Source: a virus
Length of the DNA stretch: 59,662 nucleotides
Virus record (IMG/VR): IMGVR_UViG_3300005976_000001
Coordinates: 1 to 59,662 of that record
Strand: one strand, 5' to 3'
The notes beneath the pieces are model-generated. The model was given only the letters and a program-made list of their open reading frames with translations. It was not told the DNA's origin and searched no databases. Position 1 is the first letter of the stretch; every line of letters begins with the position of its first letter. The position numbers and the translations under genes were made by a program. Below, piece by piece: positions 1 through 59,662 of the stretch.

Positions 1-123
1 CATTAACTAAAAGCAAACAAGCAGGTAAGAAAGTAGAGCAGGTTCCTTGTGCGGATAAATCTACTTTAGAGCAAGCACTAGCGGGGGTATCTGATGACAC
101 TTGGATGTCACCTTTTCTTACTC
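1..123. repeat. Terminal overlap, copy 1 (identical to 59540-59662)
   Basis: The first 123 bases are identical to the last 123 bases of the window. The reading frame of the tail-fibre gene runs straight through the join, which shows that the sequence is circular (or circularly permuted) and was cut inside a gene. A repeat this short lying inside a coding region is more likely an assembly overlap of a circular or headful-packaged genome than a true terminal repeat used in packaging. Confidence 0.95.
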
Positions 124-1607
124 AGATGCTAATAAGTAATGAGCTAGAATTAGTAGTAGAGCAAGCTGAGGATTTAATACGAGCAGAATGTGGTGGAGGT
201 AATACCGGTTTAGAGGAAGTTAAAGCGTTATTAGCTGGAGTAGAGTCAGGACAGCAGGGACCAAAAGGAGACACCGGAGACACTGGTCCTCAAGGTGAAC
301 AAGGTATTCAAGGAGAGACTGGTCCGGAAGGCCCTCCGGGGCCACAAGGTATACAAGGCGAGCAAGGCCCACAAGGTGAGCAAGGTATTCAAGGAGATAC
401 TGGTCCTCAAGGCGAGCAAGGCCCACAAGGTGAACAAGGCATCCAAGGGGAGCAGGGAGAGCAAGGCCCACAAGGTGAGCAAGGTATTCAAGGAGAGACT
501 GGTCCACAAGGGGAGCAAGGTATTCAAGGTGAGCAAGGTATTCAAGGCGAACAGGGTATTCAAGGCGAACAGGGTATTCAGGGAGAGGAAGGCCCAGAAG
601 GTCCTCAAGGCCCACAAGGCATACAAGGAGAGCAAGGGCCGGAAGGCCCTGAAGGACCAGCCCCAAGTACTGACGACTTTGTAACGACAGATACAGGCCA
701 GACCATCACAGGGCTAAAAAGGTTCTCTCAAGCGAATCAAAACACAGGCAATTTCATCGAGCTTTATAACGACGATAATGATCAGCTTCTCGGGTTACGA
801 GCCGGGAACACTGGGCATCTCTCCTTTTTTAGCAATAGCGATCATATCGCACAGTTGTCTCCTGTAGGGCTGCGTATAGGTAACGGATCTTTTGGTAGCC
901 CTCAAGCGTCTTTCCACGGGCAAGTAGCCGGAGCTACCGATGCTGGGTTCTTTTTTGAGGGGAGTGGCACTACACGCCTTGTCATGAGAGGTAGCGGGTT
1001 TTCTAATGGGGCAGAGATAGAAACTCCAAATGGACCGCTAGTACTGACTACGAATAATTTTGTCTTAGACGCATCGGGGAGAGCAGACCTTAGCGCGGAC
1101 GATGGAGTAAGCATACTTTCTTCTGATTTTAGTGTAGGACAGTTTAGTGCGACAGGGTTGGGTAACGGGCAGTACTTTAACCAGATCTCATTATCCAGTA
1201 GTAGGAATAATGTTAATAGCCGTACTCATGTGGCGTTCTATAATCCTAACGGACTAGTCGGGCAGATTAGAACCAGCGGCTCATCCACTGCTTACGATAC
1301 ATCCTCTGATTACCGCCTAAAAGAGAATGAGCGACCCATTGAAAACGCGATTGAACGATTCAAACAAATTCAATTTTATGATTTCAATTTCATAGCGGAC
1401 AAGGAAGAAACGCTTTCAGGTGTATTTGCGCATGAATTGCAAGAAGTAGTCCCTAGCGCAGTATCGGGCGAGAAGGACGGCGAGGAGATGCAGGCGGTTG
1501 ACTACTCTAAGATAGTGCCTCTAATGGGAGCGGCCTTACAGAAGCTTACAGATAAGGTTGAATCTTTGGAAGCGGAGGTTCGAGCCCTAAAAGCAGCTAG
1601 GAGCTGA
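3..1607 (+). CDS. Collagen-like tail fibre with C-terminal S74 chaperone (3' part; starts at 59524 across the junction)
   Basis: When the circle is closed the gene starts at ATG 59524, preceded by GGAAG, and encodes 540 residues. The first start inside this end of the window is ATG 105, but the frame is open back to the edge. A head of about 85 residues is followed by a long Gly-X-Y collagen-like run (about nt 256-660, with many GEQGIQ and GPQGEQ triplets), then a beta-rich shaft. The last 100 residues are an intramolecular chaperone of the Peptidase_S74 family: the SDYRLKENE signature at nt 1305, the [12 protein letters not shown] segment, and a terminal coiled coil. In this family the domain drives trimerisation and then cuts itself off at the conserved Ser. 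Predicted role: trimeric receptor-binding fibre or appendage. The function of the collagen part (rigid stalk) is inferred. Confidence 0.9.
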
Positions 1608-1719
1608 AAAGCATGAATAAACTGATAGTTATAGAGATAAGCACCTTATTTTACGTCTATCAGTAGTAAATGGTATGTAGTATTATATGGTTATTATTTA
1701 AACAAATAGAGGGACTGTT

Positions 1720-2082
1720 ATGTTTGACTTTATATTTAAATCGTTTGGTTCTATTAAGGACTTCTTTATTAACCAGTACGCTAAGAATTTACTAGAGCAC
1801 GGGCTTACTGTAGTTGGTGGGTACTTGGTACTAAATGGTGTACTCACAGAAGAGCAAGCAGTTGAATGGGTCCAGTATACAGTAGGTGCTGGAGTATTCG
1901 GTCTCGGTTTACTACTTAGCCTAGTAGATAGAATGAGATCCGTGTCTGATGCTAAAGAGGTAAAAGAACTTAGATACCTTAATTCATCTTTACGTAGTAC
2001 TTTAAATAACCAGGCAACTGCTAAGTGTGACAACGTAAGTGAGCAAGGCAGAATACCAGTACAGAATAAGAGGCGTAGATAA
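1720..2082 (+). CDS. Small membrane protein, holin candidate
   Basis: This 120-residue protein has a GAGGGA ribosome site upstream. It begins with an amphipathic aromatic segment, has a weakly hydrophobic stretch around residues 28-42, and a clear membrane segment near residues 50-68 (VGAGVFGLGLLLSLV). A charged, soluble tail follows. Size, topology and a position between the tail fibre and tail genes fit a holin or another lysis-associated membrane protein, but no family signature was recognised. A structural membrane-anchored protein is an alternative. Confidence 0.45.
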   Translation: MFDFIFKSFGSIKDFFINQYAKNLLEHGLTVVGGYLVLNGVLTEEQAVEWVQYTVGAGVFGLGLLLSLVDRMRSVSDAKEVKELRYLNSSLRSTLNNQATAKCDNVSEQGRIPVQNKRRR

Positions 2083-2110
2083 TATCTATTAATTTGGTGG
2101 AGAGTTCTAA

Positions 2111-3742
2111 ATGGCATGTAGCAAGTGTGGTAACTCAAGTAAATCTCTAGGAGCATCGTCTTCTTGTGGTACCGGGTGTGGCTGTGCTCCTAAAGCACAT
2201 ACTACTCCTCAACCTTACTATGCGTGTGCTGAAGCATGTGAAGAGGACCATACAAAAGAAATACTTGTTCCTCAGTTTAATACCAAGATAGATATTAATA
2301 ACAGTTGGAATATTCCTGAATGCGGTAGTACAGCCATACTTGCTATAAGTCACTTAAACCAAGTCTTAGTAGGTGGATACTTATGGAACCCTAATTACGG
2401 TTACTTTAGGGTAGAAGGGTTTGACAGGGAGACAGGGCAGCTTACTGTACTAAATCAATGTAACTCAGTTAATGAGTCTCCCGGTACAACCGTACCGGCA
2501 TGTACTGGGTTCATTATAACACCAGCACCATCAGATGCTCTAAGTAGTCAGTCTACTTTATTTCCTTATGTTGCTATTGATTTTACTGCTCCGAACGAGG
2601 ATAGCCCACTTCTAATTACTGTTACTACTGTTAACGGGCTTGCAGTCGGAAAGAATGTACAGATTGGAAGTGGCACATATCAGATAGTTAGTATTCCCGA
2701 TGCAGACACTATCGAGATTGAAAATAATGGAGCAGGTATTGTTCCAGGTACTTCTGTTATAGCTAAGAACTCAGCCGGAGAGTTTCAATATCCAATTATT
2801 TTAATTGATGCTAACCAGTGTACTAACCCGGCTTCAAGTGTAGGTTCCTTGCTTGTATGTAAGGATGGGGTAACACAGCCGCTATCTGGAATGACAATAG
2901 GATCTATTCCTGTATTGCAAGACCCTGACACAAATGAAGTAGAGTATGAAGTTTTAGAATTACCTACTAGAACATGCTCTACTATTCTGTGCTGCTTTAC
3001 CTTAAGTGAAGGAGAGGACACGTATACGATTAATGTGTTCGACTCTAGTGAGTTTGAGGTAGGAGATAACCTACAGCTAGGAAGCCGGACTGATAGGTAC
3101 GAAGTAACTGCTATTCCAGACGGTACACACCTTACAATCCAGAGAGATGAAGAAGCAGAAGAGGTAGAGGATATTCCACCAGGAACAAGTATCTGTCTTG
3201 TTGGGTGCTGTGAGCAGGTAGGTGACCAGCTTCAAGACATTCTAGATGAGTTCGGAGGAGAGCTCACTCCATGTAGTGACTTTGAAAATGTTCGCATTAA
3301 TGGGCTAATTGAACCAGATATCGTTACTGGCACTCTAAACAGTGGAACTCCCATGATAGGCTCAGAATCTACTGACCTTGTTATAGAGAACACATCAGAG
3401 TGTAGGCCTATGCTTGTAGGGCTAAGCTCACGGCATCAAATAGCAGGCCAAACAATAAACGCTAACTCTTCTGATCTTAATGTTCAGTTGTCAGCCCTTC
3501 TTAGTGTTGATGGCGGCTCTTATACTACGATAGGTACCTTCCAGGAGCATGTGTATAATAGAACTAATGCTGCAAAAGTTTGGAGCATGTATAAGCCAAT
3601 ACTCTCTCATTTTGTTATTCCTGCGGGAGAAACTAGAACGTATCGGTTTAGGACCGAGATAGCTTGGTTAGGCGGCGGGGGGTCTTCTGTGGATATATCC
3701 GGGCTGCAATGTCCGGGCTCTTACTTTGGGATAGCAATCTAA
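2111..3742 (+). CDS. Cys-rich virion protein with duplicated beta domain
   Basis: A 543-residue protein of unknown family with GGTGGAGAG upstream. The N-terminus is unusually rich in Cys (MACSKCGNSSKS then CGTGCGC), more cysteine than expected for a cytoplasmic virion protein. Two similar modules of about 60 residues follow, each with the pattern of a short strand, VGxNxQxGSxxxxVxxIPDxxxxxI, and PGTSxxxx (around residues 155-220 and 300-365), indicating an internal duplication. The C-terminal half ends in a Gly-rich segment. The stop overlaps the next start (TAATG), so translation is coupled to the nozzle-like gene. Likely a tail or head decoration protein; role inferred only from position. 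Confidence 0.6.
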   Translation: MACSKCGNSSKSLGASSSCGTGCGCAPKAHTTPQPYYACAEACEEDHTKEILVPQFNTKIDINNSWNIPECGSTAILAISHLNQVLVGGYLWNPNYGYFRVEGFDRETGQLTVLNQCNSVNESPGTTVPACTGFIITPAPSDALSSQSTLFPYVAIDFTAPNEDSPLLITVTTVNGLAVGKNVQIGSGTYQIVSIPDADTIEIENNGAGIVPGTSVIAKNSAGEFQYPIILIDANQCTNPASSVGSLLVCKDGVTQPLSGMTIGSIPVLQDPDTNEVEYEVLELPTRTCSTILCCFTLSEGEDTYTINVFDSSEFEVGDNLQLGSRTDRYEVTAIPDGTHLTIQRDEEAEEVEDIPPGTSICLVGCCEQVGDQLQDILDEFGGELTPCSDFENVRINGLIEPDIVTGTLNSGTPMIGSESTDLVIENTSECRPMLVGLSSRHQIAGQTINANSSDLNVQLSALLSVDGGSYTTIGTFQEHVYNRTNAAKVWSMYKPILSHFVIPAGETRTYRFRTEIAWLGGGGSSVDISGLQCPGSYFGIAI

Positions 3743-5604
3743 TGAGCCAGAATGTAGTTGACGGTTCTATAGATTTTTCTATGGGCCAAAACTCATCTCT
3801 TAATCCAGATAAAATAGACCCTAGGTCGTACTTTCTAGGGGTTAATACTATAGCTAACAGGGGGGATGTAGGTCCTCGCTGGGGCTGGAGGCAGATAGAT
3901 TTAAGGTTCCCAGAAGGTGGGGTTACCTTACCTAACAATATTGTAAAAAGTTATGAAGCCATATTTAAGTCAGGAAGGTTTCAAGGTGCTACTTATTACA
4001 ATATAGGAGAGGAGAAGTACTTTATAGTTGTAGTTTCCGGAATAATATATTTAATAAATAGACGGACAAGGCAGATAATAATACTGGAATTAGCCGATGA
4101 GTCTTACATAAATGAAAATGCTAGTAGAGTAGATATAACCGTAGCAGAGAAGTACGTAGTAATTCACGATTGGCCAAACTATCCAGTTATAATTGACGGG
4201 CTAGAAGCAAGAAGAGCAGATCCAGATGAAGATGAAGTACCAGTATCGGTTCTTAGCTCTTATAATCAAAACAGATTAATCATCTCTAATGCAGGTAGTG
4301 AGTTTACTGCTGGTGACCCAGTAGGGAGCTTAGCTGCTCCTAATGCTCCTATTACTTTTCAAGAGTTTCTGGTTTCTGGTACAGAGTTTACAGGACAAAT
4401 ATTCCAACTACCTACTGAGTACTCTAACCAACCTATTACAGGTATGACCTTCTTACCTATTACAGATACCAGTACTGGTGTAGGCCCTCTACTGGTTTCT
4501 ACAGAAAGTAGGATATTTACATACTCTACTCAGCAGCCTAGAGAGACGTGGGAAGCAGGTCAGTTTGGTACATTGCTGATAGGTAATTCCGGGTTTGCCG
4601 GTCCTAGAGCGTTTACTTCTGTTAACTCTGATATCTTCTATATATCAGGGGATGGGCAGGTCAGAACAGTAGCTATGTCTCGCAATGAGTTTAACCAATG
4701 GGCTTCTGTTCCTATCTCTAACGAGGTAGCTAGATGGATAAAGTTTTGGGATAAAGATTTAGTTTATTTTTCTTCTGTAGCCTACTTTAATAATAGAGTG
4801 TTCTTTACAGTCAATCCTTTTAGGACTCCGGTGTCTACGATACGTGGTTTATCTGTTAGTGATTATGCTCATGGTGGAATGGTTGTGTTGAGTTTGGATA
4901 ATATATCTGCTTTTGGGCAGGCAGGTACTCCTGCTTGGGATGGGCTATGGACTGGAATTTATCCTACTCAGTTACTGTCAGATGACGTTAGCTTATATGC
5001 TTTCGCTAAGAACAATCAAAGAATTAATGCTTTATACGAGTGTACTCCAGATGAGTCAGTAGACGTTGTAGACGGCAGGGAGAGAGATGTTAGATCAGTT
5101 CTAGTAACAAGAGAGTACAGCTTTGAAGCGCCGCTTCAGAATAAGAAGATACGTAATATTGATTTAGCGCTAGAAGATGTAGCTGGTGATTTTGAGATAC
5201 AAGTTGAATGGAAGCCTGCTCAGGCATCTCTTTTTTTAAAGTGGAGAAAGTTTTGTCATAAGACTATATGGAATACAGTTAAAGTCCCTACACTTGCTCA
5301 GGTAAGTGGGTTTGCTAGTCATAGTTTTAGGGAGCTAAATTTAGGAACCCCTAATGAGCATGAGTGCAGTCCTATTACAGATGATTACTACACTTCTTTT
5401 AGGAGGATTCAGTTTCGACTTACAATGAAAGGAAGGTCATGGTCTATTAGAGCACTAAAAATAATGGGAACAATAGATATGGAAAACGAGACTGAAAGTG
5501 TATGTATGGTAGATGGGGAGTGCCCTTTTCCTGTTAAAGAGATATTAAATGATGTATTTAAGTATTGGGCTGAGGGGGAGGTAGACTTATGCCAGGAAGA
5601 TTAG
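3742..5604 (+). CDS. Tail nozzle-like structural protein (T7 gp12-like candidate)
   Basis: A 620-residue protein. The start was set at ATG 3742 because it overlaps the upstream stop as TAATG. The longer open frame to 3664 lies inside the upstream gene. The protein is beta-rich with repeated blade-like segments (for example GPLLVSTESRIFTYS, and later NSDIFYISGDGQVRTVAMS). This resembles the large nozzle protein (tail tubular protein B type) of T7-like and marine podoviruses in size, composition and place near the tube-like gene. No catalytic motif is visible. The family assignment is from resemblance and gene order, not a firm match. Confidence 0.5.
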   Translation: MSQNVVDGSIDFSMGQNSSLNPDKIDPRSYFLGVNTIANRGDVGPRWGWRQIDLRFPEGGVTLPNNIVKSYEAIFKSGRFQGATYYNIGEEKYFIVVVSGIIYLINRRTRQIIILELADESYINENASRVDITVAEKYVVIHDWPNYPVIIDGLEARRADPDEDEVPVSVLSSYNQNRLIISNAGSEFTAGDPVGSLAAPNAPITFQEFLVSGTEFTGQIFQLPTEYSNQPITGMTFLPITDTSTGVGPLLVSTESRIFTYSTQQPRETWEAGQFGTLLIGNSGFAGPRAFTSVNSDIFYISGDGQVRTVAMSRNEFNQWASVPISNEVARWIKFWDKDLVYFSSVAYFNNRVFFTVNPFRTPVSTIRGLSVSDYAHGGMVVLSLDNISAFGQAGTPAWDGLWTGIYPTQLLSDDVSLYAFAKNNQRINALYECTPDESVDVVDGRERDVRSVLVTREYSFEAPLQNKKIRNIDLALEDVAGDFEIQVEWKPAQASLFLKWRKFCHKTIWNTVKVPTLAQVSGFASHSFRELNLGTPNEHECSPITDDYYTSFRRIQFRLTMKGRSWSIRALKIMGTIDMENETESVCMVDGECPFPVKEILNDVFKYWAEGEVDLCQED

Positions 5605-6041
5605 AAAATAAAGTTAGGGCAAGGTTAGAGGTAGATGGGTTACCAGATAATCTAAACTTTACAACCTTAAAGAACTTCTTTGAGCTGCTTCAGAAGCACG
5701 TTATAGTAGAGATACCCGATGCTATATCTAACGTGGTCATTTCTAATATTCAGCCGCTAGATAACCAGAGAGACGCTCTGTGGTTCCGTAGAAGTAATTC
5801 TGGTTCATTTCTAGGGGCTTACGTGTACTCTCAGGGAAAGTGGCAACAGTTTTTCCCTGCTCCAGAGGCTATTTACTGGATGTATGGAGACAGCCGGGAT
5901 GTACCTGAAGGGTACTCTTTAGTGACTATTGATACTCCCCAGATGGGAACCAGCACTAAAGAGTGGATTATTAACCAGTATAAGGAGCATGAATCAGAGG
6001 AGTATTTTACCTATTTTGCCACTATCTTCGTTGGGTTATAA
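5589..6041 (+). CDS. Small tail-associated protein
   Basis: A 150-residue protein whose start overlaps the end of the nozzle-like gene by 16 bases. The first 60 residues are helical. The middle has aromatic-rich beta sequence (WFRRSNSGSFLGAYVY, FFPAPEAIYWMYGDSRDVPEGY), a pattern often seen in small phage tail-tip, collar or fibre-attachment proteins. No known family was recognised. Translational coupling to the nozzle-like gene suggests that the product is a stoichiometric partner in the tail. Confidence 0.5.
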   Translation: MPGRLENKVRARLEVDGLPDNLNFTTLKNFFELLQKHVIVEIPDAISNVVISNIQPLDNQRDALWFRRSNSGSFLGAYVYSQGKWQQFFPAPEAIYWMYGDSRDVPEGYSLVTIDTPQMGTSTKEWIINQYKEHESEEYFTYFATIFVGL

Positions 6042-6080
6042 TAGTAGGTAAGATAAATCTTTCTTTTAGGGGGTATGATT

Positions 6081-6275
6081 ATGATGAAGTTTAACGAGCA
6101 GACTCAGCTGCAAAAGATGCGTGGAGTATTTGCTCCTGGTCCGTCTTTTAAGAATCCTAATTTAAGTCCTAGTATGACTTTTGTAGATGGGGTTCATAAA
6201 CAGGTAACGGCAAAGCAACAGGTAGGACCTTATAAGTCTATGCCTTTTAAAGACCCTTGGGGCAAACACCGGTAA
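6081..6275 (+). CDS. Small hypothetical virion-cluster protein
   Basis: A protein of about 64 residues. Three ATGs occur at 6075, 6081 and 6084. The AGGGGG ribosome site ends only a base before the first, so 6081 (or 6084) is preferred. The sequence is polar and basic with several Pro and Phe (VFAPGPSFKNPNLSPS) and has no recognisable domain. It lies in a run of small genes between the nozzle-like and tube-like genes. Small linker or decoration protein is a guess. Confidence 0.5.
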   Translation: MMKFNEQTQLQKMRGVFAPGPSFKNPNLSPSMTFVDGVHKQVTAKQQVGPYKSMPFKDPWGKHR

Positions 6276-6322
6276 GAACCGGTAACAGGTACTGATTATA
6301 TATTTAAATAGTGGAGGAAACT

Positions 6323-6565
6323 ATGGCTTTAAATACTTTAAACCTTTGTAGTACCGGAAAGGCATCTACTAGGGATGGGCATTCTGGTGAGTTCGCTCAC
6401 ATCATGCTTCCATTCTATACCGAGAGTGACGGCTTCTGGTTTGCTAACGGCCAGCTAGCTTCTTTTCCCGGTGCAGAAGCTCCCCAGTTTACTGGTAGGA
6501 ATCTACACGGAAGAAAGAAAGCTAACACGTACAGAAAAGATTGTTGTTCTTGTCTTGGTAGCTAA
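6323..6565 (+). CDS. Small hypothetical virion-cluster protein
   Basis: An 80-residue protein with a strong GGAGGAA site 4-5 bases before ATG 6323. The frame extends four codons further to a GTG, but that would bury the ribosome site. Composition is aromatic and Gly-rich in the middle and the C-terminus ends in CCSCLGS with three Cys. No family recognised. The next gene begins on the base after its stop. Confidence 0.5.
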   Translation: MALNTLNLCSTGKASTRDGHSGEFAHIMLPFYTESDGFWFANGQLASFPGAEAPQFTGRNLHGRKKANTYRKDCCSCLGS

Positions 6566-6760
6566 ATGGGCTGCCCTACTTGTGGTAAGCGTTATCGCGG
6601 TACGTCCTCTCAGAAAGTGAGAACAGGTAGAACTGTACCTACTTCTGGGAGGCGTAAATCGCTACTTAAAAAAGCAGTGCGTGGTGTCGTTAAGTACGAA
6701 GAATCTACAGATAAAAATGAGCAGACTGAAGAACCAGTCAGCAATACCAATGAGAAGTAA
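6566..6760 (+). CDS. Small basic protein with CPTC zinc-ribbon-like start
   Basis: A 64-residue protein that begins immediately after the preceding stop codon, so it is probably made by translational re-initiation. It opens with MGCPTCGKRYRG, a CxxC knuckle, followed by a basic stretch (about residues 15-40) and an acidic, Asn/Glu-rich tail. There is only one CxxC pair, so a complete zinc site would need a partner or dimer; the preceding small protein also ends in Cys. Function unknown. Confidence 0.5.
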   Translation: MGCPTCGKRYRGTSSQKVRTGRTVPTSGRRKSLLKKAVRGVVKYEESTDKNEQTEEPVSNTNEK

Positions 6761-6762
6761 CT

Positions 6763-7737
6763 ATGCCTCTTACTTACGGGGAAGCAAAAAAGTACATAGC
6801 CCAGTATGCTGGCAAGGGCGGCAAATGTCCTGACAGTCCGGAAGTGGACATGTTCTTACGTGAAGTTCTTCAAGTTCTACTATTTTCAGGTCAATACGGT
6901 AACAAAAGAAAATTCTGCTTTCATGCGGTTAAGGGGTGCTTTACGGTCCCTTACGAGTTAGAGCACCCACTAGAAGTTAAGATTGATAATAATGCTGGTA
7001 CCGTCTGGAACAAGTGGTTCGAGTGGTACAACACTACTTCTTTATCAGACTGTGTTCCAGCAGCCGACGCTCTCTTTGAAGACCCAAATACATATCCAAC
7101 AGCATACGAAGGACCAAAAGGTGGGTATAGAGTAGGAGTACTCGGTACCTGCAAAGAGGATGAGGATGCTCACGTTATTATAAGTGGAACTGATAGGACC
7201 GGCAGAGAGATATTTACAAAACATGATGGAGAGCTTCTGTCTGGAGAGCGTCTCCGTATAGAGAACGGTAAGCTACGATATACAACTATAGACTTCGCTA
7301 AGGTTACAGGTGTTTCAAAGACAATTACTAAAGGGTATGTTCCTCTGTATTGGGTTAATCCACAGAGCAATGTGAAGGGGTTTCTTTCTGACTACTCGCC
7401 TATAGAACAGAACCCATCATATAGAAGATTTAACTTAACAATGAAGTGTTCTGATGTTGCTAAGGTTTCCATTCTAGGAAAGATTAGAATAAAAGAAGCA
7501 TACGCTGAGAATGACCACATACCATTTGATAACTTATTTGCTCTAAGAACTGCCGCTCAGTCTGTTAACTCCCACTACAATAACGCTATGGATGTAGCAC
7601 AGGCAAAAGAGGTAACACTAAACAACATAATCACAAGAGAGAATGAGTATAAGAAGATACAAACTGGTACTCCAGTTAAAGTTATGAAGCCAACTAGTGC
7701 TGGTAGGATTAGAAATATAAATAGGGGTCGTAGGTAA
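6763..7737 (+). CDS. Tail tube/adaptor-like structural protein
   Basis: A 324-residue protein located just upstream of the three giant internal proteins and downstream of the nozzle-like gene. It begins with a helical segment (LTYGEAKKYIAQYAG), has a mixed beta core, and ends in a long helix and basic tail. This is the position and rough architecture of T7-like tail tubular protein A or head-tail adaptors, and the order tube, nozzle, internal proteins supports that view, although here nozzle and tube appear in swapped order. No decisive motif is visible. The stop overlaps the ATG of the next gene (TAATG). Confidence 0.4.
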   Translation: MPLTYGEAKKYIAQYAGKGGKCPDSPEVDMFLREVLQVLLFSGQYGNKRKFCFHAVKGCFTVPYELEHPLEVKIDNNAGTVWNKWFEWYNTTSLSDCVPAADALFEDPNTYPTAYEGPKGGYRVGVLGTCKEDEDAHVIISGTDRTGREIFTKHDGELLSGERLRIENGKLRYTTIDFAKVTGVSKTITKGYVPLYWVNPQSNVKGFLSDYSPIEQNPSYRRFNLTMKCSDVAKVSILGKIRIKEAYAENDHIPFDNLFALRTAAQSVNSHYNNAMDVAQAKEVTLNNIITRENEYKKIQTGTPVKVMKPTSAGRIRNINRGRR

Positions 7738-10700
7738 TGGCTGAGAGAGTTCTATATAAACCAGTAAGTCAGGGCCAGTTAAATGCTGGTGGCTTAAGTT
7801 TTATGCTCCCTAACAGCGGGGCATATAGTGGGGTATCGCTATATAGAGGGGACGAACGGATAACTGACCTTACCAGATCGCCTTATCACTCAAGCGACGG
7901 TGTTAAGTTCTACTCACATAAACCAGGCGGGTCATTCGGGGATGACCTAACAGCGCGAGTCACACTAGAAGATGGAACAGTCCAAGAGTACGCCATACCA
8001 AGAGGAGCACAGCGGTATGAGGGCCCTATGGGAGAGGAGCTAGCAGAAAGCTCTAAGGGCATGGGTGGCGGCGGTGGAGGCGGTGGGGGTAGATTTACTC
8101 CCGGCCAGCAAGGGCACGGATTCTATCCAGCATACATGGGTGGTTCGTTTCCAGACCCGTTTATGGTTGACTTTGAAGGTATGGAGTCTGCTCCTTTTAA
8201 CTTTACAGACCCGATGGAGTTTGCCAAAGAGTACGGAGAGTTTAACAGAGGAGAGTATGCTAAGAACTTTGAGCAGTCTCAACAATTCGCACTGGAAGCT
8301 CTTAGAACAGAGATGGCCGGTCTTCAAGAGTTTGCTCCAGCTGCTCAAGCGTTAAAGCATGAGATGCTCTCTCTTGATAACGTCAGAAATCAAGACATGA
8401 GAACAGCTCAGCTTGACCAGGCCATGCCCGGAATGAGAGGAGCGTTGCGTGGCCAGACTGATAGAGCTCAAGCGTTTGCAGAAGGAAGACTTCCTGAAGG
8501 AATGAGTGATAGGGCTTTTGAGCTTGGGGTACGGTCTGCTTCTGCTGACAGGTCAGCTGCTGGAGGGTTCGGAGAGAGGAGTTCTGTTGCTAGGTCTGGA
8601 AGTGACTTAATGTCTGTTAGAGAACGTATCGGTCTGTCTCAATACGGAGATCAATTACTAACCAGTAACTCTCAGCTACGTCAAGGAATGGAGCTTGCTC
8701 CGACTCAATATTCTGATGCCGGTGCTCAGATTCAAGCCAGACCAGAAGTAGGAGCTGCACGACTTGCAAGCCAAACTTTAAACGAACTAAATGCTCTAAC
8801 AACTACCCCTACTACAGCGGCAATGTCTACTAAAATTGGACAAGAGCAGTTTGGTACACAGCTTGAGCAACGCACAAGAGAGTTTAATGCAACCAATAGC
8901 TTTAAAGCTGCTTTAACTAATCAAGCTGTAGCTAACCAGTTTGGTATGGCCAAGTTCGGGTATGATGTAAGTTTTGCCGGAGCAGTAGCAGGTGCCCACC
9001 AGACAGATTACAACACCGAGATGGCTATCCAGCAACAAGAGCTTGCACAGCAAATATATCAAGACCATTTTGACCAGGCACAAGATGCCGGTACAGCTGG
9101 TTCTATAGCTTCTGGTGTAGGTGCTATCGGAGGAATATTAGATGTAATCAGTGATGTAGCAGGTACAGTAGACGACATAATAAGTGGAGACGAGGATGAA
9201 GAGGTAGCTGAGGATGTAGTAGATGATGGTGGTGGTGATGGGGGAGGAGTAGAAACTCCAGCTCGTGGTCCTTCACATATGCCTTCTGGTCCTGAGACTC
9301 CTTCTGGTCCACCACCTATGGCAGGAGAATCAGCACCAGAAGCAGTAGATGTACCAGCTGGAGTAGCTGTTCCTGATACTCATACTCCGGTAGGTACTAA
9401 TGTAGATGGCAGTATTCATGCCGTACCAAGATCACGAGTAGCATCTGAAGCTCGTTCTTTTAATGCAGACACTGGAGCTAATATTAATCCAGAGGGAAAT
9501 GCCCAGACTACTAGAGCATTGATGACCGCTAACGGTATAACAATGAAAGCAGCTGGTATTTCTAATAGGCCTAAAGAAGGCTACGAGAAAGTAGGGTACG
9601 ACCGTCAAGGAGCTGCTGTATACTCTAATACCAGAATGCGTAATGACCAAAACTCACGAGCAGGAGAATCAACTGTAGATGGTATTGCAAGAGTGCTAGA
9701 CCCGTTTGGTGTTATGTCTGCTGAGGACAAAACAACTATGCAGCAAATAGCAGCTGCTAGTAGTGATACAGCTTTTGCAGCAAGACTTACCGCTATGGCA
9801 TCTGGCGGTGCAAAGCCTAAAGATTTTGTAAATACGTTACTTAATAAGTATGGGTATAAAGCATTAGACCAGTTAACAGATAGCCCAGATGACAGAGCAG
9901 GGCTTGGTGCAGCTTTTACTGCTTATAAGTTGTTTCAAAGTTGGGATAAACTTAGTAACTCTCAACGAGGACAAGCGCTAGCTTCAATGGGAATGCAGGG
10001 GTACCAGTATGCAACTGGAGAGAAGTTGGGGAGCAAAGTTATTCCTGCTACTGACCTTCCAGGTATAGAAGGTGGTGGAATGACCGTTAACCAGGCAATG
10101 GGGTTAGTAGGGTCCGGCATAAACGCATACGCATTGGCTTCAAACTGGGGCCAGATGAATGACTTAAATAGATTAGTAGGTGGAACTAACACAGTAGCTT
10201 CTATTGCTCAAACAGCTCAGCAGTTTAACCTGTTAGGTACAGGTTCTACCGGAGCAGCTGCCGCAGCAGATGCCGCAACTCTAGCAGCTAACGGGTTTAC
10301 CAGTGCTCCAAACTTAGGAGTTGGGGCTATAACTGCTGACGTAGGAGCAGCTATTCCATCCGGGTACACGCAGGTAGCAACTGAAGGTGGTAAGGTCGTA
10401 GCAATGCCTGCCGGTAATGCAGCGTCATTTAGTGGGATAGTTCAAGGGGCAGCTGGAGTGGCCGGTATAGTAGGTGGAGCAATGACTATTGCAGAAAGCT
10501 GGGGTTCTGGGACTGACAGAGGAGCTTTAAACGGAGCACTAGGTGGTGCTTCACTTGCAATGGGACTATCAGCTGTAGGAGTAGGGCTTGGACCACTAGG
10601 TATAGCTGGTGTGGTTGCTTTCTCTGCTTTGTCTGGTTTGATGAAAACAGGAAAACATGAAGAGCAAGTTCACCGGGATGGCATCCGAGACCACTATGCA

Positions 10701-11648
10701 GGCCTGGGGTTAATTGATGAAGGGCATAACTTAACATTAGCAGATGGAACTAAGTTCTTCTTAGGGTCTGATGGTAGTGAGAATAGAGGAGTTCACAGCT
10801 TTACTAACCTAGATAGAGTTGCAAAAGGTCAAGAAAATATAAATGCAGAAGGAGGTCTCCATAGTTACGATATAGATTACACAAACGACTTAGACTTCTT
10901 TAGCGGGATGAGTGGTATCTCATTAAGTAGGCTTGTTGGTGGAGGGAAAAGCAAAGCTATTGATCAGATGGGTAACTATGTTGCTAACGGTGCATTGAGC
11001 AGTGTAGGTCACGGCCAAGAGATGACCAGAGAGAATTTTAGTAAAACAATGGAGAACAATAGAGCTTTCTATGCTCAAGCTGGAATTAGTAGTAAGTCGG
11101 AAGCTTATCAGCTAGCTAATATGATGTATGCTGAAGGACGAATTGACGATATGGACCTAATTAGTATGCACCAATCATTTAACATGATGTATGATGATGA
11201 CGGGTATGAATTAGCTCAAACACTTGCTAAAGGAAGGTTTGAGGGTGTAGAGCTAGCAGTAGGGGCTAGTGAGATGCCGGAACGTCCTGCTCCTAGAGAG
11301 GTAGAGAACAGTCCCGCAAGGCACGAGCAAGACAAGCAAAGACAGAGAGCTCCTGGATTTTTTCATCCCGGATGGTCTACTATTGGGGACCAGGTGTCGG
11401 GAGTGCCTAGACCGCCCCAGAGACCGCAAGCTGCTCCTGGTTGGGGTGATATTCTAGGAGAGCCAGCACAGCAGCCAGGGCCAACAGAATTTGCGGCACA
11501 AGCTAACGAGAACTTACAAAACTTACCGGGAATAGGAGCGAGCGCTCAACCACCGCAGCCTGGGCCAACAGAATATGCGGCACAAGCTAACGAGAACTTT
11601 CAAAACTTACCGGGGTGGAGTGCTCTTGAAAACGTAGAGATAGGTTAA
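7737..11648 (+). CDS. Large internal virion/ejection protein 1 (1303 aa)
   Basis: Low-complexity and Ala/Gly/Gln-rich throughout. A Gly run occurs near residues 110-117, a Pro/Glu/Gly linker near 490-560, and a hydrophobic segment (about residues 905-970, Gly/Ala/Val-rich) could insert in a membrane. Near the C-terminus a 30-residue unit PGPTE(F/Y)AAQANEN(L/F)QNLPG is present twice in tandem (nt about 11476-11612). It is the first of three consecutive giant genes, a layout that matches the T7 gp14-gp15-gp16 ejectosome, which is delivered into the cell envelope with the DNA. The assignment rests on position, size and composition. Confidence 0.55.
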   Translation: MAERVLYKPVSQGQLNAGGLSFMLPNSGAYSGVSLYRGDERITDLTRSPYHSSDGVKFYSHKPGGSFGDDLTARVTLEDGTVQEYAIPRGAQRYEGPMGEELAESSKGMGGGGGGGGGRFTPGQQGHGFYPAYMGGSFPDPFMVDFEGMESAPFNFTDPMEFAKEYGEFNRGEYAKNFEQSQQFALEALRTEMAGLQEFAPAAQALKHEMLSLDNVRNQDMRTAQLDQAMPGMRGALRGQTDRAQAFAEGRLPEGMSDRAFELGVRSASADRSAAGGFGERSSVARSGSDLMSVRERIGLSQYGDQLLTSNSQLRQGMELAPTQYSDAGAQIQARPEVGAARLASQTLNELNALTTTPTTAAMSTKIGQEQFGTQLEQRTREFNATNSFKAALTNQAVANQFGMAKFGYDVSFAGAVAGAHQTDYNTEMAIQQQELAQQIYQDHFDQAQDAGTAGSIASGVGAIGGILDVISDVAGTVDDIISGDEDEEVAEDVVDDGGGDGGGVETPARGPSHMPSGPETPSGPPPMAGESAPEAVDVPAGVAVPDTHTPVGTNVDGSIHAVPRSRVASEARSFNADTGANINPEGNAQTTRALMTANGITMKAAGISNRPKEGYEKVGYDRQGAAVYSNTRMRNDQNSRAGESTVDGIARVLDPFGVMSAEDKTTMQQIAAASSDTAFAARLTAMASGGAKPKDFVNTLLNKYGYKALDQLTDSPDDRAGLGAAFTAYKLFQSWDKLSNSQRGQALASMGMQGYQYATGEKLGSKVIPATDLPGIEGGGMTVNQAMGLVGSGINAYALASNWGQMNDLNRLVGGTNTVASIAQTAQQFNLLGTGSTGAAAAADAATLAANGFTSAPNLGVGAITADVGAAIPSGYTQVATEGGKVVAMPAGNAASFSGIVQGAAGVAGIVGGAMTIAESWGSGTDRGALNGALGGASLAMGLSAVGVGLGPLGIAGVVAFSALSGLMKTGKHEEQVHRDGIRDHYAGLGLIDEGHNLTLADGTKFFLGSDGSENRGVHSFTNLDRVAKGQENINAEGGLHSYDIDYTNDLDFFSGMSGISLSRLVGGGKSKAIDQMGNYVANGALSSVGHGQEMTRENFSKTMENNRAFYAQAGISSKSEAYQLANMMYAEGRIDDMDLISMHQSFNMMYDDDGYELAQTLAKGRFEGVELAVGASEMPERPAPREVENSPARHEQDKQRQRAPGFFHPGWSTIGDQVSGVPRPPQRPQAAPGWGDILGEPAQQPGPTEFAAQANENLQNLPGIGASAQPPQPGPTEYAAQANENFQNLPGWSALENVEIG

Positions 11649-11650
11649 GG

Positions 11651-13894
11651 ATGGCGTACAATATTTTCTCACAACTATCAGGTCCTCAAATTGACCAGAA
11701 TTTATTTGCTAATTCAGCAGGTGCAGGTATAGCTGGCGGTACAGCTGTTCCTTCTACTACTAAAGCTATTATAGACGGTGCTATTGAGGGCATAGAGACT
11801 GGCCAGCAGATGATTCAAAACAATCAACAGATTGAGATGAATCAGCAAAAAATAGATAACATGCCTCTAGAGCGTGAGGTAGCAGAAGAGCAATTAAAAG
11901 CAGTTCAAAGACAAGAGCAGCAACAACTACAAGAGCAACAAAGAAAACAGCAGCAGGTAGAGAGAGAAAACGAGTTCTTAGGTAAGTTTCAAAACGCACA
12001 GAATAACCCAAGAGCACAAGGAACCTTGCTGATGAGTGGTGAGTATGCCGATGTTCTGTCTCGTGATCCGAGAATGTGGGAGCAGTTAAACCAGCAAGTA
12101 GCAGCCCGTGGTGGTCTAAACCAGGACGAATTAAACGGGCTAAACTATAAGTCTAGAAGACAACAGACCGTAGACCTACACCAACAGTTAATTGAAAAAG
12201 AGCTTCCTAAGCTAGAGCTTCATTCAAGAAATCTTGAGAATAACTTAGCTGCCGGAGAAGCTGCTGATAAATTAAGCGCTACAAGAGAAGATGCTTCGAT
12301 GGAGGTATCATTCTCTCCAGCAGGTGCCTACCAGGTTACCCCTGAAGGTACTCGCGGTGAGTATAATACAGAACTATCTATACCTGAAGAGGGAGGAAGT
12401 TCTAGGGAATCTTTTGACATGTGGAGCTCTGATGGTAAGTACTTAGGACGTGCCAGTAAAGAAGAGAAAGCAGGAATAGAGGGTTATAGAAATAGTGCCA
12501 ATCTGGTAAACGGCACAAAGATGATAACTGCTATACGCAACCTACAAAAGAAAAGTGGGTTCTCAGATACTAAAGCAGAGCAGGTAACTCAGCAAGGTCA
12601 AGGCCAGCAAGGTCAAGGCCAGCAAGCTGTTCAAGGTCAGCAGGGTGCTCAGGACCAACAAGCCCAACTACAGAACCAAACACCGAGCACCAGGAACCGT
12701 GGGAACATAAGAGGTCTTGGAAGGCTAAAGGGAGTAGCTATTGACTCAGCTGAATCTCCTTCATCTAATATGGAAGTTGCAGAAGGAGTTCGTTCTGAAC
12801 TAGGACTAAGTGAGCAAGAGTATCAAGCTAATGAAGAAATTTTCTCTCAGTTTATTGATGCAGCCGGTAGGGCTGCTCTAGAGCAGCCGAATATAGTGGG
12901 CAGACTAGCCGCAGGATTCTTCGACCCCACTCCTGGAGAGGCAGAACTTAGGAGTGTTAGAAGACAAGCCGCTACTGCTATAGCAGAAGCAGAAGTTGCT
13001 AGAATACGGTCTGTTCCGGGGGGGTCTGCTATGTATAATGAGCAAGCAGTTGAAGACCACAACAGACAAGTAGATCAGTTTGAACAGGACCAGGAGTCTC
13101 CGTGGACGAGAATGGATTCAGGAACTTTATTCTTGTTAGGCACAGCTGGTAAGCTGCGAACAGAAAGAGTAGAGACACCAGCAGAGCTTTATTATGTGAG
13201 AAACAGGTCGTCATTGGACCAGAGAGTGAGAGGATTAGAAGATGGTTTGGTAAAAGAGCTGCGAGCTAATTTTAGAGCACCAGAAAGAAGAGAGCAGTTA
13301 GGTGCAGAGATACGGGGGAATTTAAGAGGCATGGCAAATGAGAGTGACTTTAAACCTAAAGTAGCGGGCTCTAACCAGCAACAAAGTGCTGCTAACCAAC
13401 AAGACCAATCTCCGTTAGGGGGACAGGCAGAAGGGGGAGGAGCATCTCTTGGAGGGCCGCCAAGAAGTGCTGACCCACTAGACAACACGCCGGGTATGAG
13501 AGAGGTTAATCAGTTTATTCCTATCACTCAACAGGTTGGTGAATCCTTTGATGTAGAGCCTGCTTTGATTCAAGCAATTATATTTGCAGAGTCTACCGGT
13601 AATCCAGCAGCTGGTTCTCCAGCAGGTGCTAGAGGATTAATGCAGTTAATGCCTGGAACAGCAGCTGACATGGGAGTCGAGGACCCACTTGACCCAATAC
13701 AAAATATTACAGGTGGAACCAAGTATATTAAAAAGATGCTAGAGATGTTTAACGGCGACCTGGAGCTAGCACTTGCAGCTTATAATGCAGGCCCCGGCAC
13801 AGTCCAGAGGCACAAAGGAATTCCACCATACAGAGAGACTCAGAACTATGTTAAGAAGGTAATCAATGAGTACCGACGACGAACTAACTCTTAA
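11651..13894 (+). CDS. Internal virion protein with C-terminal lytic transglycosylase (SLT) domain
   Basis: 747 residues. Residues about 55-110 form a very Gln-rich coiled coil, and a second Gln/Gly repeat lies near 315-335 (GQGQQGQGQQ). The last 120 residues are an SLT-family lysozyme-like domain: ALIQAIIFAESTGNP with catalytic Glu647, then GARGLMQLMPGTA, and ALAAYNAGPGTV. Such domains cleave the glycan strands of peptidoglycan without hydrolysis and in virions open the wall during DNA entry. It is the only clear wall-degrading enzyme in the genome. Its end overlaps the next gene by 29 bases. Confidence 0.9.
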   Translation: MAYNIFSQLSGPQIDQNLFANSAGAGIAGGTAVPSTTKAIIDGAIEGIETGQQMIQNNQQIEMNQQKIDNMPLEREVAEEQLKAVQRQEQQQLQEQQRKQQQVERENEFLGKFQNAQNNPRAQGTLLMSGEYADVLSRDPRMWEQLNQQVAARGGLNQDELNGLNYKSRRQQTVDLHQQLIEKELPKLELHSRNLENNLAAGEAADKLSATREDASMEVSFSPAGAYQVTPEGTRGEYNTELSIPEEGGSSRESFDMWSSDGKYLGRASKEEKAGIEGYRNSANLVNGTKMITAIRNLQKKSGFSDTKAEQVTQQGQGQQGQGQQAVQGQQGAQDQQAQLQNQTPSTRNRGNIRGLGRLKGVAIDSAESPSSNMEVAEGVRSELGLSEQEYQANEEIFSQFIDAAGRAALEQPNIVGRLAAGFFDPTPGEAELRSVRRQAATAIAEAEVARIRSVPGGSAMYNEQAVEDHNRQVDQFEQDQESPWTRMDSGTLFLLGTAGKLRTERVETPAELYYVRNRSSLDQRVRGLEDGLVKELRANFRAPERREQLGAEIRGNLRGMANESDFKPKVAGSNQQQSAANQQDQSPLGGQAEGGGASLGGPPRSADPLDNTPGMREVNQFIPITQQVGESFDVEPALIQAIIFAESTGNPAAGSPAGARGLMQLMPGTAADMGVEDPLDPIQNITGGTKYIKKMLEMFNGDLELALAAYNAGPGTVQRHKGIPPYRETQNYVKKVINEYRRRTNS

Positions 13895-16800
13895 TAAAAA
13901 TGACATGGCATCTGCTCTCTATCCTATATTTGAAGATAGCAGTGTATATCAACAACCAGATCTGGTTGAGTCGTCTGTTAAAGAAATTTATTCTAGTCAC
14001 GCAGACCAGTGGGATGATGAAGCAAAGGAGCTCCTGGCTACAACTTATGACCAGTATAAAAAAGCAAGTAATATATCGGTTGGTGTTGACTGGTTGTCCG
14101 CTTTTCCGGCACCAGAAGAACTAAAAGATGAGTCTATTCCAAAAGAGACAAAGTTAGAACTAGTTGACCAGTGGCAAAAGGATGCTGAAGAGCACTTCTC
14201 TACATCAGGTGGAGCCGACTGGGTACTAAATTCATTAGAGTCCAGAAAAGCTATAAAGATGGCAGCTGACGGAATAAAGAGAAATGTTGCAGGCGAGGGA
14301 GTAAGTAGGGGGAAGGACTTAGCTGCCCGGATGGGACAAGCTGCTGGAACCTATATGGCTGATCTATTCGGTGCAGATGAAACATCTGATTCTATTAAAG
14401 AGTACTTTACTGAAAACCCAGAATATGATGACTCTTTTGGTAGTAAAGAGATAGAAGCTATCGGCCAAGCTGGTGGTCAGTTTGGATTACCTGTTGGACT
14501 AGCTGTTGGTACAGTCGGAGCGGTAACTGCTTTAGGTGGCGCAAAAGCTGCCGCAGTTGGGACAGCTGTATTTGTAGCAGCTCAGTCTATACTTGGTTTT
14601 GTCGGCGGGTATAAAGAAGCATACGACACTGTGTACGAAGCTACCGGTTCTGAAAACCAGGCAACTAATACTGCTATGCAGTCAGGATTTAGCACTGCCG
14701 GGATGGAAGTAGTAGTTAACTCTCTTGTAGCAAACAAGTTACTTTCTCCGTATGTTAAAGCTCTTAGCCCTACTAGAAAATCAAGACTTGCAGCCGCAGC
14801 TGTTGCAGCTGCTGAAAAGGGTAGTCTAGGTGCAGCTTCTGGTGGAGTCACTGAAGGGTTCCAAGACTTATCTACTCAATTACTTACTGGTGCTATCACA
14901 GAAGAGGATGTTAGCTGGTCTCAAGTAGGAGAATCTACATACTTAGGACTGATTTCAGACGGAACTATCAGTGGTGGAGGTGCCGGTGGAGCTACACTTA
15001 TAAGACATAGAAGTAGTGTAGCAGCAGATGCTGCTCAATCTGCTACTACTCTAGAGCAGGAAGCAGCTAAACCACAGCGAGAACAAACAGCAACGGAAGA
15101 AGGGCTAGAGCGCAAAAAACAACAACCTCTATCTACTGAGGCAGAGCAAGCACTAGCTACTACTTTGCAAGATTATGCAGATGGTAACTCCGATACTGAC
15201 TTAACACTAGATGGCATTAAACTAAATTCTATTCCACAGGACCTTCTAGATATACTTAACTTAGAAGCAACCTCATCTGGAGAAGGAACAGTAGTAAAGA
15301 GAGTTCCAGTAGTAAGAGGAGAATCCGGAGTGTTATCCGCTGCTTCAAAAGCTTTATCTAAAACACTTGGAACTGAAGCTGTTCAGCAAGTAGCAAGCAC
15401 AGCTGTTGACACACAAGTAGACCCAGTAACTACTCCACCTACCGACCCAGTACAGGGTACACCAGAGTTATCACAGAGACAGCTTGATACAGCTCAGAGA
15501 AATCTCACACCGGAACCAGACCTGTCTCCTGCTCCAATAGAAACTACGTTGGATGCCGAGCTTCCCGGAATGATTCAGGAAATGGAAGCAAGACTAGCTG
15601 AGATACCAACTATCAATCAGCTTCAAAATAATTTGGTACAAGCAAGAAGACGGCATGAAGCCACTAAAGAACTAGTAGCTAACTCAAAGCACATGCCTAA
15701 TCCTAAAATTAGAAAACTAATAGCAGAAGCTGCTGTTGGTCTACATAATGCAGAAACTGAGATGAACAGAGAAACAAACTCTGCTCACTACACCTACGCT
15801 AGAGAAGTTTTAAAAGACGAGATAGTTTACGCAAGGCGGCATCTTTCCCGGATGGACGAGTCAGGGAATAATAAAGTTACAAACTCTGAACACACTAGTA
15901 TTCCGTATGTGAGAGTAGCTCCATATAAAGTCTCTCAAGCAAGGTCAAAGTCAACTAAAACTGGAGCAGAGTATACCGGAATCATTGATCCAGGGTTACG
16001 AGCTACAGTTAACTCCTGGGCTGCCGGGTTTGATTTAAAGGCTTTAGGTTTTCCAAAACTATATGTTGGAACATTCTTTGATGCTCAAAACGGTGCGTTT
16101 AATAACGCCGGTAAAGATGTTCAAGCTATGATGGAGTCTGCTAAACCTAAGCTAGAGACCAGTGAAGCAGTAGCTATTGTAGGAGATAAGAAAGCTGCAA
16201 TACTTTTAAAGAGTCCTCTATTTAATCCAAAGACAGTTAAAGAAGCATCCCATGAGATGGGGCATATAGTTTTTGATACACTCTGGAATAAAAAAGCAAC
16301 AGAAGACACTAAAGCTCAAGTCTATGAGGACTATCAAAACGCAAAACTAGATGCCTTAAAGCATAAGAAAGCAGCTGACGTAGCAAAAGCTCTCGGTGTT
16401 AGAGATGATATGTATGCTAGTGATACCAGAACATTTGACCAGCTAACTCTTGATGAGCAGAAGTACTTAATAGATAATGAGATTGGCTTTAGTGAATGGT
16501 TTGCTAATAAGGTCTCAGCTTATATTGTGGACCCGACTCTTGTCCCTACTAACCCGGCACAACGTCTGTATAAAATACTAGCAGATGCGTTTAAACGGAT
16601 ATACTCTATGGTATCTGCTCAGTTTAGAGAGCAGAGTCCTACTCTAAAGCAGTGGTTAGATGAGCAGTTTAGTATTGAGAGGGCCCGTAATACCTTCCCG
16701 GAAACCCCTAAGGTAACCAGACCACTAAATAGACCTGCCGGACAGCGAGAGATGTCAGTATCTAAAAGGTTACGCCTGGCAGATAACACACGGAGAGTAA

Positions 16801-19235
16801 AGGAAGGACTAAAGCATAATTACTACACACCGCTTTCACCTAAAGCTACTCTAAGAGATGTCCAAAACAGAGTAGCAGAAGACAGAATTGATTTTAATAT
16901 CAACGAAGTATTAGATGAAAAGAACGGTATGCCAGCTGATATCCGTTCTCCATACGCAGTAGCAGTGCATGATACTTTGCAAAAAATGGTAGCCAAAGAG
17001 ACCAACCCGGATAAGAAAGCTTTCTTAGAGGATAAGTATATATCGTTTGTTAACAACGTAGCTGAAATTGCGTTAAAGTACGGGAGATTTAATCAAGCAC
17101 TGAGTCTGCTCCCTAGAATGAGTAAGAGTTCGCTTTTTCGTTCTACTAAGAATCAAGTAGAGAAAGCTTTTGAGAGAGCTAAAAAAGAACTTCCAGCTAA
17201 CTACGATAAAATAATTAAAGAGGTAGTAGATGATATCCAGCCTAAGATGAAGGGCAAAGACTTGCACCTTCTACAAGAAGTAAACAGACAGCTCTTAAAC
17301 AGGCTAGACGCAGAGTTAGATATCCCCACAGAAGGAGCTCTTAGGTACTTCTGGTACGGTAACTTTCTTTCCGGGTTTGATACTCAGATGGTAAATGTTG
17401 GTGCTAGTGGGATGGACCTGTTAGGCCGAACTATGGCCAGTATGATTGCTAGCCCTAGAGACATTCCGACTATTATATCTGGAACTCTTGCGGGGTTTAA
17501 CAAAGCAATAACTACCGGTGAAGCTAACTTAAGAGGTATAGCTACTAGAAATGCAAGGTCAAATAAATATGGAATTGATAATGCAGCTGTAGCTCCACTA
17601 GTTAAGTGGGAAAACAGAGCACTAAGAGCTCCTATGAACGCAATGATAAAGCTCTTAGAGAAGTTTCCTTTTAGAGCACTTAGAGCTCAAGATGCTTTTA
17701 TGTCTACTATAGCGTCAGAGCAGCAAGCTTATTTGATAACCGCTAGAGCATTAAGAAAGCATATAAAAGATAACGACTTAGAAGTAACAAGAGAGCAGTT
17801 TGCTCAGACTATGACTGATATGCTTTTTGATGGGCCAGAGACTATAGCTAAGCTACGAGAGCAAGCTATTGCTGAAGCAAAAGAGGTTTACGGTGATAGA
17901 GACATCTCTGATAACGCATTGGAAAACTCTGTAACTTTAAGAGTATTTGAACTAGTAGACCAGATGAGGGACCCGGAGCTAGTAAAAGAGGCTTCCAGAT
18001 ATGGCGACATGATAACATACACTCAAAAGCCGCAAGGAACTTTTGGTGTAATAGCTGAGTTGATGAACAAAGCTAACAGAGACCTTATAATCACACGGTA
18101 TACAGTGCTTCCGTTCGTAGATGTAGTTGCAAATGTTCTCTCTAGGAGTGTGGATTATAGCCCGATAGGTGGGTTACGTGCCTGGTACGGCGGTCATTTA
18201 AGCTCTGTATACGGTAGAGATAAGACTACTTTTTCTAATCTAGAAAGAAGGCAAAGAGCAGCTGCTTCTTTTATGGGAACAGCTTCTTGGGGACTATTAA
18301 TGACAGCAGCCTCTCAAGCGCTTCAAGCTTCTGAAGAAAGCGGCGAACCACCGTGGTTTGAGTGGAACGGGTATGGGCCTAAAGCAGGAAGTAGAGCTAG
18401 AGACCAGTGGCTCTCTGCCGGAAACAAGCCTTGGTCACTACGGATAGGTGATACAATTTTATCCTATAACGAGATGCCAGGTGCTCCTTTTATGGCACTT
18501 GGTGGAGCGATCATGGACCATATGCGGTACAACCAGGAATGGGATGAGATGGATCTGGCAGCTAGAGTATTACTACTTAGTAAAGATACATCTGCAAGTA
18601 TTACTAACATGGGGTTCTTAAGCTCAATAAAGAACATAGGCGATATCATGGCAGGTAAGCGTGATATACTTTCCCCACTATCTACATCAGTTCAGGGACT
18701 TGTTCCAGGCCAGGGTGCTCTACGTTATATTAACAATATAATGGACCCAACTAAGGTAGACTACCGGGATGTAAAAGCGCTATTTATGGCTAACTTACCA
18801 TATGCTAAAAGCTTTGTACGTCCTGAACTAAATGTCTTCGGAGAGAAGCTTCACAGACCTGGAAGATTTACAAGTTCACTTGTACCAGATCCAACTATAA
18901 AGTGGATGACTGATAGAAACTTAACTGTGGCTGGTTACGGTGGAACAGAAGTTGGAACAGGAAGGAGTTTAGATGAAAAATCTTTCTATGCAGCTATTAA
19001 AGCTGATAGAGAAAAACACCTCGGAAGGTATGCCGCCAATATACTTACAGAAGAGGAGAAGTTTGCTATTCAAGAAACATCCGGTCCGAGAATTAAAAAA
19101 CGCATCCAAGCACTTATGGATAAAGGTTGGGCACCGGAGAGCTATCAATACGTAATTGATAAGATAGTTACTCAAGAAAGAAACAGAGCAAAACAAGAGA
19201 TACTGGCCGGTCAGTACAGAGCAAGAAACAACTAG
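13866..19235 (+). CDS. Giant internal virion/ejection protein with embedded HExxH metallopeptidase motif (1789 aa)
   Basis: The start ATG 13866 lies inside the end of the SLT gene with AAGG upstream. A Gly/Ala-rich hydrophobic region lies near residues 215-247. A zincin-like module is visible at residues 765-890: SHEMGHIVFD (His796, Glu797, His800) followed by GFSEWFANKVSAYI with Glu877 as possible third zinc ligand, the pattern of gluzincins and of protease modules in phage polyvalent proteins. The remaining 900 residues are helical and polar with a few hydrophobic patches. Position after the SLT protein matches T7 gp16-like ejection proteins. Protease activity is inferred from the motif. 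The stop overlaps the convergent resolvase stop at CTAG. Confidence 0.8.
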   Translation: MSTDDELTLNKNDMASALYPIFEDSSVYQQPDLVESSVKEIYSSHADQWDDEAKELLATTYDQYKKASNISVGVDWLSAFPAPEELKDESIPKETKLELVDQWQKDAEEHFSTSGGADWVLNSLESRKAIKMAADGIKRNVAGEGVSRGKDLAARMGQAAGTYMADLFGADETSDSIKEYFTENPEYDDSFGSKEIEAIGQAGGQFGLPVGLAVGTVGAVTALGGAKAAAVGTAVFVAAQSILGFVGGYKEAYDTVYEATGSENQATNTAMQSGFSTAGMEVVVNSLVANKLLSPYVKALSPTRKSRLAAAAVAAAEKGSLGAASGGVTEGFQDLSTQLLTGAITEEDVSWSQVGESTYLGLISDGTISGGGAGGATLIRHRSSVAADAAQSATTLEQEAAKPQREQTATEEGLERKKQQPLSTEAEQALATTLQDYADGNSDTDLTLDGIKLNSIPQDLLDILNLEATSSGEGTVVKRVPVVRGESGVLSAASKALSKTLGTEAVQQVASTAVDTQVDPVTTPPTDPVQGTPELSQRQLDTAQRNLTPEPDLSPAPIETTLDAELPGMIQEMEARLAEIPTINQLQNNLVQARRRHEATKELVANSKHMPNPKIRKLIAEAAVGLHNAETEMNRETNSAHYTYAREVLKDEIVYARRHLSRMDESGNNKVTNSEHTSIPYVRVAPYKVSQARSKSTKTGAEYTGIIDPGLRATVNSWAAGFDLKALGFPKLYVGTFFDAQNGAFNNAGKDVQAMMESAKPKLETSEAVAIVGDKKAAILLKSPLFNPKTVKEASHEMGHIVFDTLWNKKATEDTKAQVYEDYQNAKLDALKHKKAADVAKALGVRDDMYASDTRTFDQLTLDEQKYLIDNEIGFSEWFANKVSAYIVDPTLVPTNPAQRLYKILADAFKRIYSMVSAQFREQSPTLKQWLDEQFSIERARNTFPETPKVTRPLNRPAGQREMSVSKRLRLADNTRRVKEGLKHNYYTPLSPKATLRDVQNRVAEDRIDFNINEVLDEKNGMPADIRSPYAVAVHDTLQKMVAKETNPDKKAFLEDKYISFVNNVAEIALKYGRFNQALSLLPRMSKSSLFRSTKNQVEKAFERAKKELPANYDKIIKEVVDDIQPKMKGKDLHLLQEVNRQLLNRLDAELDIPTEGALRYFWYGNFLSGFDTQMVNVGASGMDLLGRTMASMIASPRDIPTIISGTLAGFNKAITTGEANLRGIATRNARSNKYGIDNAAVAPLVKWENRALRAPMNAMIKLLEKFPFRALRAQDAFMSTIASEQQAYLITARALRKHIKDNDLEVTREQFAQTMTDMLFDGPETIAKLREQAIAEAKEVYGDRDISDNALENSVTLRVFELVDQMRDPELVKEASRYGDMITYTQKPQGTFGVIAELMNKANRDLIITRYTVLPFVDVVANVLSRSVDYSPIGGLRAWYGGHLSSVYGRDKTTFSNLERRQRAAASFMGTASWGLLMTAASQALQASEESGEPPWFEWNGYGPKAGSRARDQWLSAGNKPWSLRIGDTILSYNEMPGAPFMALGGAIMDHMRYNQEWDEMDLAARVLLLSKDTSASITNMGFLSSIKNIGDIMAGKRDILSPLSTSVQGLVPGQGALRYINNIMDPTKVDYRDVKALFMANLPYAKSFVRPELNVFGEKLHRPGRFTSSLVPDPTIKWMTDRNLTVAGYGGTEVGTGRSLDEKSFYAAIKADREKHLGRYAANILTEEEKFAIQETSGPRIKKRIQALMDKGWAPESYQYVIDKIVTQERNRAKQEILAGQYRARNN

Positions 19236-19729
19236 TCTAAGTTGAGACCTAAGTCTCTAAAGTACATCTTCTTACCATACGTTGCTATTAAAAGTGCATC
19301 GGCTATAGCGTGAGTAACCTTTACACCGAACTTTGAATATAACTGCTGTGCTCTAGCTCTTGTAATTCTCTTATCACCACCAGTTAGGCACTTCATATTT
19401 CTCTGCCACACAGATGGCGTAACTGTATCGTATGGAATGTCTAGTGCAGTTAAGAGCCCTCGGTAGAACCCATAGCTATCGCTTATCTTTGAAGTTGCTA
19501 TTGAGCCTCTACCTATTCCTTCCTGCTTTCCTTTCTGGGGTAAAGCAGTGATTAGTTCTAAGTAAGCATAATCCGGGTTGCTATTCTTAATAAAGTTCTT
19601 TATATCGTGGTCTGTTTCTTTTCCTTTAACGTGACTAACCTCTAAAGAATCAGACTCTATAATTAGTAAAATTACTGCACCAGATTTTCCTGGGTCTATT
19701 CCAATTAGTTTAACCGGATAAGATATCAT
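19232..19729 (-). CDS. RuvC-like Holliday junction resolvase
   Basis: 165 residues, close to the usual RuvC size. The RNase H-fold signatures are all present: LIGIDPGKSGAV with Asp12, AYLELI with Glu58, and HAIADALLIA with Asp144, the expected metal-binding acids. Predicted to cut four-way junctions and branched replication intermediates before packaging. It is the last gene of the leftward replication operon; its start overlaps the upstream stop (ATGA) and its stop overlaps that of the late ejection protein on the opposite strand. Confidence 0.88.
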   Translation of the reverse strand: MISYPVKLIGIDPGKSGAVILLIIESDSLEVSHVKGKETDHDIKNFIKNSNPDYAYLELITALPQKGKQEGIGRGSIATSKISDSYGFYRGLLTALDIPYDTVTPSVWQRNMKCLTGGDKRITRARAQQLYSKFGVKVTHAIADALLIATYGKKMYFRDLGLNLD

Positions 19730-20064
19730 TCATCGTCCTCTGACAGTTTAATTAACTGTTTAATATACTTAGGTGGAAGGTCAATATACTCTACTATTGA
19801 TTCAAAAGAGAAGTAAGGATAAGGACTTTTGATGATTCCTTTTAACCACTGAATTGCATCGGTCCGTATAGTAGAATCACTTGATTGTAAATCTCTCTTT
19901 GTTAGCTCCAGTATGCCGTAGAGTAAAGTCTCTTCTGGAGACAGCATTCTGTACTCTCCAAAATAAATTGTAGAGTAGTCACTAGCTATCTTACGCTCAA
20001 AGATATGATAGAAGTAGTTCTTCTTGCGCGGTTTTTTGTTTGTGTTTTGTGTCTCTTTTTCCAT
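19726..20064 (-). CDS. Hypothetical protein in replication module
   Basis: A 112-residue protein with a basic N-terminus (NTNKKPRKKN) and helical remainder, including an acidic C-terminal tail. Two helical blocks with regular spacing (EETLLYGILELTKRDL and AIQWLKGIIK) might form a small helical bundle; no family recognised. It is coupled to the resolvase gene by a 4-base overlap, so a role in recombination or replication is a reasonable but unproven inference. No strong ribosome site is visible upstream. Confidence 0.5.
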   Translation of the reverse strand: MEKETQNTNKKPRKKNYFYHIFERKIASDYSTIYFGEYRMLSPEETLLYGILELTKRDLQSSDSTIRTDAIQWLKGIIKSPYPYFSFESIVEYIDLPPKYIKQLIKLSEDDE

Positions 20065-20136
20065 AGTCCATCTGACTTAAGGTAAAAAGAGTGTAGCGAT
20101 TAGTTAGGTTAGAGTACAGTAAAAAGATTCTACTTT

Positions 20137-20526
20137 TTATTTAGGCTCAATATCATCTGGTACTTCAGGTGGGGATAAGTATAGAACTTTCTGCTCATCT
20201 TGTTTTGAGAGCCGACACTTTTTTACAACCTTATCCCATAGAGGAGCTTTTCCTTGAAACTCTGCAAGCTCGCTATAGTTTAGAGCCCAGAGCGGTACTT
20301 TTAGTCCCTCAGCCACTCTTCTTGTATACTTTAATGGTACACTCCCTCTAAACCTCCAAGCAAAAGAAAGCGACGGGTCTATGCCGCACAGAGCGGCTAC
20401 ACGGGTAGGTCCACCGGATAGTGTCCATATGTAATCAATTAAAAGACCCTGACTGGTAGTTGGTGTGGACTTTTCTCGCGGGCCTCCCCGGCTCGTAGCT
20501 TTCTTACTGTGTTGTTTTTTTACCAT
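20137..20526 (-). CDS. Cro/YdaS-like helix-turn-helix regulator
   Basis: 129 residues. Residues about 37-80 (GGPTRVAALCGIDPSLSFAWRFRGSVPLKYTRRVAEGL) have the layout of the YdaS/Cro branch of helix-turn-helix proteins: Gly-Gly, ARVAALCGI as first helices, a recognition helix, then an IP-type turn and AEGL. The N-terminus is a basic arm (MVKKQHSKKATSRGG). It has its own promoter, with a 13-bp palindrome overlapping the -35 box, which suggests autoregulation. The -10 box is placed for a leaderless transcript. Probably controls early or replication gene transcription. Confidence 0.72.
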   Translation of the reverse strand: MVKKQHSKKATSRGGPREKSTPTTSQGLLIDYIWTLSGGPTRVAALCGIDPSLSFAWRFRGSVPLKYTRRVAEGLKVPLWALNYSELAEFQGKAPLWDKVVKKCRLSKQDEQKVLYLSPPEVPDDIEPK

Positions 20527-20532
20527 ATACTA

Positions 20533-20572
20533 AGAGTATCAAACAATATAAAAGAAGTCAAACAAATTGTTT
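20533..20572 (-). promoter_or_regulatory. Sigma70-like leaderless promoter and palindromic operator for the HTH gene
   Basis: On the minus strand TTGACT (20556-20561) and TACTCT (20533-20538) are separated by 17 bases. Six bases lie between the -10 box and ATG 20526, so the expected start of transcription is the A of the ATG. A perfect palindrome AAACAA-A-TTGTTT (20560-20572) covers the -35 box and the end of the polymerase gene, a natural site for the encoded regulator. Promoter activity is inferred. Confidence 0.6.
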
Positions 20573-22421
20573 AAGTATTAGGTTTCTTCCCAGATGATAT
20601 GGCCCAGTTCTTTCCTACACCTACCTCGTCTACTACTCCGTTTAGCACAGCACCTGGAAGTATGTGAGAAAAAGCCTTGACCATACAGTTCTTAATAAGC
20701 GGTCGTAGTATCTTCTTATCTTCTAACCTGCCCTCAACAGTCACATCATCATGCACACACAGAACCGGATGAGCATCTAACTTATGCTTTCTAATTTCCC
20801 GGTCAATTAAAATGATAGCTACCTTAATACACTCAGCAGCACCACCTTGTACTGGTGTATTCATGGCTGCACCATAGGTATTGTCGTGTGCGAGTTTTCG
20901 TACCTTTCCATATGGAGTGATAGCTTTTAGAGTTCGTTTTGCATTCTCGTGCTGAAGCATTTGCCATTCATACACGTCATCGTAGAGCTCTCTCCATTTA
21001 TCTATATCTTCTTCTGCTTGCTCTAGTGCTATATCTGCACCGTAACTCTTTTTAGCGTAGTGAACATAAGTCCCAGCAGCCATACCGAACACCAGCCCAA
21101 AGTTAAAGCCCTTGCCAGCTTTTCTCTGCTCATCAGTTATCTGGTCATACGGAAGTCCAGATACCTTTGCAGCTGTGATCTTATGAATATCTTTTCCATC
21201 TCTAAATGCTTGGAGCATAGCGTCATCCATCGAGAGCTCGGCTAGAACACGCAATTCAATTTGAGAGTAGTCAGCACTGTAAAGAACTTTCCCTTTAGCC
21301 GGTAGAAAGAGGCTTCTAAAGTCGTAATCGTTCGGTGCGTTTTGAAGGTTTGGAACAGCACAGCTCATTCTACCAGTTGCTGCACCTTCAAGCTTAAAAT
21401 TTGGATGCAGTCTTCCGGTTGCTTCATTTACTTTAGATCTAAGGCTTACTCCGTATCCAGATGAGAGCTTCTTATATTTCTGCATTGCAGCAAACGGAGC
21501 TACAAAGTCTAAGTAGCTAAAATCAGCTAGAGTATGAGCATCAGTTTTTAGTATTCCTTTACCTTCTGTCCGAGGCCAGTATCTCAAAGTTTTTGTATCT
21601 AGCTTGGACAGTAACCAGTCTGACATAGTTTGGTTTGTTACCTTGCTTAAACCTGTAATCTTTATAACTTCTTTTTTACATTCATACAGCTGCTCTCGCC
21701 ACAGATGAAGCATCTTGTTATGCTTATCTATATCAAATCCAATACCAGTCATCTTCATTGTGGTAATAGGAATCTGACATTTTTTTACAAGTTTATAAGG
21801 CTTTAATAAATTGTGATTCTTTAGGCCCTGGGCCAGTACTTCTGCTAGCTTTAACACTATGATTGCATCTACAGCTGCGTAATGTACCTGCTCATAAGTA
21901 AGGTCTGGTACACTCCAGTCTGACTTTTGAGCTTCTTTAGGAATCTTAAACTTTAAGAACCCATCTACTAAGCTTTCTAAATTAAGAGCTAGTCCCTTTA
22001 AATTAGGCCTAGCTGCCTGAAAAATCATAGTAGCCATTAGCAGTGTGCAGTTCATGTCGATATCATGAACCCCCATATTACGAAGAAAATTTAACTCAAA
22101 GACTGCCCAGTGAGCTACGAACTTATGGCGTTTCATAAATTCCACTAAGAAGTCAGGCTCACCTATATGGTTAAAGTCTAAAACTAAAATAGATTTACCA
22201 TTAGATAATTGAGCTAGCCGGGGAATAGAGTACTGCGGATAAGTAGCGGCTTTAGGTATGTGTTTATATTTAGGAAGGCTTTGAGTTTCAAAATCGAAAC
22301 CAAATAAGCAGTCTTGTTTATCGTACTGCTCAATAGCTTTTATAGCAGTAGTGCGATCTTTAATGTAAAGAGTAGGGTACTTCTCCCCTAAAACATCTAT
22401 TGAAAAAGTACCCTCTCTCAT
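20571..22421 (-). CDS. Family A DNA polymerase with 3'-5' exonuclease
   Basis: 616 residues, T7/Pol I type without 5' nuclease. The DEDD proofreading domain has FGFDFETQS (Asp43, Glu45), an ExoII-like FVAHWAVFELNFL segment, and YAAVDAIIVL (Asp185). Polymerase motif A is DYSQIELR (384-391), motif B is RKAGKGFNFGLVFGM (433-447), and motif C is HDD (557-559). By alignment to E. coli Pol I the 762 position is Phe (Phe441) and the usual Tyr766 is Phe445. Replicates the phage genome with the neighbouring SSB-like protein and nuclease. Start overlaps the upstream stop as TAATG. Confidence 0.96.
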   Translation of the reverse strand: MREGTFSIDVLGEKYPTLYIKDRTTAIKAIEQYDKQDCLFGFDFETQSLPKYKHIPKAATYPQYSIPRLAQLSNGKSILVLDFNHIGEPDFLVEFMKRHKFVAHWAVFELNFLRNMGVHDIDMNCTLLMATMIFQAARPNLKGLALNLESLVDGFLKFKIPKEAQKSDWSVPDLTYEQVHYAAVDAIIVLKLAEVLAQGLKNHNLLKPYKLVKKCQIPITTMKMTGIGFDIDKHNKMLHLWREQLYECKKEVIKITGLSKVTNQTMSDWLLSKLDTKTLRYWPRTEGKGILKTDAHTLADFSYLDFVAPFAAMQKYKKLSSGYGVSLRSKVNEATGRLHPNFKLEGAATGRMSCAVPNLQNAPNDYDFRSLFLPAKGKVLYSADYSQIELRVLAELSMDDAMLQAFRDGKDIHKITAAKVSGLPYDQITDEQRKAGKGFNFGLVFGMAAGTYVHYAKKSYGADIALEQAEEDIDKWRELYDDVYEWQMLQHENAKRTLKAITPYGKVRKLAHDNTYGAAMNTPVQGGAAECIKVAIILIDREIRKHKLDAHPVLCVHDDVTVEGRLEDKKILRPLIKNCMVKAFSHILPGAVLNGVVDEVGVGKNWAISSGKKPNT

Positions 22422-23305
22422 TACAAGTCGTCTATAGCTACAGAGTTTAAGTCCTGGATGTCGTCATCATCGTCTTCATCCTCGTCTTCATCCTCCGCCT
22501 CTACTACTTCGACCTTCTGTTTGGCTTTAGCTTTTTTAGAAGTAGTCTTTTTCTTAACTACTTCTTTAGGAGCTTCTTCCTCTTCATCGTCTTCATCTTC
22601 ATCATCTTCTACCTCATCTTCATCTACCTCTTGAACAGCCTTTTTCTTCTTAGAGGTAACAGGAGTAAGCATCGACGCATAAGATTCAGGGCTAGCTCCA
22701 CCGGCAAAACGAGTACCGTCATCCTCAATAAACTGTATGATACGTGCTTTATAGCTTACACCGTGTGAAGTAAGCATAGGAGTTACAACCGCTGCAACTT
22801 CTACTCCTCCCACAATAACTGATGGATCGATTTGCTCTGTAGGGTCTTCCGGAGAGACGCACCGGATAGGTTTATAGCTCCGAACATTTAGTAACCACTT
22901 ATTCTCATAGAATGGATATTTTTCTGGGTCAAATCTATCAGAATCATCACCGTCTAAGAAAACATCTTCTACAGAAAGCTTTGTGCCTTTACCCTTATTA
23001 AAAAGTTCTTCCATCTGTTCAGCCATCTTTTCGATGTAGTCTTTGAACTTTTCTACAGTTGGGTCATCCTTATCTAATAAGTGAACATACTCGTATCGTG
23101 GAGCACCCGGCTCTTTGTCTGGGTCGTCACTCGGTGGTGGGTCTTTCGGCTCTACTAAGTACACAAAAGCTGCACGACCGGCAGGAATCGGAACATCCTC
23201 TCCATACACATGTCCATACTTTCTGTGTTTAGATACTCTAAACTCTAGCTTCTTAGCTGGAGCTTTTGCTGCTTTTTTTGCTTCTGACAGTTTTTTCTTT
23301 TTCAT
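22421..23305 (-). CDS. Single-stranded DNA-binding-like protein with acidic tail (DUF2815-like)
   Basis: 294 residues with a very basic N-terminus (KKKKLSEAKKAAKAPAKK), a beta-rich core with the segment VVTPMLTSHGVSYKARIIQF, and a long tail of alternating acidic and Lys-rich blocks (about residues 222-294, many Glu/Asp runs). An acidic tail is the hallmark of phage SSBs such as T7 gp2.5, and position between a Cas4-like nuclease and Pol A is where DUF2815 proteins sit in phage replication modules. The family assignment is inferred from this context and resemblance. It overlaps the upstream nuclease gene by 53 bases and has AAGGAA upstream. Confidence 0.65.
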   Translation of the reverse strand: MKKKKLSEAKKAAKAPAKKLEFRVSKHRKYGHVYGEDVPIPAGRAAFVYLVEPKDPPPSDDPDKEPGAPRYEYVHLLDKDDPTVEKFKDYIEKMAEQMEELFNKGKGTKLSVEDVFLDGDDSDRFDPEKYPFYENKWLLNVRSYKPIRCVSPEDPTEQIDPSVIVGGVEVAAVVTPMLTSHGVSYKARIIQFIEDDGTRFAGGASPESYASMLTPVTSKKKKAVQEVDEDEVEDDEDEDDEEEEAPKEVVKKKTTSKKAKAKQKVEVVEAEDEDEDEDDDDDIQDLNSVAIDDL

Positions 23306-24548
23306 CTGGTTTTTCCTTATTAGGTTTTTTAGTTAGTAAATCAGCAGGTGTTGTAGCTTCTGGTCTTGGGTCAGCAGCTGAAACAAGTGCTACAGTTGGA
23401 GCACCCGGTAAGATATACGGAGCCATCACATCTTTTCCGACAATAGCTTCTAGCTTGGTCATGGCTTTTAGTTTTTTATCATAGAGCTTCTCTTTCGGAA
23501 TTCCCTGTAGACTAAGCCCTTGTACTATCTCATCCTGGTCATCAATTAAGCTTCTGCGTCCTGACTTTTCTACCAGCTTTAGAAGCGGTAGAGGGTCGTT
23601 ATTTAAGTGTCTATCCATTGCATATGATTTGTGCTTATTAACCCAGTTGACTATCTCTTCTGAGTACAGAACTATCTTTGCTACTTCCTCATCAGTCCTG
23701 GATTCGGGTGCCGGTAATTGAATTTTTGAGGGGTCTTCTATCTTCTTTAGCCCAGTTATCTTAACTATTTCTTTTTTATATTCCGGACAGATTGCTTTTG
23801 CACTACAAAACCGGCACCAATCTCCAACTTTAAACTTAGCTTCTTTTTCAATATAAATTTTATGGGCGGTATCTAGTATTTTTTCTTCTAGTCTATCTAA
23901 CTGCTTTGCTGTAAATTTAAACTCTTCTGGTTGCTCTTCATCTTCAAGAGTACCCTGGAATATTCTCCCAATTACATAGTCTAAATCTTTTCCGAACCCC
24001 CTAATATAGTTTCTAAGACCGAGTGCATAGTAGCCTAGTTGAGGATTGTTGTTCGGATTTACTTTAACCCACCCAGATTTTAAATCTGTGATATCTCCCA
24101 CCCGCTCTCCTTTGTCTCCTTTGTATACTGTCCAGAAGTCTGCTTTTCCAAATAGATTTAAGTTTTTATGTAGCCAGAATTTAGTCTCAGTTCCGTACGC
24201 TTTTCCGGTTAGGTACTCTTGAAGTGGCACTCTCCATATAAAGTCAGTGTACCTTTTAGCAATTAGTACTGCATCATCGGAGTCGCTGCTGACTCCTTTA
24301 AACTTCATTCTTTTCTTTGGGTCTTTTCCGGTTCGCTTATATGTAAGAAAGTCATTTAGATACACTTCTGAAAAGTCGTGTATTAAAGAGCCTGAGTCTC
24401 TATTTTTATCTTTAGTTTTTTCTTGTGGAATTTTTCGTTTGAGAAATATAGACCCGGTACACTTAAATGCTACACCAATTACTGATCCACCTAGTTCTGA
24501 GTGTTCTTCGTTATTGTAAGCAGGGAGGAGCTCTTGTTTGTCTGACAT
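23253..24548 (-). CDS. Cas4/RecB-like PD-(D/E)XK nuclease with Fe-S cysteines (DUF2800-like)
   Basis: 431 residues. Nuclease core: GSLIHDFSE (His57), GKADFWT (Asp137), DITDLKSG (Asp155, Lys157) and a Gln170-Tyr motif (NPQLGYYALGL). One Cys before the core (Cys30) and three after it (Cys245, Cys248, Cys254 in WCRFCSAKAIC) match the four-Cys iron-sulfur cluster of Cas4, AddB and DUF2800 proteins. Probably an exonuclease processing ends in replication or recombination, acting with the SSB-like protein encoded next. The C-terminal 40 residues are a Lys/Glu-rich tail that overlaps the next gene. No clear ribosome site precedes ATG 24548. Confidence 0.8.
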   Translation of the reverse strand: MSDKQELLPAYNNEEHSELGGSVIGVAFKCTGSIFLKRKIPQEKTKDKNRDSGSLIHDFSEVYLNDFLTYKRTGKDPKKRMKFKGVSSDSDDAVLIAKRYTDFIWRVPLQEYLTGKAYGTETKFWLHKNLNLFGKADFWTVYKGDKGERVGDITDLKSGWVKVNPNNNPQLGYYALGLRNYIRGFGKDLDYVIGRIFQGTLEDEEQPEEFKFTAKQLDRLEEKILDTAHKIYIEKEAKFKVGDWCRFCSAKAICPEYKKEIVKITGLKKIEDPSKIQLPAPESRTDEEVAKIVLYSEEIVNWVNKHKSYAMDRHLNNDPLPLLKLVEKSGRRSLIDDQDEIVQGLSLQGIPKEKLYDKKLKAMTKLEAIVGKDVMAPYILPGAPTVALVSAADPRPEATTPADLLTKKPNKEKPDEKEKTVRSKKSSKSSS

Positions 24549-24570
24549 GCTTTAGTTTTCTAGTTTGTAG

Positions 24571-24605
24571 TTGGTTTAGTAATTAGAAGTTCTATTACAA
24601 ACCAA
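24571..24605. repeat. Inverted repeat between LpxR-like and nuclease genes
   Basis: TTGGTTT (24571-24577) and AAACCAA (24599-24605) are complementary, and TAAT and ATTA extend the stem after a one- to two-base offset. The hairpin lies in the only gap of this part of the operon and has no following T-run, so it looks more like an operator or RNA processing/attenuation structure than an intrinsic terminator. Confidence 0.45.
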
Positions 24606-24626
24606 GTGTGCCGTCAACTAAAAAAC

Positions 24627-25520
24627 TCACCATCCCCATGCTAGATTTAAGCTACCGAAACTATGAGAACTTCCCTGCTCCCACTCTTTTGTAGCTCTGT
24701 TCCAGATATAAACAAGACGGTATCCTTTGTACTCTAAGAAGGCTCCAAGATGTAACTCAGTGATAGCTCTCTCGGAACCAGGTTGCGGGTACTGATGATT
24801 ACTCCTAAAAAAGCTTCCATCAAATAATACATTATGCCCTACTATCTTATATGTAGTGCCTGTAAACAGAAAGAATCTAAAAGGACTACCCGGAGAGTCC
24901 ACTTGAATTGATTGCGGTGTGAATGTTTTTGGTAAGTTTACTCCTATCCGGTATAGTACTCTCCCACTTACCTGCATGATATCTGTTCCAATGTCTGCTC
25001 TAGCAGATGTAATTACATCCCCATTATAGTTACCAATACTAACCGGAACAGATAAGAATTGCCTCTCTGCTAGCCCTGCAATCACCGGCTCGTCTTTAAG
25101 TTGAGTTCCCCACCCTCTTGGGTCAGTGCCTAAGCCTATATCATTATGAACAAACTTTTGAACATCTTCTCCTTTAGCACATGGTCCGATGCACCCTACT
25201 CTAATACCCCACTGGTCTATTTTATTGTCTTTAGTATAGTACTTTTGGTACGTACCAGTGAGAGATGCTGCGTACCCTCTATCTCCTGGTTCCGGCTCGT
25301 CTGTTCTTAAGTTATCCGGAGTATACATCTTATGAGCTATAGCGTAACTCTCAGATACTGATTCTGTTATATCCTTACCGGCCCGAACAATGAGGCCTTG
25401 AGTATAATTAGCGTCTTTATTCTTATCTACTTTAAAGAAGTCATTTTCTTCGTAGATGTCATACCTGTACCCGGAACAAGCAGCCAGACTACACAGTAAT
25501 ACTATTAAAAAAGTCTTCAT
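24627..25520 (-). CDS. LpxR-like lipid A 3'-O-deacylase (outer-membrane)
   Basis: 297 residues. The N-terminus is a lipoprotein-type signal with LAAC at residues 12-15. It has the LpxR (DUF2219) pattern: EENDFF (Asn26, Asp27), NYTQG (Thr40), a GDRGYAASL segment equivalent to the family's RPYAG, then KFVHNDIGLGTDPRGWGTQL with His125. Those Asn, Asp, Thr and His residues correspond to the catalytic residues of Salmonella LpxR. LpxR is a 12-stranded outer-membrane barrel that removes the 3' acyloxyacyl chain from lipid A, which would alter the phage receptor and outer surface. A phage-encoded copy is unusual. It overlaps the GT-B gene by 32 bases. Activity is inferred. Confidence 0.83.
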   Translation of the reverse strand: MKTFLIVLLCSLAACSGYRYDIYEENDFFKVDKNKDANYTQGLIVRAGKDITESVSESYAIAHKMYTPDNLRTDEPEPGDRGYAASLTGTYQKYYTKDNKIDQWGIRVGCIGPCAKGEDVQKFVHNDIGLGTDPRGWGTQLKDEPVIAGLAERQFLSVPVSIGNYNGDVITSARADIGTDIMQVSGRVLYRIGVNLPKTFTPQSIQVDSPGSPFRFFLFTGTTYKIVGHNVLFDGSFFRSNHQYPQPGSERAITELHLGAFLEYKGYRLVYIWNRATKEWEQGSSHSFGSLNLAWGW

Positions 25521-26253
25521 GCCCTTTTACCCATGTCTCCCATGTAGGTACATTCGACAAGTCAAAGAGAACCTGTCTCAAATCACGAACGTCACCTTTC
25601 TTGTATTTTACTACAGGATACTCCCAACACCACCCCACATCTGGTGCTATTACAGGAACACCCATTGAAAGGGCTTCCACAACCGGGACAGGTCCTCCCT
25701 CACATGTCGATGTAACAACTAAATAATCAATTTTATTATAAAAGTTCTCTAGCTCGGATTGCTTTTGAGAGTGTATTTCACACGGCCAGCCCTTCCCCCA
25801 CGCCAAGAACTTATATTCTCCCATTAACTGCTCTACAAAAGCTTCTCCTTTTCGTCCTGATTGAGTATGTACTTTACCGCATACCCCGAACACTAAATCT
25901 TTTTTAAATCTGCTTCCAGGCTTAATAACATGAGCGTTTTTCTTTCTCTTAAACAAATCTTTCTGAGTAGTTGAGTTCATACAAATATGATAGTCACAGT
26001 ACTCTACTACTTCTATAAATTTTCTCTTCTTTTTCTTACAAAAATCACTACTCCCTGTTTCCAAGTGTGTAAAGAATCCTACTTTTATTTTAGCTTTAGA
26101 GGATTTAGCACAGGTGTACGGTAAGAAGTATTCAATGTCGCAGTCCGGGTTGTCTATGTTCACGTTAGAGAAAGCCTTTGTAAGCTCTAAAGCGCACCGC
26201 TTCATGATCCAGTTATGTGATTCTGTCTTAAGAGATATTTTTAGATGATCCAT
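25489..26253 (-). CDS. GT-B (GT4-like) glycosyltransferase
   Basis: 254 residues, shorter than a full two-domain GT-B enzyme (usually 350 or more). The C-terminal half carries the nucleotide-sugar signature STCEGGPVPVVEALSMGVPVIAP, an E-x7-E motif of GT4 retaining enzymes. The N-terminal half has only a weak first Rossmann domain. Coupled upstream by TAATG to a GT-A gene and overlapping the LpxR-like gene downstream. Predicted to transfer a sugar to a surface glycan or a phage-modified acceptor; the substrate cannot be read from sequence. Confidence 0.75.
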   Translation of the reverse strand: MDHLKISLKTESHNWIMKRCALELTKAFSNVNIDNPDCDIEYFLPYTCAKSSKAKIKVGFFTHLETGSSDFCKKKKRKFIEVVEYCDYHICMNSTTQKDLFKRKKNAHVIKPGSRFKKDLVFGVCGKVHTQSGRKGEAFVEQLMGEYKFLAWGKGWPCEIHSQKQSELENFYNKIDYLVVTSTCEGGPVPVVEALSMGVPVIAPDVGWCWEYPVVKYKKGDVRDLRQVLFDLSNVPTWETWVKGHEDFFNSITV

Positions 26254-27068
26254 TAGTACTTATTCCCATTACAGTAGTAGTCCACCATCTGACAGAAATA
26301 AGTATTAGCGGGTTGTAGGTCGTTGTTAATTATATGGTAGCCCTTTAGAACTATTTCTGGTATCTGGTCACAGTACTTATTGTAGTCATCTTTATAGTCC
26401 TCGTCTCTAATGCTTCTAAATCTACCTAAGTGTAGACCGTGAAAGTATAGCTCCTCTCTCCAGCTACTGCTCCGTTCCGGTAATCCAATACCGGCTTGCA
26501 CTACCATATCGTACAGTGAGTACTCACAGCTCATCTTCGGATTAGCTATTGCTTTCTCTAAGATAGCCTCTTTATTCTTCTCTATAACTGGTCCTACTGT
26601 TTTGTACCAGTTCTCTGAATCGTAAAAATGTAACCCACCTAATCTGTTTTCTGGGTGCTTTAATACGTTGTGGTAGTACAGCCCTCTTTTTACCATATGC
26701 TCTACATGCATTGAAACCAGCGGATGAGTAGACGTAATCTCAGCCGGGTCTTCTTTGCATATTATTATATCAATGTCACCTACATAGATGTATTTAAAGT
26801 CATCATACAGTTCAGGACGGTGTACCCATCTCTGAGTCTTTACGTAGTTTTTGTTTCCGGGAACTCTAGGAAACGCATTGCTTATAATTGCTACATTTTT
26901 AGCATTTATCTCTACAAGAGCTTTCTCTACTCTACTATCAACAGAGCAATCAAGAGATAGAATTATCTTAGAGTGTGGGTACACTCTATTTATCCCAAGT
27001 ACGTACCACGGAATAAACGATTGATATTCTTTACTAACACAAGTTGCAAAAGCCAGTAGTTCTCTCAT
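26253..27068 (-). CDS. GT-A-fold glycosyltransferase
   Basis: 271 residues, no membrane segment. The sequence YIYVGDIDIIIC contains a DxD metal-binding motif, and the N-terminal segment IILSLDCSVDSRV is a typical donor-binding strand. The C-terminal part (YFHGLHLGRFR) resembles acceptor regions of GT8-like or polysaccharide pyruvyl/glycosyl enzymes. Its start overlaps the previous stop by 4 bases and its stop overlaps the next start (TAATG). Operon placement suggests joint action with the other three transferases on the same glycan. Confidence 0.65.
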   Translation of the reverse strand: MRELLAFATCVSKEYQSFIPWYVLGINRVYPHSKIILSLDCSVDSRVEKALVEINAKNVAIISNAFPRVPGNKNYVKTQRWVHRPELYDDFKYIYVGDIDIIICKEDPAEITSTHPLVSMHVEHMVKRGLYYHNVLKHPENRLGGLHFYDSENWYKTVGPVIEKNKEAILEKAIANPKMSCEYSLYDMVVQAGIGLPERSSSWREELYFHGLHLGRFRSIRDEDYKDDYNKYCDQIPEIVLKGYHIINNDLQPANTYFCQMVDYYCNGNKY

Positions 27069-27769
27069 TCTTTTTCCTTTTCGTATGCCCTAAGTGGGCC
27101 AAGCCATGCTCGTCTCAGCCAGCTGTGCCTTACATTCCAAGGCTTATACTTTCCGTGAAACATAATTACACAGCAGTTTCTTGGTGGTTTGCGTCTTCTT
27201 TTTATATCTAAGCTGTAAGAGTAGATACCCTCTTCTTTGCCCCAGGTAGTTTCCCCTTCTCCTAGCCTATAGCTAATCCACGCCTGGTCTGTGCCGGGAA
27301 ACTCTTTTGCCTCTTCTCTAGACTCTTGTCCTTTAAAATCTCTCCAGAGTTGAGTGCGTGTGCCAGTCTTATGTAGTATCAATCCTCCCTGATAACGTAC
27401 TGTAGAGCCCTTATTCCACGCTATAAATTCTTCTTCTCTAGTTAGTAGGTGATCGATATTTCTAAAGATGACAACATCTAAATCTATCATTAGTACTTTA
27501 GAGCCAAATAACTTGGTTGCTAAGTGAGAAAATATTTCTAATCTTCTGTAGCAGTTTAAGTATAGACCATCCCCTAACTCTATGTCACTCCACGTACCCC
27601 ATAGTGGAAGAATCTCACCATACTTAACACCAGTCGGGTCATCAGTCACACAGATAAATCTAAACGGCACTGTCGTATGCTTTTTAAGCATACAGTACAA
27701 AGCATTTACGTGCTCTGAAGTGTACTCTCTAAAGTCAGACTTCCATTTAAAAGTTACTATTGTTATCAC
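27065..27769 (-). CDS. GT-A-fold glycosyltransferase, paralogue of the gene at 31704-32369
   Basis: 234 residues. MITIVTFKWKS, VPFRFICVTDDPTG and KVLMIDLDVVIF (DxD) define a GT-A fold transferase of a type common in phages and capsule loci. LWGTWSD, YRRLEIFS, GTDQAWISYRLG and VMFHGKYKPW occur in the same order in the second paralogue about 4 kb upstream in the operon. The conserved HGKxKPW-type end is probably an acceptor or metal loop. Two paralogues within one operon suggest successive transfer steps or two acceptors. Confidence 0.75.
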   Translation of the reverse strand: MITIVTFKWKSDFREYTSEHVNALYCMLKKHTTVPFRFICVTDDPTGVKYGEILPLWGTWSDIELGDGLYLNCYRRLEIFSHLATKLFGSKVLMIDLDVVIFRNIDHLLTREEEFIAWNKGSTVRYQGGLILHKTGTRTQLWRDFKGQESREEAKEFPGTDQAWISYRLGEGETTWGKEEGIYSYSLDIKRRRKPPRNCCVIMFHGKYKPWNVRHSWLRRAWLGPLRAYEKEKE

Positions 27770-28010
27770 TCTTTAATATCTTTTCTAAAGTAGATCCACT
27801 GGTTACATAAAACTCATCTGGGATTTTCTCGTGCATGTGCTTGACTACCATCTCCATCATTTCTCTAAATCTAGTAGTATCAAACGTCTCATCAACAATA
27901 ACTATATCTCTGTTTGTTCTCCAGAGGTTTTTACCTACATCGAAATAAGTAGTAGTCGAGAGTGCGGCTACTCCGATACTTAAGTTTCTAATAAACTGCC
28001 TACGGTCCAT
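27747..28010 (-). CDS. Small Tat-signal-like exported protein
   Basis: 87 residues beginning MDRRQFIRNLSIGVAALSTTTY, a twin-arginine type signal (RRQF followed by a short hydrophobic core), then a soluble domain of about 60 residues ending in KILKSDNNSNF. Tat export means folding in the cytoplasm, often with a cofactor, before transport. Function unknown; the helical mature part has several Met and His residues (MMEMVVKHMHEK) that could bind metal. Start overlaps the zinc-ribbon stop (TAATG) and the end overlaps the next gene by 23 bases. Confidence 0.6.
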   Translation of the reverse strand: MDRRQFIRNLSIGVAALSTTTYFDVGKNLWRTNRDIVIVDETFDTTRFREMMEMVVKHMHEKIPDEFYVTSGSTLEKILKSDNNSNF

Positions 28011-28315
28011 TAAAACCCCTGCTCTCTTCCGCAGTTAACGCACATTACAAATTTCTGAGTCACTATAAAGAACACACCACCACACTGGCACTCCCATATA
28101 GGAACATCTTCTGGGGGAGCAAAGAAGTTTTTAAATGTTCCAAAGTTTAGATGGCACTTTGGGCACTCAAAAACTTCCGAGTCACTCTCTACCGGGCGAA
28201 CTGCATGCCACTCGTGCTTACACTTCATACAAACTGCTTTGCCTTCTGCGTGTGGTTCTGTTTCTTGTTGTTCGTCTTTTTTAAAAGGAAGAACTTTGCA
28301 ATCTTTATCTTCCAT
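28010..28315 (-). CDS. Zinc-ribbon protein
   Basis: 101 residues from ATG 28315; a GTG three codons upstream is possible, but the ATG overlaps the subtilase stop (TAATG), as in other junctions of this operon. Four CxxC or CxC-type knuckles are visible (CMKC, CPKC, CQCGG, CVNC), compatible with two small zinc ribbons. Zinc ribbons occur in transcription factors and nucleases. The cytoplasmic location contrasts with its exported neighbours. Function unknown. Confidence 0.6.
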   Translation of the reverse strand: MEDKDCKVLPFKKDEQQETEPHAEGKAVCMKCKHEWHAVRPVESDSEVFECPKCHLNFGTFKNFFAPPEDVPIWECQCGGVFFIVTQKFVMCVNCGREQGF

Positions 28316-29655
28316 TATCTGCACTTACAATTTGTTTGTTCTCTTAGTAGTCGTCTGCACTTTCTAGGTCTTGGCTCTCCTCTACAAGATGAGCGTATAC
28401 TTACAAATTCGTCCCACCTGCATGGCTCTGGTAGAGTCCACCCGGAACTATCAGCTGCAACCATGTTCTTATTTACTACCAGTCTGTCTCGGATATCACT
28501 AGAGCTTTTATCTGGTTCATGGCTCCATAGATAGGCTGCAATCCCTGCTACAAGTGGTGTTGCCATACTGGTTCCAGATATAGACCTATATCCGTTATCG
28601 TGCCAGGTGGATAACATATTAGTTCCCGGTGCAAACACATGAACAGGTTTGCCATAGTTTGAGAAATAAGCTCTCTTACCATTTTCTTTGTTCGCTCCTA
28701 CTGTGATAGCAGAACTGCCGCTAAACTTTGCTGGCCAGTAGGACTTGTGGTCTAAGTTTAGATTAGAGTTTCCAGCTGCAATAGCTGCTAGGATACCTTG
28801 CTCTCCTGACTCTTCTAATGCGTCCTCAAGCGGTTTGGAGTATCCAGCAGAACCAAATGATGCGTTTAGTATTACTCGTTGTTCCGGGTTTTGCTGTGCC
28901 CAGGCTGTTACCCAATCAATAGACTTTACAGCTCCTAGAGTTGACCCGGACCCATTAGCTGCTAAGAACTTTACAGGCAATACTGGGATACCAAGTGATG
29001 GGCTCTGAATCCCTACATCATTACCGGTAGTAGCACAGCATAGTCCTGCAACGTGTGTTCCGTGCCCGTTGTCATCGTGCCATGTAGTTCCACTTACAAA
29101 TGACTTACCTGGCAATACATTTAAATCGGGGTGGTTTGGTGCTACTCCGGTATCTACCACTGCAACAACTACTTTTCCTGCACCTTGTCCGTGTCTCCAC
29201 ATCTTAGCCACATTTACAGCGTCTAAGTACCACTGCTGAGCTCTTAATGGTCCTTCTGTTTTATAGAAAATGTTCGGCCCACAAGACACGCTATCAGATT
29301 GTACTACCGGGCAATCAGCTAATGTGCTCATTTCATCTATTACAGATAGTGACCTGTGAGTATTTTCTTGCTCGCTGTCTAGTACTCTTCCATCTTTAGT
29401 CACCAGGTACGTTCCGGGAGAATGGACGGTGGTTGCTTGTTGGGTAGGTCCACCTGGGCAGAACTTATTTTTATTCTCTTCTGTGAGATTAGAATAAGAT
29501 GTACCGTAACAGGGGCTATAGACTTGCCACTGGCCTTTTGCTCTTACGACATACTCGTTTTCATAGACTATAGTTTCTGCACTAGCGTAGAAAGCACAAG
29601 TAAATGCTACAAGAAGAGATACGACTAAGGCACAGTAGAATGTAGATAGTTTCAT
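28315..29655 (-). CDS. Secreted subtilisin-like serine protease (S8 family)
   Basis: 446 residues with a strong signal peptide (residues 1-26, cleavage near ASA-ET), AAGGAG upstream, and the complete S8 catalytic set: VVDTG with Asp168, NGHGTH with His198, the oxyanion Asn296 in AAGNSN, and GTSMATP with Ser363. Residues 27-140 may be a propeptide and contain several Cys; the C-terminus is Cys/Arg-rich (possible disulfide knot). Exported subtilases are rare in phages. It could trim an exported phage protein or a host surface protein. Its stop overlaps the next start. Confidence 0.9.
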   Translation of the reverse strand: MKLSTFYCALVVSLLVAFTCAFYASAETIVYENEYVVRAKGQWQVYSPCYGTSYSNLTEENKNKFCPGGPTQQATTVHSPGTYLVTKDGRVLDSEQENTHRSLSVIDEMSTLADCPVVQSDSVSCGPNIFYKTEGPLRAQQWYLDAVNVAKMWRHGQGAGKVVVAVVDTGVAPNHPDLNVLPGKSFVSGTTWHDDNGHGTHVAGLCCATTGNDVGIQSPSLGIPVLPVKFLAANGSGSTLGAVKSIDWVTAWAQQNPEQRVILNASFGSAGYSKPLEDALEESGEQGILAAIAAGNSNLNLDHKSYWPAKFSGSSAITVGANKENGKRAYFSNYGKPVHVFAPGTNMLSTWHDNGYRSISGTSMATPLVAGIAAYLWSHEPDKSSSDIRDRLVVNKNMVAADSSGWTLPEPCRWDEFVSIRSSCRGEPRPRKCRRLLREQTNCKCR

Positions 29656-29922
29656 TTATTCTCCTTCATATGGTTCTGGTTCTATATATGCTGCGTATGC
29701 TATGAATTTATGAGTTCTTGGGATACCATAACCTTGCTCATCTTCAAACCCTGAATCAGAACCTCTCCAGTACAGGGAGTCAACATACCTATTTCCTTTC
29801 AAGTCCTCACAAGTCACCCAAAATCGCTCTCCAATATTAATCTTATCATCTGTCGGTAGTTCGTTTAGTTCCCAGCTATACCATAAACTCTTTTTAATTT
29901 TTAATTTTTGTTTTCTGCCCAT
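29656..29922 (-). CDS. Small hypothetical protein before the subtilase
   Basis: 88 residues, AAAGGA-type ribosome site, ends one base before the subtilase start. Trp- and Tyr-rich (WYSWELNELP, VTCEDLKGNRYVDSLYWRGSDSGF) and acidic overall with a basic N-terminus (GRKQKLKIKK). No signal peptide and no known family. Its tight spacing suggests coupled translation with the subtilase, so a partner or inhibitor role is a possibility only. Confidence 0.5.
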   Translation of the reverse strand: MGRKQKLKIKKSLWYSWELNELPTDDKINIGERFWVTCEDLKGNRYVDSLYWRGSDSGFEDEQGYGIPRTHKFIAYAAYIEPEPYEGE

Positions 29923-29972
29923 TGTTTTTCCTTTTCTAAAAGCCCCACCCGGCTAAAGGCAGGGGTAAGGGT

Positions 29973-30243
29973 TTATTTGAACCGCTCTAAATCTTGCCTG
30001 AGGTCTTCAGCCTGCATTTTCATAGCTACCTTTTCATCCTCTTTCTGCTTGTCGTATATAGCCTTTATTCTTCCTTCCTCTTCCCCATAAGAGAGTAGTA
30101 TGTCCTGAACCCTATCTGCTACTGCCGATTTAGTAGCGCAAAAAAAGAACCCGGTTAGAGTCTAGTGACATAGGATACGGACCGGGAATATTTGTATTAT
30201 AGCGAATCACCCATCCATTCTCTATCGTCTCAATTGTCATCAT
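29973..30243 (-). pseudogene. Frameshifted small gene (about 89 aa if restored)
   Basis: An AAGGAA site precedes ATG 30243. The first frame (MMTIETIENGWVIRYN...) runs 37 codons and stops at 30130-30132 just after a run of seven T. In the frame obtained by dropping one T, coding continues with CATKSAVADRVQDILLSYGEEEGRIKAIYDKQK and ends at TAA 29973, where the composition looks like real protein. The length of 271 bases is one more than a multiple of three. Either a homopolymer sequencing error, a true inactivation, or slippage on the T-run. Confidence 0.65.
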
Positions 30244-30257
30244 CTCATCTTTCCTTT

Positions 30258-30275
30258 ATAAAAGCCCCGTGGGGC
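30258..30275 (-). terminator. Short GC hairpin with T-run
   Basis: On the minus strand GCCCC-AC-GGGGC is followed by TTTTAT. It lies between the 181-residue gene and the frameshifted gene and may be a weak intrinsic terminator or attenuator within the operon. The loop would be only two bases, so one pair probably opens. Confidence 0.35.
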
Positions 30276-30297
30276 GTGTTAAATTATTGTGGTTTTT

Positions 30298-30843
30298 TTA
30301 TTTAGTAGCCCTAGTCCGTATCTTTCTCCAAATCTCTTTTAAGCCGCCGTCTGATTGTGGGCGGTGGATTGCTTCTGTGTCGTGAGGGATAATCTTACCG
30401 TAGAGATTTTTATCTGAGCCGCGTGGATGCCTAAATTCTAACAAATCCGTTGGCTGTATCGCAGGCATAGGATTACCATCCGGCTTTAGCTCTTGGAGTA
30501 TCGCTTCTTTTACTTGTTGCCATGTGAACCCGTAGTAGGAGAGAGGTAGCGTAGGGGTCATCTCCTCGGTGTTTGCTTGATTATCAAATTCTATATAACC
30601 CCAATCGGTGTATATAGTTTCTCTACCCTTCACATCTTTAGCGCTATTGTTCTCAGCTAATTCCAGCAGCCACTCTTTAGGGTCCACATCATCGGAAAGT
30701 ATGACCGTGTAGGTCTGTAGAAGATGTCTGCTAGCAGTATCTGAAGAGATTCCAAAAGTGACTATGTTATACAGAAAAGTAGAAGTAAATATTCTAAAAC
30801 AGTTTCCACCAACTTCGACTTTAACTAACTCATCCATATTCAT
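30298..30843 (-). CDS. Hypothetical protein
   Basis: 181 residues, no membrane segment or signal. Mixed alpha/beta with Trp/Tyr-rich patches (IYTDWGYIEFDN, YYGFTWQQVK) and a basic C-terminus (KEIWRKIRTRATK). Start overlaps the upstream stop by 4 bases. No family recognised. It lies among genes of the cargo region. Confidence 0.5.
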   Translation of the reverse strand: MNMDELVKVEVGGNCFRIFTSTFLYNIVTFGISSDTASRHLLQTYTVILSDDVDPKEWLLELAENNSAKDVKGRETIYTDWGYIEFDNQANTEEMTPTLPLSYYGFTWQQVKEAILQELKPDGNPMPAIQPTDLLEFRHPRGSDKNLYGKIIPHDTEAIHRPQSDGGLKEIWRKIRTRATK

Positions 30844-31295
30844 TTTCTACTCCACACTTCAACTAGTCTGTGATTTATCGGTTCGTATATAGCAACTATG
30901 TCATCACCTAAACTTTCCCGTGCTTCTATCGCATCTCTCCAAGGGTTATTAGCCCCATCTAAAAGGAGCCTTTGTGCTGATTCAAGAAATTCAGGCATCG
31001 GATTATCTACTTGTTCCGCACTATTTTTCTTCATACCTTCAATCCCACCCCTACGAATCCAGGTGTTAACTCTATGTACCGACCCGTGAGCAGCAGCTGG
31101 ACATGCCCAGTTAAGCCAGTTAATTATGTCTCCCATCCTCTCTAAGTTATGTCTGTCTGCTTTACAGTATGCCTCTATCAGCTTGCCTGATAATGCGGCT
31201 TTACAAAAACCTCCAGGTTCCACTCCCTTCTCAATGTAGAGCTTCATTCCTTCTTGTATGTGATCCGGTAATAGGTTGTAATCAATTGGTCTCAT
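30840..31295 (-). CDS. CP..GS-motif hypothetical protein, paralogue of 32396-32809
   Basis: 151 residues with AGGAG before ATG 31295. Shares with the 137-residue protein at 32396-32809 the pattern LPDHIQ...YIEKG, ALSGKL...YC, then NWLNWACPAAAHGSV...W near residues 20-90. This type of protein (small, acidic, ending its conserved part with CP-x(3)-GS-x(5)-W) is common in phages but of unknown function. An unrelated 181-residue gene follows with 4-base overlap. Confidence 0.6.
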   Translation of the reverse strand: MRPIDYNLLPDHIQEGMKLYIEKGVEPGGFCKAALSGKLIEAYCKADRHNLERMGDIINWLNWACPAAAHGSVHRVNTWIRRGGIEGMKKNSAEQVDNPMPEFLESAQRLLLDGANNPWRDAIEARESLGDDIVAIYEPINHRLVEVWSRK

Positions 31296-31320
31296 ATATG
31301 AAGTCTCCTGCTAGTTTAAG

Positions 31321-31707
31321 TTAGTTATAATCTTCACCAGTAAATCTTCTCCGGCACTCATCGATCTGCTCAATGTACCCAGAATAGAGAACTTGTGGTT
31401 CCGGATGGCACCCACAAAACACTCGAACATCTTCTAAGTACAGCTTCTCTCTATATCCGGTAACATGCCCGTTAACGTATAAGCCGATGTTTATGTAGTC
31501 GCTTGGGCCGACTACTATCCCGTCTAGCTCTTCTGTAGGAACATCGTACTCGTTGCAGTACTCATGAATATAAATCAATATGACGTGAACTACCGATATA
31601 TCTATATCAGTTAGTATAGAGACCTCATCTTCTGGCATATCATCTAAATTAGGCACTGAGGCATCCCTTGCTCTTAGTATCCTGTCTGTTACTTTCGGAT
31701 ATTTCAT
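31321..31707 (-). CDS. Hypothetical protein
   Basis: 128 residues from ATG 31707, chosen because it overlaps the stop of the upstream glycosyltransferase as ATGA and has GGAGAG eight bases before it. The longer frame (to 31728) lies within the transferase gene. Acidic, with a central beta-rich part (DISVVHVILIYIHEYCNEYDVP, then IGLYVNGHVTGY) and a Cys pair. No family recognised. Confidence 0.5.
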   Translation of the reverse strand: MKYPKVTDRILRARDASVPNLDDMPEDEVSILTDIDISVVHVILIYIHEYCNEYDVPTEELDGIVVGPSDYINIGLYVNGHVTGYREKLYLEDVRVFCGCHPEPQVLYSGYIEQIDECRRRFTGEDYN

Positions 31708-32369
31708 CTGTAATGCTCTCCGGCCCAACGCTCTTTTATCTGCCAGGGTTTTGGATTACCATGAAACATAACAATTTTAACTTTAGAGTCTAGAAAAGAA
31801 ACCCCTCTTAAATCTTGCTTGTATGAGTAGATTCCATCTGCTTTAGTCCAGGTCTCCTCATCCCGTCCCAGCCTATAGCTAATCCACGCTTGGTCACTTC
31901 CCGGATACATAGCTGCTCTTTTAGGGCTTTCAACCGGGTCGAACTCATCCCAAATAAACGCTCTACTACCCGGCTTATGTAAAATAATTCCACCTTGATA
32001 AGGAAGTAGCCCCTTGTGCCACGCTATAAAATCCTCATCACGGTTAACTAGGTGGTCAATGTTGCCTGTGATAATAGTGTCTAAGTCAAGAGATAGGATT
32101 TTCTCACCTAGCAGTTCTTTTGCTTCACGAGAGAACATCTTTAGTCGCCTATAAGAGTTTATCTTATGAGCATTCATCTCTACTTCTGGGTCATCCCAGA
32201 GCGGTACAGTGCGTACCTCTTTATCTATCTTGGTTGGATTATCTGTCACACAGACATGCCTAAACGGAACGGTTAAATGCCGTTTAAGCATGGAGTGTAA
32301 TTTATTTACGTGATAAAAAGTATACGGCCTATTAACTGACCGCCACTTCCAACTTACTATTGTAACCAT
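31704..32369 (-). CDS. GT-A-fold glycosyltransferase, second paralogue
   Basis: 221 residues. MVTIVSWKWRS, VPFRHVCVTDNPTK, KILSLDLDTIITGN with a DxD, and SDQAWISYRLG and KIVMFHGNPKPW toward the end align, in order, with the transferase at 27065-27769. Gene duplication and divergence within one operon. The N-terminus has no signal, so it acts in the cytoplasm, perhaps building a glycan on lipid carrier or on a phage protein. Donor and acceptor unknown. Confidence 0.75.
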   Translation of the reverse strand: MVTIVSWKWRSVNRPYTFYHVNKLHSMLKRHLTVPFRHVCVTDNPTKIDKEVRTVPLWDDPEVEMNAHKINSYRRLKMFSREAKELLGEKILSLDLDTIITGNIDHLVNRDEDFIAWHKGLLPYQGGIILHKPGSRAFIWDEFDPVESPKRAAMYPGSDQAWISYRLGRDEETWTKADGIYSYKQDLRGVSFLDSKVKIVMFHGNPKPWQIKERWAGEHYR

Positions 32370-32395
32370 GTGGGGATTACTTCTAAAAGTGGTTG

Positions 32396-32809
32396 TTACT
32401 TAGTAGCGCCGTTCTTTTGTGATTCAGCTTTTAAGACGTTTGCTTGAAGCACCAGCCCGGTTAGTCCTTTATTTAAATTCCACCGGGTCATCTTCTCGTG
32501 AGAGCCGTACATGGCTCCAGGACATGAGTTAGTTATCCAACCGGAAGTAGTATATGCGTCTCTAATCTCATCTACAGTAGAGCAAAAACGAAATACACCA
32601 GATAGTGAATCTGAGATTATGGCTTGTAAGTATTCGTTTGGTAGAGTTCCATCTTCAACATACGCTTGAATCTGCTCTCTAACTCTTTCTGGGACACCTT
32701 CATAGTTTAATTGAGGCATCTCGGCTAGTAGAGCTTTTTTAATCTTCTCGTCTTTTTTCTTTTTTAGTTCGTCTTCTGTAGGTACTTTTACCTCGTTAGT
32801 GTCTTCCAT
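32396..32809 (-). CDS. CP..GS-motif hypothetical protein, paralogue of 30840-31295
   Basis: 137 residues, AGGAG site. After a charged N-terminus (KKKKDEKIKK) it carries VPERVREQIQAYVEDG, AIISDSLSG, and SCPGAMYGSHEKMTRW, matching the first-listed paralogue. It precedes the second GT-A gene, whereas its paralogue follows it, so a gene pair (CP..GS protein plus transferase) may have been duplicated or the proteins may be partners of transferases. Function unknown. Confidence 0.6.
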   Translation of the reverse strand: MEDTNEVKVPTEDELKKKKDEKIKKALLAEMPQLNYEGVPERVREQIQAYVEDGTLPNEYLQAIISDSLSGVFRFCSTVDEIRDAYTTSGWITNSCPGAMYGSHEKMTRWNLNKGLTGLVLQANVLKAESQKNGATK

Positions 32810-32818
32810 CTGTTTCTC

Positions 32819-34135
32819 CTAGTCATGTCGTTTGCACGGGTCAGACCCGCCAGTTAAAATTAGAGTCATGTTACCGAGAGTGCAATAGGTTTTAGGGTCC
32901 CGGTAAGCATCACACTTATAATTTGCTCGATAGGTTAACCTATCTGGATTGCTTAAGCACTTAAAATCGTTCCAAGGGCCTTTAACGCATCTAAAATTAT
33001 CCCAAGCTCCTGATTTTCTTTGAGACTTACACTCTAGAAATTCAGTTTGATAGGCATTTCTAATTAGTACTACCGGATTGCCATCAGATTCAGATACCGG
33101 CTTCCATAAATTTCCGGCTCCCCAACTCTCTACTACTGTGTACGGTTGTCCCGGTTCGGGAGAGTCTCCAAAGATAATATTCATCATAGCTTGATGCTCA
33201 AGTGGGGTCGGACAGTTTGTGCGTGAACGTGGCGGGATAAAAGGACCCGGAACTCTACAGTTAAACATCCAGCCCCAGTTAAAAGCGAGTCCTACACTAG
33301 AGTTTGCTACATTGCTCTTCCATGTTGGAATGTGAACTTCACTTACATCTTGTCCATCAAGAGAGTTTATATTTGCTGCAAAATCAAATGTACCGTGATG
33401 AGCCTCAAATAAAACTCCAGCTTGTGGGTGTGATGGAAACTCGTGAGAGTTTTCCGGGTTGTTAACTATATAGTAATCATTTCTATCACAAGTAGCTCTT
33501 AGCTCATCGTACAGTACATTCCAAGCAGACACGGTTAGATTATGCTCTAACATTGGAGACATATAGAACCGCACATCTGAGTATTGGTCCATCCGAACAC
33601 AAAATGCTCCAATCCAAACTCTGTATGGAGCTAGAATAGATTCATCCCGGTTAGTAACAGCTTCATTAAATGATTGAACTGTATGACCGTACCCAATCTC
33701 GTATGGTTGTAGCTGAGAGTTTCTAAGGCCCGGACCATTTAACCCCAAGTGAATACGTATATGACTTACTTTTCCACTTCCAAGAGCTAAATCAACTGGA
33801 GACATCGAATCACCAAATGAGTTTGCGAGCATCCCAACCGGGATTCTTGTACCAACTGGTATTAGCTCTAGAGCAGCTCCTAGATTAAAAGATGGGTGCT
33901 GCAAAGCTAGCCAGTCTTGCCCATACTCGGCAATAGTTGGTAAGTCCGGCTTTGTTGGAGCTGGTGCCGGGTCGCTCCCTTTAAACCAAGAGCACCCTAC
34001 AACGTGTGAGAGAAAGTATAAAAAGAGAATTAAAAGTATTAACCGGAAGATAAATTGCACCGGAGAGAGCTCTTTGTCATTTCTTTTACCTTCTACAATA
34101 CTTTGAACCGGGTCGTAAAATGGATCACCACTCAT
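32819..34135 (-). CDS. Lipoprotein-like exported protein, Cys-rich
   Basis: 438 residues. Residues 26-45 are a strong hydrophobic segment preceded by a charged region and followed by VVGC (Cys48), an acceptable lipobox. The rest is a large extracytoplasmic domain with many Cys toward the end (CRVPGPF, then a Cys-rich tail of about 60 residues) and a Trp/Asn-rich core (AFNWGWMFNCRVPG). Nothing visible identifies an enzyme. Localisation in the envelope is supported by the signal segment; the role is unknown but fits the envelope-acting cargo of this operon. GGAGTG precedes the start. Confidence 0.6.
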   Translation of the reverse strand: MSGDPFYDPVQSIVEGKRNDKELSPVQFIFRLILLILFLYFLSHVVGCSWFKGSDPAPAPTKPDLPTIAEYGQDWLALQHPSFNLGAALELIPVGTRIPVGMLANSFGDSMSPVDLALGSGKVSHIRIHLGLNGPGLRNSQLQPYEIGYGHTVQSFNEAVTNRDESILAPYRVWIGAFCVRMDQYSDVRFYMSPMLEHNLTVSAWNVLYDELRATCDRNDYYIVNNPENSHEFPSHPQAGVLFEAHHGTFDFAANINSLDGQDVSEVHIPTWKSNVANSSVGLAFNWGWMFNCRVPGPFIPPRSRTNCPTPLEHQAMMNIIFGDSPEPGQPYTVVESWGAGNLWKPVSESDGNPVVLIRNAYQTEFLECKSQRKSGAWDNFRCVKGPWNDFKCLSNPDRLTYRANYKCDAYRDPKTYCTLGNMTLILTGGSDPCKRHD

Positions 34136-34138
34136 ATA

Positions 34139-35704
34139 CTACACTCCATAATCTAACTGATTTGGTTTAATATTTTTTAAGAACTTATCTGTCTCTTCTT
34201 TTGAGCGCTCTTGTGGTGCGTCTGGGCTATCCGGGTTAGCTAAAAGAGTCTTAAACTCAGCAGCACGTTTGATGACTGCTTTTGTTACTTTCTCGTCAAT
34301 ACTATCTTTAACAACAAAAGAGTAAATTATTACTGGCTTTGTCTGTCCTCGTCTGTGACTTCTATTTGTTGCTTGAGCAACCACTGCCGGGCTCCAGTCA
34401 TACTCAGCTAAAAGAACAACACAAGCTCTAGTAAGAGTGATACCTTCTCCAGCTGCTCTTAGATTACCGATAAATAAATCAGTCTCTCCAGATTGAAGCT
34501 TTTCTACCTCTTTAAATCGTGCAGTGTTAGCAGTTGCTCCAGTTATGATTGCCGGATTATACTTTTTTAATCCTTTAGCAAGAAGTGCAATAAGACTCGT
34601 ATGATGAGCAAATATAGTACACGGTATGCCAGCTTCTAGCTGTTCTTTTGCAAACTCTATAACAGCCGGTGCTTTTAGTAGCCCTTGCTCTTTTCTATGT
34701 GTTGCAGCTGCTTTTGGAACTATTAACTCTTTTCCCTCATCTAACTGAGCAAGTACACGTTCAATATCTGCTAGTAGCTCTGCTTGACTTACCTTAGCTT
34801 TCTCTTTTAGAGATAGCTCTTTTGGTAAGTAAATTGTCTGCCAAGTTTTTGGTGGTAATTCTTTTGCAAGCTCTTCTTCAGTTATAGCTGTAAAGAAATT
34901 GTCATACATTATCTTGTTTAGAATTTCCTCGTTCTTAGTTCCGGTATAGATAATGCCAAATCCGTTAGATTTCTTATTTGAAAAGTACTCTACAAAATTA
35001 TAATAGTTCTGAAACTTAGAAGAGAACTTGCCTAAGTCTATTCCTTGGAGCATTTTATTTACCCACGGATAGATATCAGATGTACCAATCCTGTACGGTG
35101 TACCAGAAAGAGCTATTTTATACTTTGCAAAGTCCCAGATGCTGTGAGTTTTCACACCGGCACGGCGGCGAGCACCTAAATCACCTAACATAGATCTAGT
35201 TCTCTTTGCTTTTCTATTCTTATAAGCGTGTGCTTCATCTACAATTAAGCAGTCATAGAAGTTAGAAGTGAGAACTGAAAACGTTTTCTCTCTATGAATC
35301 GCGTCATGACCGCAGATAACTATAACTGGAGATACTGAACTATCGTTGTGAGCTCTGTTTACTTTATCTACTACTTTCTTATTAAAGTGAGCACCTTTTG
35401 AGCATACAATAACTTCATACTCTCTTGTTGCCCACTCTTTAATCTCAGCTTCCCAGGTTAACCGCACCGATGCCGGACACACTATTAATACTGTCCTAAA
35501 GCGCATAAAGTCTATAACAGCAATAGATTGAATAGTTTTACCTGCTCCCATGTAGTCACCTACATACGCACAGTTGTTTGGATTGTCCCTAAGAAACCCC
35601 AGTGCATTCTTAATTGAGCGCTTTTGAATTGGGAAGAGATGGCCCGGAAGGCCTTTCTTTGGTTTCTTCTTACCTATAGTTGCAGAGTCAGAATTGTTTG
35701 GCAT
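34139..35704 (-). CDS. SNF2-family DNA helicase/translocase
   Basis: 521 residues. Superfamily 2 motifs in order: VGDYMGAGKT (Walker A, residues 48-57), VDEAH (motif II, 155-159), ALSGTPYRIG (motif III), GNLRAAGEGITLTRA (motif V) and QATNRSHRRGQTKPV (motif VI). Length is that of compact phage SNF2 proteins without accessory domains. It probably remodels protein-DNA complexes or forks. It opens the leftward operon and has its own promoter whose -10 box lies six bases before the ATG, so the mRNA is probably leaderless. Confidence 0.92.
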   Translation of the reverse strand: MPNNSDSATIGKKKPKKGLPGHLFPIQKRSIKNALGFLRDNPNNCAYVGDYMGAGKTIQSIAVIDFMRFRTVLIVCPASVRLTWEAEIKEWATREYEVIVCSKGAHFNKKVVDKVNRAHNDSSVSPVIVICGHDAIHREKTFSVLTSNFYDCLIVDEAHAYKNRKAKRTRSMLGDLGARRRAGVKTHSIWDFAKYKIALSGTPYRIGTSDIYPWVNKMLQGIDLGKFSSKFQNYYNFVEYFSNKKSNGFGIIYTGTKNEEILNKIMYDNFFTAITEEELAKELPPKTWQTIYLPKELSLKEKAKVSQAELLADIERVLAQLDEGKELIVPKAAATHRKEQGLLKAPAVIEFAKEQLEAGIPCTIFAHHTSLIALLAKGLKKYNPAIITGATANTARFKEVEKLQSGETDLFIGNLRAAGEGITLTRACVVLLAEYDWSPAVVAQATNRSHRRGQTKPVIIYSFVVKDSIDEKVTKAVIKRAAEFKTLLANPDSPDAPQERSKEETDKFLKNIKPNQLDYGV

Positions 35705-35710
35705 GGTTTT

Positions 35711-35740
35711 AGTATACTACATAGATAAGTATAGAGTCAA
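35711..35740 (-). promoter_or_regulatory. Sigma70-like leaderless promoter of the SNF2 operon
   Basis: TTGACT (35735-35740) and TATACT (35711-35716), 18 bases apart, with six bases to ATG 35704, placing the predicted transcription start at the A of the ATG. A TTTGTTTGACT stretch overlapping the -35 box is shared with the promoter of the HTH gene (an AAACAA half-site), so the two may be co-regulated. Confidence 0.6.
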
Positions 35741-35908
35741 ACAAAATATATGATAGTGTAGAACTCGGTAATGCTAACGATTATTCTTAATTGTTTACTC
35801 TTTTTAGTATACGTTGTAAATCTTGAAATTGGTCGGCTCGGTCTCAGCTGACCCGGCTAGCCCAACAAACACTATAGCGAACACTTTCACTCTAGAGGTA
35901 CCTCACAG
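35741..35908 (+). promoter_or_regulatory. Divergent control region between SNF2 and primase genes
   Basis: No open frame of note. It holds the leftward promoter next door and presumably the rightward promoter for the primase gene, whose exact boxes were not clear (weak TTGTTT/TGTAAA-type match near 35790-35820). The 10-bp palindrome-like CCGGCTAGCC at 35853-35862 recurs at 44424-44433 in the other major control region. GAGGT lies about 10 bases before ATG 35909. Confidence 0.45.
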
Positions 35909-38900
35909 ATGTCAGCAAAAGAATTTGTCCGATTTAATCTAGACGATACACGCACTTATATAAATTACATATCACATCAACCTTACAAGCTAAAACAGAA
36001 CCGGACAATATTTACTTTTATGCTTGTGCTTGAGCGGTTGATAGGATCCGGCCCGGAGAGTACCCCGGACAGCTACATTCTACAACGTGAGATGGTTCCA
36101 GCTCACCACACTCTTCACGTAAAATATAAAGACATCTATAAGTTCTTAAAAGTTCTGTACTTAAAGCTTAGAGCCAAACAAAATGGTGAAATTGGAGGTA
36201 GTCGAATAGTCGCACCGGGTAGTGTGGTTTCAGAGAAAGACTTTAAGATTACAAACAGTATCTACAGTGTTCACAACACATTGAACCTATGCACACTTGG
36301 AGCAGGAAGACGTAAAGAGCACATGATTTCTCCAAGAGTGCTTGTAGTTGACTTAGACTTTGGAACTACAAAAGAGAACGCTCTGTACTTAGCAGCTCAA
36401 GAGAACGCTTCACTGGTAGTAGAATCTAGACCGGGCAGATTCCACATCTATTGGCAAATTTCAGAGAATGTAAGTTTAGATAGCTGGTCAAAGTTTCAAC
36501 TGGCTCTCGCTCATAAACTAGGGGGAGATACTAACTTACGTAATATTACAAGCATGTTGCGTGTTCCAGGGTTCCAGCGGTTTTTACCGGATGGGTCAGT
36601 TTATACTCCAAACATAATATTTAAAGAGAAGTCACCAGATGTGTACTCTTTAGATGATATGTATAGCGTATGGCCGGACGTAGATGAGCTCTATCAATCC
36701 GGGCTAGATGAATTAAGAGCTGTGTACGATGAGCAGAAAAAGGCAGCTCAACAAGTATTTGCTGAAATTCAAAAAAGTGGGGCCAGTGGAGTTAAAGCTG
36801 ATGGTATACCCGGACTACCAACGAGTTCTAGCTTTACTTCAACAGTTCATAAGTACGGAAGAAACCAGGCACTCTACTCTATTTTAAAACTTACCGGCTA
36901 CAAAGCTTACCGAGACACCTATCAATTTAAGAAACCAGACGACTTTATACGTCTACTTGCAGCTCAAGCGCAGTTAATTAATGAGAAGTTTCAAGAGTCA
37001 TTAGAAGAGAGAGAAGTTTTAGAGATTGTTTCAAAGCTAAGTGTAAAGGTCCCAAAGATGTACCAAGCAGAAGTAGAACAAGAAAAGCAAGCAGTTGATG
37101 AAGCGGCAAAATTACTGGTTCGTAGAGATGTAGAAGACACTAAGATTGGTAAAGATGTAACAACTACTCTTCCGATGGCTCCGGTAGCTGTTACGGTAAC
37201 GAGTGTGTCGTCCAATCAACCCGGAGAGATACAACCCGGAGAGAAGCAAGCAAGTCAACCCAGAGTAGAGCCTTCTGACCCAGACATACCGGACAACTTA
37301 CTTGACTTAGCGGTTCAGTTTGCTGAGTACATCTATAACAAACATAACGAGCAACTAAGTAAGATTTTTAAAGTAGCTTTTAAATCAAAAAACTACATAC
37401 CACTTTGTGACTTAATTTTCAGATACTACCATCTACTTGGTAAAATAAAAGCAAGCGGAGCTTCAGTCTCTCTAGCCGGACAAAGTAAATGGGGAGAATC
37501 TATCTATGAAGTACGCTCTTTAAACCGAGATGAATTCTCAGGACTTGTAAGTAGAATTGCATTTAAGTGGGCAAGTCTCTTTCTATCCGATAAGCGCACA
37601 AAGATTATAGATAAGATGCCTAAAAGCTCTGAGTTTAAAGCAATAGCTGACATATCTCATACAGTTTTAGTTACTTTACCGGTAGTTAAAAGACAGCATC
37701 CAATGTTTATAGTGTACCAAAACGGTGTGCTTAACGTGGCTTTACGAGAATTCACACCGGACAAGCTAGCGGCTCTAAAACATTCAAACCCAATTCACGC
37801 TCGTTTTATTCCAGAAGTGTTAAATGTTGCCAGAGAGCATCGGGACGTTCCAGCCAGTGAACTTGTTAGGATTCTTTGTCCAGTAACTTATCGGTACATG
37901 AATGATTGGTTCCCAGGCGACCCGGCAACAATAGACTTACTGCTGCGGTTTATTGGGTATTCTATGACTACGAACACCACAAAGCAAAAGTTTTTATTCT
38001 TCTTTGGACCGGGTGGGAGTGGTAAAGGGTCTATAGTTCAGATGATTGAAGCAATTTTAGGGCAGTCTAATTGTGCTGGAGTTGAGTACAAAGGATTAGA
38101 TAGTCCGTATAAAGTAAGTGAGTTTGTCGATAAACTTCTAATTAGCATCGATGAGGTAGAAGGTACTAAGAAGGAACACGAGCGGCGGTTAAGTTTAGTT
38201 AAACAGATTACGGGGGGTGGAATGATGCAGATTGAGCGAAAGTACGCTCACCCGTACAATGACCACATCACCGGAAAGTTAGTACTGCAATCAAATGAGC
38301 TCTTAGAATACCAGGATAAGGGAGGTAGTATTACCGGGAGGATGATACCAGTAGGGTTTGAGCAGAGATTTAGAGGAAGCAGTGTAGCAGAGCAATTAGA
38401 GAAAGAGCCGATTACCGGCATGATTGAGGCTAGGTCTGAATTCCGGCTAAGTAAGAGTACGAAAAGCAAGCAGAGCCAGCTGGTTGAAGGTGTTGAGCGC
38501 CCGGAAGATGCTAAGGATGCCGGGTACAGTTTGATTATAGAACACGAGTTGAATATACTAGCTACTCTGGCGGGTTTGAGTTGGATGAAAAGTTTACGGC
38601 AAAATGCCGGGCTGACTCTACCGCTGATGGGTAGCGATGAGTTTGCTAAGGTAGGGAAGTTATCGGCAGAAGCACGGCAAGCGAGACTGAAAGCTAAACC
38701 TCAGTCGGCAGCTCTTGGAGTAGGAGTAAATAAGATGAAAGGAACTTTGAACCCTATAGAGTACGCACTGCTAGCGTTTACTGAGTATTCTAGAGGCATG
38801 ACATGCCGTAATAAGGATTTGGTAGCTCTCTGTTACCTGGTAGGGATACTTGGGAATGACGACTGGAGTGGGACTACTAACCGGGCTAAATTAGATAACC

Positions 38901-39334
38901 TGTTTGGTGAACATAATAGCGGCAGCAGCAACCAACGCAGACTGAAGCAGCTGTTTGAGTACGAGTTTAAATATCTGTACCGAGGTGAAATGTCTATTAG
39001 TTACCAGAGAGTTAGAGGGATTAAGGGGAGTGAGAACGCGGAAGGTAGAGAGAGGGTGTGGGGTAACGTATGGATAAACTTTACTAAGCTATACAGTCAG
39101 TTTAAAGAGCTGGAAGGTTTAAGGATGGCTGACGGAACACTTAACTTGGAAGTGGCTGATGACTTAATGGATGACGCAATAGAGTGGATGGGGGAGTTTG
39201 AAGAAGCAGCCTGTACGTGCCTAGGGGTAGAGTGGAATGGGAAATCAAAAGAATTTGTAGATAAGTGCAGAAAGCGGTACCTGAGCAGCACAGATAATAA
39301 CATTAGTCAATATTCTGACATGCTAAAACGATAA
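35909..39334 (+). CDS. Large primase-helicase: AEP primase plus SF3/D5-like helicase
   Basis: 1141 residues. N-terminal archaeo-eukaryotic-type primase: VLVVDLDFG (Asp148, Asp150), the SRPGRFHIYW block with His179, and the LRVPGF segment. After a linker near residues 420-460 a D5/SF3 helicase follows: GPGGSGKGS (Walker A, 700-708), LLISIDEVEG (Walker B, Asp748, Glu749), and downstream VLQSNELL, a sensor-type Asn. Primes replication and unwinds DNA. Lies immediately before the iteron-bearing non-coding region, an arrangement seen where the initiator acts on a neighbouring origin. Confidence 0.88.
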   Translation: MSAKEFVRFNLDDTRTYINYISHQPYKLKQNRTIFTFMLVLERLIGSGPESTPDSYILQREMVPAHHTLHVKYKDIYKFLKVLYLKLRAKQNGEIGGSRIVAPGSVVSEKDFKITNSIYSVHNTLNLCTLGAGRRKEHMISPRVLVVDLDFGTTKENALYLAAQENASLVVESRPGRFHIYWQISENVSLDSWSKFQLALAHKLGGDTNLRNITSMLRVPGFQRFLPDGSVYTPNIIFKEKSPDVYSLDDMYSVWPDVDELYQSGLDELRAVYDEQKKAAQQVFAEIQKSGASGVKADGIPGLPTSSSFTSTVHKYGRNQALYSILKLTGYKAYRDTYQFKKPDDFIRLLAAQAQLINEKFQESLEEREVLEIVSKLSVKVPKMYQAEVEQEKQAVDEAAKLLVRRDVEDTKIGKDVTTTLPMAPVAVTVTSVSSNQPGEIQPGEKQASQPRVEPSDPDIPDNLLDLAVQFAEYIYNKHNEQLSKIFKVAFKSKNYIPLCDLIFRYYHLLGKIKASGASVSLAGQSKWGESIYEVRSLNRDEFSGLVSRIAFKWASLFLSDKRTKIIDKMPKSSEFKAIADISHTVLVTLPVVKRQHPMFIVYQNGVLNVALREFTPDKLAALKHSNPIHARFIPEVLNVAREHRDVPASELVRILCPVTYRYMNDWFPGDPATIDLLLRFIGYSMTTNTTKQKFLFFFGPGGSGKGSIVQMIEAILGQSNCAGVEYKGLDSPYKVSEFVDKLLISIDEVEGTKKEHERRLSLVKQITGGGMMQIERKYAHPYNDHITGKLVLQSNELLEYQDKGGSITGRMIPVGFEQRFRGSSVAEQLEKEPITGMIEARSEFRLSKSTKSKQSQLVEGVERPEDAKDAGYSLIIEHELNILATLAGLSWMKSLRQNAGLTLPLMGSDEFAKVGKLSAEARQARLKAKPQSAALGVGVNKMKGTLNPIEYALLAFTEYSRGMTCRNKDLVALCYLVGILGNDDWSGTTNRAKLDNLFGEHNSGSSNQRRLKQLFEYEFKYLYRGEMSISYQRVRGIKGSENAEGRERVWGNVWINFTKLYSQFKELEGLRMADGTLNLEVADDLMDDAIEWMGEFEEAACTCLGVEWNGKSKEFVDKCRKRYLSSTDNNISQYSDMLKR

Positions 39335-40143
39335 AAGTTAGAGGAAGAGTAGACCTGCCGGGAGAGTGGGGAAGGTAAAAACACCCGACTAGTTCAAGTT
39401 ACTTAAATCTAGAGTTTATAGAACTAAACTAGAACTAGCCTATGTGGGCCAGTATGTGGGCCAGTAAAAAAATCTATTTGATATCATTACATAAGTTTGG
39501 GTACCATATCCGAATGTATGTGGGCCATATGTGGGCCATATGTGGGCCATATGTGGGCCAGCAAATATTAGAACTAAACTAGAAGTAAAAACTAAAATGT
39601 AGTTTAGTTATAGTTACTTACCCTACTTTTGACCATTTTGTTTGTGGTATTTAAGCCACAACCTGGCCCAGATGTTAACAACTAACAGGTTTAGTCGGTG
39701 TTGGTTGGAATCTACAGTATCAAACGTAATAAAAGGAAACTAAAGTTCACTGGCCAACTTCTAGTTTAATTCTAGTACCTATATAATCAACTAGTTATAA
39801 CCCCCCCGGGACACATATGGCCCAGATATAATTGGAGAGAAAAACTAGTTAAATTCTAATATAGTCAATACTTTAAGTCAGGGTGGGCCAGATGGACCAC
39901 ATAAATCAGTAAACTTTTATAATATCTGTACGATAAGTTATAATTATAACAAAATTAAAAAAAAGAGAGAAAAATAGATAAAGAGAAAAAGAGAGAAAAT
40001 TTTTAAAAAGTTTTTGGAAAAATTTTTAGAGTTTTAAATCTAAAAATATCTTACAAGCTGTTTGAAAATCGGCCTAAAATGAAGGTAGAGATTTAGGGTT
40101 AAATTCTTACTTTTCGGTGACGGGCGGCGGCGGCGAGAGAATT
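39335..40143. other. Non-coding region, candidate replication origin
   Basis: No gene of convincing length. Besides the iterons it has two copies of GAACTAAACTAGAA (39421-39434 and 39571-39584) with an inverted relative near 39759, and a purine-rich, AT-dominated run from about 39950 to 40070 with long A and T tracts, a candidate unwinding element. Placement directly after the primase-helicase gene supports an origin. A GC-rich spot of GGC repeats lies near 40123-40134. Confidence 0.55.
39443..39560. repeat. Iteron-like direct repeats TGTGGGCCA (six copies)
   Basis: TGTGGGCCA starts at 39443, 39455, 39519, 39530, 39541 and 39552. Four copies are spaced exactly 11 bases apart (one helical turn). 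Related partial copies (TGGCCCA or TGGGCCA) follow near 39663, 39816 and 39885, and TGTGGGCC occurs at 40342 next to the start of the small membrane protein gene. Such phased repeats bind initiators. Confidence 0.75.
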
Positions 40144-40341
40144 TTAGAAAGATGTTATAAAGTAGAGAGCCAGGAAGAAGAATAGAGGGGTGAGGAGAGA
40201 TGAGAGGATGAAGGCTATTTTATGGCGGTGTGAGTAGTAGAGGATTGTTAGCTTTGAGGGTTGCTGGATGGCTTGAGCGTAGAGATTTGGGTTTATAGGC
40301 TCTCTGAGGTAGGGAATTTGTTTTTTGTCTATCTGGTGCAT
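40144..40341 (-). CDS. Small membrane protein
   Basis: 65 residues with a single C-terminal membrane segment (IAFILSSLLTPLFFFLALYFITSF) after a polar N-terminus. No clear ribosome site. The TGTGGGCC iteron motif lies at 40342-40349, just upstream of its ATG, so it might be controlled by the origin-binding protein. It lies beyond the terminator of the early operon. Tail-anchored topology could suit superinfection exclusion or lysis, but nothing proves it. Confidence 0.45.
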   Translation of the reverse strand: MHQIDKKQIPYLREPINPNLYAQAIQQPSKLTILYYSHRHKIAFILSSLLTPLFFFLALYFITSF

Positions 40342-40435
40342 TGTGGGCCTTATAACCTTAAAGGGTGTATTTGATTATACGGCACGATATCCGGGGGACT
40401 TTAGGTTTGCAGATTAAATTAGGAAAAAAGAGTAT

Positions 40436-40480
40436 AAAAAAAGGCTCCAGGCATATCTAGATAGATATACCCGGAGCCCC
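40436..40480 (-). terminator. Intrinsic terminator of the leftward early operon
   Basis: On the minus strand GGAGCC... pairs: GGCTCC (bases 40473-40478 read leftward) with GGAGCC (40443-40448), extended by CC/GG pairs, followed by seven T (40436-40442). It lies about 45 bases after the last gene (stop at 40524). Confidence 0.8.
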
Positions 40481-40523
40481 AAACAACGAACAAAAGACAG
40501 ATATAGGTTAGTATATCATAAAT

Positions 40524-41153
40524 TTAAAGGCTGGTACTATAACCATTAGCATCAAAATAGTTTAAAATGTTTGCTACGTTATCGTTCTCCCAGAAAAGAT
40601 CACGGATATGGTCGTGTAAATCCTCTACCAGGTAATATTCATCCATCTGGGATATTTCGGTTAACCCCTCTTCTGTCATCCAGTAGTATTCAAGTAAGGT
40701 TCCTACTTGATTATGGTCCCACCTACTTATTGGGGTAGTCATCCAGGCTGATAGTGAATTAGGGTATCTAGAGATAAACCCACTATATGAGGTAAATTTC
40801 TCTGCTATAAGTTTATCGAGACCAGACAAATCAACAGCTAGTAGCATTCTGCTAACTGATTGAGCCGGAATAGAGCAGAAGACTCTATCGGTTTCAAAGT
40901 TGTATTCACGGGGTGAAACTACTTCACTAAATTCTAGCTCTAATTCTAGTAATGCTTCTAAAGATTCTACGTATAACCGTGCATACTCGGTATGGATTTT
41001 CTTCCAGTCAACTAAGTTGTGTACTTGTTCTAGTAGCTCTGGATTTATTTCTCCGGAGTCATCAGAGCATTCTAGTTCTAGTCTACTTTCTATCTCTGAG
41101 CTATGGATTGAATCATAGAATCCGCTAAATGGAATGGTTGTTTGTTGTTTCAT
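40524..41153 (-). CDS. Acidic early protein, possible anti-defence protein
   Basis: 209 residues, strongly acidic (Glu/Asp-rich, e.g. SSEIESRLELECSDDSGEINPELLEQ), helical. No family recognised. It is the last gene of the early operon that contains ArdA; high acidity is compatible with a DNA-mimic, though acidity alone is weak evidence. Preceded by AAGGAA and a stop-codon hairpin of the upstream gene. Confidence 0.55.
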   Translation of the reverse strand: MKQQTTIPFSGFYDSIHSSEIESRLELECSDDSGEINPELLEQVHNLVDWKKIHTEYARLYVESLEALLELELEFSEVVSPREYNFETDRVFCSIPAQSVSRMLLAVDLSGLDKLIAEKFTSYSGFISRYPNSLSAWMTTPISRWDHNQVGTLLEYYWMTEEGLTEISQMDEYYLVEDLHDHIRDLFWENDNVANILNYFDANGYSTSL

Positions 41154-41182
41154 AGTTTTCCTTATTGATGTTTGTTGCTTGG

Positions 41183-41233
41183 ATTAAAATAATCCTCAAT
41201 CCGGGCTTGCAACCCGGATCAAGCATTATTTTA
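41183..41233 (-). repeat. Stop-associated hairpin repeat, type I copy 1
   Basis: On the minus strand AAAATAAT...ATTATTTT form an outer stem and ATCCGGG...CCCGGAT an inner stem around loop TTGCAAG, with a 5x5 internal loop between them. The stop codon TAA of the gene ending at 41226 lies in the outer stem, and the core ATGCTTGATCC follows. Confidence 0.75.
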
Positions 41234-41666
41234 GTTGGCCGCGTTCGTTATATAACCACTCGTTGGCCTCTGATACTTCTAAAAAGTATTCTGCTGAACA
41301 AATATATTCGTATTCTCGTTCTAGTGAGATTCTAATTGTTTCGTTACAGTCGTTTAATACCTCGTTTAATGCATCAAACACTGTGATCATGAGTTTGGAG
41401 ACTCTCGGTGATTGTTTAGAGTCGTAGTATAAGATGGAAGTAACTTCTAATCCTGGGCATCTATGCCTATAAGATTCTATGCTAAAAATCTTTATCGGAT
41501 CAGGTTCATCAGCTAACATTTTAGCAACCCGGCAAAGACTTCTAATGTGCTCAAAGTCATTAAATCCTGATGACAAGTAATCGTGATGTTCTTGCTCGAA
41601 TGCATTTCCAGGCAACTCTTGAAGTTCTTTAGCAGAGTAGAGACTGATTGTTTTTGTTTGGACCAT
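41226..41666 (-). CDS. Acidic early protein of unknown function
   Basis: 146 residues, GAGGT site upstream, mixed composition with acidic segments (AKMLADEPDPIKIF, ASEANEWLYNERG). No domain recognised. Lies in the ArdA operon; its stop codon is embedded in a hairpin repeat. Confidence 0.5.
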   Translation of the reverse strand: MVQTKTISLYSAKELQELPGNAFEQEHHDYLSSGFNDFEHIRSLCRVAKMLADEPDPIKIFSIESYRHRCPGLEVTSILYYDSKQSPRVSKLMITVFDALNEVLNDCNETIRISLEREYEYICSAEYFLEVSEANEWLYNERGQLK

Positions 41667-41714
41667 AGTTCTACCTCTTAGTTTGTTGTTTGTTTTAGTT
41701 AACTAGTGCATTAA

Positions 41715-41876
41715 TTATTTAAAGTAAGGAAGGGTTAAGTTTGTTGTTTTCATTTTCTCGGTGTCATAGTTATATGCCGCTATTGTGAAGGCTATCACTC
41801 CAACAGAGATAATTGAGATTAAAACAAAGAGCGCAATGGGTAGCACCGGTTTTAGTTTTTTATTTAATTTGTTCAT
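41715..41876 (-). CDS. Small single-span membrane protein
   Basis: 53 residues from ATG 41876 (AAGGAAAACC upstream). An in-frame ATG at 41950 within the upstream hairpin is judged not used. Basic N-terminus followed by one hydrophobic segment (VLPIALFVLISIISVGVIAFTIAA, about residues 11-34) and a short polar tail, so probably inserted in the inner membrane with N inside. Function unknown. Confidence 0.5.
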   Translation of the reverse strand: MNKLNKKLKPVLPIALFVLISIISVGVIAFTIAAYNYDTEKMKTTNLTLPYFK

Positions 41877-41907
41877 TTTGTGGTTTTCCTTGTTGTTTGT
41901 TTGGACT

Positions 41908-41954
41908 AAAATAATCCTAAATCCGGGCTTGCAACCCGGATCAAGCATTATTTT
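41908..41954 (-). repeat. Stop-associated hairpin repeat, type I copy 2
   Basis: Same inner stem (ATCCGGG, loop, CCCGGAT) and outer AAATAAT stem as the 41183 copy, with one changed base in the spacer. Located right after the stop of the ArdA gene and before the small membrane protein gene. Confidence 0.75.
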
Positions 41955-42429
41955 AATGGGAAAAAATATAGACCTGATTTTCATGCTCGATTACCTCGTA
42001 ATCGTGTTCTAGGTCCCTAGCGAATGCTTTATAGTCAAAGTACGGTTGTATACTTTCCGGAAGCTCAAAACATTCATCGGCAATCTCTGCTGCATACTCC
42101 TCGAACGAATTACAAGTAGTTATGTATCTATCTAAGATGTCTTGAATTTCACCGTCTTCTGATGACCAGTAAGCCAGTACAGCTTCTTGCTCGTAGTCTT
42201 CAAGCTCTAGGACTTCCCAGATTTTTGCATCAATATAGGACTCTGAATAGAGAGTGTCTGGGATGTCTTCTTTATCCTGAAACATCAACTCCGGATCATC
42301 TTCATCTTTATGCAATTCTCTGCAAGCTTCCAGGAACTCATCTTTATTCGAGTAGTTTTCTAGGTCTAGCCAATCTCCAAATAGTGATCCCTCGTTGTAT
42401 TTTTTATATGTGCCTATGTATAACTTCAT
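41953..42429 (-). CDS. ardA: Antirestriction protein ArdA
   Basis: 158 residues, near the usual 160-170. The start MKLYIGTYKKYNEGSLFGDWLDL and the blocks CRELHKDEDDPELMFQD, IPDTLYSES, and the C-terminal IQPYFDYKAFARDLEHDY match the ArdA family very closely, and the whole protein is rich in Asp and Glu. ArdA is a dimeric DNA mimic that blocks type I restriction-modification enzymes, protecting incoming unmodified DNA. Expressed from the early leftward promoter, as expected. GAGGA precedes the start. Confidence 0.95.
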   Translation of the reverse strand: MKLYIGTYKKYNEGSLFGDWLDLENYSNKDEFLEACRELHKDEDDPELMFQDKEDIPDTLYSESYIDAKIWEVLELEDYEQEAVLAYWSSEDGEIQDILDRYITTCNSFEEYAAEIADECFELPESIQPYFDYKAFARDLEHDYEVIEHENQVYIFSH

Positions 42430-42454
42430 GGTTTTTCCTCGTTGTTTAGTTTGA

Positions 42455-42673
42455 TTAGTTTTTTCTAACGATAAAGTGGCTGCTGTTTGGTCGCTCGCTT
42501 GGTTTGTACGAATGACAGTTAGCAGTTGTAGATTTTAATTCTACTTCTGAAACATGGACTATACTTGACTCAATCTCTTTTATTATTTTTTCGGCAAATT
42601 CTATCGCTCGGTCGATTGAGAAACATATAGTTCTATATGTCTTCTTGTTATGCTGTACGCTAATTAAATACAT
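42455..42673 (-). CDS. Small early hypothetical protein
   Basis: 72 residues, GAGGT site. Starts MYLISVQHNKKTYRTICFS with a helical middle (RAIEFAEKIIKEIESS). No family recognised. Between the ArdA gene and the next hairpin repeat. Confidence 0.45.
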   Translation of the reverse strand: MYLISVQHNKKTYRTICFSIDRAIEFAEKIIKEIESSIVHVSEVELKSTTANCHSYKPSERPNSSHFIVRKN

Positions 42674-42701
42674 ATTTACCTCTTTTGTTGTTTGTTTGGA
42701 T

Positions 42702-42760
42702 TAAAATAATCCTCAATCCAGGTAGGTTTGCTACTTTGCTACCCGGATCAAGCATCATTC
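42702..42760 (-). repeat. Stop-associated hairpin repeat, type II-like
   Basis: On the minus strand the core ATGCTTGATCC follows the TGA stop of the gene ending at 42755. The stem is GGTAG...CTACC with a longer loop, flanked by ATTGAGGATTATTTT as in type I. A variant of the same element. Confidence 0.65.
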
Positions 42761-42994
42761 TACCTCTTCTACCCATTCATCCGGTATATCAATCAGAAGT
42801 GGGCATCCTGTTTTAGATTCTCTTTCCGGAATCTCCAGGCAGAGTGTATCGGTATCGGCTCTATCTTTGCTGTTGAATTCTGAAGCTAAGATGTCAGCTA
42901 GCTTGTCTAAGTTTACGTACTCTGAAGGTGTGTTTACGTTGTTTAAATACTCTGTTGCTAGCTCTTTTTTGTCTTGTTTTGTTAGTACTTTCAT
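42755..42994 (-). CDS. Small acidic early protein
   Basis: 79 residues with AGGAG eight bases upstream. Acidic, helical, ending in IDIPDEWVEEVE. Has a Cys pair. Unknown function; the upstream leader is the 81-bp repeat. Confidence 0.5.
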   Translation of the reverse strand: MKVLTKQDKKELATEYLNNVNTPSEYVNLDKLADILASEFNSKDRADTDTLCLEIPERESKTGCPLLIDIPDEWVEEVE

Positions 42995-42996
42995 TG

Positions 42997-43077
42997 TGTT
43001 TGCTCCTGTTTTTCGTCATTAGATCAAAGTGATCCTCAATTCACTCAGTTAAGAGAGGATCAAGCATTACTTTATCC
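42997..43077 (-). repeat. 81-bp intergenic direct repeat, copy 1 (stop hairpin plus ribosome site)
   Basis: Identical over 81 bases to 43590-43670. It includes the hairpin GATCCTC...GAGGATC with outer AAAGT/ACTTT pairs, the core ATGCTTGATCC and the AGGAG ribosome site of the following gene, so the element is a unit covering the whole gap from one stop to the next start. Confidence 0.85.
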
Positions 43078-43273
43078 AATATTTATTCACTGCTTGGCGT
43101 TTGATCTCTGAGAGTATTTGCTGAGTTTGATTTTCAACATCATAGTGATCTGCGAGTTGGAGTGCTTTGCACTTGATTTGATTGCGACTAAAGTTATCAA
43201 TTGCTCTGTCAAGTAAAGAGTCTAGACCGATTAAGTCAAAATATTGCTTGTTCAATTTCGCTTGTAAGGTCAT
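43067..43273 (-). CDS. Small early hypothetical protein
   Basis: 68 residues from ATG 43273, preferred because CGGAG lies seven bases upstream; an ATG at 43303 gives ten more residues but has no site. Helical (AKLNKQYFDLIGLDSLLDRAIDNF). No family recognised. Its stop TAA overlaps the repeat core. Confidence 0.45.
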   Translation of the reverse strand: MTLQAKLNKQYFDLIGLDSLLDRAIDNFSRNQIKCKALQLADHYDVENQTQQILSEIKRQAVNKYWIK

Positions 43274-43338
43274 TTCGTTCTCCGTGTTGTTCTCCCTGGC
43301 CATATCTCAAGCCGGGTTTCTTGCTATAGACCTCAGTA

Positions 43339-43590
43339 TTACTCTTTTTCAATCCAGTTTTCGCTATCTACATCATAAACGACTTCGATCAAGTCCTGCT
43401 GTGACTCCCAGCTAGAAGCTACATCTATGGCTCCCGTATTCTGATTCATGTAAACAGTGTCGGCAGACACTAAAAGATTAGCGGGATCTGATACGAATTC
43501 TAGAGCTTCTTCTTTTGAGTTGACGCCAAAAATTGGAAAAAGTTTGTCCGCTATTTTTTCATAATATCCGTTTTGTTGTGTTTCCATCAT
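43339..43590 (-). CDS. Small acidic early protein
   Basis: 83 residues with AGGAG six bases before ATG 43590. Acidic C-terminus (DLIEVVYDVDSENWIEKE), helical N-terminus (YYEKIADKLFPIFGV). Unknown family. Downstream stop is not followed by the full hairpin but by an ordinary gap. Confidence 0.5.
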   Translation of the reverse strand: MMETQQNGYYEKIADKLFPIFGVNSKEEALEFVSDPANLLVSADTVYMNQNTGAIDVASSWESQQDLIEVVYDVDSENWIEKE

Positions 43591-43670
43591 GTTTGCTCCT
43601 GTTTTTCGTCATTAGATCAAAGTGATCCTCAATTCACTCAGTTAAGAGAGGATCAAGCATTACTTTATCC
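43590..43670 (-). repeat. 81-bp intergenic direct repeat, copy 2
   Basis: Exact copy of 42997-43077, here between the first and second genes of the operon. It carries the same hairpin, repeat core and AGGAG site, which implies recent duplication or strong selection. Confidence 0.85.
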
Positions 43671-43856
43671 GATCAACCATTTTTGATTCTCGTAGTCGTA
43701 AAACACGTTGTTAGGAGCTGGTATGTTCATCTCTTGCACGATACTAGCAAGTGCAATCCTTTCTTCTTGCGTCATTCTTTTGAGAAATGCGTTTAGTTCG
43801 TTTTGAGCAGAGGGACCTTTGTTCAGTATTTCGAGTGCTTTATCTATATTGTTCAT
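43665..43856 (-). CDS. First gene of the early operon, small helical protein
   Basis: 63 residues from ATG 43856, with AGGAG upstream; the ATG at 43904 in the leader lies in a hairpin fragment and is not favoured. Helical with conserved-looking LNAFLKRMTQEERIALASIVQEM. No family recognised. Transcribed about 56 bases after a strong promoter. Confidence 0.5.
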   Translation of the reverse strand: MNNIDKALEILNKGPSAQNELNAFLKRMTQEERIALASIVQEMNIPAPNNVFYDYENQKWLIG

Positions 43857-43918
43857 TGTGTTTGCTCCTGTTGTTGTTGTTACTTTGCTACTTGGATCAA
43901 GCAAGTTCTCTATCTTTG

Positions 43919-43947
43919 ATTATGTTTGAATATTCGTATCGTGTCAA
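43919..43947 (-). promoter_or_regulatory. Strong sigma70 promoter of the early leftward operon
   Basis: TTGACA (43942-43947) and CATAAT (43919-43924), exactly 17 bases apart, on the minus strand: one mismatch from the consensus. Transcription would start near 43912, about 56 bases ahead of ATG 43856, with a partial copy of the repeat (CTTGGATC reversed) in the leader. Confidence 0.8.
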
Positions 43948-44702
43948 ATAAAACTTTAGACTTTTTCATGATAAAAGATCAGAAAACGCTATTGATCTGA
44001 TTTTTCTATATTTTTTCTTTCAATTTGTTTGACTACTTCGGTTTGCCTCTCTCAATCTACTAAACAAACCCCAATTCCTAGATCGCTAGAATTCTGATTC
44101 TCGTGATCTAGATTTGAAATGCTCTTAGATTGCTGCTCAGGATGAGCTCTAAAAAAATTTGAGGCTATCCAATTTAATTATCGTAACATAGTACATCTTG
44201 ACTAGTGTTCAGTGATATCAAGTACTTAGATGATTGATTGATTATTCTAGAATGAGTGGTCAGATTAGAGATAACTAACCGGAATTATTAGAAAAAAGGA
44301 ATCCATTAAATCGAGGAGACAGGCCGGAAAAAATCGAAGATGCCCCCCGGTATTCGCCTCCATATGTACATACGTTCTAGATTTTCTCGTCAAACACGTA
44401 GTCATCTTATTTGTTTGATTACCCCGGCTAGCCTGGTAGTCTCTCCGGTTAGCCGGGCCGGGCAGTAGTCTCTCCGGTTAGCCGGGCCGGGCAGTAGTCT
44501 CTCCGGTTAGCCGGGCCGAGTAGTAGCCAAGTAGTCTCTACGGCTAGCCGGGTAGTAGGCTAGTAATCATCTTATTTGTTTGGTTGCTCCGGGTCGAAAA
44601 GTAGGCTACTATCCCCAGACGGCAGTGTGGATGCTTATAGGGTAGTAAGTTACCCGAACTTTATTAACATAAAGCTAAGCGGCCAAGCAGCCATACTGCC
44701 CC
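43948..44702. other. Long non-coding control region
   Basis: No credible gene on either strand. It is AT-rich to about 44,330, has TTTGTTTGA at 44024 and 44410 and TTTGTTTGG at 44575, and carries a GC-rich tandem-repeat block at 44437-44555. Because it borders both the early leftward operon and the terminase-side genes it may hold regulatory or packaging sites; neither was shown. Confidence 0.5.
44437..44555. repeat. 29-bp tandem repeats with palindromic core
   Basis: Three head-to-tail copies of about 29 bases start at 44437, 44466 and 44495, each with CTCCGGTTAGCCGG, and a degenerate fourth at 44532. Adjacent perfect palindromes CCGGCTAGCC-type occur at 44424-44433 and CGGCTAGCCG at 44541-44550. 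The block is bracketed by the 15-base direct repeat CATCTTATTTGTTTG (44403 and 44568). Confidence 0.85.
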
Positions 44703-44732
44703 TTGAGCTAATACACCTTCCCGAAGTATAAT
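44703..44732 (+). promoter_or_regulatory. Sigma70-like leaderless promoter of the terminase-side gene
   Basis: TTGAGC (44703-44708) and a perfect TATAAT (44727-44732), 18 bases apart. Six bases lie between TATAAT and ATG 44739, so the predicted start of transcription is the A of the ATG. No ribosome site precedes the ATG. Confidence 0.65.
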
Positions 44733-44738
44733 AAACCT

Positions 44739-45134
44739 ATGTCAATAGAGAGAGGATTCGATGAGCTAGATGAAGAGCTAGATACTGATGAGGACACCGA
44801 GCCACGCGAAGAGGATGACGGTGACTTAGCCGTGTCTATTATGGATAAGGCATCCGGTACTCTACGTAATGTCTCTCCACCTAAAGTAACACTAAAGTAT
44901 GTTGACGGTACGAGCACAGAAGTAGAAGTAGTTGATGCGGATGCTCAGACTTCGTTTCTAGTTCTACACATGCTACACCAGGCATGGTCTCAGGTAGGAA
45001 CTATAAAAGGAGTGTGCGACCTGGCCGGGTCAACCATGAAGACACTAGAGACAAGAAGAAAGTTATTAAATAAACAGTATGGTGCGATACCTTCCGAATC
45101 AGGAAACAGCAAAAAAGTATTCTCTCTCGATTGA
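44739..45134 (+). CDS. Acidic N-terminus small protein, terminase-small candidate
   Basis: 131 residues: an acidic N-terminus (FDELDEELDTDEDTEPREEDDGD), then mixed alpha/beta and a basic helical C-terminus (STMKTLETRRKLLNKQYG). Small terminase subunits are about this size with a DNA-binding part and are often near the large one, but no small-terminase motif was seen. Overlaps the next gene by 56 bases. Promoter TATAAT sits six bases before the start with no ribosome site. Confidence 0.4.
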   Translation: MSIERGFDELDEELDTDEDTEPREEDDGDLAVSIMDKASGTLRNVSPPKVTLKYVDGTSTEVEVVDADAQTSFLVLHMLHQAWSQVGTIKGVCDLAGSTMKTLETRRKLLNKQYGAIPSESGNSKKVFSLD

Positions 45135-45420
45135 GTATGCTTTAAAGAACACTCCTGGATTTAGACCTCTACCACTTGAAGAGTTCATATCTACAGAATC
45201 TATTTCTCTGGCATGCTTTTACTCAGAAGAGGAAGTCTTTGATTGGATAGCAGATGATGATAAGTGCTTTGGACTGCTACTCCAGAATGGAATGTGCCTT
45301 GTCCACCCGGATGGCTTAATTGAAAAGATAAGAGATAAGTTCATGAGAACTATAAAACTGGATATGGAAGCAGTAAAGAAGCATATCACTCCGGCCCGAA
45401 TAACCGTTTCATCCCTTTAA
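45079..45420 (+). CDS. Hypothetical protein convergent with terminase
   Basis: 113 residues; start ATG lies within the upstream gene in another frame and no clear ribosome site is visible. Composition (ACFYSEEEVFDWIADDDKCFGLLLQNGMCLVHPDGL) looks like real protein. Its end overlaps that of the large terminase gene on the opposite strand by 35 bases. Function unknown. Confidence 0.5.
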   Translation: MVRYLPNQETAKKYSLSIEYALKNTPGFRPLPLEEFISTESISLACFYSEEEVFDWIADDDKCFGLLLQNGMCLVHPDGLIEKIRDKFMRTIKLDMEAVKKHITPARITVSSL

Positions 45421-47311
45421 GTAATCCTGATGTTGGTCTAATACTAGATTTAAAGTTAGCTTTCGGTGGGGATGGTTTTTGGTTCCGTGCAATCGTGTTC
45501 ATGTACTCTAAATCTCTTCTTTTGTACGAATGATTTAATTGTTGGAATGCTTGAAACTTCTCGTCTGCAAATGAGTCTACCTGCACAATCTCCTTTCTAT
45601 CTCCCACAGTAAAACCTAGACGCATAATAGCAGCCTGCAATGCCAGTGCTGCGGCATCGGCTTCATCTGGACTGTGCGCCATTGACGGGCTTATAGCAGA
45701 CATCCTACTCCTATAAACACTCTTCGGTTCTAAGACCTTTTTTAGTGTCTTCTCGTTAAGAATCATTAACCTGGAAGTTAATTGGTTAATGGTAGTTGAA
45801 TCTAATCCTCGAATCTGGTCTGTTTCTATATAGGCTCTAAAGTCTGTCCAAAGCTCTGCTGAGTTCTTAATTGTTATATCAAATGATTTCTGTCTTATCT
45901 GACCACCACGGGTAGAGTATATCTTTATCGGCATAAGAGCTGAGTTTGCTTTTAACCGGATTACTTCTGCTAGTGCTCTTCCTTGTCCGTTAGCATCAAC
46001 GCATAGATGGTCTAGTGGTACACCGTAGCTACTTAAAATCTGGTTTACTTGTTCAGCAATTTGAATCTCAATGCTCTTATTATCTACTGCTGATATCGCT
46101 ATCCTAAAGAGTAGTGATTCTCCCATGTAATCAAGAAGAACCTGACCGTTACTAGCATGCCCCATAACTGCTAAGCGCAATATACAAGCATCCCCTCCGG
46201 TAGAAAATGCGGGGTCAAGACCAGCTACTGTTTTAAGTGGATAAGAGCCGGACCACTCAGCACTCCTAATAATACTTAACTCCGATAAGAACTGAGTAGA
46301 TACTACTGTTTCATCGGCACTCTCAGACCGCCAAAAGCCCAAAACAAACCGCCAGAATGAATCAGAGTCTGCTCCCCAGACTTTTTTCTTCTTCTCAATC
46401 TCATCTTCGGTGATTAAGAACTTTCCAAGTAGTTTTCTTTTTTGCGGGTCGGGGTCTGTGATAGCCGGAGAGTTGTAACAAGAAAAGAATAAACAGACTC
46501 CTTTGTCGTGCGTGGTCTCCCATTTAGTATCAACCATTGGGTCAATACTTTTTCTTCCTTCTTTTGGGGTCGATAAAGCACCGTGTGTATCATTCCAGGA
46601 TGAAGAGTTACCGATACACATTAGCTGAAACCACGGAGCAGTCTCTAAGTTAGCCACAGCATTTAGAATTGCTGGCGGCATATCAGTCCCTTCATCTAAG
46701 ACTACCATTAGAGCGTTTTTTGGGTGACGACCAATCCACTCTCTAATTGAAGTCTCATCATCTCCACGTTTTGCAGCTACAGCAAACATACCGTGAATGG
46801 TATCGTTTTTGTGGTGGAGTATTTTAGGAGGCTTTCCGGTATAATGTGTAAACTTTAAATCTAGTTCTGAGGTACGAATTAGCATAGTGATGTACCCCCA
46901 GATACGCCCGGATAGAGACTCCAGAGTCGTACTAGCTACCACACAGGTTCTTCCTCTTTGGTCAGCTAACCAGAACAATAAAGCTATTTTAGCGGCATCG
47001 TATGACTTAGCTGTCGATGCGCCCCCGGCATAACTGATAAACTTCCAGTCATCACAGTGTGCTCTAAATCTATCCTCTGTCCAGCTGTGCCAGACAGTCT
47101 TTGGCCAGAGATAATCGTGCATGGCTTTAAAGTGCTTATAGCGGATACTGGGGTTTCCAGATTCTCGGTAGAGCTTTCCGTGGATAGAAAATGGGTGGCA
47201 GATAGGAAACTTATTGCCATAAACCTCTACACACTCTACAATTTCTCCAGAGCTGGTCTCAATATTCTTTATTTCCCAGCCTTCATTTGCTATGAGTTCT
47301 TTTATGTTCAT
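45386..47311 (-). CDS. Terminase large subunit
   Basis: 641 residues. ATPase part: GGASTAKS at 96-103 (a Walker A variant with Ala where Gly is usual), VVLDEGTDMP (Walker B). Nuclease part: AGLDPAFSTGGD, LCVDANGQGRALAEV and SPDEADAAAL, the RNase H-like metal sites that cut concatemers. Packages DNA through the portal. AAAGG lies about 12 bases before the ATG. It is on the minus strand while portal and capsid genes are on the plus strand, an uncommon arrangement, and starts on the same CATG as the divergent gene at 47310. Confidence 0.9.
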   Translation of the reverse strand: MNIKELIANEGWEIKNIETSSGEIVECVEVYGNKFPICHPFSIHGKLYRESGNPSIRYKHFKAMHDYLWPKTVWHSWTEDRFRAHCDDWKFISYAGGASTAKSYDAAKIALLFWLADQRGRTCVVASTTLESLSGRIWGYITMLIRTSELDLKFTHYTGKPPKILHHKNDTIHGMFAVAAKRGDDETSIREWIGRHPKNALMVVLDEGTDMPPAILNAVANLETAPWFQLMCIGNSSSWNDTHGALSTPKEGRKSIDPMVDTKWETTHDKGVCLFFSCYNSPAITDPDPQKRKLLGKFLITEDEIEKKKKVWGADSDSFWRFVLGFWRSESADETVVSTQFLSELSIIRSAEWSGSYPLKTVAGLDPAFSTGGDACILRLAVMGHASNGQVLLDYMGESLLFRIAISAVDNKSIEIQIAEQVNQILSSYGVPLDHLCVDANGQGRALAEVIRLKANSALMPIKIYSTRGGQIRQKSFDITIKNSAELWTDFRAYIETDQIRGLDSTTINQLTSRLMILNEKTLKKVLEPKSVYRSRMSAISPSMAHSPDEADAAALALQAAIMRLGFTVGDRKEIVQVDSFADEKFQAFQQLNHSYKRRDLEYMNTIARNQKPSPPKANFKSSIRPTSGLLKGMKRLFGPE

Positions 47312-47885
47312 GAAGTTTAAACCTTTTATCGGCCCTAAAGAGTATAAGTTTCAGGACCCGGACTTACCACACAAGGTATATAATTCTGCTACTAAAGAAG
47401 ACCTAATAAGGCAAATAGAATCTTTCCGCACCCAAAATAGACTAGAGCCAATCCTACGATTAAGTGATACAATAGATAACTATCTCTGTAGTTTACCAGA
47501 GAATACCGGTTCGTGTGAAGCAGCAAAGATGATTAATAGAAGTTTTCTAACGTATGTAAAGGGAGGAGTAGCGCTACTAAAGCACATATTCGGTCCGGGC
47601 TCTTTTAATACTCCTCAAGCGGTAGCAGAAAAAAGAGCTTCTATCTGCATTGACTGTAAGTATAATGTGTTTCCGGACAAGAAAGGGTTTGTAAAGTGGT
47701 CAGACCATGTAGCAGAGCAAACTACTAATGGAAGAACTACCACTCTTCATTCTTACTTAGGAAACTGCGAAGTATGTACTTGTGTACTAAAAGCAAAAGT
47801 TTTTTATAGTGGTAGTGATAAGTTCACTAAAGAGCAAACTGAAAAGATGAAGTCTGTCGGTTGTTGGCAGGTAAGTAATAGATAG
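47310..47885 (+). CDS. Cys-rich zinc-binding-like protein next to portal gene
   Basis: 191 residues from ATG 47310 (MKFKPFIGPKEYKF); in-frame ATGs at 47292 and 47304 are possible but lie deeper in the terminase gene and also lack a ribosome site. Residues 110-190 hold SICIDCKYN, LGNCEVCTC and GCWQV, probably a zinc site with CxxC and CxxCxC. Similar small Cys-containing proteins occur next to phage portal genes and have no known role. Divergent from and overlapping the terminase start. Confidence 0.55.
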   Translation: MKFKPFIGPKEYKFQDPDLPHKVYNSATKEDLIRQIESFRTQNRLEPILRLSDTIDNYLCSLPENTGSCEAAKMINRSFLTYVKGGVALLKHIFGPGSFNTPQAVAEKRASICIDCKYNVFPDKKGFVKWSDHVAEQTTNGRTTTLHSYLGNCEVCTCVLKAKVFYSGSDKFTKEQTEKMKSVGCWQVSNR

Positions 47886-47896
47886 AGTAATTGTTT

Positions 47897-50326
47897 ATGA
47901 GCAACGATCTACAGAGCACACATGACGGGTCAGGCAGAGCGCCAATAGTAGCTACTGAGTCCGGGGAGTTAAAAGCTCCTGAAAATATAATGACCAATAT
48001 CTGGACCGTCCGAGCTATTTACTCGCGGTTAAGAACACAGCATTTAGAAAGAATAGAACTATACTCATCAATTAAAGGGATGATTGATGGTAACCCTCCA
48101 TACGACCCAGAAGAGCTAGAGCAAAATGGAATTGACCATATCGCTAACTTTAATGATATGTCATCTAGCTCTACGTTTGAGAGAGCAGCGCTTGCTCACT
48201 GGAACTTACTTAACCAAACTCAAAGTTTTGTAAAGTTCTCACTTCATTTTCCAGGTGAACCAAATGCTCCAAAGTACGCAGAGATAATGTCTCGTAACTT
48301 TGACTATGTAGTAAGAAAGTGGCCACCATTTGAAAAGAGAGTAAATAGACTTGCAGGTCAACTTGTTCAGCTAGGAGTTAGTCCGGTTATCTGGCCAGAC
48401 GAACTAGACTGGAGGTGGAGAGTTGTAGACTTATCAAAACTATTTGTTCCGGACCAAGCGCCAGATGACACCGAGCTCTTAACCTTCTTTGCAATAGAAT
48501 CTACGTTTGATGTGCAATATCTTTTTCAGGTGTACGAGAAGTTTAAAGATAAACCAGAAGATAAAACTCTTTGGAATGTAGAAGAACTAGAGAGACTTCT
48601 TTTACACTTTGCTAATCAGCACTCTAAGGATAGATCGACAAGTTTTGTAGATATGGTCGAGGTGCAAAAGAGCATTCAAAATAATGACATGAACTATGGA
48701 GACTTCTTAACCGATAACATCCGGGTGGTATCATTTATCCAGAAAGAATACAGCGGAAAGTACAGCCACTACATGTTTCATGTCTACTATGATGGTGGGG
48801 ACTTCTTATTTAAAGCAAGTGAGATATTTGAAAAGCTAGAAGACTTTATTGTCTTATTTACTGCTAGTCCAGGCGAGGAGACAATTCATGGTAGTAGAGG
48901 GGTGGGGCACAGAATGTACTCGACCTCTCAAGCTATGATGCAGCTAAACTGCTCAATAATTGATATGGCCCGGATGAGCTCTACTCCATTCTTAAGAGGT
49001 GCTCCAACCCAGGATTCGAGTGCGCTTAGAGTCTTTCCGGGTGTTCCAACCCATATCGGTAATACTGACTTTGTTCAAACAAATTTTGGAGCAAATATTA
49101 GTCAGCTAATTGGTGCATCGGACTTTTTACAATCAAGACTAGAGTTTAATATTGCTAACGCTGGAGACAACCCGGCTATTCCCGATTCAAATGAGCAGGG
49201 GTCATTGGCTCCGAGTCAGGCTAGATCTATGGTGTTTAAAGAGCACGGTATTTTAAAGAACCATATAAAGCATTTTTACAATAAGTTTGATTTAGTAATA
49301 GTTAATATGGTCTCTCGGATGCTTAAGTCCAAAGAAGGGCAACCTGGACATAAATGGGCTAAAGAGTGGAAGAGACGGTGCGTAGCAGATGGAGTACCAG
49401 AGTTTATATTTAATAATTCAAATACTAGGGATATAAATCCACTAACAGGATTACCGTTGTTTCTAGATGTTAAAGCATCAAGAGTCGCAGGCGACGGTTC
49501 AACTGTCGGTCAGATTATGGGATTACAAGAGCTTACCGAGCTCTTAGGTGGAGATATTGGGGGACCAAGAGAGGTTAAAGCGTATAGAAGACAAGCAGTA
49601 TTAGCTACTCTCGGCTCAGAGTACTTAGATGAATATATGCAAGAGTCAAGTGAAGCAGATGAGCGTGCCGGTGGAGCAAGTTTAGCAGCCCTAGAAAACG
49701 CGGTTATGGAAGATGGAAGAGCGCCAGTGTTCTCTCCGGATAACGAGCACAGGAGCCATACGGTAACACATATCGCTCTTGGTTCTGAGATTATAGATAG
49801 ACTACAGCAACAGCAGATGGACCCGGTTCAAGCTGACAAAGTTTTTCATGTGCTTGTTCCGCATATGCAGCAACACTTTCAAGCAGTGCAAGTCAGCCCG
49901 TTTAACGCAAGCTTTGCGGCTCAGGTAGAGCAACCGGTTATGCAGATTGCAAACTACGCACAGCTTAATAGAAAGAATGCTATGGCTATGCTAAAATCAC
50001 AAGAAAAGCAGCAAAGACAAAATGCAGAGCAACAGCAAGAAGCAATGACCGATGCTCAGAGGAAGGATTTCATAGCAGCAAAAGACGAGGAGAGAAAGAA
50101 TTATCAGTTGCAAGCTAAAGAAGAGAGAACAGCAGAAGCGCAAAAAACCAGAGCTGACATAATGCGAGAAAAAGTACATCTGGATGCTCAGAATCAGAAA
50201 AGAAAGGTAGAGCTAGAAGCTAACATTAAACAAAATAAAGCTGCTAACGAGATGAATCTAGCTGAGATACGAGCGAATATTCAAAAGATAAAAGGAGACA
50301 CTCCTTCGCCAGCGGACATAGAATAG
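47897..50326 (+). CDS. Portal protein
   Basis: About 809 residues from ATG 47897; a TTG two codons upstream is less likely. Portal-type alpha/beta body with the YRLRTQ-like N-terminal region and central wing/stem sequence, then a C-terminal 130-residue Gln/Glu/Lys-rich coiled coil (KSQEKQQRQNAEQQQEAMTDAQ onward) that likely extends the barrel. Size and position before the scaffold and major capsid genes support it. Forms the dodecameric vertex and DNA channel. Confidence 0.8.
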   Translation: MSNDLQSTHDGSGRAPIVATESGELKAPENIMTNIWTVRAIYSRLRTQHLERIELYSSIKGMIDGNPPYDPEELEQNGIDHIANFNDMSSSSTFERAALAHWNLLNQTQSFVKFSLHFPGEPNAPKYAEIMSRNFDYVVRKWPPFEKRVNRLAGQLVQLGVSPVIWPDELDWRWRVVDLSKLFVPDQAPDDTELLTFFAIESTFDVQYLFQVYEKFKDKPEDKTLWNVEELERLLLHFANQHSKDRSTSFVDMVEVQKSIQNNDMNYGDFLTDNIRVVSFIQKEYSGKYSHYMFHVYYDGGDFLFKASEIFEKLEDFIVLFTASPGEETIHGSRGVGHRMYSTSQAMMQLNCSIIDMARMSSTPFLRGAPTQDSSALRVFPGVPTHIGNTDFVQTNFGANISQLIGASDFLQSRLEFNIANAGDNPAIPDSNEQGSLAPSQARSMVFKEHGILKNHIKHFYNKFDLVIVNMVSRMLKSKEGQPGHKWAKEWKRRCVADGVPEFIFNNSNTRDINPLTGLPLFLDVKASRVAGDGSTVGQIMGLQELTELLGGDIGGPREVKAYRRQAVLATLGSEYLDEYMQESSEADERAGGASLAALENAVMEDGRAPVFSPDNEHRSHTVTHIALGSEIIDRLQQQQMDPVQADKVFHVLVPHMQQHFQAVQVSPFNASFAAQVEQPVMQIANYAQLNRKNAMAMLKSQEKQQRQNAEQQQEAMTDAQRKDFIAAKDEERKNYQLQAKEERTAEAQKTRADIMREKVHLDAQNQKRKVELEANIKQNKAANEMNLAEIRANIQKIKGDTPSPADIE

Positions 50327-50327
50327 T

Positions 50328-50711
50328 ATGAAGAAAACAGTAGAAGAGTTTAAAGAGGATATGTTAAGCGGTCTTGGTTCTTACCAGGAAGCAGTAGATA
50401 TCTTTATGCGGTTAGGTTTGTACGAGTTTCTTCTTGAACGTGCATTACCGATTAAGTCCCCAGAAGATAGTCCAAACCATGATAGTCTTAGCTTAATTGA
50501 GATTGGGCGTGTTAGAGGGTACAACGAGTGCATTACAGATATGTTTGAGTTTAAAGAAACATACTTGTCTGCTGTGAAGAAGGGAGCACCTATTAGGCCT
50601 ACTTTTGGCGGTATTAGTCATGCGATATCTAGAGGGGATCTTAGCCCGGAAGAAGCAGCTGAGTTGTTAAAGAAAAAGCTAAACGGACAAAAGAGTTCTA
50701 TGTCTAACTAA
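50328..50711 (+). CDS. Hypothetical protein between portal and scaffold
   Basis: 127 residues, starting just after the portal stop. Helical, mostly acidic, with a basic C-terminus (LLKKKLNGQKSSMSN). No family recognised. Position suggests a head-assembly or small structural role. Confidence 0.45.
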   Translation: MKKTVEEFKEDMLSGLGSYQEAVDIFMRLGLYEFLLERALPIKSPEDSPNHDSLSLIEIGRVRGYNECITDMFEFKETYLSAVKKGAPIRPTFGGISHAISRGDLSPEEAAELLKKKLNGQKSSMSN

Positions 50712-50731
50712 CATTAAATAGGGAGGTGATC

Positions 50732-50830
50732 ATGCCAGGAATCTATGCAGGTAAATCAAAGAAAGGCTCTACCGATAAGGTAAAGAGCACTATGAAAAAA
50801 GGAAAGAAAGGTAAAAAGAAAATGAAATAA
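50732..50830 (+). CDS. Tiny lysine-rich peptide (32 aa)
   Basis: A 99-base gene with a near-perfect GGAGGTGAT ribosome site ending one base before the start ATG region. The product MPGIYAGKSKKGS...KKGKKGKKKMK has about 14 Lys in 32 residues. A strong ribosome site on such a short gene, next to the scaffold gene, indicates it is truly translated. It might bind DNA or the capsid interior. No family known. Confidence 0.65.
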   Translation: MPGIYAGKSKKGSTDKVKSTMKKGKKGKKKMK

Positions 50831-50879
50831 ACCTTTCTTTAATGTACTTCTAACCATCACTACACTCTAGGGACTTTTT

Positions 50880-52298
50880 ATGAATAACAATGATAATCAA
50901 ACTAACTCTTCTACTCCAACTAATCAGGCACCGGGTAAACCCCCACTAGCTGACCACCGGGCGCAACTTCCAAGTGGGGTAAAGAACACTAACGTACATG
51001 GGAACCCATTTCAAAATAGTGTAAATAGTATCATGGGTGATGTGCTTACTCCGGATGTTATGTCTGCTGAACCTTCCGGGGAGGGCCAATCTCAAGATAG
51101 TCAGCAGACCCAACAACCACAACAACCACAAAGTAGTGCAGAGCCTAAGCTCTCATTAAACTTTGATGAGATGTTGAATATATCCAGTAGTCCGAGAGTG
51201 GCTCAGACAGATGTAGTTGAGCCGGATATATTTAATAAAGAAGATGAAACAAAAGAACCTCAAAGCAGTGATGACCAGGATGCTCAAGGTTCTGAAGATT
51301 CCGGTGAGGACCAGGAGAAAGACTCAAAAGCTCCAGAAGCTAATTTAAGGAAGCTAGGTAGAAAGTATTCTGAAACAAAGTCAGCACTTGAGCAGAGAGA
51401 TCAAGAGATTCAAACACTTCAAGAGCGTATAGCAAAGTACGATAAAGGAGAGGAAGTCCCACAAGCACTCTCTGATAGGCTATCTAGACTACAGAGGTAT
51501 GAGCAGTTAGTAGATTTAAAGTCGTCTGAAGAGTTTCATGAGACAAAGATAAAGCCACTAGAAGAGCTAAAAGAGGGGCTAACCGGGTACTTAGAAGACT
51601 ACGGAATGAGCGAAGATGAAGCTGATAAGCTTCTTTCTTTTGAGAATCAGGCAGAATTAAACAGATATCTGAGCTCGAAGTTTGATGCTACTGGGGCATT
51701 AGAGGTCAAGGTAAAGCTAGCTAAAATTAGAAAGCTTCAAAGAGAGATAGAGCAAGCTGAACAAGAGCCGGGTCAAGCATTAGAGAGAATGATTGCAGAT
51801 ACCCGCAACCAGAGAGAGGCTCGAAAGCAGCAGTCAAGAGAGAAGATTAAAACTGTAGCTGAGGGTTCTCTTAGAAAAGCTCTGTCAAAAATTAAAGAAG
51901 ACGGTAAGTTTCAAGAGCTAATCTTTAGGGAAGGAGACGAGGAGTTTAACAATAAGTGGGTAAAGCCTCACATCGAGAAAGCTTCTAAAGATTACGCTCA
52001 GATTATAGGAAAGCTTGTAGAGCTAGGGGTTGATGATATGCCAGAAGACTTAGCGTATGCTTTAAGTATGCAGTCTTTACTGACAGCTATCTCAGCTACA
52101 TCAACTGAATCAAGAGAGGCTGCTCTAAAGTATGCGAACAATTTATCTTCCAATGTAGAGCGTGATGCAGCTTATTATAGGCCACACATCGGAGGGTCTG
52201 GCACCGGGTTTAGTTCTCCGGCTGCTCCAAAAGGTAGAGATCAAACTCTACATGAAGGATTGGATGGGATCTTAAGCGATGTCTTTAAGGGCCGCTAG
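50880..52298 (+). CDS. Capsid scaffolding protein
   Basis: 472 residues, acidic, with a Pro/Gln-rich unstructured N-terminus (SQQTQQPQQPQS) and a long helical, coiled-coil centre (KYSETKSALEQRDQEIQTLQERI onward). Typical composition and position of a scaffold, immediately before the major capsid gene. No protease motif is visible. AGGGAC lies before the start. Confidence 0.75.
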   Translation: MNNNDNQTNSSTPTNQAPGKPPLADHRAQLPSGVKNTNVHGNPFQNSVNSIMGDVLTPDVMSAEPSGEGQSQDSQQTQQPQQPQSSAEPKLSLNFDEMLNISSSPRVAQTDVVEPDIFNKEDETKEPQSSDDQDAQGSEDSGEDQEKDSKAPEANLRKLGRKYSETKSALEQRDQEIQTLQERIAKYDKGEEVPQALSDRLSRLQRYEQLVDLKSSEEFHETKIKPLEELKEGLTGYLEDYGMSEDEADKLLSFENQAELNRYLSSKFDATGALEVKVKLAKIRKLQREIEQAEQEPGQALERMIADTRNQREARKQQSREKIKTVAEGSLRKALSKIKEDGKFQELIFREGDEEFNNKWVKPHIEKASKDYAQIIGKLVELGVDDMPEDLAYALSMQSLLTAISATSTESREAALKYANNLSSNVERDAAYYRPHIGGSGTGFSSPAAPKGRDQTLHEGLDGILSDVFKGR

Positions 52299-52310
52299 GA
52301 AATAAGGCTA

Positions 52311-52339
52311 TTGCATCAACTTTCTTTTTATAAGATAAT
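52311..52339 (+). promoter_or_regulatory. Sigma70-like promoter of the capsid gene
   Basis: TTGCAT (52311-52316) and GATAAT (52334-52339), 17 bases apart, start near 52346. The leader to ATG 52530 is about 185 bases. Confidence 0.55.
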
Positions 52340-52345
52340 TACTAG

Positions 52346-52529
52346 TGCGAGGGCGGTCTTGCGTTAAGAAGCCATGTCTCCTGGTCACATGTAAACTACC
52401 GGGCATAAGCGTTAGAGTAATCTGACTACGGTAGCTCCGTTATAGCTGCTTAGAGAAATATAAATAAATTGGTAGTAGCTTTAGCTACTAACAGTTGACG
52501 TGTAATTTTTCTATCATGCGAGGAGTGTC
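52346..52529 (+). other. Structured capsid mRNA leader
   Basis: No open frame. CTACCG (52396-52401) can pair with CGGTAG (52429-52434), and TAGTAGC-TTTA-GCTACTA forms a 7-bp hairpin at 52473-52490, about 40 bases before the strong GAGGAG site. May stabilise or control the most abundant late mRNA. Function inferred. Confidence 0.45.
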
Positions 52530-54380
52530 ATGCCAGATAACTGTACCGCTATGTCTGCAAAACAAGTGCAGCAAGCATTTCTAAAAGCGCAGCCTTTAAT
52601 AGCTGCACAAATTCGAGACTTAACTGTTCAAATCCCTAACTTTATAAGAGATATGTATAACGTATCTCCGTTTCCTCTAGGTAACGGCACTTCTATGGAA
52701 GAGCTAGTATACCGGGGAGCAATGCCAGCCATCGAGCGTGGGTTCGATAAGTGGCGTACGTTAGGTGGTGCGAACGGTTGTAATGACTGCGACGGCCCGG
52801 ATTGTTCCTATAACTGGACAGACCTTGGTGGTGGTGGAATCGAACGTAAAGTAATGCAGATTATGGACCGAGACTTTAGGTCTGAAGCATTCTGCGTTAA
52901 AGAGATTCAAACTACTGCTCACTTTCGTCAGGTTATGGGGAAAATAATTGAGAACCTCTACCGTCAGGTAGACTTCTTTAAAGAGCACAATATTGGATTC
53001 AACGCACTTACTTCACTTGCTAAGAAGTATGTGATTGATTCTACCGGTCCCCGTCCTAACCCAGAAAACCCATATGTCTATAGGAACATTCTTGGTGCAA
53101 GACTGAGTATGTTGAACATGGATGTGTTTACGCACTGGTATAACTGGATGCGTATGCTACCAGATGTGATTCCTATGGCGTATAGTAATGGTCAGCCGCA
53201 GTTCGGGGCACTCTTGTCTCCGGAGATGTTAAGTAGACTGTATCGGGACGATCCGGGGTTACGACAAGATGTCCGTGCTACTAGAGACGGAACCAATAAT
53301 GAACTACTTCATCGGTATAACTTTGTCACAACTATCCGTGACATGTTTATTCCTATTCCATATATGTACCCAAGAAGGTTTAACATCTCGGAATCAGGAG
53401 AGCCGTTAGAAGTATTCCCATATGTTAATAACGTACCACTAGAGACTGGGTTTTATACCAGTATCAATCCGCTGTACTTAGCAGCTACTCATGAGGAGAT
53501 ACTACTTTTTGGTATGCATCCGTTTGAGATTTATGCTATGCCTACGGTTGAGACGTTAGGAGATAACTCTTCTTTCGGACCTGAAGTCACCATGTTTGAT
53601 GAGTTCCAGTGGGTTAACCCACAAACTGATCAGGACCCAGGCAGACGACAGGGGTACTTCTGGACATCTGCTACTATCGGTATCAGCCAGCAGTACTCTC
53701 AAGGTATTTTTGGTATTTTGGTTGAACGTCCACAGGCGAATATGATCGCAACATTCTTCCCGAATCCAGAAGGACCACCTGATCCATCTGAAGTTGATAA
53801 CGAGGTACCAACCGTGGCTTGTCCTTGTCCTCAAATTGTTGATGCATTTGCTAACCCGCTTAATGCGGCTCAGTACTACATCATTCTTGGTGCTCCAATT
53901 GAGACCGAGGGTGTTGATGATGTACTTCTTGGTATTACTACCGGAGGGTACGTTACTGCATCACTTGAGGGTTCCTCTGATGACAATAAGCGACTGCTTG
54001 TTGAGATTGAGGAGACTTTACAGACATGTGACTTTACCAGCATCTACTGTGCAGATACGCTAGAGTGTCGTGCGACAGTTACTGATTGGTCAGTCAACTG
54101 TGATGATGCAGGAAACTTAGACCTGGTACTTGATGCACCGATTAAGGCTGTTGATGCAGCTGATGTCGTGGTCTTAACCCTTGGAAATGGAACTGTTATT
54201 GATGACGCTGTAGTAGTTAGCGTTGATATGGCGAACCTGACATGGGTAGTAGATAGCGGAGACGCTACCTTCTGTAACAACAACGGTGGGGTTGCTGAGA
54301 TATGCGTACCACCTGATACAGATGATAGTTGTCCGGCATGTTCTACTGGGCCAAGCTTTGACCAGTGTGAAGATACCTAG
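52530..54380 (+). CDS. Major capsid protein with C-terminal extension
   Basis: 616 residues, GCGAGGAG site. The first about 400 residues fit an HK97-type capsid subunit of marine podoviruses (for example the FRQVMGKIIENLYRQV helix and LGARLSMLNMDVFTHW). From about residue 425 a Cys-rich beta domain (ACPCPQIVDAF..., then TCDFTSIYCADTLEC and VTDWSVNCDD) looks like an Ig-like or carbohydrate-binding decoration domain exposed on the capsid. Position after the scaffold gene and promoter confirm the role. The C-terminal domain's function is inferred. Confidence 0.85.
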   Translation: MPDNCTAMSAKQVQQAFLKAQPLIAAQIRDLTVQIPNFIRDMYNVSPFPLGNGTSMEELVYRGAMPAIERGFDKWRTLGGANGCNDCDGPDCSYNWTDLGGGGIERKVMQIMDRDFRSEAFCVKEIQTTAHFRQVMGKIIENLYRQVDFFKEHNIGFNALTSLAKKYVIDSTGPRPNPENPYVYRNILGARLSMLNMDVFTHWYNWMRMLPDVIPMAYSNGQPQFGALLSPEMLSRLYRDDPGLRQDVRATRDGTNNELLHRYNFVTTIRDMFIPIPYMYPRRFNISESGEPLEVFPYVNNVPLETGFYTSINPLYLAATHEEILLFGMHPFEIYAMPTVETLGDNSSFGPEVTMFDEFQWVNPQTDQDPGRRQGYFWTSATIGISQQYSQGIFGILVERPQANMIATFFPNPEGPPDPSEVDNEVPTVACPCPQIVDAFANPLNAAQYYIILGAPIETEGVDDVLLGITTGGYVTASLEGSSDDNKRLLVEIEETLQTCDFTSIYCADTLECRATVTDWSVNCDDAGNLDLVLDAPIKAVDAADVVVLTLGNGTVIDDAVVVSVDMANLTWVVDSGDATFCNNNGGVAEICVPPDTDDSCPACSTGPSFDQCEDT

Positions 54381-54403
54381 TAACTAGAGTGTAGTGAGGT
54401 TAG

Positions 54404-54446
54404 AGCAGGGGGGTGGGCCGCAAATCCCGCTTCCCTGCTTTTTTAT
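54404..54446 (+). terminator. Intrinsic terminator after the capsid gene
   Basis: AGCAGGG (54404-54410) pairs with CCCTGCT (54433-54439), with further GGG/CCC pairs inside, followed by a six-T run. Ends the capsid transcription unit, allowing higher capsid expression than the downstream genes. Confidence 0.8.
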
Positions 54447-54504
54447 TATGGCAATTAGATTACTAAGATTTACGAGCTGCGTTAAATTACATAAAGGACT
54501 TACT

Positions 54505-55431
54505 ATGCCAGGAGATGGAGCAGACGGGTTAAACGGGTGGAGTCCGGTTCTCTCTATTCAAACTGATGGTGGTCGCAAAGTTCTTCAAATCACAGACTGG
54601 GCTGGTGGAGAAGGAATAAAGCCTGCGAACGGGTCGTATATAGGCTCTACTGGTTTTGTTTCAGATATATCAGATGCTATTCAAATAAATGGAGAAGACG
54701 GGACTGATGGAGTTGATGGGTCCGATGGTGCCGACGGTGCTCCAGGAGCAGATGGTGCTGACGGAACAAATGGTACGGACGGCACAGATGGGGATAACGG
54801 ATGGACTCCTTCTTTTGCTATAGCAACTGACTCAGACAGGAGAGTTCTTCAAGTCTCTGACTGGGTAGGTGGGGAAGGAACTAAACCAGACACTGGAGAT
54901 TACGTAGGTGCAGCGGGGCTAGTACCAGACATTGCAGATGGAGTAGACATAAGAGGACCAGCAGGTGCTAGCTCTGGTGCAGGTCCTATGGTTAAAGTTT
55001 ATTTAGAAGACCCACAAGAAGTCCCTAACTCATCTCTGTATACTATAGACTGGGATGCGGTTGAGTATGATGAGGGCAGCTACTGGGATGCCGGAGACCC
55101 TGATGAGATATTAATATCTCAACGTGGAATCTACAGGATAATATTTTATTGTAGGTTTGCATCTTGGTCTAGCTCTAATGCGGTATACTCAGCACAGATA
55201 AGAAGGGACCGTTCAGGTGACCTTAACAGACCGCTGTCAAGCTCTGTTGCAGAGTACGAGATAGATGCTACCAAATCATCTCCTATTATGTGGGAAGGTA
55301 TACTAGAAGTTAATGACATAATTAAAGGAAAGACATTTCAAGATAGTGGGGGGCCGTTAGATTTAGAAGGAGAAGGAGCTACATCTACTCCCGCTTTTAT
55401 GACTGTGAGTTTAATAAGAGAGCTTGCTTAA
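54505..55431 (+). CDS. Collagen-like fibre/decoration protein
   Basis: 308 residues from ATG 54505, with AAAGGA six bases before. A longer frame reaches 54394 but overlaps the terminator. Two copies of a WTPSFAIATD-like module (NGWSPVLSIQTDGGRKVLQITDW and NGWTPSFAIATDSDRRVLQVSDW) flank a Gly-Asp collagen-like run (DGSDGADGAPGADG). The C-terminal half is beta-rich. Probably a capsid or tail decoration or a short fibre. Confidence 0.65.
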   Translation: MPGDGADGLNGWSPVLSIQTDGGRKVLQITDWAGGEGIKPANGSYIGSTGFVSDISDAIQINGEDGTDGVDGSDGADGAPGADGADGTNGTDGTDGDNGWTPSFAIATDSDRRVLQVSDWVGGEGTKPDTGDYVGAAGLVPDIADGVDIRGPAGASSGAGPMVKVYLEDPQEVPNSSLYTIDWDAVEYDEGSYWDAGDPDEILISQRGIYRIIFYCRFASWSSSNAVYSAQIRRDRSGDLNRPLSSSVAEYEIDATKSSPIMWEGILEVNDIIKGKTFQDSGGPLDLEGEGATSTPAFMTVSLIRELA

Positions 55432-55434
55432 GTT

Positions 55435-55773
55435 ATGGGATACTTGGAAACAAAAGATACGTGTGGTGGTGCTGTCAAAACAGACAAGTGCGCTACTGAT
55501 GTTATCTTATGTATTCCACCAGTGATGTCCGGGGAGGAACCGGTAGGGTTTATTGATGCAGAGCTTATCTCTTGTCAGCAAAGTAAGAAGTGCTGCTCTG
55601 ACTGGGAGTATATTATTCGGTATGATGACTCGCAACTAAGTAGTTATATTTCAGATATAAATCAGGCAGCAGAAGCACTAAAACCGCACCATATATTAGG
55701 GATACTATACTCTGGCTCTTTTCTGCGGTGGGTACAGTCGTATGCTGAATTACTTCTTGAAGAGGAGGAGTAA
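55435..55773 (+). CDS. Stand-alone copy of the shared virion attachment domain
   Basis: 112 residues. Cys-rich, with the sequence IIRYDDSQLSSYISD...LKPHHILGI...FLRW. The same pattern heads the next two genes, so this one may be the domain alone. It may cap or occupy attachment sites without a fibre part. Its stop codon overlaps the next start. Confidence 0.6.
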   Translation: MGYLETKDTCGGAVKTDKCATDVILCIPPVMSGEEPVGFIDAELISCQQSKKCCSDWEYIIRYDDSQLSSYISDINQAAEALKPHHILGILYSGSFLRWVQSYAELLLEEEE

Positions 55774-57218
55774 TGTTACAGCTTGTAGTGTTCTCAGCAG
55801 TAGAGGAAATTAATTGCGGATGCTTACCAGCAGACGTGAAGATTGAAGTTAGAACTGGCCTTACTGCTTTAGATATATCTCCGGCAGATTTTATTGATGG
55901 CAAACTACTTAGTTCTAGAGAGGTGTGCGCTAGTAACAATACTACCATTTATGAGTATACTCTATCCTATGAGGATAATCAGCTAGGAAGTTATGATTCT
56001 GGAACAGATATAGCAGTACCGTTAACGTCTAGACAGGTTAAAGGGTTCTTCTGTAAGGACTGCTTATTTAGGTTTACAGAGACTATTGTTCAATGCCCAG
56101 AGTGCCCGGAGTGCGAGCTCTGTTTTGACCCGGAGGCTCTAACTCTTTTAGAGGACCTAGATTTAGGTGATAGGTCCTTAAAGTGGCTGCATGGTGTGCT
56201 CCATTCTAATGGCAAGATATATGCAATGCCTAACATCGGTAGTGGGTCTGGTAGTGACTTACCATCAGAGAGCGCACTAATCATAACACCAGCGTCTCAA
56301 TCGTATGAAGTAGCAGACGAGAGTATAGCTGACGCTATCGGGTCAGGCGGTCCTAAGTTATACAGAAATAGCGTAGCTCTAGAAAATGGGGACATTTATG
56401 CGTGCCCTAACTCTGGTGGGAGCACCAGACCGATTATAAAATTTAATGTAACTACAGAGGAAGTTACTACTATAGACTACTCAAGTTTAGCAGGTCAGCT
56501 ACATAGTACAGTTAGCCCGACATCTTCTAGTGCAAACTTCTTTTCTTCTGTTCATTTAGCTCCAAATGGTAGTTTATACTTTGTTCCTGGACCGGATTCT
56601 AATAATATTTCTGTATCATATCTAGGAGTATTAAAGTTAGACCCATCAGATGATAGCTTGTCGGTCATTGATATATCTGGAATGGGCAGTACCGCTACTA
56701 GAAGAGGTTGGTGCGGGGGAGCTATAACTGATGATGGGGTTATCTATGCCGGTCAAGGCTTTGGAACTACTCTGCTTAAAATAGATACTACTACTGATAC
56801 TGTTACTTTACTTGGTTCTTTTAGCATATCGAACGATCCGGGACATCAAAGCACAGTAATAGGTAGTGATGGAAGAGTATACTTTACTCCTGGAACTAGA
56901 GGAGAAGTTAGGATACTAGACCCAGATACTGATGCTAACTTTGCTATAGGAAATGGAACTATACTAGGGACTTCTAGAAATATATGGGGAAATGGGTTCT
57001 TAGCTCCAGATGGAGCAGTCTGGGTGCCGTTAGGTGGTAATGACACAGGGCTGTACGATGACTCTAGAATATTAAGAATTTACCCAAATCTAAACTTGGA
57101 TTTTGATTTAGTTTTGTCTGAGTCCTCTCTTGACCGATACTACCACGGGGTAGTTGGGTTGGACTCCAAAGTTTATATGATCCCAAGTAGTGCTAACAAT
57201 GTAGCAGTTATAGGTTAA
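55773..57218 (+). CDS. Tail-fibre-type protein with attachment domain and beta-propeller-like body
   Basis: 481 residues. The N-terminal about 110 residues carry YTLSYEDNQLGSYDSG...VKGFFCKDCL, shared with neighbours. The body has about seven repeats of the form NGKIYAMPNxG, NGDIYACPNSGG, NGSLYFVPGP, DGVIYAGQGFG, DGRVYFTPGTRG, DGAVWVPLGG and DSKVYMIPSS, spaced about 50 residues, a beta-propeller pattern often used for binding. Likely receptor-binding or adhesion protein. Confidence 0.7.
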   Translation: MLQLVVFSAVEEINCGCLPADVKIEVRTGLTALDISPADFIDGKLLSSREVCASNNTTIYEYTLSYEDNQLGSYDSGTDIAVPLTSRQVKGFFCKDCLFRFTETIVQCPECPECELCFDPEALTLLEDLDLGDRSLKWLHGVLHSNGKIYAMPNIGSGSGSDLPSESALIITPASQSYEVADESIADAIGSGGPKLYRNSVALENGDIYACPNSGGSTRPIIKFNVTTEEVTTIDYSSLAGQLHSTVSPTSSSANFFSSVHLAPNGSLYFVPGPDSNNISVSYLGVLKLDPSDDSLSVIDISGMGSTATRRGWCGGAITDDGVIYAGQGFGTTLLKIDTTTDTVTLLGSFSISNDPGHQSTVIGSDGRVYFTPGTRGEVRILDPDTDANFAIGNGTILGTSRNIWGNGFLAPDGAVWVPLGGNDTGLYDDSRILRIYPNLNLDFDLVLSESSLDRYYHGVVGLDSKVYMIPSSANNVAVIG

Positions 57219-57221
57219 GGT

Positions 57222-59183
57222 ATGGAGCAATTAGTAACACTGACTTCTTTCATAGATTTAGAATGTAAGGATGATGCAGGGTCTGAAGTTATACTCTGTG
57301 TTGACCCTGACATGGTTGCTCCAGTTGACTGTGACGGGGAAGCAGATGAGACTATTCAGTACTCTTTCATCGAGGCTACTTTAGAGAGTTACTGTAAGAG
57401 TAGCCCTAAGTGTGGTGCTCCTTACACTTACACTTTTAAGTATGATGATATTCAGCTTACGTCTTATGATGAAGAGACAGAGCAAGCTACTGAAATTTTA
57501 TTACCATTAGATATTATAGGGGTGTTCTGTAAAGACTGTCTTACTACCTGGTTAGAACAGAAGATTGGAGGCCCGGCATCTTTGACTGTTGAGGATGGGA
57601 CAGTTGTTTTTGTATCTGGGCAAGGGTGCCGGTATGAGTTTGATGTGGAGTTCATACTCTCTGTCGATGGCACTCAAAGTGTTGACCTCACTCTAGACGG
57701 TAATACTCTTACAGCAGATGTAATTATATCAGAAGAGTCAGGAAATCTACTCCAAGAAGTAGCAGATGGACTACTTGTAGAACCTCTTTTATCAGAAGAC
57801 ACCGACTCTATATTGCTAGATATTCAAGTAGCTAGTTTGCAGCAAACAATATCTGCTGAGTTAAATGTTGATGATGCAGCTAATAACTTAATAGAGGTAT
57901 CAGGTGATGGGGTACTTGTTCCAGACTTAACTGTTGATGATACAAATTCTATCTCTCATACATACGCTGGAAGAGAACTTACTTCTGATGTGAACATATC
58001 AGGAGATGCAGATAATATAATTGAGATACGGGGTAATGGTCTGTATGCAGCTGACAGCGGATCACTCTCTGTCGATGATACAAACAGTATCGACCTAACA
58101 CTTTCTTCTGGAGTTATTACTGCTGATTTAAATATATCAGCAGTCTCAAATAACATCGCTACTGTAATTGCTGACGGTCTGTATGTTCCACCACCAGACG
58201 ACCCGGAAGGCTCTTGGTACCCAGGAAGCACAATGTTTGGCTCTGGAGAAGATGGAGATAGAACCGTAACAGGTGATGAGCTTATACCTTACCCAGTACG
58301 GGACATGTTTTACGAGAATCTAACTATTAATGATGGGGACTTGTTAGAGCCTTTTGGCTACTTTCAAAATAACGAATCAGGCGATCCGGAAGATAGAGCT
58401 TTTGTTAGAATATATGTAAACGACACGCTAACTATTGCTGGGTCAATAAGTGCAGACGGTGCTAACGGTAGCGGGGCAGTTGGTGCTCCTTTACTTGCTT
58501 TAGATGGTTCTGGTGGAGGGAACTCATCAGGCGGAGATGGTGGAGTAGGAGAATCTGACTCTTCTAACTTTTCTAACGGCAGTGATTCGGGAGCAGAAAG
58601 AGATTTGCCACTTGGTCTTATGGCTGGTGGCATGGGTGGTCCCGGTGGTGAAGGTGGAGTGTATGCCGGAGCAGGTGGTTCTCCTAGAGGGTATCCGTGG
58701 CTGATAGATAGGCTAGTTAAAATGCTTACCATGGTAGCACCAGGTGGTGATAGTGTCGTGCTAGGCGGCGGCGGCGGCGGTGCCGGTGGAGGCGGTGGAG
58801 GTAGAGACTACTCCTCTAGTGGTGGCGACGGCGGCGGTGGTGGTGCTGGCGGTGGAGTAATATTTATTATAGCTAGATCAATTGTGTTAGAAGATACTGG
58901 AACCATAAGCGCTAACGGTGGTGACGGTGCAAATGGTTCTGATGCGGTGGATGTAGGCGGTGATGATGCTGACGGCGGCGGTGGCGGCGGCGGCGGCGGC
59001 GGCGGTATGATCTATCTCATATATGAAAGCTTTACTGACAATGGTGGTACAATAGAAGCACTGGGTGGTTCCGGAGGTGCAGGCGGTGCTCCGGTTAACT
59101 TTGGTGAGGCTGGCCAGAATGGTGACAGCGGATTAGATGGGAATATTTTTAGAATGAAGTTCCCGGAAGGAACCTTTCAGTAA
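57222..59183 (+). CDS. Tail-fibre-type protein with beta repeats and glycine-rich tip
   Basis: 653 residues. The N-terminal about 110 residues repeat the shared domain (YDDIQLTSYDEE...GVFCKDCL). Then about four 40-residue units resembling VDDTNSIDLTLSSGVITADLNIS, typical of phage fibres. The last 190 residues are extremely Gly-rich (runs of GGGG with GDGGxGG), like polyglycine-II sandwich tips that form the receptor-binding ends of T4-like adhesins. Strong receptor-binding candidate. Gly-run DNA may vary. Confidence 0.75.
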   Translation: MEQLVTLTSFIDLECKDDAGSEVILCVDPDMVAPVDCDGEADETIQYSFIEATLESYCKSSPKCGAPYTYTFKYDDIQLTSYDEETEQATEILLPLDIIGVFCKDCLTTWLEQKIGGPASLTVEDGTVVFVSGQGCRYEFDVEFILSVDGTQSVDLTLDGNTLTADVIISEESGNLLQEVADGLLVEPLLSEDTDSILLDIQVASLQQTISAELNVDDAANNLIEVSGDGVLVPDLTVDDTNSISHTYAGRELTSDVNISGDADNIIEIRGNGLYAADSGSLSVDDTNSIDLTLSSGVITADLNISAVSNNIATVIADGLYVPPPDDPEGSWYPGSTMFGSGEDGDRTVTGDELIPYPVRDMFYENLTINDGDLLEPFGYFQNNESGDPEDRAFVRIYVNDTLTIAGSISADGANGSGAVGAPLLALDGSGGGNSSGGDGGVGESDSSNFSNGSDSGAERDLPLGLMAGGMGGPGGEGGVYAGAGGSPRGYPWLIDRLVKMLTMVAPGGDSVVLGGGGGGAGGGGGGRDYSSSGGDGGGGGAGGGVIFIIARSIVLEDTGTISANGGDGANGSDAVDVGGDDADGGGGGGGGGGGMIYLIYESFTDNGGTIEALGGSGGAGGAPVNFGEAGQNGDSGLDGNIFRMKFPEGTFQ

Positions 59184-59192
59184 AGGAGATGT

Positions 59193-59519
59193 ATGGGCGA
59201 TAAAACTATTGGGTACTTAAAGGTAAATAAAAACTCAAACAATGAAGAGGAAGTAGAGGAGCTTCAGAAGGTTATTATACCAGCTGCTAGTAAGTGTGAG
59301 TTTCACCCTGACCATATAGAAACGCTCTCAAAGAGTATATTGGTAATGTCGGAATCTATCAAAGAAAATACAAATACTTTATCTACTCAGTTTGCTGACT
59401 TATTAAAAGTAGCTGTCGGAAAGGACCAGGTACCAATGCGTGTTTTTTTAATTGCTATTATATCTATAGTTGCAGCATTCTTAGGCGTAGAGAGTATCAG
59501 GACAATATTTGGAAGATAG
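59193..59519 (+). CDS. C-terminally anchored small membrane protein
   Basis: 108 residues, AGGAG site. A helical body (KSILVMSESIKENTNTLSTQFADLL) is followed by a membrane segment near the end (RVFLIAIISIVAAFLGVESI) and short basic tail. It could be a lysis or anti-holin type protein, or a fibre-chaperone; no family recognised. Lies directly before the collagen-like fibre gene. Confidence 0.5.
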   Translation: MGDKTIGYLKVNKNSNNEEEVEELQKVIIPAASKCEFHPDHIETLSKSILVMSESIKENTNTLSTQFADLLKVAVGKDQVPMRVFLIAIISIVAAFLGVESIRTIFGR

Positions 59520-59523
59520 CTAG

Positions 59524-59662
59524 ATGGTACTGCGTAAGCCATTAACTAAAAGCAAACAAGCAGGTAAGAAAGTAGAGCAGGTTCCTTGTGCGGATAAATC
59601 TACTTTAGAGCAAGCACTAGCGGGGGTATCTGATGACACTTGGATGTCACCTTTTCTTACTC
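59524..59662 (+). CDS. Start of the collagen-like tail fibre gene (partial)
   Basis: ATG 59524 with GGAAG upstream opens the 540-residue frame that continues at position 3 after the circle is closed. The first 40 codons ([16 protein letters not shown]...) are absent from the gene as it appears at the left end. Confidence 0.9.
   Translation, partial: MVLRKPLTKSKQAGKKVEQVPCADKSTLEQALAGVSDDTWMSPFLT
59540..59662. repeat. Terminal overlap, copy 2 (identical to 1-123)
   Basis: Exact repeat of the window's first 123 bases, giving a circular map of 59,539 bases. See the copy at 1-123. Confidence 0.95.

Follow-up and report, generated by a model that had tools for sequence, protein, structure and literature searches.

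Lipid A deacylase and glycosyltransferase genes in a variable slot of a phage replication operon

Introduction

Modification of LPS by phages is known from P22, Sf6, BTP1 and Kapi1 (PMC8787464, PMC4413052). The gtrABC genes of P22, gtrC of BTP1 and the O-antigen modification of Kapi1 change LPS sugars, and exclusion has been proposed or shown for them (PMC8787464, PMC4413052). The window, by which we mean the whole 59,662-nt stretch of viral DNA analysed here, differs from the P22, BTP1 and Kapi1 loci, which bring about lysogenic conversion in temperate phages and are without a lipid A enzyme. More generally, the known phage LPS changes are mainly additions of sugars or acetyl groups by temperate phages.

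LpxR is described from Salmonella Typhimurium and Yersinia enterocolitica (PDB 3fid), and like these enzymes the window protein has a full-length PF09982 domain and the five essential residues (PMC3486919). Compared with cellular LpxR, however, the window copy is phage-encoded, has a signal of lipobox rather than ordinary type, carries the cysteines C110/C114 and groups apart from the sampled cellular proteins. A phage-borne LpxR resembling that of the window is already annotated as such in Escherichia phage 434 (OL657226, OL657227), but in this lambdoid phage it is a stand-alone gene beside Q with no adjacent glycosyltransferases, and its product is 24% identical to the window protein. The GT8-like proteins of phrog_1962 phages (S20, EBPR siphovirus 3, P1 PmgQ) are homologous to two proteins of the window, the nearest two at 35-43% identity, whereas in the window the gene is duplicated and lies in a replication operon with LpxR. 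What is new here is the gene combination, the lipobox of LpxR and the swapping slot in which these genes lie; phage LPS modification and the LpxR of phage 434 were already known.

Results and discussion

Genome, relatives and the variable slot

Because the window starts and ends with the same 123 bases, it is a complete phage contig, circular or terminally redundant, of ~59.5 kb. Matches in PHROGs include tail fibres, a Holliday junction resolvase, PolA, a gp2.5-like SSB, exonuclease, helicase, primase, a transglycosylase domain in an internal virion protein and, weakly, terminase; a tRNA search of the window found none. Scans with replication and structural alignments recovered four relatives, which are nearly whole (G001, 60 kb; G002, 63 kb; G025, 61 kb; G026, 58 kb) and share with the window an 811-aa and a 616-aa protein, terminase, a large internal virion protein and replication proteins. 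No match to an integrase or to a thymidylate-synthase-type gene was found in any of these five genomes, which weakens the readings of the locus as lysogenic conversion and of its transferases as makers of glycosylated DNA, and we disfavour both. The window phage and its relatives form a new group that is apparently virulent.

The first-pass annotation had placed an envelope-remodelling cassette (24627-34135) in the replication operon, and this position holds: the cassette is flanked by helicase and exonuclease genes, and its ORFs, all on the minus strand, lie where it had put them, from the LpxR-like gene at one end to the gene of a 438-aa protein at the other (Table 1). Its description of tightly overlapping genes applies to 24627-29922, where the junction gaps, read from 29922 down to 24627, are 0, -10, -1, -23, -4, -1 and -32 nt; upstream of this the spacing is looser and includes a 375-nt gap (29923-30297). 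Since every junction within 29922-24627 overlaps or abuts, this 5.3-kb block is probably co-translated. A further 78 nt separate the LpxR end of the cassette from the exonuclease gene. The best promoter-like site lies near the helicase gene (35740-35711), counts of such sites being no higher than chance. The junction between the helicase gene and the 438-aa gene recurs at 100% identity in a second contig, which argues against an assembly error there.

Table 1. Genes of the cassette and its flanks in the window
Feature	Coordinates	Strand	Basis or remark
PolA, gp2.5-like SSB, exonuclease (downstream replication genes)	20571..24548	-	PHROGs
Exonuclease gene	23253..24548	-	downstream flank of cassette
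LpxR-family lipid A 3'-O-deacylase, 297 aa	24627..25520	-	PF09982, PDB 3fid
GT-B glycosyltransferase, GT4 family, 254 aa	25489..26253	-	PF00534
Orphan 271-aa protein, possible GT-A, DID at 98-100	26253..27068	-	motif only
GT-A (GT8-like) glycosyltransferase, DLD 96, HGKYKPW 205	27065..27769	-	phrog_1962, E=1.3e-13
87-aa protein, Tat-like RRQFIR start	27747..28010	-	TIGR01409, marginal
Small zinc-ribbon protein	28010..28324	-	zinc-ribbon matches, weak only (Pfam, PHROGs)
Putatively exported S8 subtilase, signal peptide, Cys-rich tail	28315..29655	-	PF00082
88-aa unrecognised ORF abutting subtilase gene	29656..29922	-	ORF list
Two overlapping unrecognised ORFs (30298-30843, 30840-31295)	30298..31295	-	ORF list
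135-aa unrecognised ORF	31321..31728	-	ORF list
Second GT8-like glycosyltransferase, DLD 95, HGNPKPW 203	31704..32369	-	phrog_1962, E=1.5e-18
137-aa unrecognised ORF	32396..32809	-	ORF list
438-aa TM/lipobox protein, unnamed family	32819..34135	-	five-phage alignment; EH, NxP, HG, DG motifs
Helicase, operon's first gene, upstream flank	34139..35704	-	PHROGs

Between the helicase and structural genes, the contents of this slot vary among the relatives and few genes are shared. G001 combines a GT92, a GT2 and a GH5 with a reprolysin-like protease that probably has a signal peptide; G002 carries LpxR and a papain-like protease besides a GT2 and a GT2-methyltransferase-GT9 fusion; G026 has a GT92-methyltransferase, a GT2 and a papain-like protease; and in G025, which also has a papain-like protease, no transferase was recognised. 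GT9 is the heptosyltransferase family. The LpxR gene precedes the exonuclease gene in the window, whereas in G002 it is the last of the replication operon and crosses the contig end. Such variability, together with the several unrecognised ORFs and the scarcity of shared genes, might suggest a loose collection of accessory genes in a tolerant slot with no common function. We consider this distinctly improbable, as glycosyltransferases recur in four of the five genomes and LpxR in two, although the genes are mostly non-homologous. The recurrence of glycosyltransferases, and sometimes of LpxR, in the replication-operon slot of related phages instead supports the idea that modification of the host surface (glycan or LPS) would be under selection.

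LpxR protein and its lineage

The LpxR identity that had been proposed for the first protein is borne out by a near full-length match to PF09982 (residues 12-297, E=3.6e-53, 181 bits against a cut-off of 26) and by a match to PDB 3fid (E=5e-9). All five essential residues are present, N26, D27, T40, Q121 and H125 corresponding to N9, D10, T/S34, Q118 and H122; the alignment to 3fid places Q121 on 118, H125 on 122 and T40 on 34, and N26-D27 is the conserved ND pair, retained in all three virus copies (window, G002 and a viral contig, L046). Previous work has shown that N9A, D10A, S34A, Q118A and H122A each abolished lipid A deacylation by Yersinia LpxR in E. coli (PMC3486919). Since the residues whose mutation kills the Yersinia enzyme are all kept, the window LpxR is expected to be active.

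The protein begins with a short N-terminal signal carrying a lipobox, LAAC-S, at C15, unlike the ordinary type of signal peptide. The G002 protein has LAGC-S, so that both phage copies have a perfect lipobox, 9 to 11 residues N-terminal of the catalytic Asn. A set of ~84 further LpxR homologues, drawn from the phyla of G030 and G031, from Verrucomicrobiota and Syntrophaceae and from two other phages, contains a single lipobox-like match, VINC, which is closer to an ordinary signal. The enrichment in the two phage proteins (Fisher p 8e-4) is to be read with the possible non-independence of the two copies. The pair C110/C114 also occurs in the G002 protein.

LpxR was found in 48 out of 195 sampled genomes of the phylum of G030 and in 23 out of 198 of the phylum of G031. 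Among cultured phages only 2 of 50,697 records carry it, both of them phage 434, in tblastn searches with three different queries, a method that with single queries misses more diverged copies. Searches of the openly licensed literature found no report of LpxR in virulent or metagenomic phages. A pattern made from a single LpxR protein found nothing among viral contigs, and one from the two-member alignment of window and G002 picked up L046; LpxR was missing from 20 contigs found through PolA, many of which are fragments. In the tree, which has long branches throughout, the window, G002 and L046 proteins form one clade (support 95/93), L046 having been located with patterns built from its clade partners. 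With L046 and the longest rows left out, the window and G002 proteins still pair (93/91), again on long branches. A virus-only LpxR lineage, apart from the sampled cellular LpxRs, is thus suggested by the sequences compared.

Glycosyltransferases

Four glycosyltransferases had been read from the sequence, and three of them stand: a GT4 protein and two GT8-like proteins. The GT4 protein matches PF00534 (33.3 bits against a cut-off of 26.4, E=4.2e-8), has an E-x7-E motif (E185/E193) in its C-terminal nucleotide-sugar domain, and its best PDB match, a weak one (E=3.6e-4), is WaaB, the LPS 1,6-galactosyltransferase. The two GT8-like proteins are duplicates at 49% identity, both with intact DxD and HGxxKPW motifs; they are called only GT8-like because their scores against PF01501 (14.9 and 13.8 bits) fall below the cut-off of 24.3. 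No relative of the GT8-like protein was found among 20 related or LpxR-bearing virus contigs. The families GT4 and GT8 include LPS outer-core transferases, and the cassette transferases are without signals, like cytoplasmic LPS-core enzymes. For the supposed third GT-A transferase (26253-27068), searches of Pfam, PHROGs, NCBIfam and PDB sequences, and of phages, plasmids and viral contigs, were all negative, and the protein does not resemble the GT8 profile; with its DID motif and an HGxHLG stretch as the only hints, a GT-A fold is our guess. Its single-sequence AlphaFold model (pLDDT 38) is too poor for use. GtrA flippase and GtrB bactoprenol transferase, as known from gtr operons, were not matched among the cassette proteins in Pfam, PHROGs or NCBIfam.

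It might be argued that the transferases decorate proteins of the virion, with LpxR and the subtilase as independent accessory genes. The close GT8-like homologue of phage S20 adjoins head and tail genes, and the distant relative P1 PmgQ is annotated as a putative morphogenesis protein. However, the S20 neighbourhood also contains annotated sialyltransferases, the window and its relatives keep these genes in the replication operon, apart from structural genes, and virions offer no possible target for LpxR. We therefore regard virion glycosylation as quite unlikely.

Envelope modification as the proposed function

The S8 protease with a signal peptide, also proposed at first pass, is well supported (PF00082, E=1.8e-41; subtilisin Carlsberg, E=1.7e-42), and its triad and oxyanion residue are intact (D168, H201, S363 and N264). 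Catalytic residues or motifs, on which the first-pass annotation had made its reading depend, are accordingly present in LpxR, the GT4 protein, both GT8-like proteins and the protease. An LpxR, a WaaB-like GT4 protein without a signal and a subtilase with a signal peptide fit together, which is why we favour modification of the envelope. LpxR would be exported, probably lipidated at C15 to judge from its lipobox, and inserted in the outer membrane, where it would strip the 3'-acyloxyacyl chain off lipid A. Working in the cytoplasm, the GT4 and GT8-like transferases may add sugars to LPS or to some other surface glycan, or alter those present, before it is exported, and the secreted subtilisin may trim envelope proteins. 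Co-expression with the replication genes would alter the surface before progeny emerge, and the infected cell and its progeny would be protected from further adsorption. Our confidence stands about midway that the variable accessory slot encodes envelope-acting enzymes with such shielding as the likeliest benefit, and superinfection exclusion appears the most likely benefit, ahead of help with lysis, virion glycosylation and a mixed collection.

Several points count against a role at the surface. The nearest solved relatives of the GT8-like proteins are a Skp1 transferase and glycogenin, the papain-like proteases of G002, G025 and G026 have no signal peptide, and no transferase is recognised in G025. 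Moreover, the acyl chains that LpxR targets are not a usual phage receptor.

Another mechanism by which these genes could benefit the phage is exit from the host, if a lipidated LpxR, the protease and the lipoprotein-like 438-aa family weakened the outer membrane at lysis, replacing or supplementing spanins, with the transferases unrelated. LpxR would then carry a lipid anchor, as outer-membrane spanin subunits do; the 438-aa family is retained in all five genomes (window, G001, G002, G025 and G026); and no endolysin, holin or spanin is recognisable in the genome save the transglycosylase domain of the virion protein. However, lysis genes are frequently diverged beyond recognition, just two of the five genomes carry LpxR, and the cassette is placed among replication genes rather than late genes. 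We judge this explanation unlikely.

A lipid A deacylase expressed alongside replication genes in a virulent-looking phage would mean that phages also edit the membrane anchor of LPS, and do so in a doomed cell. Two ideas become open to single-gene tests: that competitors are excluded while the phage grows lytically, and that the outer membrane is softened enzymatically to let progeny out. It would be tempting to go further and see a virus LpxR lineage, now an outer-membrane lipoprotein, as a dedicated phage tool that rewrites lipid A in the course of a lytic infection, be it for exclusion or for exit, in concert with swappable glycosyltransferases of a surface-remodelling slot in a new phage family; we offer this only tentatively, as rather unlikely in its entirety.

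Other proteins of the cassette

The Tat-signal protein and the lipoprotein of the first-pass annotation fared less well. The RRQFIR start of the former is present, but its TIGR01409 score (15.5 bits) lies below the cut-off of 16.7; a search for phage relatives of this 87-aa protein found none. The latter has a TM segment with VVGC, but C48 follows a long N-terminal extension. Three of its four homologues have a signal-less start, and export is apparent in only two of the five phages. The 438-aa family is without match in Pfam and PDB, and the AlphaFold model of the window protein (pLDDT 40) is too poor for use. Compared directly with the G001 and G002 proteins, the window protein gives 0.019, which is not convincing; the G025 homologue bridges it to the family (E=3.5e-7). 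From the EH, NNP, HG and DG blocks and the alternating strand-helix pattern of this poor model, we guess that the family might adopt a (beta/alpha) barrel. Two of the unrecognised ORFs, 30840-31295 and 32396-32809, are paralogous.

The lipid A 3'-O-deacylase family (LpxR) is also present in L046, a virus contig that carries a portal-like gene and represents a phage type clearly distinct from that of the window. In G025, a relative of the window phage, the variable slot of accessory genes in the replication operon encodes a protein that reads like a GH-A glycoside hydrolase; it has no Pfam match.

Features of the window and of the two other phages
Feature	Location	Strand	Remarks
LpxR	L046:7938-8900		near transposase-like gene
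486-aa protein	L084:5918-7378 (G025)		same variable slot
Tail fibre	105-1607	+	collagen-like repeat, period 18 nt
ArdA antirestriction protein	41953-42429	-	PF07275, E=3e-25

Long direct repeats of 103 nt (91%) and 70 nt (90%) were found at 42978-43673 and 41169-41960, in a region with few genes where the GC skew shifts, which is possibly an origin or regulatory region. Across the whole window, no endolysin, holin or spanin was recognisable, except for a virion transglycosylase domain. Two paralogous small proteins with no assigned function (30840-31295 and 32396-32809) flank one of the two GT8-like genes.
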